Shown: piece after piece, positions 1-33,044 of the stretch
Position numbering within the stretch: position 1 is the first letter of the stretch
Layout: every line of letters starts with the position of its first letter
NCBI GenBank assembly: GCA_021782135.1
Contig: JAJXVM010000004.1
Coordinates: forward strand, 1-33,044
DNA: 33,044 bases
Reading direction: 5' to 3'
DNA from: Myxococcales bacterium
Lineage (GTDB): Bacteria; Myxococcota; Myxococcia; Myxococcales; Anaeromyxobacteraceae
The notes under the pieces: generated by a model
Told to the model about the DNA's origin: nothing
The model's database searches: none
The model's input: the letters and a program-made list of their open reading frames with translations, nothing else
Program-made: the position numbers and the translations under genes

Positions 1-536
1 GACGGGGAGAGGTGCGAGCGGAACAGGATCGCCTCCGCGCAGCGCCAGCGCTCGGGCGCGAGCGGTCCCGCGCGCGCCAGCGCCGGGGCGAGGGCGCGGC
101 TCCCCCGAGGATCCCGGGCGCGGCCGAGCGTGAGGTGGGGCGAGAAGGGGCGCGCCTCCGGCGGATGTCCCAGCGGCTCGAAGCGCTGCTCGAGCCCCCG
201 CACCAGCGCGCGCAGCGGCTCGAGGTCCCCCGCCACTCCGGCCCAGAGCACCCGCGGCCGGGCGGGGGTCGGGAAGGCCCCGGCGCCGGACAGGCGAAGC
301 TCGAGCGGGGACGCGTCGGCGGCCGCCCGCGCCAGCGCCGCCTCGATCGCGGCGCGCCGCTCCTCCGGCACCCAGCCCAGGAACCGCAGCGTGAGGTGGA
401 CGCTCGCCGGATCGACCCACTTCACCTCGCGGGCCGCCGCGCCGGCCGCCCGCCTCAGCGCGGCCTGAAAGTCCCGCAGGGCCGCGCGGACCGGGTCGGC
501 GAGATCGAGGGCCACGAAGAGGCGGAGCTGCTGCAT
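1..536 (-). CDS. thpR: RNA 2',3'-cyclic phosphodiesterase (2H phosphoesterase, ThpR/LigT family), truncated by window start
   Basis: Minus-strand reading from ATG at 536: MQQLRLFVALDLADPVRAALRDFQAAL...VHLTLRFLGWVPEE...PFSPHLTLGRARDP...ILFRSHLSP; two HxTx motifs (HLTLRFLG, HLTLGRA); frame open to position 1. Confidence 0.85.
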   Translation of the reverse strand, partial: MQQLRLFVALDLADPVRAALRDFQAALRRAAGAAAREVKWVDPASVHLTLRFLGWVPEERRAAIEAALARAAADASPLELRLSGAGAFPTPARPRVLWAGVAGDLEPLRALVRGLEQRFEPLGHPPEARPFSPHLTLGRARDPRGSRALAPALARAGPLAPERWRCAEAILFRSHLSP

Positions 537-566
537 CGGAGCACCTGCCCGCGCGCCTCGCGCCCC

Positions 567-2399
<1,833 letters not shown>

Positions 2400-2501
2400 G
2401 CGGCAAATGTATAGCAGCCCTCCGGCCGCCGGACGACCCTCGGGCCGGGGGGGCGCCTGCCGAGGCGCGGAGCCCCGGCGGACGTCCCCGCCGCGCTCGC
2501 G

Positions 2502-3938
2502 TCAGGCCCGCTTCTTCGCCGGCGCCCGGCGCGAGGCCTCGAGCCGGTCCACCCAGCCCTCCTTGTTCACCTGCCGCGCCCGCCCGAGCGCCAGCGCGCC
2601 CGGCGGCACGTCGTCGGTGAGCGTCGAGCCGGCCGCGATGTAGGCCCGCTCGCCGATCTCGATGGGCGCGACCAGGATCGAGTCGCTCCCCACGAAGACC
2701 CCGTCGCCGATCACGGTGGGGTTCTTCTTCTCGCCGTCGTAGTTGCAGGTGACGGTGCCGCAGCCGACGTTCACCCCCGCGCCGATGGTGGCGTCGCCGA
2801 GGTAGGTGAGGTGGTTCGCCTTCGACCCCTTGCCGAGCCGGGTCTTCTTGAGCTCGACGAAGTTGCCCACGTGCGCCTCCTCGCCGACGTCGGCGCCCGG
2901 CCGCAGCCGCGCGAACGGGCCCACGACGGCGCCGGCGCGGATCTCGGCCTGCTCGGTGACGCAGTACGGCTTGATGGTCACGCCGTCCCCCACCACCGTG
3001 TCGGTGAGCACCGAGCCCTGGCCGATGACGCAGCCCCGGCCGACGCGCGTCGCCCCGCGGAGCCGCACGCCGGTCTCGACGACCGTGTCGGGGCCGACCT
3101 CCACCCCCTCGTCGCAGAGGAAGCGCTCCGGATCCTCCAGGGTGACCCCGCCGCGCATGAGCCGCTGCGCCAGCCGGCGGGTCAGGGCGCGCCCGGCGAG
3201 CGAGAGCTCCTCCTGGTCGTTCACCCCCGCCGCCTCCACCGGCGAGACCCGCGCGGCGACCGCCCCCGGCCCCTCGGCCGCGAGCGCGACGAGGTCGGTC
3301 AGGTAGAACTCGCCCTGGGCGTTCTTCTGCCCCACCTTGGCGAGCGTCTTCCAGAGGAAGGCGGCGTCGGCGCAATAGAGCCCGGCGTTCACCTCCTGGA
3401 TGCGCCGCTCCTCCGGCGTGGCGTCCTTCTCCTCGACGATGAGCGCCAGCTTGCCGTCGTGGCTGTGGACCACCCGGCCGTAGCCGGTCGGGTTCTCGAG
3501 GGTCATGGTGGCGAAGGCGAGCCCGGCCTTCGCCTTGCGGCGCGCCTCCACCACCGAGGCGAGCGTCTCCTCGGTGAGGAGCGGGGTGTCCCCGGAGCAG
3601 ATGAGCACCGAGCCCTCGAAGCCGCGCAGCGCCTTGCGCGCGGAGAGCACGGCGTGCGCCGTCCCGAGCTGCTGCTCCTGCGCCGCGAAGCGCAGCGGCG
3701 CCTCCGGAAGCGCGGCTCCCAGCGCCGCCTGGACCTCCTCGGCCTGGTGGCCGACCACCACCACCACCGGGTCGGCGCCGAGCGCCAGGGCGCGCCGCAC
3801 CGGGTAGTAGGCGAGCGGCCGGCCGCAGATGCCGTGGAGCACCTTGGCCCGGGACGACTTCATGCGAGTGCCCTTGCCGGCGGCGAGGACGATGGCGGCG
3901 AGCGGTTCGGAGCGCTTGCGAGCGGAAGGACGGGGCAT
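2502..3938 (-). CDS. glmU: bifunctional UDP-N-acetylglucosamine pyrophosphorylase / glucosamine-1-phosphate N-acetyltransferase
   Basis: AIVLAAGKGTRMKSSRAKVLHGICGRP nucleotidyltransferase motif followed by left-handed beta-helix hexapeptide repeats and NHLTYLGDATIGAGVNVGCGTVTCNYDG. Confidence 0.97.
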   Translation of the reverse strand: MPRPSARKRSEPLAAIVLAAGKGTRMKSSRAKVLHGICGRPLAYYPVRRALALGADPVVVVVGHQAEEVQAALGAALPEAPLRFAAQEQQLGTAHAVLSARKALRGFEGSVLICSGDTPLLTEETLASVVEARRKAKAGLAFATMTLENPTGYGRVVHSHDGKLALIVEEKDATPEERRIQEVNAGLYCADAAFLWKTLAKVGQKNAQGEFYLTDLVALAAEGPGAVAARVSPVEAAGVNDQEELSLAGRALTRRLAQRLMRGGVTLEDPERFLCDEGVEVGPDTVVETGVRLRGATRVGRGCVIGQGSVLTDTVVGDGVTIKPYCVTEQAEIRAGAVVGPFARLRPGADVGEEAHVGNFVELKKTRLGKGSKANHLTYLGDATIGAGVNVGCGTVTCNYDGEKKNPTVIGDGVFVGSDSILVAPIEIGERAYIAAGSTLTDDVPPGALALGRARQVNKEGWVDRLEASRRAPAKKRA

Positions 3939-4125
3939 GGCCGAGAGGCTAGGGTGGGGGGAGGGTGGGGATCAAGCGCCGTGAACGGGGTCGATGGAGC
4001 CCCCCCGCTTGCTCCGCCTGCCGGCCCCGGTCCCGGGCGCGCCCACCCCGGCGTGTCGAGGAGCGAGCCCGGGGAGCCCGGCCCCTGCCTCACGGTCCCG
4101 GTCGGGTGCCATGTATAGTCCGCCG

Positions 4126-6543
4126 GTGCCGACCGCCCGGAGTCGCCCCGCCGTCGAGGAGCCTGTCGCTCGGGGCGCGGGCGCGGTCCGCCCCGGGCTG
4201 CTCGCCGCGTCCGGACTCGCCGCGCTGGTGGTGCTCGCCTACCACCGCGTCCTGTTCCTCGGCGAGACCCTGGTCGCCAGCGACGCCCTGACCTTCACCC
4301 TCCCTTCCCGCGCGTTCCTGGGGGGATCGCTCCGCGCCGGCCGCTTCCCCCAGTGGGCGGACTGGATCGCGTTCGGCTCCCCCTTCGCGGCGAACCCCAT
4401 CCACGGAGTGACCTACCCGCCGCTCTGGCTCACCGGCGCGCTCCCGCCGCTGCTGGCCTCCGACCTGGTGAACGTCGCGCACCTGCTCGTGGCGGCGGTC
4501 GGCGCGTCGCTCTTCGCGTCCCGGCTCGGCGCCGGGGCGCTGGGGTGCTTCGCGGCCGGAGCCCTGTACGCGATCGGCGGCTACGCCGTGACGGTCGTGC
4601 CGAACGGGATGGCCATCGCCCTCGCCTGGCTGCCCTGGATCGCCTGGGCGGCCGATCGGCTCGCCGCCGATCCCGGGCCGCGGGTGGCCCCGCGCGTGGT
4701 CGGGCTCGCCATGGCGATCGCGCTGCAGGCGATGGCCGGGGAGCCGGGGCAGCTCGCCACCGCCGGCCTGGTGGCGGCCCTGGTGACGCTGGTCCGGGCC
4801 GAACGTCCGGGCCGGGCGATGGGGCGGCTGGCGCTGGCCGGCGCCGTGGCGGTGCCGCTCTCGGCCGCGGTGCTGCTGCCGGGCTGGGGCCTGCTCGGCT
4901 GGAGCGACCGGGCCACCGGCATGGGCGACCTCGCGCCCTCCGTCTGGGCGCTGCACCCGCTCCGGCTGGCGGAGCTGGTCTGGCCCGAGGTCCTGGGCGC
5001 GCGGAACGTGCCGTTCCTCGACCTGGGGCGGCTCCTCGCGAGCACCTCCCACGGCGCCGTCTCGAGCGCGTCCTGGTCGCGGAGCCTGTTCCTCGGCGCG
5101 CCCGCGCTGCTGCTCGCCGCCCGCGCGGGCCTCGCCGGCCGCCGCGAGCGCTGGCTGCTCCTCGGCTCGCTGCTCTTCGTGCTCCTCGCGCTCGGGGGCG
5201 CGACCCCGGTCTACGCGGCCTTCCGCTGGCTGCCGCCGTTCTCGCTGGCGCGCTATCCGGAGAAGTACGTGGACGGCGCCCTCCTGATCTGGTCGGCGCT
5301 GGCCGGCGCGGGGCTGACGGGCGCGTTCCGCGAGGGCGCCGGGCGGCGCCCGCTGCTGCTCGTTGCCGCCGTCGCGAGCGGCGCCCTGGCGGCGCTGGTC
5401 GCCGCGGGCTGGCTGCTGCGAGGACCGCTCGTCGAGGCGCTGCGGGAGTCCGCCCGGGCGAGCCGCTTCCCCTACGAGGTGGAGCGCGCGGTGGCGGTCT
5501 CCCTCCGGAGCGGGCTGGTCGCCGCGGCCGCGGCCGCGCTCTTCGCGGTCGGGCTCGCCCTCCGCTCGCGCCGCGCCGGGGCCGCGGTGTCGGCCTTGGC
5601 TCTGGTGGGCGCGCTCCTCTGGCACTCCCAGGCCATGATCCGCAGCGCGCCGCGGGCCCCGCTCTCCGCGCCGCCCGGGATCCTGGGGCCGCTCGCGCGC
5701 GACCCGTTCGCGGACCCCGGCCCGCGCCCCCGGCTGGCGGTGCTGCGCGGCACCGAGCAGGCGCCCAAGGCGATGTACGAGTCGCCGGCCGCCTTCGCGA
5801 GCGTCCTGCACGAGCACCTGTTCAACGACGTGGCGGCGCGGTTCGGGCTGGACGTGGTGCCCGGGTTCGACAGCGTCTCGAGCGCGCCCTTCGGCCGGCT
5901 CCGCGCCCTGCTCGAAGAGGCGCGCGCGCCCATGACCGCCCCAGGCCTGGCGCGGCTCGCCGGCGTCGAGTGCGCGCTCGTCTTCGTCGGCGACGCCCCC
6001 GCCTCCGGGTTGCCGGTCCTGGCGCGGCGAGGCTACGTCGCGCTCCTGGCGGCGCCGGCCCGTCCCCGCGCCTTCGTCGCGCCGAGGTGGGCCTGGACGG
6101 CGCCCGAGGCGGCGCTCCGCCTCGACGAGGAGGCCCTCGCCGGCTCGGGCCCGCCCGACCCGGCCCTGGTTCACCTGGAGGGAGCGGGAACGGACGGCGC
6201 GGGGCCGGATCGGGCCGCCGAGCCGCTCGCGCCCTGCGAGATCCGGGCGCCCACGCCCGAGGAGGTCCACCTCCGCTGCGACTCGCGGCTCGGCGGGTAC
6301 GCCGTCCTGCTCGACGCCCCCGCGCCCGGCTGGAGCGCGCGCGTGGACGGGACGCCGGCCCGGATCGAGGCCGCCGACGGCCTGTTCCGCGCGGTGCCGG
6401 TCGGGCCCGGGCCGCACGAGGTGACGTTCCGCTACCGGACGCCGGGGCTGCTGCTCGGGTCGGCGGTGGCCATCCCGAGCTGGCTCGCCTGCCTGGCGTT
6501 CGCCTTCGCGGCGGGGCGGCGCCGGTGGCCGGAGGCGCCTTGA
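4126..6543 (+). CDS. large polytopic membrane protein, YfhO-like (possible glycosyltransferase-type); start 4126 (GTG) or 4111 (ATG)
   Basis: Many TM segments; GETLVASDALTFTLPSRAFLGGSLRAGRFPQWADWIAFGSPFAANPIHGVTYPPLW resembles YfhO family; C-terminal soluble domain ending APGWSARVDGTPARIEAADGLFRAVPVGPGPHEVTFRYRTPG. Confidence 0.75.
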   Translation: MPTARSRPAVEEPVARGAGAVRPGLLAASGLAALVVLAYHRVLFLGETLVASDALTFTLPSRAFLGGSLRAGRFPQWADWIAFGSPFAANPIHGVTYPPLWLTGALPPLLASDLVNVAHLLVAAVGASLFASRLGAGALGCFAAGALYAIGGYAVTVVPNGMAIALAWLPWIAWAADRLAADPGPRVAPRVVGLAMAIALQAMAGEPGQLATAGLVAALVTLVRAERPGRAMGRLALAGAVAVPLSAAVLLPGWGLLGWSDRATGMGDLAPSVWALHPLRLAELVWPEVLGARNVPFLDLGRLLASTSHGAVSSASWSRSLFLGAPALLLAARAGLAGRRERWLLLGSLLFVLLALGGATPVYAAFRWLPPFSLARYPEKYVDGALLIWSALAGAGLTGAFREGAGRRPLLLVAAVASGALAALVAAGWLLRGPLVEALRESARASRFPYEVERAVAVSLRSGLVAAAAAALFAVGLALRSRRAGAAVSALALVGALLWHSQAMIRSAPRAPLSAPPGILGPLARDPFADPGPRPRLAVLRGTEQAPKAMYESPAAFASVLHEHLFNDVAARFGLDVVPGFDSVSSAPFGRLRALLEEARAPMTAPGLARLAGVECALVFVGDAPASGLPVLARRGYVALLAAPARPRAFVAPRWAWTAPEAALRLDEEALAGSGPPDPALVHLEGAGTDGAGPDRAAEPLAPCEIRAPTPEEVHLRCDSRLGGYAVLLDAPAPGWSARVDGTPARIEAADGLFRAVPVGPGPHEVTFRYRTPGLLLGSAVAIPSWLACLAFAFAAGRRRWPEAP

Positions 6544-6577
6544 CGCGGCCGGTGGTCGATCGCCGACAATGCGCGCC

Positions 6578-8218
6578 GTGAGCGCCGCCGAGGGACCCTG
6601 GCGCCCGGCGCGTCACGCGGCGAGCCTGCTCTGCGTGACGCTCCTCGGGATCGCCTGCTACGCGAACTCCCTGCGGGGCCCGTTCGTCGCCGACGACGCC
6701 TCCTCCATCGTGGACAACGGCCTCCTCCACGACCTCGGCAACTACCTCGGCAGCTTGCGCGGCTACGAGGCCCTGCCCAACCGCTACCTCGCCTACCTCA
6801 CCTTCGCGCTCAACTACCGCTGGGGCGGGCTCGAGGTCTTCGGCTACCACCTGGTGAACCTGGTCATCCACCTCGCGAACGCCGCGCTGGTGTACGCCCT
6901 GGTCTGGCTGGCCTTCGGGACGCCGCGCCTCGCCGGCTCGGCGCTGGTGCGCTCGCGGGGCTGGGTGGCGCTCCTGGCCGCGGCGCTCTTCGTCGCCCAT
7001 CCGATCGAGACCGCCGCCGTCACCTACGTGGCGCAGCGGATCGCCTCCCTGGCGACCTTCTTCTACCTGCTCGCCGCGGTGCAGTACCTGGCGTGGCGAT
7101 CGCGGCGCGCGGCCGGGGACCTGGGCGGCGCCGCCAGCGCGGCGCGCTCCCTGGCGCTCCTGCTCACCGTCCTCGCGGCGATGAAGACCAAGGAGATCGC
7201 CTTCACGCTGCCGCTGGCGCTGCTGCTGCTGGAGGTGAGCTTCTACGGGCGGCCCTCCGCGCGGACCGCCCTCCTCCTCGTCCCGCTGCTCGCCACCCTG
7301 GGCGTGATCCCGCTGACGCTGGTCGATCTCGGTCGCGGAGCGAGCATCGGCCAGGTCGAGCAGACGGTCCGGGCCGGAGGGCTCTCGCGCCTCGACTACC
7401 TCACGACCCAGTTCGCGGTGGTGGGGACCTACCTCCGCTTGCTGGTGCTCCCCATCGGGCAGAACCTCGACTGGGACTACCCGGTCTACCGCTCCCTGCT
7501 CGCCCCCGCGGTCGCGCTCGCCCTGGCGGTGCACCTCGCGCTGCTCGGGCTCGCGGCGTTCCTCTACCGGGGGGCCGCCCGGGGGCGGCTCGATCCGGCC
7601 TGGCGCCTCGTGGGCGCGGGCGTCCTGTGGTTCTTCCTCGCGCTGTCGGTCGAGTCGAGCCTGATCCCGATCGACGACGTGATCTTCGAGCACCGGGTCT
7701 ACCTCCCGAGCGCCGGCCTGATGGCCGCCGCCGCGACCGCGCTCTGCCTCCTGGCGGCGCGCCTGCCGCGGCCGCGGGCCGCCGCGGTCGGGTTGGTGGC
7801 GCTCGTGCTGGCGCTCGCGGCGGGCACCGCGCTGCGGAACCGGGTGTGGGGGAGCGCGGTCTCTCTCTGGGCCGACGTCGTCGAGAAGTCGCCCCGGAAG
7901 CCGCGGGCCCACCTGAACCTCGGGAAGGCGCTCGACGAGGCGGGGGATCCCGCCGCCGCGGTGCCGGAGTACGTGGCCGCCCTGCGCCTCGATCCCGCGT
8001 CGCCCGACGCGGGCAACGACCTCGGCGTCGCCCTGTTCCACCTCGGCCGGTATGACGAGGCGATCGCCGAGCTTCGCTCGGTGGTCCGCCTGGCGCCCGG
8101 CTACGCCGACGCGCACCTCAACCTCGGCATGGCCTACGCGAGGAAGGGCTGGGCCGAGCAGGCCAACCAGGAGATGAGCCTCGGCATGCGACTGCAGCCG
8201 GGAGCGGCCGCGCCCTGA
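6578..8218 (+). CDS. polytopic membrane protein with C-terminal TPR repeats (O-mannosyltransferase/TMTC-like); start 6578 (GTG) or 6569 (ATG)
   Basis: N-terminal GPFVADDASSIVDN, HLVNLVIHLANAALVY, HPIETAAVTYVAQR, HRVYLPSAGL; C-terminal TPRs (PRAHLNLGKALDEAGDPAAAVPEYVAALRLDP...). Confidence 0.8.
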   Translation: MSAAEGPWRPARHAASLLCVTLLGIACYANSLRGPFVADDASSIVDNGLLHDLGNYLGSLRGYEALPNRYLAYLTFALNYRWGGLEVFGYHLVNLVIHLANAALVYALVWLAFGTPRLAGSALVRSRGWVALLAAALFVAHPIETAAVTYVAQRIASLATFFYLLAAVQYLAWRSRRAAGDLGGAASAARSLALLLTVLAAMKTKEIAFTLPLALLLLEVSFYGRPSARTALLLVPLLATLGVIPLTLVDLGRGASIGQVEQTVRAGGLSRLDYLTTQFAVVGTYLRLLVLPIGQNLDWDYPVYRSLLAPAVALALAVHLALLGLAAFLYRGAARGRLDPAWRLVGAGVLWFFLALSVESSLIPIDDVIFEHRVYLPSAGLMAAAATALCLLAARLPRPRAAAVGLVALVLALAAGTALRNRVWGSAVSLWADVVEKSPRKPRAHLNLGKALDEAGDPAAAVPEYVAALRLDPASPDAGNDLGVALFHLGRYDEAIAELRSVVRLAPGYADAHLNLGMAYARKGWAEQANQEMSLGMRLQPGAAAP

Positions 8219-8308
8219 TCGCCGCGTCCCGACGCGGCGTCACGTCTGGGTTGAGTCGGATGTCCGGAACCGGGATATGATGCGATCGTCGGCTTGGGAG
8301 AGCCGGCG

Positions 8309-8360
8309 TCGCGTCGCAACCAGTGGCGGGTTCCTCCAAGCTGCGCTGGTTGCGGCGCGA
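8309..8360. repeat. 15-bp inverted repeat (one GU) between convergent genes
   Basis: TCGCGTCGCAACCAG (8309-8323) / CTGGTTGCGGCGCGA (8346-8360), 22-nt loop. Confidence 0.75.
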
Positions 8361-8460
8361 ACCAGTACCTCTCCCTTCTGGTCTTCCGCGGCCTCTCGTC
8401 GCGGGCCGAGGCCGCTCGCGTCGGCGAGACGCCGGGCGGCAGGGCGAGCGTGCGCTCCGT

Positions 8461-8748
8461 TCAGCGCATGTCGTGCACCACCGCGCAGACCTGCATGGCC
8501 CGCAGCCCGTCCGGCTTGCACTCCGGCACCGGCTCGCAGATCGCGTGGCAATCGATCTCGCGGACCGCGCACTCGCGCCGCTGGGGGTTCTGGATCCCGC
8601 AGAAGGCGTGACACCCCGGGGCTTCGTAGATGAGCTTGTCGGCGTCCTGGAGCACGAAGGTCTCGTTCGGTCTCGCTCGCGCGACGTCGCTCCCGACGAT
8701 GAGCACGATCGCGGCCAGCGTGACGATCTGCAGGATGGAACGGTACAT
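8461..8748 (-). CDS. small secreted Cys-rich hypothetical protein
   Basis: 95 aa, N-terminal hydrophobic signal MYRSILQIVTLAAIVLIVGSDVARA, seven Cys in mature part; GGAGGTCGC upstream of ATG. Confidence 0.65.
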   Translation of the reverse strand: MYRSILQIVTLAAIVLIVGSDVARARPNETFVLQDADKLIYEAPGCHAFCGIQNPQRRECAVREIDCHAICEPVPECKPDGLRAMQVCAVVHDMR

Positions 8749-8843
8749 GCGACCTCCGGAGCGGATGGGCTCACTCTAGCACCGATCCCCCGCGCCGGCC
8801 GGCCGGGCCCGCCCCGCCGGACCCGGTGCTATGCTCGGCGGAG

Positions 8844-9839
8844 ATGCTCCTCGAGACGCTCACTTCCCTGCTCGCCGCCGCGGCGCTGGCCGCGGCTCCG
8901 TACAACCCGGGGACCGCCGCCAAGGGGGTCTGGATCTACGACCTCTCGGACAGCAGCGGCCCCGTGCCGTCCACCTGGGCTTCGCTGGCCTACGACACGA
9001 AGCACCACGAGCTCTACGTCACCGACCGCTCCGACGGGTCGGTCGGGGTGTTCAACGACGCGGGCATGGAGGTCTACCGGTTCGGGGCCGACGAGGAGTT
9101 GGGCACGATCGTCGACGTGGCGCCGCTCGAGGAGGGCGACCTGGCGGTGCTGGCGAGCCAGAAGGGACGGCCGGTGCTGTGGCGCTGCAACTTCCGCGGG
9201 GAGCGGAAGGCCCGCATCTCCATGGACAAACTGCCGCCCGAGTTCGCGAACGGCTTCTTCCCCGATCGAGCGGTGGCGCGGGGGAAGCGGCTCTACCTGG
9301 CCGAGCGCGGGGCCATGAAGGTCGCGGTCCTCGGGCTGGACGGCGCCGTCGAGGAGACGCACGACTTCTTCCACCAGCTCGAGCTCGACAAGCTGAAGAG
9401 CGCGCGGGGCGGCATTCCCGCGATGCAGGCCTTCAACGTGGACGAGGCCGGCAACATCCTCTTCACCGTGGCTCCGATGTTCCGGGCCTTCATCATCAGC
9501 CCCTCGGGGTCGGTCACCTCGTTCGGCGAGCGGGGCGGCTCGCCGGGCAGGTTCAACGTCGTCGGCGGGATCACCCGCGACTCCTCGGGCCGGCTGATCA
9601 TCGGCGACGTGCTCCGGTGCGTGGTGATGGTCTTCACGCCGGACCTGGAGTTCCGGGGGGAGTTTGGGGGCCGCGGGTGGGGGCCGGGTGACCTGATCGC
9701 GCCCCTCGACGTCGCTTTCGGGAACGGGCTGGTCTTCGTCTCCCAGAGCGCACGGCGGGGCGTGAGCGTCTATCGCCTGACCGTCCAGGAGCCGACGGCG
9801 CCGCCCGCGGCCGCGCCCGCGCCGGCCGCGGCGCGCTGA
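8844..9839 (+). CDS. secreted NHL-repeat (beta-propeller) protein
   Basis: Signal peptide MLLETLTSLLAAAALAAAPYNPG; repeated blade-like motifs (LYVTDRSDGSVGVFND, GGITRDSSGRLIIGDVLRCVVMVFTPDLEFRGEFGGRGWGPGDLIAPLDVAFGNGLVFVSQ). Confidence 0.8.
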   Translation: MLLETLTSLLAAAALAAAPYNPGTAAKGVWIYDLSDSSGPVPSTWASLAYDTKHHELYVTDRSDGSVGVFNDAGMEVYRFGADEELGTIVDVAPLEEGDLAVLASQKGRPVLWRCNFRGERKARISMDKLPPEFANGFFPDRAVARGKRLYLAERGAMKVAVLGLDGAVEETHDFFHQLELDKLKSARGGIPAMQAFNVDEAGNILFTVAPMFRAFIISPSGSVTSFGERGGSPGRFNVVGGITRDSSGRLIIGDVLRCVVMVFTPDLEFRGEFGGRGWGPGDLIAPLDVAFGNGLVFVSQSARRGVSVYRLTVQEPTAPPAAAPAPAAAR

Positions 9840-10167
9840 AGCAGCCCGCTCAACTCCCAGGATCCTGTGAGTTTCCGGCCTCGGGGCCGGACGCGTGGCC
9901 GCGCCGTTTCGACGGCCGCTCGCCGGTGGTTGCGTGTCCCACCACCACCCACACCCAGCCACAACCACGGACCCGTGACTCGAGCTCTCGCATGGTGATC
10001 CAATCCGGTCACCCGTTTGGGGGCAACTGAGCGCGGACGGGCCTCTGTCGCCTGAATCAGGGACATGCCGCATACCGTTTCAGCTGACACGAAATTGGTC
10101 ATCATGCCGGTCGCCAGGGCGCCGACGAAGCGAGCCCGGGCCGGGCCTGGTCTGGTGGTCGCGAGGG

Positions 10168-10332
10168 CGAAGCTGGGGGCTTTCACCCAGCTTCGATCGG
10201 GAAAAACCGAGCGTTTACAGCGGCTCCGAGTGGCGCGCAGGATGCAACGTGCTGCGGCGTCGCGTCGCTCCGGTTCTCCCAGGAACACCGCCGGAGCGAC
10301 GCGAAAAACCGCAGCTTGGAGGATCAACCACA
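10168..10332 (+). promoter_or_regulatory. structured 5' leader of the omcS-like gene (candidate cis-regulatory RNA)
   Basis: 10-bp hairpin CGAAGCTGGG(10168-10177)/CCCAGCTTCG(10186-10195); 14-bp perfect hairpin 10260-10273/10291-10304; enclosing 7-bp stem GCTGCGG(10251-10257)/CCGCAGC(10309-10315) abutting the RBS TTGGAGG (10316-10322). Confidence 0.6.
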
Positions 10333-11745
10333 ATGAAGGCGCTCAGATACGCAGTCGCCGTGGTCGCCTCGCTTGCCTTCGGCAATGCGTGGGCGTTCCA
10401 CGATGGCGGCGTCGCTTACTGCGATGGCTGCCACTCGATGCACAACTCGTCGGGCAACAAGTTCATGTCGGGCGGCCGGAACACCGGCCTCACCGGCTGG
10501 AACGCGCTCGGCGCGGCTTCCACCACCCAGTTCCAGGGCAACAAGTTCCTGCTCCAGGGCTCGGACGACAGCTCGACCTGCCTCAACTGCCACGCCGCCG
10601 CCGACAAGGCGCCCAGCGGCTACCACGTGATGACCTTCCCGGCCCCGGCGGCCGGCACGGCGCCGGTGGAGCGGACCCCGGGCGGCGACTTCGCCTGGCT
10701 GACGGTCTCCACCACCGCGACGGCCAGCTACGGCGCCCCCATCAGCAACAAGGGCGAGCGCCACGGCCACAACGTCGTCGCCCAGGACTACGGCCTGGTC
10801 GCCGACAGCACCCTGCTCACCGCTCCGGGCGGCCAGTATGACGCCACCAAGCTGAGCTGCGCCTCCTGCCACGACCCGCACAGCCGCGCCCGCGTGGTCG
10901 ACGCCAACGGGACGATCGCCTACCCGTCGCTCCCGAACGGCTCCACTCCCGGCAGCAACGTCCTGCCCATCGGCAGCTCCGGCTCCTACGGCGCCACCGC
11001 GAGCGGCAGCGAGGCCGTGGGCGTGTACCGCCTCCTCGGCGGCGCGAACTACTCGCAGATGTCCTACACCAACCCGCTGCCCTTCAACGCCAACCCGCCG
11101 ATCGCGGTGGCTCCGTCGACCTACAACCGGTCTGAGAGCGTGACCGAGACCCGCGTGGCCTACGGCCAGGGCATGTCCGAGTGGTGCTCCAACTGCCACC
11201 GCTCGATCCACAACGACAACACCAACACCTCCAACACCGCGCTCATCCACCCGGCCGGCAACGGCGCCAAGCTGACCGCCACCGCCAACGACCTGGCCGG
11301 CAACGCCAACGGCACCACCATCGCCGCCATCTACAATGCGTACGTCGCCTCGGGCAACCTGACCAACACCCAGGCCTCGTCCTACACCTCCCTCGTCCCG
11401 TACGAGGAGGGCACCAACGTGATCGCCACCCTGGCCGGCCACGCGGTGAACGATGGCTCGCAGAAGAGCGGCCCGCAGACCGGCAGCGAGAACGTGATGT
11501 GCCTCTCCTGCCACCGCGCGCACGCTTCCGGTTGGTCCAGCATGACCCGCTGGAACAACCAGGCCGAGTTCATCACCATCGGCGGCGCCTACCCCGGCAC
11601 CGACGCGACCGGCGAGGGCACCTACGGCCAGTACAACCTGGGCTACACCACGGTTCAGGTCACGGCGGCCCTCTACGATCGCCCGGCGACCAACTTTGCC
11701 TACGCGCAGCGGTCCCTCTGCAACAAGTGCCACGCCAAGGATTAA
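10333..11745 (+). CDS. omcS: hexaheme c-type cytochrome, OmcS-like (filament/nanowire-forming family)
   Basis: Signal peptide MKALRYAVAVVASLAFGNAWA; six CXXCH; from memory of Geobacter sulfurreducens OmcS, near-identical blocks: FHDGGVAYCDGCHSMHNS, VAPSTYNRSESVTETRVAYGQGMSEWCSNCHRSIHN, HPAGNGAKL, CLSCHRAHASGWSSMTRWN, C-terminal LCNKCHAKD. Confidence 0.93.
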   Translation: MKALRYAVAVVASLAFGNAWAFHDGGVAYCDGCHSMHNSSGNKFMSGGRNTGLTGWNALGAASTTQFQGNKFLLQGSDDSSTCLNCHAAADKAPSGYHVMTFPAPAAGTAPVERTPGGDFAWLTVSTTATASYGAPISNKGERHGHNVVAQDYGLVADSTLLTAPGGQYDATKLSCASCHDPHSRARVVDANGTIAYPSLPNGSTPGSNVLPIGSSGSYGATASGSEAVGVYRLLGGANYSQMSYTNPLPFNANPPIAVAPSTYNRSESVTETRVAYGQGMSEWCSNCHRSIHNDNTNTSNTALIHPAGNGAKLTATANDLAGNANGTTIAAIYNAYVASGNLTNTQASSYTSLVPYEEGTNVIATLAGHAVNDGSQKSGPQTGSENVMCLSCHRAHASGWSSMTRWNNQAEFITIGGAYPGTDATGEGTYGQYNLGYTTVQVTAALYDRPATNFAYAQRSLCNKCHAKD

Positions 11746-11773
11746 CGCGCGGTACGTAGTCGGTTGACGGGGA

Positions 11774-11808
11774 GGGGGGTCGCGACGTTGCGGCCCCCCT
11801 TTTCCTTT
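11774..11808 (+). terminator. Rho-independent terminator downstream of omcS-like gene
   Basis: GGGGGGTCGC-GACGTT-GCGGCCCCCC (10-bp stem with one GU) followed by TTTTCCTTT. Confidence 0.85.
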
Positions 11809-11834
11809 GCGCCTGACACGAGGAGATACGGAAA

Positions 11835-13244
11835 GTGAAACTCGCGCGCCTGTGGCTCCTCGCCTTTCTGCTGTCCGGCTGTGGTCTCCTCACTCCGCGC
11901 CCGAGCGGCCGTCCGCCGCTGACGGATCAGGGCGCGCTCTTCCTCTATCTCGAGCCCTGGCCCGACGGCGCCGGCCGGCTCTCCGTCACGCTCTCGTCGG
12001 TGACCGCGGTGCGCTCGGACGGCGTGCCGGTTCCGCTGGAGCTCGCCCTGACCGACCTCCCCGGCCCGGACGCGAAGCGCCAGCGGCTGCTCGCGTCGGC
12101 GCAGCTGCCGCCTGGCGCCTACCGCGGCCTGGAGGTCACGGCGGCCCGGGCCCGGGTGATCGGCGGCGAGGGCCCGGCGGACCTGCTGATCGGCAAGGAG
12201 CCGACCTCGCTGGAGGCGCCCTTCGAGATCGCCGCCGGCCAGGCCAAGGTGCTCACGCTGACGCTCCGGTACGAGGCCTCCCTCCCCGCGGGCGTGACCT
12301 TCGTCCCCCGGTTCCTGGTCGGGACCCCGCCGCGCCCGCCGCCCATCCTGTACGGCTTCTGCTCCAACACCAACGAGAACACCCTGACGCTCTTCGAGCG
12401 CCGCCAGCACGAGGTCTTCCGGGTGCTGGCCACCGGGCGGGCGCCCCGCGGGCTCGCCCTGGGGAGCCCCCCCAGCACGCGCCTCTTCGTCGCGGTGGAG
12501 CGCGAGGACGAGATCCAGCCGTTCGAGATCACCGGCGACCTGCCGCTCCCGCCGCTCAAGCTGGTCCCCGGGGACCGGCCCTGGGAGGTGGCGCTCTCGC
12601 CGGACGCCCGGACCCTGCTGGTGCTGAACAACGGCTCCAACTCGCTCGCCTTCCTCGACGCCGCGAGCGGCGCCGAGCGCGGGCGGGTCGCGGTGGGCAT
12701 CTCGCCGATCTCGCTCCTCGTCGATCGCTCCTGGCGCCGCGCCTACGTCCTCAACGACGTGTCCAGCAGCATCACGGTGGTCGACCTGGCCACCCGCAAG
12801 GTGTTCGGCTCGATCCCCACCGGCGCCGGACCGCTCCGGGCGCAGCTCAACCGCGCCGGGGACAAGCTGTACGTGATCGCCTCCGGCTCTCCGCAGCTGC
12901 AGGTCTTCTCGGTCCCGGCGTTCACCATGACCAGCCAGATCACCATCGGGCTGGGCGCCACGGCGCTGAAGGTCGATCCGCGCACCGACCTGGTCTACGT
13001 GGCCAAGCAGGGCGAGCACCGGGTCTACGTCTACGACTCCTTCTCGCTCATCCCCATCGACTCGATCGACCTGCCGGGAGACGCCAGCTGGTTCGCCATC
13101 GACGACACCGAGAACGCCCTTCTCGCGCTCATGCCCTCCCTGCGCGGGGTGGCGGCCGTGGATCTCGCCAGCCACCGGGTGCTGGGCGTGATCCCGGTGG
13201 GGGACGAGCCGTACGAGGTCACGGTCGCCGACGAGAGGTACTGA
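11835..13244 (+). CDS. lipoprotein: N-terminal DUF4382-like domain plus YVTN-type beta-propeller
   Basis: Lipobox LLSGC; repeated propeller motifs (AYVLNDVSSSITVVDLATRKVFGSIPTGAGPLRAQLNRAGDKLYVIA; DLVYVAKQGEHRVYVYDSFSL; GVAAVDLASHRVLGVIPVGDEPYEVTVAD). Confidence 0.8.
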   Translation: MKLARLWLLAFLLSGCGLLTPRPSGRPPLTDQGALFLYLEPWPDGAGRLSVTLSSVTAVRSDGVPVPLELALTDLPGPDAKRQRLLASAQLPPGAYRGLEVTAARARVIGGEGPADLLIGKEPTSLEAPFEIAAGQAKVLTLTLRYEASLPAGVTFVPRFLVGTPPRPPPILYGFCSNTNENTLTLFERRQHEVFRVLATGRAPRGLALGSPPSTRLFVAVEREDEIQPFEITGDLPLPPLKLVPGDRPWEVALSPDARTLLVLNNGSNSLAFLDAASGAERGRVAVGISPISLLVDRSWRRAYVLNDVSSSITVVDLATRKVFGSIPTGAGPLRAQLNRAGDKLYVIASGSPQLQVFSVPAFTMTSQITIGLGATALKVDPRTDLVYVAKQGEHRVYVYDSFSLIPIDSIDLPGDASWFAIDDTENALLALMPSLRGVAAVDLASHRVLGVIPVGDEPYEVTVADERY

Positions 13245-13251
13245 GAGGCTC

Positions 13252-15447
13252 GTGATTCACCGGCGCCCAGGTCCGCTCGTCGCGCTGGCGCTGGCTCTGG
13301 CGCCCTCCGCCGCGCTGGCCGACGGGATCTCGGCCTACCTGCAGCCCGAGTACGATCACGTGGACACGCGCAGCACCGACAGCACCGGCCGGACCACCCA
13401 GTCGTCCAGCGACGAGCTCCTCCAGCAGTACGTGCTCGGCCTGTCCCAGACGCTGGCGCCCCTGCTGCACTTCGACGCCAACGGGACCTTCAACGACCAG
13501 CGGGCCTGGACCACCCAGGATCAGGTGCCCTCCCGGTCCGACTCCTGGTCGGGCTCCGGCAGCGCGCGGCTCCACATCGGGCCCCCCGTGCTCGGCGGGG
13601 ATCTCAGCTACCAGCGCTCGGAGGACTCGACCGGGAGCTCCCTCAGCCCCGCCACCCTCCACGAGGTGAACGAAGCCTACAGCCTGCACCTCGGCTGGCA
13701 CCCGGCCGACATGCCCGACCTCGACGTGCTCGCGACGCGAGGGGACAACTACGACGTGGGCAAGCAGTACATGGACGTGGTCAGCGACGACGTGCTCACC
13801 ACCCTGACCTACAACGGCTGGAAGCAGCTGCGGGTCCAGTACAGCGTGGAGTACCAGAAGGTCGCCGACGAGCTGCACGCCTCGACCACCACCAGCCTCC
13901 TCAACGCCGGGCGGCTCAGCTACGCCGACAGCTTCGACGGCGGGCGCACCAGCGTGCAGGCCAACTACGACTTCATGAACCGGCTCGCGGACACCTCGAC
14001 CGCGGGGGTGGGGGGCATGGTGTCGACGCAGCAGCTCCCCGCGGCGGGGCTCTCGCTGGTGGACCAGCCGACGACCCTGCCGCAGACCGACACCCTCCAG
14101 CAGAACGGGCTGCTGGTGGACGGCAAGACCGACGTCTCCGCCGGCATCAACCTGGGCTGGTCGATCGGGCTCGCCGGCGACACCAACGCCCGCGAGCTCG
14201 GGGTCCAGTTCTCGGACCCGACCACCCAGCTCAACACCGTCTACGTCTACGTCTCGCAGACCTTGCCGCTCGACGTCTCGTCGGCCTTCACCTTCACCGC
14301 CTGGACCAGCGACGACAACGTCAACTGGACCTCGGTCCCGCTCGCCGCGGCGACGGTCTTCAACACCCTCCTGCGCCGCTTCGAGGTCACCCTCGCCAAG
14401 GTCCAGGCCCGGTACGTGAAGCTGATCACCTACCCCATCGCGCCCGCGGTCAGCACCGACCGCCGCTACTCCGACATCTTCGTGACCGAGCTGCAGACCT
14501 ACCTGGTGGTCCCGGCGGAGTCGGTCCGCGGGCGGAGCTCCCTCACCTCGCAGGACGTCTCGGTCGCCCTGCGCCGGCAGCTCTTCTCCGAGCCGCTGGT
14601 GGCCTACGACTTCGCGGCGAACGGCTCCTACAGCGCCGGGAACGCCTCCTACACCATCCAGAACGGGGTCAGCTTCGACAAGGCGCTCGAGTCCTGGCTG
14701 CGGCTCTCCTCCCGCTTCGCCCGGATGGACTCGGGGATCCGGAACGAGGCCGGGCCGTCGGAGCACAACGGCGCCTGGCAGTACTCGGCCTCGCTGGTGA
14801 GCCGCCCCCTGGACACGCTCACCCAGTCCTTCACCTACAACGGGCAGCTCGCGCAGGACGTGCACGGCTCCTCGGCGTTCAACGCGGTCACCTTCGTGAA
14901 CCGTGCCTCGCTGTACCGCGGGGTGGACTTCCTCGTGTCCGCCGGCTACACGCAGAACTACCTCTCGAGCGGGGCGGTCTCGAGCGGGCCGCAGGTCGTG
15001 GCCACCGCCTCGCTGACGCCGAACAAGGTGGTCACGCTCTCGTCCACCTACACCTACTCCGGCCTCCACCAGGTCGGCGGCGGGCTGCCGGAGAGCGAAC
15101 TGGACGACGAGCGGCTCGACGGCTCGGTCTCGATCACTCCGTTCCGCGCCCTCTTCCTGTCGGCCTCGGTGCAGCGGGTGATCAAGGGCGCGCGCCCGAC
15201 CACGCTCGCCAGCGCGAGCGCCTCGTTCACGCCGTTCCCCGACGGGGACCTGCTGCTCCGCTCCTCGTACACCGACTCCCTCGACACCTCGCTCGACGCC
15301 CGGACGCAGCTCGGCACCGCCGGGCTGCGCTGGACGATCTCCACCCACGCCTACGTCGACGTAAACTACACGCTGCTCGACGCGGCCGCCCCCGAAGGCA
15401 CGACGCAGACCAAGACCTTCACGGCCAGCCTGTCCGTGCAGCTCTGA
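13252..15447 (+). CDS. outer-membrane beta-barrel (porin-like) protein with internal discoidin (F5/8 type C)-like segment
   Basis: GTG start after GAGAGG; signal peptide; alternating-hydrophobicity strands with short polar turns, C-terminal YVDVNYTLLDAAAPEGTTQTKTFTASLSVQL; internal FTAWTSDDNVNWTSV...RRFEVTLAKVQARYVKLITYPI. Confidence 0.75.
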   Translation: MIHRRPGPLVALALALAPSAALADGISAYLQPEYDHVDTRSTDSTGRTTQSSSDELLQQYVLGLSQTLAPLLHFDANGTFNDQRAWTTQDQVPSRSDSWSGSGSARLHIGPPVLGGDLSYQRSEDSTGSSLSPATLHEVNEAYSLHLGWHPADMPDLDVLATRGDNYDVGKQYMDVVSDDVLTTLTYNGWKQLRVQYSVEYQKVADELHASTTTSLLNAGRLSYADSFDGGRTSVQANYDFMNRLADTSTAGVGGMVSTQQLPAAGLSLVDQPTTLPQTDTLQQNGLLVDGKTDVSAGINLGWSIGLAGDTNARELGVQFSDPTTQLNTVYVYVSQTLPLDVSSAFTFTAWTSDDNVNWTSVPLAAATVFNTLLRRFEVTLAKVQARYVKLITYPIAPAVSTDRRYSDIFVTELQTYLVVPAESVRGRSSLTSQDVSVALRRQLFSEPLVAYDFAANGSYSAGNASYTIQNGVSFDKALESWLRLSSRFARMDSGIRNEAGPSEHNGAWQYSASLVSRPLDTLTQSFTYNGQLAQDVHGSSAFNAVTFVNRASLYRGVDFLVSAGYTQNYLSSGAVSSGPQVVATASLTPNKVVTLSSTYTYSGLHQVGGGLPESELDDERLDGSVSITPFRALFLSASVQRVIKGARPTTLASASASFTPFPDGDLLLRSSYTDSLDTSLDARTQLGTAGLRWTISTHAYVDVNYTLLDAAAPEGTTQTKTFTASLSVQL

Positions 15448-15456
15448 AGAGGAACC

Positions 15457-16029
15457 ATGCGAGCTCGCCCGTCCCATCTCCTGGTCGTCGCGGCGCTGGC
15501 GCTCCTGGCCGGTTGCGCCGGCAGCGGCGGCAACTACCACGACCCCAACATGGACTTCGGCTCGGTGAAGACGGTCGCGGTGCTCCCGTTCACCAACCTG
15601 TCCCGCGACTCCGCCGGGGCCGAGCGGGTGCGCGACGTCTTCGTCAACATGCTGCTCGCCAGCGGGTCGATCTACGTCCTGCCGAACGGCGAGGTGGCGC
15701 GCGGCCTGAACCGCCTCGGCGTGCAGAACGCCGCCAACCCCAGCGTGGAGGAGCTGACGAAGCTGGGGAGCTTCCTTAAGTGCGACGCGATCATCGGGGG
15801 GGTGGTCAAGGAGTACGGCGAGGTCCACTCGGGCAACGCCGCCGCCAACGTGGTCTCGGCGAGCGTGCAGATGTTCGAGTCGGCGAGCGGCCGGGTGATC
15901 TGGTCGGCGTCGTCCACCAAGGGCGGCATCTCGCTCACGGACCGGATGTTCGGCGGGGGCGGGGTGCCGGCGAACGACGTGACGGAGTCCCTCGTCAATG
16001 ACCTGCTGGACCGGCTCTTCAAGCAGTAG
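15457..16029 (+). CDS. lipoprotein, GNA1162/CsgG-like family
   Basis: Lipobox LLAGC; KTVAVLPFTNLSRDSAGAERVRDVFVNMLLASGSIYVLPNGEVARGLNRLG...CDAIIGGVVKEYG...SVQMFESASGRVIWSASSTKGG. Confidence 0.8.
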   Translation: MRARPSHLLVVAALALLAGCAGSGGNYHDPNMDFGSVKTVAVLPFTNLSRDSAGAERVRDVFVNMLLASGSIYVLPNGEVARGLNRLGVQNAANPSVEELTKLGSFLKCDAIIGGVVKEYGEVHSGNAAANVVSASVQMFESASGRVIWSASSTKGGISLTDRMFGGGGVPANDVTESLVNDLLDRLFKQ

Positions 16030-17170
16030 CCGCGCCGGGCGGGCGGTCGCGCTCGTGCTGACGTCGCTGGTGGCGTGCGCCTCGGCGCGCCCGGCCGGCG
16101 CGCCCGCGGCGTCCGGCGGGGGCGCGAGGGCGTTCCGGGTGGCGGTGCTCCCGGCCGACAGCCTCTCGTCCGGGCCGGTGCCGCTGCGGGCGGTCACCAC
16201 GCAGGTGGAGCGCGCCATGGAGGCGGCCGGCCTGAAGGTGGTCGGCGGAGACGCCGTCGAGGCCTACCTCGAGAACCACCGGCTGCGCTTCACCGGCGGC
16301 GTGGACGGTCCGGCGGCGGCGGCGGCGCGCGGGGAGCTCGGAGTGGACGGGCTGCTCATCACCACCGTCGAGGAGCACGAGCTGGAGGGCCCGCCGCGGC
16401 TGGCGATCACCTTCCGGCTCGTCTCGGCGTCCGAGGACGCGCGCATCCTCTGGACCGACGGCTTCGGCCGCGCCGGCGACGACGCGCCCGGCCTGCTCGG
16501 GCTCGGGGTGGTGCGCGACTACCGCCGCCTCGAGGCGCGGGAGCTGGTCCGCATGGCCCGGTCCCTGACGCTGGCGCTCGACGGCCGTGGCCCGCGCGCG
16601 CCGCCCTGCCCCGCCGAAGGGCGCTTCGAGCCGAGCGTGCTCTACCGCTCCCCGGACTTCCAGCCCGCGGGCAGGTACTCGGTCGCGGTGCTCCCGTTCG
16701 TCAACGAGACGTCGCGGCGCCGGGCCGGCGACCTGCTGGCGCTCGAGCTGACTCGCCAGCTCGCCGGGATCGGGCGGCTGCGGGTGATCGAGCCCGGCGT
16801 CACCCGCGACCGGCTCATCCACTACCGGGTCATCATGGAGGGCGGGGTCTCCCTCGACACGGCCCGGGTGACGCTCGAGACGGTGGGCGCGGACCTGGTG
16901 ATCGCCGGGTACGTGCGCGAGCTGTCGGAGGGCGCCGATCCCTCGCTCGAGTACACCGCGCTCGCGCTCGACCGATCGGGAAAGATGGTCTGGCAGGCCA
17001 CCTCCCACGGCAACGGCTCGGCGGGAGTCTGGTTCTTCGACTGGTCCATGATCGGCTCGGCGAGCCAGCTCGCGTGCCGGTTGGCCCGGGGCTCGGCGGT
17101 GTCTCTCTTCGGAGAGGGCGACACCGGCGGGACGGAGGTGGCGCTGCCGGCGAAGGGGGGGAAGCAATGA
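15998..17170 (+). CDS. lipoprotein with two tandem CsgG/LpoB-like modules (start uncertain; a start downstream of 16029 is possible)
   Basis: Lipobox LVAC (VLTSLVACASARP); two halves each beginning with a VAVLP strand (FRVAVLPADSL..., YSVAVLPFVNETSRRRAGDLLALELTRQLAGIGRLRVIEPG...). ORF overlaps the upstream gene by 32 nt. Confidence 0.75.
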   Translation: MTCWTGSSSSSRAGRAVALVLTSLVACASARPAGAPAASGGGARAFRVAVLPADSLSSGPVPLRAVTTQVERAMEAAGLKVVGGDAVEAYLENHRLRFTGGVDGPAAAAARGELGVDGLLITTVEEHELEGPPRLAITFRLVSASEDARILWTDGFGRAGDDAPGLLGLGVVRDYRRLEARELVRMARSLTLALDGRGPRAPPCPAEGRFEPSVLYRSPDFQPAGRYSVAVLPFVNETSRRRAGDLLALELTRQLAGIGRLRVIEPGVTRDRLIHYRVIMEGGVSLDTARVTLETVGADLVIAGYVRELSEGADPSLEYTALALDRSGKMVWQATSHGNGSAGVWFFDWSMIGSASQLACRLARGSAVSLFGEGDTGGTEVALPAKGGKQ

Positions 17171-17372
17171 TTGCGCAGAATCAACCAGCGCGCCGAGGCC
17201 GCTGCAACTCTTGCGTCCCGCGTTCATGGGCGCCCGGCGGAGTTCCGCGCGCTCCGCCAGAATTCGCTGGAACCTCACGCCCCCAACCGGGGCACGAGGG
17301 ATGCAAACGTCCATCGGGCCACACGAATCGTGTGGCTGCCGGCGCGAGGCGACCGGCGAAAGGAAGTGGATC
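17171..17372 (+). promoter_or_regulatory. 202-nt intra-cluster gap rich in hairpins, candidate cis-regulatory RNA upstream of PPIase
   Basis: GGCGGAG(17236-17242)/CTCCGCC(17252-17258); GCCCC(17279-17283)/GGGGC(17289-17293); GCCACACGA(17318-17326)/TCGTGTGGC(17328-17336); other cluster gaps are about 5-30 nt. Confidence 0.45.
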
Positions 17373-19118
17373 GTGAATCGACGGATCGCCGTGGCAACCG
17401 CCCTGCTCGGGCTCGCCGCTCCCGCGTTCGCCGCTCCGGCGGCCAGCTCCGCCCCGGCGGCTCCCGCGCCGAGGCCGGCGACGGCCTCCGCCGGGCAGGG
17501 CGACATGCGCGCCTTCCTGGTCCGCGACGGCCGCGAGGCGCAGGTGCCGCTCTTCTCGCCCGACGCGCTCACCCTGGCGGTGGCGCGGGTGGACGACGAG
17601 GAGATCACGCTCCAGCAGCTGACCGACGCGCTCCTCACCGCGCACCGCGCCGGCCACTCCGGCGAGACCAGCCAGCACGACTTCCGGCCGGTGCTCGACC
17701 GGCTCATCGACATGAAGCTCTGCGTCCTCGAGGCGCGCGAGATGGGGCTCGACGAGCTGCCCGAGGTGAAGCGGGCGATCCAGGACGAGGAGACGAGCCA
17801 GCTCCTGCTGCGCGTCCGCGCCGCGGCGGTGAAGGACGTGAAGGCCGACCCGGCGGAGGTGGAGCGCCTGTACCGGGACGCGGTCCGCGAGTACCTGATC
17901 CGCTCCCTCCTGTTCCGCGCCGAGGGCGACGCCAAGACCTTCCAGAAGGCGCTCGCGGCCGGCGGGGACTTCGAGGCGCTCGGGAAGAAGAGCATCGACG
18001 CCAAGAAGGCCGTCGGGAGCATGGCCCCCGGGTACGTCGGGCTCGGCGGCATGAAGCCCGAGGTGGCGAAGGCGGTGGCCGGCGCCGCCGCCAAGGCGGT
18101 CCGGCTGGTGAAGCTGCCCGACGGCTGGACGGTGGTGCAGGTGGCCGGCATCCGCTACCCCGAGAAGCCCGAGGAGCGCGCGCGCGCCCAGGAGAAGGCG
18201 CTCGAGGGGGCCAAGCAGCGCGTGGCCATCAGGTACTACGAGGTGCTCGCGAAGCAGCACGCGCACGTCGACAAGAAGCTGGTGAGGAAGCTCGACCTGG
18301 AGGCGAAGAGGCCGGGCCTGGCGGCGCTCCGCAAGGACCCCCGCCCGCTGGCCACCATCGACGGCGAGCCGCCGCTCACGGTGGCCGACCTGCTCCGAGG
18401 CATGGAGGGCAAGTTCTTCCACGGGCTCGAGGCGCCGGTGAAGGAGCACCGCGCCAACGCGGCCAAGGAGGAGGTGCTCCACGTCCTGCTGCGCAAGCGG
18501 CTGGTGCTGGCCGAGGCGCGCCGCCAGAAGATCGCCGAGAGCGTGGAGTTCCGGCGCTACATGGCCGAGTTCACCGACGCCACCCTCTTCAGCGCCTACG
18601 TCGAGCGCGCGGTCATGCCCGACGTGAAGGTGACCGACCAGGAGGGGCGCGCCTACTACGAGAAGCACAAGGCCGAGTTCGCCACCCCGGCCATGTACAA
18701 GCTCGAGAGCCTCACCTTCTCCAGCGCCGCCGACGCGCAGCGCGCCTACGACAAGCTCCGCGCCGGCACCGACTTCAAGTGGCTGCGGTCCAACGCCGGC
18801 GGGCAGGTGAAGGAGGATCTGCGCAAGGCGCAGCTCGACGACGCGGTGGTGAGCGCCGGCGCCATCCCGCCGGAGCTGGCGAACCAGCTCCAGGGCGCCA
18901 AGACGGGGGACTGCCGGCTGCAGGAGATCGACGGCCAGTTCTTCCTGATCCGGCTCGTGAGCGCCACCCCGGGGAGCCAGCAGCCCTACCAGGCGGCGCG
19001 GTCGGCCATCGGGAAGAAGCTCGTGATCGAGGACCTGAACAAGGCGCTCAAGGACTCGACGGCCAAGATCCGCATGGCGCACAAGGTCAGCGTCTACCTG
19101 ACCCGCATCGGCCACTAG
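17373..19118 (+). CDS. SurA/PpiC-type peptidyl-prolyl cis-trans isomerase, periplasmic
   Basis: GTG start with AGGAAG upstream, signal MNRRIAVATALLGLAAPAFA; SurA-like N domain (VARVDDEEITLQQLTDALL...VLDRLIDMKLCVLEAREMGLDELPEVKRAI) and parvulin-like region (VKVTDQEGRAYYEKHKAEFATPAMYKLESLTFSSAADAQRAYDKLRAGTDF). Confidence 0.85.
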   Translation: MNRRIAVATALLGLAAPAFAAPAASSAPAAPAPRPATASAGQGDMRAFLVRDGREAQVPLFSPDALTLAVARVDDEEITLQQLTDALLTAHRAGHSGETSQHDFRPVLDRLIDMKLCVLEAREMGLDELPEVKRAIQDEETSQLLLRVRAAAVKDVKADPAEVERLYRDAVREYLIRSLLFRAEGDAKTFQKALAAGGDFEALGKKSIDAKKAVGSMAPGYVGLGGMKPEVAKAVAGAAAKAVRLVKLPDGWTVVQVAGIRYPEKPEERARAQEKALEGAKQRVAIRYYEVLAKQHAHVDKKLVRKLDLEAKRPGLAALRKDPRPLATIDGEPPLTVADLLRGMEGKFFHGLEAPVKEHRANAAKEEVLHVLLRKRLVLAEARRQKIAESVEFRRYMAEFTDATLFSAYVERAVMPDVKVTDQEGRAYYEKHKAEFATPAMYKLESLTFSSAADAQRAYDKLRAGTDFKWLRSNAGGQVKEDLRKAQLDDAVVSAGAIPPELANQLQGAKTGDCRLQEIDGQFFLIRLVSATPGSQQPYQAARSAIGKKLVIEDLNKALKDSTAKIRMAHKVSVYLTRIGH

Positions 19119-19147
19119 CGCCGCGCACCCGCGGAGAAGAGGCGACC

Positions 19148-21100
19148 GTGAACAAGCTCGAGAATCGGTGGGTGGTCCTCCTGGTGGGCGCGCTGGCGGC
19201 GGGGCTGGCGCTCTCGCCCGTCCGCGCCGGCGCGGCGGAGCGGAAGTTCAAGACCAAGGGCTGCGCGGACTGCCACCAGAAGGCGGTCGAGAAGTTCAAG
19301 GAGGCGAAGTTCGCCCACGCCGCGGTCAAGGACCAGAAGTGCGAGGCCTGCCACCTGCGCCACGGCACGGTGGGCAAGCTGCTGCTGAAGCAGCAGGGGA
19401 ACGCCCTCTGCTACTCCTGCCACAAGCGGGACGCGATCGGGATGGACAAGCCGGTGGTGCACAAGGTGCTCCGCAGCGGCTCCTGCACCCAGTGCCACGA
19501 TCCGCACGGCTCGCAGGCCCCGCACCTCCTCAAGGCGGAGGGCGCGGAGGCCTGCTTCGGCTGCCACGCCCGCGAGCCGTTCCAGCGCAAGACGGTCCAC
19601 GCCGTCCTGAAGAGCGGCTGCGCCTCCTGCCACGCCGCGCACGCCTCCTCGGTCCCGAACCTCCTCGTCGCCGATCAGGCGAAGCTCTGCGCCCAGTGCC
19701 ACGCCTCGAACGGCGCCTTCCAGAAGGCGCACGGCGGCTACCCGGTCACCACCTGCACCGGCTGCCACGACCCGCACTCGTCCGACGGTCCCAAGCTGCT
19801 CAAGCCGACCGTGCACAACCCGGTGGCCAGCCAGTCCTGCGACGCCTGCCACGTGCCGGCCGGCTCGCCCAAGCCGTTCGCGGTCCAGGCCACCGGCTTC
19901 AAGCTCTGCGAGACCTGCCACGACGCCAAGGACTTCTCCGGCAAGGTCCAGCACGCGCCGGTGAAGAAGGGCGAGTGCCTCTCCTGCCACGACCCGCACG
20001 CCTCCGCCACGCCCAAGCTGGCGCGCGCGGCCGGCGCGCAGCTCTGCGTGCGCTGCCACAAGCGCTTCGCCGACGCGCCCGCCGTGCCGCACAAGCCGAT
20101 GAGCTCGCCCGAGGGCTGCCGCTCCTGCCACCAGGTCCACGCCTCGGCGAACGCCAAGCTCCTCAAGCAGCCCGCCGACCAGATCTGCGGCTCCTGCCAC
20201 GCCAAGGTGAAGGAGGAGGCGGCCAAGAAGAAGGTGGTCCACCCGGCCTTCCTGGCCGGCGACTGCGGCTCCTGCCACGACCCCCACGGCGCCGCCACCC
20301 GCAACCTCTTCAAGGCCCGCGCCGACCAGGTCTGCTACTCGTGCCACCGCGACGAGGAGACGCGGTTCGTCAAGGTGCACACCCACCGGCCGGTGCAGGA
20401 CGGCAACTGCACCGCCTGCCACGACGGCCACGCCTCGGACAACCCCAAGCTGCTCAGGGCGACCGGGTCCAAGCTCTGCGAGGGCTGCCACTCGCAGCTG
20501 TTCAAGCCGCTCGGGGACGGCGAGGTGGCCCACAAGCCGTTCGCCGAGGGCAAGTGCCTCGACTGCCACGACCCGCACGGCTCGAACGCGCCGGGGATGG
20601 TCCGGACCGACCAGAAGTCGCTCTGCCTGGGCTGCCACACCGCCGCGGCGAAGCAGCTCGACGGCGCGAAGAGCATCCACCCCGCGTTCTCGCAGGGCGA
20701 GTGCTCCAAGTGCCACAACCCCCACCGGTCCAGCATGAAGAAGCTGCTGCTGGCCTCCCCGCCCGACCTCTGCTTCGCCTGCCACAAGGCCATGAAGGCC
20801 CGCATCGACGGGCTGAAGCAGCACGCGCCGGTCGGCGACTGCCTCACCTGCCACAGGCCGCACGCCTCGGACCAGCCGAAGCTGGCGGCGGAGGCGGGCT
20901 CGGCGCTCTGCCTGCAGTGCCACGACGGCGCGGAGAAGACCTTCGCCGCCGCCCACCTCGGCATCGACCCCAAGGTGATCCGCTGCGTGAGCTGCCACGA
21001 CCCCCACGCGTCCAAGGACCCGAAGTTCTTCAAGCCCAACCAGCACGCGCCCTTCGCCGGCGGCCAGTGCGACGCCTGCCACGCCGTGGCCGGGAAGTAG
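19148..21100 (+). CDS. 26-heme c-type cytochrome (secreted)
   Basis: GTG start (VNKLENRWVVLLVGALAAGLALSPVRAGAA signal); 26 CXXCH motifs counted, many as CxxCHDPH(A/G)S. Confidence 0.93.
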   Translation: MNKLENRWVVLLVGALAAGLALSPVRAGAAERKFKTKGCADCHQKAVEKFKEAKFAHAAVKDQKCEACHLRHGTVGKLLLKQQGNALCYSCHKRDAIGMDKPVVHKVLRSGSCTQCHDPHGSQAPHLLKAEGAEACFGCHAREPFQRKTVHAVLKSGCASCHAAHASSVPNLLVADQAKLCAQCHASNGAFQKAHGGYPVTTCTGCHDPHSSDGPKLLKPTVHNPVASQSCDACHVPAGSPKPFAVQATGFKLCETCHDAKDFSGKVQHAPVKKGECLSCHDPHASATPKLARAAGAQLCVRCHKRFADAPAVPHKPMSSPEGCRSCHQVHASANAKLLKQPADQICGSCHAKVKEEAAKKKVVHPAFLAGDCGSCHDPHGAATRNLFKARADQVCYSCHRDEETRFVKVHTHRPVQDGNCTACHDGHASDNPKLLRATGSKLCEGCHSQLFKPLGDGEVAHKPFAEGKCLDCHDPHGSNAPGMVRTDQKSLCLGCHTAAAKQLDGAKSIHPAFSQGECSKCHNPHRSSMKKLLLASPPDLCFACHKAMKARIDGLKQHAPVGDCLTCHRPHASDQPKLAAEAGSALCLQCHDGAEKTFAAAHLGIDPKVIRCVSCHDPHASKDPKFFKPNQHAPFAGGQCDACHAVAGK

Positions 21101-21112
21101 GAGGCGGACCTC

Positions 21113-22375
21113 ATGCGCTCGCGGATTCTCCTGGCCCTCCTCGCCGTCCTCCTCCTCCCCCCCGCCCGGGCGCTGGCCGCGCCCGACCCCTTCAAGCTCA
21201 AGCCCGGCGCCGACGGCAAGGTCTGCCTGGGCTGCCACTCGGGTGAGCTCGACCCGGTGCTCAAGAAGCCGTTCGTGCACACGCCGGTGAAGTCGCGGAA
21301 CTGCGTCGGCTGCCACAGCCCGCACGCCGCCAACCACGGCAAGATGCTCGCCGACGAGCCCGGCAAGATCTGCGCGAGCTGCCACGACGTGGTCCCGGCC
21401 AAGCCCAAGAGCACGCACGAGCCGGTGGAGAGCGGCTGCACCACCTGCCACGATCCCCACGCCTCGAACTTCAAGAACAACCTGGTGAAGGCGCCGCAGG
21501 ACCTGTGCGCGGGCTGCCACAAGCCGGTGCTGCAGACCGCGACCGACGCGAAGTTCAAGCACTACCCGGTGCAGCAGGACTGCACCACCTGCCACGACCC
21601 GCACGGCTCGGCCAGCTCCGCCTCGCTGCTCAAATCGGCGGTGCCGCAGCTCTGCGTCGGCTGCCACAAGATGAACCGGCCCAACCTGGTCGCCAAGCAC
21701 CAGGGCTACCCGGTGGCGACGGCGCGCTGCACCGCCTGCCACGACCCGCACGGCTCGAACGTGCGCGGCATGCTCTACGACCACGTGCACCCGCCGGTGG
21801 CCAAGGCGATGTGCGGCCAGTGCCACGAGCCGCCCGGCTCGCCCAAGGGCTTCCAGCCCAAGCTCGCCGGGGTGGCGCTCTGCAAGGGCTGCCACGCGCA
21901 GAAGGTCAACTCGATGCTCGACCGCAACCGGGTGCACTGGGCGGTGCTGGGCGGCGACTCCTGCCTCGGCTGCCACAGCCCCCACGCCGGCAAGGACAAG
22001 GGGATGGTGAAGGGCAACATGGTGACCGTCTGCGGCGCCTGCCACGCCGACACCATCAAGCGCCAGGCGCTCTCCGAGACCAAGCACAAGCCCATCTCCG
22101 ACGGGCAGTGCACCAAGTGCCACGATCCGCACGGCTCGAGCGCGCCGCTCCTGCTGGTGAAGCCGGACGCCATCGAGCTCTGCGGCACCTGCCACGACTG
22201 GCAGAAGCACTCCACCCACCCGCTGGGCCCGAGCCACAAGGACCCGCGCAACCAGAACCTGACGCTCAACTGCCTGAGCTGCCACCGCGCGCACGGGACC
22301 GAGTACAAGCACATGAACCCGTTCCCCACGACGACCGAGCTCTGCACCAAGTGCCACGCGAGCTTCCGGAGGTGA
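21113..22375 (+). CDS. 16-heme c-type cytochrome (secreted)
   Basis: Signal MRSRILLALLAVLLLPPARALA; 16 CXXCH motifs counted, CxxCHDPHGS repeats; ends CTKCHASFRR. Confidence 0.93.
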   Translation: MRSRILLALLAVLLLPPARALAAPDPFKLKPGADGKVCLGCHSGELDPVLKKPFVHTPVKSRNCVGCHSPHAANHGKMLADEPGKICASCHDVVPAKPKSTHEPVESGCTTCHDPHASNFKNNLVKAPQDLCAGCHKPVLQTATDAKFKHYPVQQDCTTCHDPHGSASSASLLKSAVPQLCVGCHKMNRPNLVAKHQGYPVATARCTACHDPHGSNVRGMLYDHVHPPVAKAMCGQCHEPPGSPKGFQPKLAGVALCKGCHAQKVNSMLDRNRVHWAVLGGDSCLGCHSPHAGKDKGMVKGNMVTVCGACHADTIKRQALSETKHKPISDGQCTKCHDPHGSSAPLLLVKPDAIELCGTCHDWQKHSTHPLGPSHKDPRNQNLTLNCLSCHRAHGTEYKHMNPFPTTTELCTKCHASFRR

Positions 22376-22379
22376 TGCC

Positions 22380-23267
22380 GTGTCCACGTCGATGAAGAGC
22401 GCCCTGGCGCTGCTCCTGCTCTGCGCCGCGCCCGCCGCGCGGGCCGACATCGCCCTCGTCTCCCGCGGGCCGGTGTACGCCGACGCCAAGGCCGTTCCGT
22501 TCCAGGCGCCCGAGGGGGTGGCCTGCAGCGACGGCGGCCTGGTGGTGGCCGACACCGGCAACGGCCGGCTGGTCCGGTTCGACTGGAAGGACGGGGTGGT
22601 GAGCGGCGGGACCGAGATCAAGCTCGCGCAGCTCACCTACCCGATCCGCCTCCAGCTCGACTCGAAGGGAGACCTCCTGGTGCTCGACCGCAGGGCGAAG
22701 CGCATCGCCCGGCTCGACCCCAAGGGCGCCTTCCAGGGGTGGGTGGATCCCAAGGGCGCCGCCAACGTGGTCCCGCTCGCCTTCAAGGTGGACGCCGCCG
22801 ACGCCCTCTACGTCCTCGACCAGACCTCGGGGTCGGTCCTGGTCCTCGACGCCTCCGGCGCCGTGACCCGCACCGTGCCGCTGCCGAAGCGGCCGGCGAT
22901 CTTCGTGGACCTGGCGGTGGACGGGGCCGGCACCATCTACGCCCTCGACGCCGCCGGCTCGGAGGTCTGGTCGGTGGAGAAGGCCGGCGCCGAGTTCAAG
23001 CCGCTCTCGAAGGGGCTGAAGGACGCGATGAGCTTCCCGTCCTACCTCACCACCGACGGCAAGGGCGCGCTCCTCGTCAGCGACCAGAACGGCAACGGCA
23101 TCGTGCTGCTCGGGATCGACGGCAGCTACCTCGGCCGCCGGCTCTCGATCGGCTGGAGCGAGGGCGCGGTCTACTACCCCGTCCAGCTCTGCCTCACGCC
23201 GTCCGGCGAGCTGGCGGTGGCCGACCGAGGCAACAATCGGATCGACCTCTTCACCGTGACCCGCTAG
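22380..23267 (+). CDS. secreted NHL-repeat beta-propeller protein
   Basis: GTG start 5 nt after the 16-heme gene; signal MSTSMKSALALLLLCAAPAARA; GVACSDGGLVVADTGNGRLVRFDW ... LCLTPSGELAVADRGNNRIDLFTVTR. Confidence 0.85.
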   Translation: MSTSMKSALALLLLCAAPAARADIALVSRGPVYADAKAVPFQAPEGVACSDGGLVVADTGNGRLVRFDWKDGVVSGGTEIKLAQLTYPIRLQLDSKGDLLVLDRRAKRIARLDPKGAFQGWVDPKGAANVVPLAFKVDAADALYVLDQTSGSVLVLDASGAVTRTVPLPKRPAIFVDLAVDGAGTIYALDAAGSEVWSVEKAGAEFKPLSKGLKDAMSFPSYLTTDGKGALLVSDQNGNGIVLLGIDGSYLGRRLSIGWSEGAVYYPVQLCLTPSGELAVADRGNNRIDLFTVTR

Positions 23268-23308
23268 CGAACCGCCTCCTCGGGCCGCGCGAGCGCGGCT
23301 CGGGGAGA

Positions 23309-23408
23309 GTCAGGGAGGGCGGTGGCGCACTCCGTCCAACCCGCCGCCCCTCCTTTCCCTCCCCGCCGGAGGGGGGGAGGGTCAGGGAGGGGTGGCGAAC
23401 TCCGTCCA
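23309..23408. repeat. imperfect direct repeat pair with C/G-rich hairpin and G4 motif between convergent genes
   Basis: GTCAGGGAGGGCGGTGGCGCACTCCGTCCAA (from 23309) vs GTCAGGGAGGGGTGGCGAACTCCGTCCAG (from 23381); CCCTCCCC(23357-23364)/GGGGAGGG(23374-23381). Confidence 0.7.
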
Positions 23409-23436
23409 GCGCGCTCGGGGGAAAGTGGCCCGCCGG

Positions 23437-25095
23437 CTAGGCGCAGGTGCCGTTGGTGCAGGTCTGCCCGCTCGGGCAGGTGACGGGCGTCCCGGTGTCC
23501 ACGCAGGTCGGCGTCGTGCCGCAGGAGAGCGTGCCCACGTCGCAGGGGCTGGCGGGGACGCAGCTCGCCCCGTTCGTGCAGCTCTGGCAGGTGCCGCTCA
23601 GGCAGACGCCGCCGGACACGGTCGTGCAGCTCGTGCCGTCCGCCTCGAAGGTCTGGTCGGTGCAGACCGGCCCGCCGCTGGTGCAGGAGATGGCGGCGGA
23701 GGTGGCGCAGACGTTGGTGGAGGTGCAGGCCGTCCCGGTGACGCACGCGTTGCAGACGCCCGAGCTGCTGCAGACCCCGGCGGCCGTGCCGGAGGTGCAG
23801 GCCGTCCCTGTCGCGAGGAACGTCTGGTCCGTGCAGACCGGCGCGCCGCTCGAGCAGTCGATGGTGGCGGTGGCCGCGCAGGGGTTCGCGGACGTGCAGG
23901 TGGCCCCCTGGACGCAGGCCACGCACGACCCCGAGGAGCCGTTGCAGACTCCGGCCCCGCCGGTGCTGGTGGTGCAGGCGGTGCCGGCGGCGACGAAGGT
24001 GGTGTCGGTGCAGACCGGCTGCCCGCTCGAGCAGTCGTAGGCCGAGGCGGTGGCGCAGACGTCGCCGGTGCTGCAGGTCCCGCCGCAGCGCAGGAAGTTC
24101 CAGGTCACCCGGAGCGTGCCGATGCTGGGCGGCGACTGGGTGCAGTCGATGGTGTAGTCGCCGGTCGCCTGGTCGGCGGTGGTCACCGGGGCCGCCGCGC
24201 CGCTGGTGAAGCCGCGCGCGCAATCGAGGTGGGTCATGCCGTTGTCGTCGAACACCATCTCGATGAAGTCCGGCGCGGTCCCGCAGGTCAGGTCCCAGAG
24301 GGCGCTGCCGGCCCAGGCCAGCTTGGCCGGGCTGAGGAACGCCTCGGCCACGTTCGGGATGAGGTTCTTGGTGGCGCTGTCGGGCGTGCAGACGTTCCCG
24401 GTCGCGTCGGTCACCGTCTGCAGCGTGGCGCTCCCGGAGAGCAGGTAGACGCGCTCGACCGCGTCGGCGCCCGAGTAGGCGAGCGAGACGGCGCCGTTGG
24501 CGGTGAAGGGGGTGCTGACGTTCAGCGAGGAGGTGACGGTGAAGGTGCCGGCCATGTTCTGCGAGGGATCGCTCGCGACCAGCGACCAATCGCTGAAGTG
24601 GGTGCTCTGGCTGGTGACCAGGTTGTTGCGAACGTTCCGCAGCAGGGAGCCGGAGGGCACCCAGTACTTGTCCGTGGCGGTGGGGTCGTAGAACCAGACG
24701 GCCTGGTTCGCGGCCGGCCTGGAAAGGTCGGCCCGGAAGGTGATGGCGACCGGGACGGCGAAGACGCTCCCCGAGGGCCCGAGCCGGTACGCGCTGCCGA
24801 TGCCGTTCGGAGCGGTGTTGGTGATCTCCTGCACCGAGACGGTGGTCGCCTGCGCGAGCGCACCGGCCGGGATGTGCACGGTCAGCCGTCCGTCCGCGCT
24901 CGTGACGGTGCCCCCGGGCGAGCCGAGCTGGGCCGAGACCGGGGCGGCGACGGGGGAACCGGGGGAGGCCGCGGTGGGCCGGGTGACGCCGCCGCCCGAG
25001 CCGCAGGCAGCGCACGCGAGCGCGAGAGAGAGCGCGAAGGCTTTCGCCGTGGCGCGGTTCGGAAGAGCCTGCATGCCCGCGACAGAGAGCGTCAT
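23437..25095 (-). CDS. lipoprotein with ZU5-like N-terminal region and four C-terminal Cys-rich tandem repeats
   Basis: ATG at 25095; lipobox ALACAAC; GGTVTSADGRLTVHIPAGALAQATTVSVQEI; repeats of CTSxNxCAxxxxxxCSSGxPVCTDQTFxAxGTACTxxxxGVCxxSGxCxxC. Confidence 0.8.
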   Translation of the reverse strand: MTLSVAGMQALPNRATAKAFALSLALACAACGSGGGVTRPTAASPGSPVAAPVSAQLGSPGGTVTSADGRLTVHIPAGALAQATTVSVQEITNTAPNGIGSAYRLGPSGSVFAVPVAITFRADLSRPAANQAVWFYDPTATDKYWVPSGSLLRNVRNNLVTSQSTHFSDWSLVASDPSQNMAGTFTVTSSLNVSTPFTANGAVSLAYSGADAVERVYLLSGSATLQTVTDATGNVCTPDSATKNLIPNVAEAFLSPAKLAWAGSALWDLTCGTAPDFIEMVFDDNGMTHLDCARGFTSGAAAPVTTADQATGDYTIDCTQSPPSIGTLRVTWNFLRCGGTCSTGDVCATASAYDCSSGQPVCTDTTFVAAGTACTTSTGGAGVCNGSSGSCVACVQGATCTSANPCAATATIDCSSGAPVCTDQTFLATGTACTSGTAAGVCSSSGVCNACVTGTACTSTNVCATSAAISCTSGGPVCTDQTFEADGTSCTTVSGGVCLSGTCQSCTNGASCVPASPCDVGTLSCGTTPTCVDTGTPVTCPSGQTCTNGTCA

Positions 25096-25271
25096 CTGAG
25101 CACCTCGCGTTCCGTCGCGCAGTTCACCTGGCGCGATGCAGGGCGGGGCCCCGGGCGAGTGCACGCGGGTACGGCGCCGGTACGCTTCCCATAATAGGCG
25201 CGCCGCTCTCCGCGGAGGGCGGGAAGGTGTATGTTGCGGGCCAACTCGCCGCAATTCAAAAGAGGCCTCAC

Positions 25272-25634
25272 ATGTCGCAGATCGGACCACGCGCCACGTT
25301 CGCCGCGTTGACCCTGGTTCTGGCCGCGCCGGCCGGCGCCGCCGCGTTGGCCACCCACACCCAGAGTTGCATGTCGAAGTCGGGCGCGAGCTGCAGCGAG
25401 TGGGACGTGATGGCGGCCGGTCCTCAGCTCCAGCCCAAGCTCGAGAACGCCTGCCGCTACGCGCGGGGCAAGGTCGCCATGACCCCGTGCCCGTCGCGCA
25501 AGCGCGTCGGCGTCTGCACCTACCCGCCCGGCGCGGGCGTCCAGGGCTCCCGGCTGGTGTTCTACCGCCCCACCACCGAGCAGAAGGCCCGCGAGACCTG
25601 CGCCCAGGAGAAGGGGGTCTTCTCGGAGAAGTGA
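25272..25634 (+). CDS. small secreted hypothetical protein with conserved-looking Cys
   Basis: 120 aa; signal MSQIGPRATFAALTLVLAAPAGAAALA; SCMSKSGASCSEWDVMAAGPQLQPKLENACRYARGKV...; adjacent downstream ORF. Confidence 0.6.
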   Translation: MSQIGPRATFAALTLVLAAPAGAAALATHTQSCMSKSGASCSEWDVMAAGPQLQPKLENACRYARGKVAMTPCPSRKRVGVCTYPPGAGVQGSRLVFYRPTTEQKARETCAQEKGVFSEK

Positions 25635-25638
25635 GGGC

Positions 25639-26406
25639 GTGCTCTTCGACCCCCACCTGCACCTGCGTGGGCTCGGCGCCCGGGACCTCGCCGACCTGGT
25701 CTTCTTCGGCGTGCGCGGCGCGCTCGGCCCCTGCGACGACGGGGTGATGCCGGCGACCGCCGCCGCGGTGCGCGCGGACCTCGAGGCGCAGACGGGCGAG
25801 CGGCTGGGCCGGCTGCGCGCCGCCGGCCTCGCCGGCTACGCCGCGCTGGGCGTCCACCCGCGCCGGATCCCGGCGCGCGGGCTCGAGGCGCTCCTGCACG
25901 ACCTCCCCGACTGGCTCGGGCGCCGCGGGGTGCGGGCCCTGGGCGAGATCGGCCTCGACCAGGGAACGCCGCGCGAGGAGCAGCTGCTGCAGCGCCAGCT
26001 CGAGCTGGCGCGCTCGCTCCGGCTGCCGGTGCTGCTCACCACGCCTTCCCGGGGGCGCGTCCCGCTCACGCGCCGCCTGCTCTCGCTGGTCCGCGAGGCG
26101 GAGCTGCCGCCCGAGCGCGTCCTGGTGGCGCGCGCCGATCCCCGCACGGTGAAGATGATCCGCGGCTGCGGCCACCTCGCCGCGCTGTCGCTCTCGGCGC
26201 GCGAGGGCGCGGTGGACGAGGCGGTCCGGCTGGTCCGCTCGCTCGGCCCCGAGGGGATCGCGCTCGCCTCCGACGCGGGCGGCGGGGGAGGGGACCTGCT
26301 CGCGCTGCCGCGCGCGGCCGACCGGCTGCGCAAGGCCGGCCTCTCCCCGGCGGTGGTGCGGCGGGTCTGCGGCGCCAACGCGCGCCGCTGGCTGGGGCTC
26401 GCCTGA
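25639..26406 (+). CDS. TatD-like metal-dependent hydrolase (divergent)
   Basis: MLFDPHLHLRGLG, AALGVHPRRIP, VRALGEIGLDQGTPREEQLLQRQLELARSLRLPV, GIALASDAGG; typical TatD order of motifs. Confidence 0.75.
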   Translation: MLFDPHLHLRGLGARDLADLVFFGVRGALGPCDDGVMPATAAAVRADLEAQTGERLGRLRAAGLAGYAALGVHPRRIPARGLEALLHDLPDWLGRRGVRALGEIGLDQGTPREEQLLQRQLELARSLRLPVLLTTPSRGRVPLTRRLLSLVREAELPPERVLVARADPRTVKMIRGCGHLAALSLSAREGAVDEAVRLVRSLGPEGIALASDAGGGGGDLLALPRAADRLRKAGLSPAVVRRVCGANARRWLGLA

Positions 26407-26407
26407 T

Positions 26408-27121
26408 TCAGTCCGGCTCGCCGCGATCGTCCCCGGCCGCGGCCTCGCGGGGGCGCTCCCCCGGCGCCGAGCCCGGCTCCGGGTTCGGTTCGCTCGCTCG
26501 CGCGCCGTGCGCCTCGTGGACCACGGCCTGCACGGTGGAGAGCGCCAGCCCGAGCGTGCGCGCGGCCTGGCGCTGGCTGCAGAGCCCCACCGCGAGCGCC
26601 CAGCGCAGGTGGGCCCGCTCCTCCTGCGAGAGGCGGCCGCGCACGCGCCGATGCCCGGGCTCCTGCCGGTGCGCGTTCAGGTCGGCCCACACCTCCTGCT
26701 CGGAGCCCCAGGCCAGGTTCTCCGCCCGGTTGTTGTCCAGATCGCCGTCGATGTGACGGACCTGGCAGGACTCGTCCCAGGGCATGCCGTGAAAGGCGGC
26801 GCAGATGACGCGGGCCAGCGCCAGCGCCATCCGGCGGCCGTCGAGCTCGATGACCACGGTCCGGGAGCGCTGCCGGCGCGCGCCGCCCACCGGGTGCCAC
26901 TCGACGTACTTCCAGCGGCCGAAGCCCTTGTGGCGCAGGCGGGAGTAGATCCGGCCGTCCTCCCCCGCCATGTAGTCGGGGTTCCGGACCATGGGCAAGG
27001 GGGCCAGCCTCACGCCGGCCGCGGTTCGAATCTCCACGCCGTCAACCTTTCCCCGTCCCTCACCCGCCGCGCCGCGGCGATTGCGAATTGCAATATGCAC
27101 ATGAAAGCCGAAGTCCGCCAC
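26408..27121 (-). CDS. HNH endonuclease-like protein with C-terminal HTH (start uncertain; GTG 27121 or a downstream codon)
   Basis: PDYMAGEDGRIYSRLRHKGFGRWKYVEW (NUMOD4-like), SCQVRHIDGDLDNNRAENLAWG (HNH_3-type), SQEERAHLRWALAVGLCSQRQAARTLGLALSTVQAVV (HTH). Confidence 0.8.
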   Translation of the reverse strand: MADFGFHVHIAIRNRRGAAGEGRGKVDGVEIRTAAGVRLAPLPMVRNPDYMAGEDGRIYSRLRHKGFGRWKYVEWHPVGGARRQRSRTVVIELDGRRMALALARVICAAFHGMPWDESCQVRHIDGDLDNNRAENLAWGSEQEVWADLNAHRQEPGHRRVRGRLSQEERAHLRWALAVGLCSQRQAARTLGLALSTVQAVVHEAHGARASEPNPEPGSAPGERPREAAAGDDRGEPD

Positions 27122-27281
27122 CCATTTGGTGGATGTGCATGCAGGTGCGACAATCCCCTCCCGGTGGGCGTTGGGGGCGGCGGATGCTCTCCTGTAGGGG
27201 CCGGCGGGCGGGCGGGCGCGCTCCCGCTTGCATTCAACGACCCGGCGATCGTCGAGGAGGCGTGATCGGGACGCTGGCGCG

Positions 27282-28031
27282 TCATGGTTGCCCGTCCGAT
27301 TCGCCCGACTCGACGGAATCCGGGCCGGACGCCCGCCATCTGGCGCCTGCGCTCGCCGCCGGCGCCGCTGGCAACCCCGCCGCCCGCTTCCGCAAGATCC
27401 CCTGCACCGTGGAGAGCGCCACCCCGAGCACCCGGGCCGCCTGCCGCTGGCTGCAGAGCCCGTTTCCCACCGCCCAGCGCAGGTGGGCCCGCTCGCCCGG
27501 GTTGAGCCGCCGCGCCCTCCGCGGCTCGCCCTCGGGGCCGGCGCGCAGATCGTGCCAGCACCCCCAGGCCAGGTTCTCGGCGCGGTGGTCGTCCTCGTTG
27601 CCGTCGAGGTGGACGACGCAGCTCTCCTCCTCGGGCGACGGCCCGTGAAAGGCGGCGCAGATGAGCCGCGCCAGCGCGACCGAGATCCGCTTGCCCTCGT
27701 GCTCGATGACCACGGTGCGGTTCCGCGGCCGGCGCCGGGAGGCGACCGGGTGCCAGTCCACGTACTTCCAGCGGCCGAAGCCCCGGTGGCGCAGGCGGGT
27801 GTAGATCCTCCCGTCGGCTCCCGCCATGTAGTCGGGGCTCGGGCTCATCGAGATGGGCCTCAGCTCGACGCCAGCCGGCGTCCGGACGACGACCTGGTTC
27901 TCCAAGCGCACCCCCGGGTCGGACGGAGGAAGGGATCGCGGCGAACCGGCTCGCGCCAACTTGGAGCGCCCCGCCGATCCCGCCGTCCGTGAACTCCGCC
28001 TCCCCCGCCGGACCGTCACCCGATTAGCCAA
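27282..28031 (-). CDS. HNH endonuclease-like protein with C-terminal HTH, paralog of the 26408-27121 gene
   Basis: PDYMAGADGRIYTRLRHRGFGRWKYVDWHPV, SCVVHLDGNEDDHRAENLAWG, LNPGERAHLRWAVGNGLCSQRQAARVLGVALSTVQGIL. Confidence 0.8.
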   Translation of the reverse strand: MANRVTVRRGRRSSRTAGSAGRSKLARAGSPRSLPPSDPGVRLENQVVVRTPAGVELRPISMSPSPDYMAGADGRIYTRLRHRGFGRWKYVDWHPVASRRRPRNRTVVIEHEGKRISVALARLICAAFHGPSPEEESCVVHLDGNEDDHRAENLAWGCWHDLRAGPEGEPRRARRLNPGERAHLRWAVGNGLCSQRQAARVLGVALSTVQGILRKRAAGLPAAPAASAGARWRASGPDSVESGESDGQP

Positions 28032-28251
28032 AGGCGTGCCAATCCCATCCTCCGGCGCCGCCGGTCGGCAGGGCGCTCGGGCGCAACCGATTTGTCATGT
28101 GAACACGCGGCGGGGCGCGTTGGAATGCCGTCCCGGGGCGTGCGCGATCCGGTCGCCGGAGCGCACACGATCCGACACCGTCGCATTGGGCAATTCACCC
28201 AATGTCGCGAGATGGCGCAAACTGCGACGCGGCGGCGCGCGACGCGCCGTT

Positions 28252-28704
28252 TCAGCGCTTGCGGGCGGGCCTCGCCCGGCGCCAGTGCCCGGAGCGGCCG
28301 CCCCTCTTCTCGAGCAGCTCCACCGACTCGATCCGCATGCCGCGCTCGTAGCGCTTCAGCATGTCGTAGACCGTGAGGCAGCCGGCGGAGACGGCGGCGA
28401 GCGCCTCCATCTCCACCCCGGTCCGGTCGCGGGTGCGCACGGTGGCCTCGATCACCACGCCGCCGTCCTCCACCCTCGCCTCCACGTCCACCCCGGTCAG
28501 GGCGATGGGGTGACAGAGCGGGACCAGGTCGGGGGTCCGCTTCGCGGCCAGGATCCCGGCGAGCCGGGCGGCGGCGATCACGTCCCCCTTCTCCGACTCG
28601 CCCCGGCGCACGATCCCGGCGGTGGCGTCGGCCATGGAGACCCGGCCGCGGGCGACGGCCACCCGCTCGGTCTTCCTCTTCGCGCCGACGTCGATCATCT
28701 TCAT
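28252..28704 (-). CDS. moaC: cyclic pyranopterin monophosphate synthase
   Basis: MIDVGAKRKTERVAVARGRVSM, KGDVIAAARLAGILAAKRTPDLVPLCHPIALTGVDV, TGVEMEALAAVSAGCLTVYDMLK. Confidence 0.97.
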   Translation of the reverse strand: MKMIDVGAKRKTERVAVARGRVSMADATAGIVRRGESEKGDVIAAARLAGILAAKRTPDLVPLCHPIALTGVDVEARVEDGGVVIEATVRTRDRTGVEMEALAAVSAGCLTVYDMLKRYERGMRIESVELLEKRGGRSGHWRRARPARKR

Positions 28705-28708
28705 GCGG

Positions 28709-29653
28709 TCAGTCCCAGGTCTCGGTCGCGTGCTCGCCGAGCCAGCGCTCCGCGTCGATGGCGGCCACGCAGCCGGAGCCGGCGGCGGAGACCGCCTGGC
28801 GGTAGCTCGGGTCGGCCACGTCGCCGGCCGCGAAGACGCCCGGCACGCTGGTGCGGCTCGAGGGGGAGCGCACCTCGAGGTAGCCGACCTCGTTCATCTC
28901 CAGCTGGCCCCGGAAGATGGCGGTGTTCGGCTCGTGGCCGATCCCCATGAAGAGCCCCTGGACCGCCAGGTCGCGGGTGGCGCCGGTGAGCACGTTCTTG
29001 AGCCGTACCCCGGTGACGCCCTTCCCGTCCCCGAGCACCTCGTCCACCACCGCGTTCCACTCGAAGCCGATCTTGGGGTTGGCGCGGGCCCGGTCGGCCA
29101 TGATCCGGGAGGCCCGCAGCGCGTCGCGCCGGTGGATGATGGTCACCTTGGAGGCGTACTTGGTGAGGAAGGTCGCCTCCTCCACCGCGGTGTCGCCGCC
29201 GCCCACCACCGCCACCTCGGCTCCCCGGAAGAAGAAGCCGTCGCAGGTCGCGCAGGCGCTCACGCCCTTGCCCTGGTACTTCTTCTCCGACGGCAGGCCG
29301 AGCCACTTCGCCGACGCGCCGGTGGCCACGATGACCGCCTCGGCCTCGTAGAGCTGGTCGTCCTGCCAGATCTTGAAGGGCCGGCAGCCGAGCTCGACCC
29401 GGGTCACCTCGCCGAGCACGAAGCGCGTGCCGAACCGCTCCGCCTGCCCCTTCATCTTCTCCATCAGCTCGGGCCCGAGGATCCCCTCCGGGAAGCCGGG
29501 GAAGTTCTCCACGTCGCTGGTGATGGTGAGCTGCCCGCCCGGCTGCATGCCCTCGAACAGCAGCGGCTTCAGGTTGGCGCGCGCCGCGTAGAGCGCGGCG
29601 GTGTAGCCGGCCGGGCCGCTGCCGACGATGACGAGCTTCTCGTGCTGGGCCAT
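28709..29653 (-). CDS. trxB: thioredoxin-disulfide reductase
   Basis: KLVIVGSGPAGYTAALYAARANLKPLLFEG, CATCDGFFFRG redox motif, GGGDTAVEEATFLTKYASKVTIIHRRD, FAAGDVADPSYRQAVSAAGSGCVAAIDAERWL. Confidence 0.96.
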   Translation of the reverse strand: MAQHEKLVIVGSGPAGYTAALYAARANLKPLLFEGMQPGGQLTITSDVENFPGFPEGILGPELMEKMKGQAERFGTRFVLGEVTRVELGCRPFKIWQDDQLYEAEAVIVATGASAKWLGLPSEKKYQGKGVSACATCDGFFFRGAEVAVVGGGDTAVEEATFLTKYASKVTIIHRRDALRASRIMADRARANPKIGFEWNAVVDEVLGDGKGVTGVRLKNVLTGATRDLAVQGLFMGIGHEPNTAIFRGQLEMNEVGYLEVRSPSSRTSVPGVFAAGDVADPSYRQAVSAAGSGCVAAIDAERWLGEHATETWD

Positions 29654-29805
29654 GGAGCTCCCCTGGAGAGAGAGTGGAACGCCGATCCTTAGCGCGCGCC
29701 GGCTCGGCTGTCATCCGGGGAAGTGCTTCCCCCACCCGGCTGTTTCTGGAAGAATCCCCGCCTTCTCTTCGAATCCCGTAAAGGGAGAATCGAGACACGG
29801 ACACA

Positions 29806-30876
29806 ATGCGCGTCATCTTCATCGCCTTCGCCCTCGCCGCGGCCTGCCAGTCGCCCGCCAAGACGCCGCCGGCCGAAGGCGCCACCAAGGCCGCCGCCCA
29901 GCCCTCCAGCCAGCCCGAGCTCGACCCGAAGTCGGCGGTCGCGAAGTGGGACGGGACGACCGTCACCGAGGGTGATCTGGACGACCTCATCAAGGGCGAG
30001 CAGCGCCGGCTCGAGTCCGAGCACCAGGAGCAGCTCTACAAGCTCCGCAAGGCCGGGCTCGACTCGATCGTGAACCGCAAGCTGGTGGAGGAGAAGGCGA
30101 AGGCCGCGGGGCTCGCGCCGGAGGAGCTGCTCCGCAAGGAGCTCGCCTCGCAGATCCAGCCGCCCACCGACGAGGAGATGAAGAAGGTCTACGACCAGGC
30201 CAAGGCCGGCGGCCAGCCGCTCCCCCCGTTCGCGCAGATCAAGCCGGAGATCGAGCGCTACCTGCTCCAGCAGAAGCAGCAGGAGGCGGCCAAGCGCTAC
30301 TACGAGAAGCTGCGCGCGGAGGCCAAGGTGCAGGTCCTGCTCGCGCCGTACAAGCCGGCCCGGGTCGAGGTGGCCGCGGTCGGCCCGAGCCGCGGCCCGC
30401 AGAGCGCTCCGGTCACCATCGTCGAGTTCAGCGACTTCCAGTGCCCGTACTGCGTGAAGGCGGAGCCGACCGTCAAGCAGGTGCTCGCCACCTACGGCGA
30501 CAAGGTCCGGCTCGTCGCCCGCGACTACCCGCTGCCGTTCCACGAGAAGGCGGAGAAGGCCGCCGAGGCCGCCCGCTGCGCCGCCGACCAGGGCAAGTAC
30601 TGGGAGATGCACGACAAGCTCTTCGCCAACCAGCAGGCGCTCGACGTCCCCGGCCTGAAGAAGACCGCCGGCGACCTCAAGCTCGACCAGGCGAAGTTCG
30701 ACAAGTGCCTCGACTCCGGCGAGAAGGCCAAGGAGGTCGCCGAGGACAAGAAGGCGGGCGAGGCGGCGGGCGTCAACGGCACCCCGGCCTTCTTCGTGAA
30801 CGGCATGCTCCTCTCGGGCGCGCTGCCGTTCGACTCCTTCAAGGAGGTCATCGACTCGGAGCTGCAGGGCAAGTAG
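29806..30876 (+). CDS. lipoprotein with SurA-N-like region fused to DsbA/thioredoxin-like domain
   Basis: MRVIFIAFALAAACQSP lipobox; VAKWDGTTVTEGDLDDLI...LDSIVNRKLVEEKAKAAG; VTIVEFSDFQCPYCVKAEPTVKQVLATYGDKVRLVARDYPLPFHEKA...GVNGTPAFFVNG. Confidence 0.88.
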   Translation: MRVIFIAFALAAACQSPAKTPPAEGATKAAAQPSSQPELDPKSAVAKWDGTTVTEGDLDDLIKGEQRRLESEHQEQLYKLRKAGLDSIVNRKLVEEKAKAAGLAPEELLRKELASQIQPPTDEEMKKVYDQAKAGGQPLPPFAQIKPEIERYLLQQKQQEAAKRYYEKLRAEAKVQVLLAPYKPARVEVAAVGPSRGPQSAPVTIVEFSDFQCPYCVKAEPTVKQVLATYGDKVRLVARDYPLPFHEKAEKAAEAARCAADQGKYWEMHDKLFANQQALDVPGLKKTAGDLKLDQAKFDKCLDSGEKAKEVAEDKKAGEAAGVNGTPAFFVNGMLLSGALPFDSFKEVIDSELQGK

Positions 30877-30890
30877 CCCGCGGCTGGCGC

Positions 30891-30930
30891 GGAGGGGGGG
30901 TCGCCGGTTACCTTCTGGCGGCCCCTCTTC
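30891..30930 (+). terminator. probable terminator downstream of the DsbA-like gene (imperfect stem)
   Basis: GAGGGGGGTCGCC-ggttaccttct-GGCGGCCCCTC then TTCC; resembles the terminator at 11774-11808. Confidence 0.5.
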
Positions 30931-30952
30931 CGTAAACCCCTGGAGGACCCTC

Positions 30953-32065
30953 GTGGGCGCCTACGATCACCAGCAGCTCCCCGCCATCGCTCCCCGCCGG
31001 GCCACCCGGCAGGTGCGCGTGGGCAACGTGCCGGTCGGAGGCGGTGCCCCGGTGGCGGTGCAGTCGATGACCACCACCGCGACCGCCGACGCCGCGGCCA
31101 CCCTGGCCCAGGTGCGCGCGCTCGCCGAGGCGGGCGCCGACATCGTGCGGCTGGCGGTCCCGGACCAGGACGCGGCGGCCGCCCTGCCGGCGATCGTGAA
31201 GGGGGCGCCGGTCCCGCTCGTCGCCGACATCCACTTCGACTACCGGCTCGCCCTGGCGGCGCTCGACGCCGGCATGCACTGCATCCGGCTCAACCCCGGC
31301 AACATCGGGTCGGCGGAGCGCGTGCGGGAGGTGGTCAAGGCCGCCTCCGAGCGCAAGGTGCCCATCCGCATCGGCGTGAACGCCGGCTCGCTGGAGGAGG
31401 AGATCGTCCAGAAGCACGGCTGGCCCACCGCCGAGGGGATGGTGGAGAGCGCCGAGCGCCACATCCGCATCCTCGAGGACCTGGGTTACCGCGAGATCAA
31501 GGTCTCGCTCAAGGCGCACGACATCGCCATGACGGTCCAGGCGAACCGGCTCTTCGCGCAGCGGTTCGAGTACCCGCTCCACCTCGGCGTCACCGAGGCG
31601 GGCACGCTCCTCGCCGGCGCGGTGAAGAGCGCCGCCGGGATCGGCATCCTCCTCGCCGACGGCATCGGCGACACCATCCGGGTCTCGCTCGCGGCCGATC
31701 CGGTGGAGGAGGTGAAGGTCGCGCGCATCCTCCTCAAGGCCATGGGGCTCAAGTTCGGCGGCGCCACGCTCACCGCCTGCCCCACCTGCGGCCGCTGCTC
31801 GGTCGGCATGATCCCCATCGCCGAGCGGGTGGAGAGCCGGCTCGGCCACCTCAAGGGCGAGGTGAACGTGGCGGTGATGGGCTGCGAGGTGAACGGTCCG
31901 GGTGAGGCGCGCGCCGCCGACGTGGGCATCGCCTTCGGGCACAACGGCGTGGGGCTCCTCTTCCGGGGCGGCGCCATCGTGAAGCGCATGAAGGTGGAAG
32001 AGCTCGAGGACGCGGTCGTCTCCGAGGCCGAGGCCATCGCGGCCTCGCGCGAGAACAAGGGCTAG
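30953..32065 (+). CDS. ispG: 4-hydroxy-3-methylbut-2-en-1-yl diphosphate synthase (IspG/GcpE)
   Basis: RRATRQVRVGNVPVGGGAPVAVQSMTTTATADAAATLAQ, PLVADIHFDYRLALAALDAG, CPTCGRCSVGMIPIAERVE, VAVMGCEVNGPGEARAADVGIAFG. Confidence 0.96.
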   Translation: MGAYDHQQLPAIAPRRATRQVRVGNVPVGGGAPVAVQSMTTTATADAAATLAQVRALAEAGADIVRLAVPDQDAAAALPAIVKGAPVPLVADIHFDYRLALAALDAGMHCIRLNPGNIGSAERVREVVKAASERKVPIRIGVNAGSLEEEIVQKHGWPTAEGMVESAERHIRILEDLGYREIKVSLKAHDIAMTVQANRLFAQRFEYPLHLGVTEAGTLLAGAVKSAAGIGILLADGIGDTIRVSLAADPVEEVKVARILLKAMGLKFGGATLTACPTCGRCSVGMIPIAERVESRLGHLKGEVNVAVMGCEVNGPGEARAADVGIAFGHNGVGLLFRGGAIVKRMKVEELEDAVVSEAEAIAASRENKG

Positions 32066-32096
32066 CCTTTCGCCGGAGCGCCCGGGCCGGCGTCGA

Positions 32097-33044
32097 TCAC
32101 CTGCCGTCGCGCCCGCGCAGGTCCAGGAACAGGCCGAGGTTTCGCCGGGCCGCGAGGTCGTCGGGCGAGGCCCGCACCGCCGCCCGGAAGGCCGCCTCGG
32201 CCTCGTCGGACCGCCCCGCCCGCTGGCAGGCGATGGCGAGGGCGGTCCAGGCCTGGGCGCTGCCCGGCTCGAGCCGCGCCCCCTCTCGCAGGTCCGCCAC
32301 GGCGGCGTCGAGGCGGCCGGCGCCCTGCTCCGCGAGACCCAGCGCCTGCCAGGCCCGGGCGCGCCCCGGGTCGAGCCGCAGGGCGGTGCGGAGCGCCGCC
32401 TCGGCCTCCTCCAGCCGGCCCATCTCCAGGGCCTGCTCGCCCAGGTTGTACCAGCCGATGGGCTCGTTCGGCCCGCTGCGCGCGGCCTCGCGCAGTTCCG
32501 CCAGCGCCTCCTCCGCCCGCCCCTGGCGCCTCAGCTCGAGCCCGAGCAGCTCGTGGGCGCGCGCGTTCTCCCCGGTGACCGCGAGGGCGTGCCGGAAGAG
32601 CGTTTCCTGATCGATCCAGAGGCCGACCTGCCGCCACGAGATCGACGTGAGCAGCACCAGCGCGCACGCGGCCGCGCCGGCGAGCAGGGGAGCCGCGGCC
32701 GGCCGGCGCGCCGCCAGCGCCCGCCCGCCCCAGGCGGCGATGACGAAGATCCCGATCAGCGGCACGTAGGCGTAGTGGTCGGCCCGCGCCTGCGAGCCGG
32801 CCTGGACGACGCCGCTCATGGGGACGAGCGATCCCGCGAACCAGAGCCAGCCGGTGGTGAACCAGGGGGCCCGGCTCCGCGCCGCCCGGCCGCAGGCGGC
32901 CGCGGTCAGCGCCAGGAGCACGAGCGCGCTCGGCCCCGCGGCCCGCGTGAGCCGGGTGAGCGCGCGGTAGAGCAGGAGCGCGCCCAGGGCGTGCAGCGCC
33001 GCGTTCACGAGGTGGTGCGCGCCCGGGCTCGGCCCGAAGAGCTG
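32097..33044 (-). CDS. TPR-containing polytopic membrane protein, truncated by window end and apparently internally shortened
   Basis: Open minus frame to window edge (QLFGPSPGAHHLVNAALHALGALLLYRALTRL...PWFTTGWLWFAGSLVPMSGVVQAGSQARADHYAYVPLIG) followed by TPRs (GWYNLGEQALEMGRLEEAEAALRTALRLDPG...). Confidence 0.8.
   Translation of the reverse strand, partial: QLFGPSPGAHHLVNAALHALGALLLYRALTRLTRAAGPSALVLLALTAAACGRAARSRAPWFTTGWLWFAGSLVPMSGVVQAGSQARADHYAYVPLIGIFVIAAWGGRALAARRPAAAPLLAGAAACALVLLTSISWRQVGLWIDQETLFRHALAVTGENARAHELLGLELRRQGRAEEALAELREAARSGPNEPIGWYNLGEQALEMGRLEEAEAALRTALRLDPGRARAWQALGLAEQGAGRLDAAVADLREGARLEPGSAQAWTALAIACQRAGRSDEAEAAFRAAVRASPDDLAARRNLGLFLDLRGRDGR

Follow-up and report, generated by a model that had tools for sequence, protein, structure and literature searches.

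In Geobacter sulfurreducens, OmcS is the one cytochrome of its type for which polymerisation has been demonstrated (PMC12977616), and PMC11077965 describes the role of OmcS filaments in respiration as disputed, even in Geobacter. The question of which OmcS-like cytochromes form wires is sharpened by a locus from a Myxococcales bacterium of the Anaeromyxobacteraceae (contig JAJXVM010000004.1 of assembly GCA_021782135.1), contained in a stretch of 33,044 nucleotides that was analysed as a whole and is called the window hereafter. A first-pass annotation had proposed that one gene of this window encodes an OmcS-like hexaheme cytochrome and a candidate nanowire subunit. The source assembly (3.38 Mb in 375 contigs, 81% complete) holds one OmcS-family gene, one osc block of the kind that adjoins OmcS-like genes in Geobacter, and no OmcS orthologue; the available 81% of the genome therefore offers a low paralogue background for asking whether a cytochrome outside the OmcS clade makes filaments.

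In this report, we argue that the product of the window gene, an OmcS-family hexaheme cytochrome, probably passes through the outer membrane and assembles head to tail into a filament whose heme stack is unbroken, for extracellular electron transfer. The argument is built on sequence, predicted fold, ligand conservation, the completeness of the block and the single copies of gene and block, and it is from these that we infer secretion, polymerisation, conduction and a physiological role.

A hexaheme cytochrome of the OmcS family

The gene and its elements are as follows.

10333 to 11745, + strand: hexaheme c-type cytochrome of the OmcS family, candidate subunit of an extracellular filament; 470 aa, of which 449 aa from 10396 form the mature protein
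10333 to 10395, + strand: Sec signal peptide of 21 aa, cleavage between AWA and FHDGG, placed by sequence and by alignment to OmcS
10396 to 10551, + strand: N-terminal arm, mature residues 1-52, with the heme-1 site, H2 and H16; low-confidence in the monomer model
10420 to 11733, + strand: six CXXCH heme sites, starting at 10420, 10579, 10858, 11185, 11500 and 11719

The GC content by codon position (0.56/0.55/0.95) is as expected in a window of 73% GC and the ATG start is preceded by GGAGG, so that the open frame can be taken as a real gene. Scans for promoters, terminators and Rfam families gave nothing above chance.

The 470-aa product contains exactly six CXXCH motifs (residues 30, 83, 176, 285, 390 and 463), the number given in the first-pass annotation, and every OmcS motif that the annotation had cited is present. 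When all PDB chains were searched with phmmer, OmcS (6ef8/6nef) was the sole significant match, residues 22-470 aligning with 1-407 at E 4.8e-105, and the next-best chain had an E-value of 0.14; the proposed similarity across the whole length is thus far beyond chance, and no other hexaheme family matched better. A pairwise alignment gave 56% identity to OmcS over the aligned residues (223/398), with all six CXXCH motifs and 9 of the 11 other OmcS histidines present in the window protein. Of the positions at which 95% or more of 120 family members agree, 60 in all, the window protein departs from none. An AlphaFold2 monomer, modelled from a 60-sequence alignment and free of templates, reached a mean pLDDT of 84 and a pTM of 0.85 and adopted the OmcS fold, 6ef8_A being the only significant Foldseek match in the PDB (E 7.4e-41, TM 0.75/0.82, rmsd 2.7 Å). 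The product is therefore confirmed, by sequence, CXXCH order and fold, as an OmcS-family hexaheme cytochrome. OmcE and OmcZ likewise form extracellular wires in which the hemes of the cytochromes are closely packed, with four and eight hemes respectively; neither matched the window protein in sequence (phmmer, PDB) or in fold (Foldseek, PDB).

The likeness to OmcS (GSU2504; PDB 6EF8/6NEF) extends to the mature termini, FH.GG (FHSGG in OmcS, FHDGG in the window) and NKCHAKD, and the two proteins have in common the six CXXCH motifs, the predicted fold and 12 inferred heme ligands, H16 included. They differ in length, the mature window protein being 42 residues longer, with larger insertions of 15, 11 and 12 residues that could alter the subunit interface. 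They differ too in how they are known: the structure of the OmcS filament has been solved, whereas the window clade is known here from genes and a monomer model.

In OmcS all 12 axial ligands are histidines, and one of them, on heme 505, is provided by the neighbouring subunit (PMC6584659). Eleven histidines are 99-100% conserved in the 120 family members (H2, H13, H51, H110, H144, H147, H243, H257, H332, H335 and H404), and a twelfth, H16, is 84% conserved overall and complete in the window clade. Since six of these twelve belong to CXXCH motifs, the distal set would be H2, H16, H110, H147, H257 and H335, all of which are present in the window protein. All 12 heme-ligating histidines thus appear to be kept, if ligands are assigned from conservation and from the count in PMC6584659. 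The monomer model has a single long low-confidence stretch, mature residues 1-52, which carries heme 1 and H16. H16 is the likely inter-subunit heme ligand of OmcS; low confidence in this arm is what a monomer model should give if the arm is held by a neighbouring subunit.

The adjoining osc block

The cytochrome gene heads a complete eight-gene osc block that lies on the same strand at 11835-23267, and is preceded by an NHL-repeat gene.

8826 to 9839, + strand: NHL-repeat protein; its gene is the syntenic partner upstream of OmcS-family genes that adjoin the block
11835 to 13244, + strand: YVTN-type beta-propeller with a lipobox-like N-terminus; OscD-equivalent, first block gene
13252 to 15447, + strand: outer-membrane beta-barrel (about 26 long strands; a beta domain is inserted at about residues 256-420); by position the OscE-equivalent
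15457 to 16029, + strand: GNA1162-like lipoprotein; OscF-equivalent by position
15998 to 17170, + strand: another lipoprotein-like protein, whose start is uncertain; by position the OscG-equivalent
17373 to 19118, + strand: PpiC-type peptidyl-prolyl isomerase, probable GTG start (open frame from 17211); OscH-equivalent
19148 to 21100, + strand: 26-heme c-type cytochrome, 650 aa; GSU2495 (OscI) equivalent
21113 to 22375, + strand: 16-CXXCH c-type cytochrome; OscJ/GSU2494-equivalent
22380 to 23267, + strand: NHL-repeat protein, last of the eight block genes (GSU2493 position)

The match to osc was made by gene order, gene type and the 26 hemes, and individual Osc names were assigned by position. 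In G. sulfurreducens, the eight genes GSU2500-2493, downstream of the OmcS-like GSU2501, are linked to OmcS maturation and secretion in a passage of PMC12977616 that cites Shen et al. 2025. GSU2495 has 26 hemes and a mass of about 70 kDa (PMC12977616). Passages of PMC13194489 give the names oscC for GSU2501, oscI for GSU2495 and oscJ for GSU2494 and, citing Shen et al. 2025, attribute folding to OscH, secretion to OscE/F/G and morphology to OscD. The window block has the same components in the same order, namely propeller, beta-barrel, two lipoproteins, PPIase, 26-heme cytochrome, second multiheme cytochrome and NHL protein. It differs from the Geobacteraceae osc blocks in that protein identities are low (about 24-59% for five genes), and in that its native subunit belongs to another OmcS-family clade. 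Block order and gene types are common to Anaeromyxobacteraceae, Geobacteraceae and Nitrospirota, with one rearrangement in Rokubacteria: in a Candidatus Rokubacteria locus (L163, genome G047), the two multiheme cytochromes and the last NHL gene are encoded on the strand opposite to that of the propeller, barrel, lipoproteins and PPIase. The AlphaFold2 model of the beta-barrel consists of long strands (pLDDT 86, pTM 0.62) and found loose barrel matches only in the PDB, at TM of about 0.2-0.35, with no close relative there. Residues 288-392 of this protein have a weak F5/F8-type-C Pfam match.

It could be asked whether the locus belongs to this bacterium at all. A Geobacter contaminant contig in the bin might be suspected in an assembly of 375 contigs whose subunit shares 74% identity with the one in Geobacter sp. 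AOG1; this has next to no chance of being the explanation, as the window has a GC content of 73% and the gene a GC3 of 0.95, the nearest relatives of the block genes come from a single-contig genome in its own genus (59-83% for five genes, UFBoot 100), and the same cluster is present in G001, a near-complete genome of that genus with equivalent genes in two clusters.

The complete osc block beside the gene, together with the single OmcS-family gene and the single block, is part of what leads us to read the protein as an exported wire subunit. The apo-protein would be exported by Sec and then loaded with six hemes, the PPIase of the block would fold the subunit, and the beta-barrel with the two lipoproteins would carry it through the outer membrane. 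The N-terminal arm of each subunit, with H16, would insert into its neighbour and complete the heme ligand pair, so that the polymer would extend the heme chain outward from the cell surface, while the 26-heme and 16-heme cytochromes would probably feed the wire with electrons from the periplasm. Another subunit may be missing from the assembly, as the genome is 81% complete.

The gene order also invites a different explanation. The window gene lies directly at the block, whereas omcS of G. sulfurreducens lies upstream of omcT and GSU2501; its position thus corresponds to that of GSU2501/OscC, the OmcS-like hexaheme cytochrome that adjoins the block in Geobacter (PMC12977616). GSU2501 is listed as predicted periplasmic (PMC13194489) and is not known to form a filament. 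Like the unassigned paralogues OmcT, OmcJ and GSU2501/OscC, the window protein might be a non-filamentous cytochrome, either a monomeric electron carrier of the surface or periplasm or an accessory of the secretion block. We consider this unlikely, although it deserves to be kept in view: the gene is the sole OmcS-family gene of the available genome, and the osc block would otherwise have no known cargo.

The distribution of H16 also speaks against a non-filamentous protein. This histidine and all the other distal ligands are kept in the window protein, and H16 is kept in 60 of the 60 family genes that lie at most 2.5 kb upstream of an OscD homologue, against 13 of the 24 after which 4.5 kb or more of sequence is available and holds no OscD homologue (Fisher p=1e-7, a value that overstates the evidence, the H16-less proteins being largely interrelated). 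The pattern fits a need for H16 in polymers exported by the osc block. In the paralogues that lack H16 (L053, L057, L060, L061, L063, L070, L111 and L115, among others), a CHTTPP or CHG-type sequence, for example, replaces CHTMHNS, and none was found adjoining an osc block; such OmcS-family hexaheme proteins are candidates for non-polymerising members.

Clade placement and exchange of subunits

Both FastTree and IQ-TREE grouped the window protein with proteins of Anaeromyxobacter, Nitrospirota, Geomonas and a few Geobacter (UFBoot 100). This clade is distinct from the OmcS clade and from the second, block-adjacent copies in Citrifermentans and G050; deeper nodes were weak, including the exact position of OmcS (UFBoot about 50-65). 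Geobacter relatives (G050 and C. bremense) stood in for GSU2501, OmcT and OmcJ of G. sulfurreducens in the tree. A topology constrained to group the window protein with OmcS was rejected (AU p=2.2e-5). Phylogenetically, then, the window protein falls outside OmcS sensu stricto (the GSU2504 clade): strictly speaking it is no orthologue of OmcS, but a paralogue or xenologue within the OmcS family. Direct orthology to G. sulfurreducens OmcS, which would let wire function be transferred by name, would agree with the 56% identity, the same ligands and the same fold; it is nevertheless highly improbable in view of the separate clade and the rejected grouping, and comparable identity is found in many paralogues from several phyla. 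The proposal of an OmcS-type nanowire in the first-pass annotation is supported by family, fold, inferred heme ligands and the osc block, on which that annotation had not drawn; neither of the two outcomes that it had named as refuting came up, and the one qualification is the position outside the OmcS clade of G. sulfurreducens. Because the protein lies outside that clade, which also leaves room for a non-filamentous role, and because OmcS alone is known to polymerise in G. sulfurreducens, filament formation is put forward here as a prediction.

The block-adjacent OmcS-like cytochromes of Geobacter (GSU2501/OscC) are divided into clades 3A and 3B, and the Geobacter H2geo neighbourhood belongs to clade 3A (PMC12977616). 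The block-adjacent H2geo homologue is 66% identical to the window protein; the 3B-like clade, which includes the second Citrifermentans copy, is separate and about 46% identical, GSU2501 being represented by relatives only.

The history of the subunit was then compared with that of the block. The subunits of Geobacter sp. AOG1 (L145, G041) and H2geo (L146, G042) share 74% and 66% identity with the window protein, respectively, and branch from within the Anaeromyxobacter subunits; a topology that excludes them was rejected by the AU test (p=0.006), the SH test being not significant. Their block genes, in contrast, average 38-39% identity and group with Geomonas (UFBoot 100). Compared with the window (8826-23267), the subunit gene and the upstream NHL gene stand in reverse order in these two strains, and the subunit gene has a GC content of 0.62-0.64 against 0.55-0.59 in its neighbours. 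The pattern points to a horizontal transfer that replaced only the wire subunit and left a native Geobacter osc block in place. In three Anaeromyxobacteraceae genomes (G002, G004 and G008) the gene immediately before the osc block encodes an OmcS-clade subunit, and monophyly of the block-adjacent subunits of this family was rejected (AU p about 1e-63). To judge from these trees, the subunit gene and the osc block differ in history, and Anaeromyxobacteraceae and Geobacteraceae appear to have exchanged subunit genes horizontally while their resident blocks stayed. That transfer took place, and in which direction, is deduced from nesting; part of the pattern in G002, G004 and G008 could instead stem from old paralogues having been lost in some lineages and kept in others.

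Window-clade and OmcS-clade proteins thus share the slot before the same type of exporter, so that both would be its cargo, and this is the best indirect argument available. The presence of OmcS-clade proteins in that slot in sister genomes supports the window protein as an exported wire subunit, and weighs against a monomeric or accessory cytochrome. We lean, by a small measure, towards a broader proposal: the window clade would be a second clade of genuine wire subunits, perhaps the original cargo of osc, and the subunit would be a module exchanged by horizontal transfer before a resident block, a single exporter thereby making wires of quite different sequence. Such exchange suggests a cargo-tolerant exporter, which would matter for the engineering of protein wires.

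Previous surveys and genome context

OmcS homologues of Anaeromyxobacter dehalogenans figure in passages of the survey of Portela et al. 2024, which used an E-value and coverage cut-off (PMC10954620); its main-text passages do not separate the OmcS clades, nor do they treat the block or the exchange of subunits. Anaeromyxobacter OmcS homologues and the osc block are thus already published. What appears to be added here is a complete block with a single subunit from outside the OmcS clade, and the exchange of subunits independently of the block, the latter against a non-exhaustive literature search.

An OmcS-family gene was present in 14 of the 24 Anaeromyxobacteraceae genomes searched, the source genome included. 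In each of two close relatives, G001 (L148/L149) and G022 (L150/L151), there are two distinct osc clusters, both accompanied by an OmcS-family subunit of their own; the available 81% of the source genome lacks the second cluster. CXXCH-type DNA patterns number 294 in the source genome, compared to 79 in a reversed control, a richness consistent with a respiratory lifestyle based on multiheme cytochromes. A search of the source genome for a porin of the MtrB/PioB family found none, and a scan for periplasmic cytochromes of the c7 type returned several multiheme proteins and no clear PpcA.

Farther afield, a Deltaproteobacteria MAG (NC_groundwater_1655, L030) has three OmcS-family genes in one stretch, its osc block starting about 5 kb past the last of them. 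Upstream of the window cluster, 6569-8218 encodes a membrane protein with C-terminal TPR repeats, homologues of which occur near several osc clusters (L147, L154, L155 and L030), and which may be linked to the osc cluster. The window further encodes a YfhO-like membrane protein (3994-6543), a pyridine nucleotide-disulphide oxidoreductase (28709-29653, - strand), a DsbA-like thioredoxin-fold protein with a SurA-like N-terminus (29806-30876, + strand) and GcpE (IspG; 30953-32065, + strand).

Follow-up and report, generated by a model that had tools for sequence, protein, structure and literature searches.

OscF and OscG homologues with PelC/GNA1162-type modules in an osc cluster of Anaeromyxobacteraceae, candidate partners of a predicted barrel in OmcS export

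Two adjacent genes at positions 15,457–16,029 and 15,998–17,170 of the 33,044-nt stretch of Myxococcota DNA analysed here (the window) are, judging by their sequences and gene order, the oscF and oscG genes of an omcS-companion (osc) cluster. Both lie on the forward strand, with open reading frames overlapping by 32 bp, in a draft genome of 3.38 Mb and 73% GC. Their products, OscF (190 aa) and OscG (390 aa), are homologues of the published osc system rather than parts of a new one, and we consider it probable that these lipoproteins assemble on the periplasm-facing rim of the predicted barrel OscE and guide the cytochrome OmcS outwards.

The primary paper on osc is reportedly that of Shen et al. 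2025. In PMC13194489, roles are proposed for the operon in forming OmcS nanowires, with OscH folding, OscE, OscF and OscG secreting and OscD shaping them. Since secretion of OmcS nanowires by OscE, OscF and OscG of Geobacter is proposed there, the general export idea is already published, and the same proposal agrees with the original prediction of an export platform. In Geobacter sulfurreducens, the block GSU2500–2493 (OscD–K) lies downstream of GSU2501, and these eight genes are always located 3′ of an omcS-like gene in the surveyed Geobacter genomes (PMC12977616). The window, from a different phylum (Myxococcota, family Anaeromyxobacteraceae), shows this layout as well, with an OmcS-type cytochrome gene and behind it the matching eight genes in unchanged order, oscE, oscF and oscG among them; Geobacter carries omcS, omcT and oscC, whereas one OmcS-like gene is present in the window. 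Compared with the Geomonas copies, identity is about 31% for OscG of the window and about 24% for OscE. Homologues of OmcS had already been published for Anaeromyxobacter dehalogenans.

The gene heading the cluster (10,333–11,745, forward strand, as are all cluster genes given here) encodes a 470-aa precursor with six CxxCH motifs. Alignment to OmcS (6EF8) gave a phmmer E-value of 4.8e-105, with residues 22–470 (mature) aligning to 1–407, and by this measure the product is a full-length homologue of the six-heme nanowire cytochrome, so that the lipoproteins do stand beside a filament cytochrome, as had been predicted. Downstream follow OscD (11,835–13,244), a beta-propeller lipoprotein recognised by a Pfam YNCE propeller match (3.8e-13) and synteny; OscE (13,252–15,447; 731 aa), a predicted outer-membrane beta-barrel and candidate pore; OscF and OscG; OscH (17,373–19,118), a periplasmic PPIC-type prolyl isomerase (Rotamase_2, 1.5e-27); OscI (19,148–21,100), a cytochrome with 26 CxxCH motifs and 46–75% identity in relatives; OscJ (21,113–22,375), a 16-CxxCH cytochrome assigned by its motifs and relatives; and OscK (22,380–23,267), an NHL-type propeller assigned by sequence and relatives. 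The letters D to H were given from gene order. A second NHL-type propeller (8844–9839) adjoins the cluster and has a homologue at 23 of 25 loci. A scan for promoters and terminators gave a signal no better than chance. Elsewhere in the window, the minus strand at 26,408–28,094 holds two similar adjacent open reading frames with PDYMAGxDGRIYxRLRHxGFGRWKYV motifs, HNH/NUMOD-like by eye.

The order OmcS-D-E-F-G-H-I-J-K is kept in most of the 25 loci compared, which come from Myxococcota, Nitrospirota, Desulfobacterota and Geomonas and include named Nitrospirae, Desulfobulbaceae, Desulfobacterales and Geomonas records. Of 195 genomes from this phylum, 16 had both OscF and OmcS, 5 had one alone (2 + 3) and 174 had neither (Fisher p = 1e-18). 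Both lipoproteins are strictly co-conserved with OscE, OscH and the cytochromes.

Several loci depart from the single standard arrangement. One near-complete genome (G023, C202:10229-11185) has an OmcS-like gene, with neither OscF nor OscG detected. In some relatives the osc cluster is present in two complete copies (L062/L063 in G012, L073/L074 in G003 and L071/L072 in G004), lying ~28–45 kb apart in G012 and G003. A divergent osc-like cluster, L067 (G016:C37:4500-23500), contains OscE-like, OscF (36% identity) and OscG-like genes, two six-CxxCH cytochromes whose similarity to OmcS is weak (for one of them, E = 2.6e-6 across 70 aa) and a cytochrome with at least 23 hemes; its gene content is possibly that of the same exporter paired with another filament candidate.

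Lipoboxes are present in both proteins, ending in ALLAG before Cys20 in OscF and in SLVA before Cys27 in OscG, and in alignments 26/26 and 24/25 relatives, respectively, have a cysteine at this position. The residue following it is Ala, Gly, Ser or similar, never Asp. By the Lol rules such a residue fits outer-membrane sorting, and OscF and OscG are probably anchored in the outer membrane. OscF exceeds the Pfam threshold for the GNA1162-like family PF05643 (33.8 vs 25.9 bits) and falls under the cut-off for LpoB, PF13036 (13.3 vs 22.3 bits). OscG of the window on its own had no Pfam match, while its relatives match the GNA1162-like, LpoB and CsgG models weakly; an NCBIfam search with OscF and OscG returned no useful match. 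OscG comprises two modules (aa 45–195 and 222–375), the second of which was also retrieved by genome searches with OscF as query (E about 1e-9). Profile comparison with hhalign gave E-values of 1.5e-23 for OscF against the OscG C-module, 2.1e-8 for OscF against the N-module and 1.5e-12 for the two OscG modules against each other; with E-values from 2e-8 to 1e-23, the three modules are homologous well above chance. These results, together with the shared fold of the models described below, uphold the original prediction of two neighbouring lipoproteins with three modules of the CsgG/GNA1162/LpoB superfamily, the second protein being internally duplicated. In a Desulfobulbaceae metagenome-assembled genome, OscG (L034:9527-10975) carries an additional Y_Y_Y/PKD-like domain at its N-terminus.

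AlphaFold models, each built on six sequences only, contained one module in OscF (pLDDT 78.8) and two in OscG (pLDDT 63.8, a lower confidence), with an identical order of strands and helices in all three. Among solved structures, the OscF and OscG profiles match GNA1162 (4HRV) and PelC (9H80, 5T0Z, 5T10, 5T11), and LpoB weakly. In fold searches, PelC was the top match of OscF (Z 15.7, rmsd 2.5 Å over 142 residues), followed by FlgT, GNA1162, TolB-N, CsgG and LpoB. PelC was also nearest to the OscG C-module (Z 13.9, rmsd 2.8 Å over 133 aa), ranking first or joint first for both OscF and this module; for the OscG N-module, FlgT, TolB-N and others scored about equally. The closest solved relatives by sequence and fold are PelC and GNA1162, with CsgG, LpoB, FlgT and TolB-N more distant; the function of GNA1162 itself is unsettled. 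CsgG was considered as nearest relative and rejected: hhalign comparison of the OscF and OscG profiles with the single E. coli CsgG was not significant (E = 0.055–0.31), and CsgG ranks under PelC and GNA1162 in the fold search. The membrane-embedded Trp149 of PelC aligns with Ile158 of OscF, a position occupied by V, I, L or A across OscF relatives. In alignments, the second OscG module has a conserved aromatic loop, GxDGVxFFD, and the pattern V-[FWY]-[FLW]-[FY] falls near the place equivalent to Trp149; this loop may dip into the membrane.

OscE, encoded directly upstream, shows 37 alternating hydrophobic segments, compared with 24.5 ± 3.1 in shuffled controls. Outer-membrane barrels end in a terminal aromatic residue, and several OscE relatives have a C-terminal aromatic beta-signal. 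These signals, though weak, suggest that OscE is an outer-membrane barrel. An F5/8-C (discoidin)-like insert at aa 288–392 is weak and recurs in relatives; searches of OscE against PDB and Pfam gave weak F5/8-C matches in this insert only and no solved relative, and no sequence relation to PelB was seen at the sensitivity used.

The lipoproteins had also been predicted to form a CsgG-like pore themselves, and the structural comparison turns against this part. That OscF and/or OscG oligomerise into such an outer-membrane pore conducting the filament subunit is very improbable, even with a superfamily fold common to both (CsgG chains against the models, Z 9–11), weak CsgG Pfam matches in relatives, a lipoprotein nature shared with the curli channel, its extracellular fibre setting, and genes adjoining a filament gene. 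Over the shared fold, CsgG spans 198–203 residues and an OscF/OscG module 154–158, leaving CsgG a surplus of 44–49 (for OscF, ~198–202 vs 154–158 and a surplus of 44). CsgG has two membrane hairpins of ~20 residues each, and the surplus is the size of this pair; PelC has no such surplus. Where CsgG has a hairpin, the modelled OscF strands 111–125 and 128–141 are joined by a tight turn, and no counterparts of the transmembrane hairpins were found in the OscF/OscG models or alignments. Because CsgG-size insertions are absent, OscF and OscG are without what makes CsgG a pore. A lack of membrane-spanning segments had been named beforehand as refuting a pore, and it counts against the pore claim, not against that of an export platform. 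In addition, a conserved separate barrel candidate always adjoins, and no CsgE/CsgF-like gene was noticed in the osc cluster. OscF and OscG being built like PelC and not CsgG, the expected pore therefore shifts to OscE, which we propose as the better candidate.

Two further readings give the lipoproteins no part in a pore-bound ring. It is unlikely that they are LpoB-like monomeric periplasmic regulators or adaptors, activating or locating an envelope enzyme or opening peptidoglycan for the filament: the similar fold (OscF vs LpoB, Z 11.1), the sub-cut-off Pfam match of OscF and LpoB matches in many relatives would agree with this, but LpoB activates a penicillin-binding protein, neither such a protein nor a peptidoglycan enzyme was found among the identified cluster genes, PelC and GNA1162 fit better, and the strict co-conservation with OscE, OscH and the cytochromes speaks against it. 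Quite unlikely, too, is a role in anchoring or capping the filament base or docking the periplasmic 26-heme and 16-heme cytochromes to it, with translocation by another route such as type IV pilus or type II-like pistons. Pili have been proposed as cytochrome-secreting pistons in Geobacter (PMC10954620), and OscI and OscJ are encoded in the same cluster; against this stand the cluster's own barrel candidate and the secretion role proposed for OscE, OscF and OscG.

Assembly of OscF and OscG on the OscE rim, the reading we prefer, would take PelBC of Pel polysaccharide export as its template, in which PelC forms a 12-mer lipoprotein ring beneath the PelB barrel (PMC12141448). The three PelC/GNA1162-fold modules would sit at the periplasmic face of the outer membrane, OscF likely as a homo-oligomeric ring and OscG, with its two modules, as an adaptor or second tier, assembling on the barrel in PelB/PelC-like fashion. 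OscH would help to fold heme-loaded OmcS, OscF and OscG would dock it, and OmcS would then be guided through OscE to the growing filament. The likeness lies in a lipoprotein fold free of transmembrane hairpins and in a barrel gene belonging to the cluster; unlike PelBC, the osc locus has no Pel genes, its neighbours being cytochromes, propellers and a PPIase, it would presumably export a filament of heme protein, and two distinct lipoproteins provide three modules. Against this reading, the fold is shared by LpoB, TolB-N and LptE, none of which is an export ring, Trp149 of PelC is not kept in OscF, the OscG model has low confidence, and the signals for a barrel in OscE are weak.

The passage of cytochrome nanowires through the outer membrane is still described as speculative (PMC12307469). 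More tentatively, and with somewhat less than even confidence, OscE-OscF-OscG may be a PelBC-type exporter adapted to a heme-loaded cytochrome and seeding a conductive filament, with two PelC-fold lipoproteins in an asymmetric or two-tiered ring, and in the divergent L067 copy this exporter may serve a different family of six-heme cytochromes. Taking PelBC as a template gives a concrete, testable architecture, conserved in at least three phyla.
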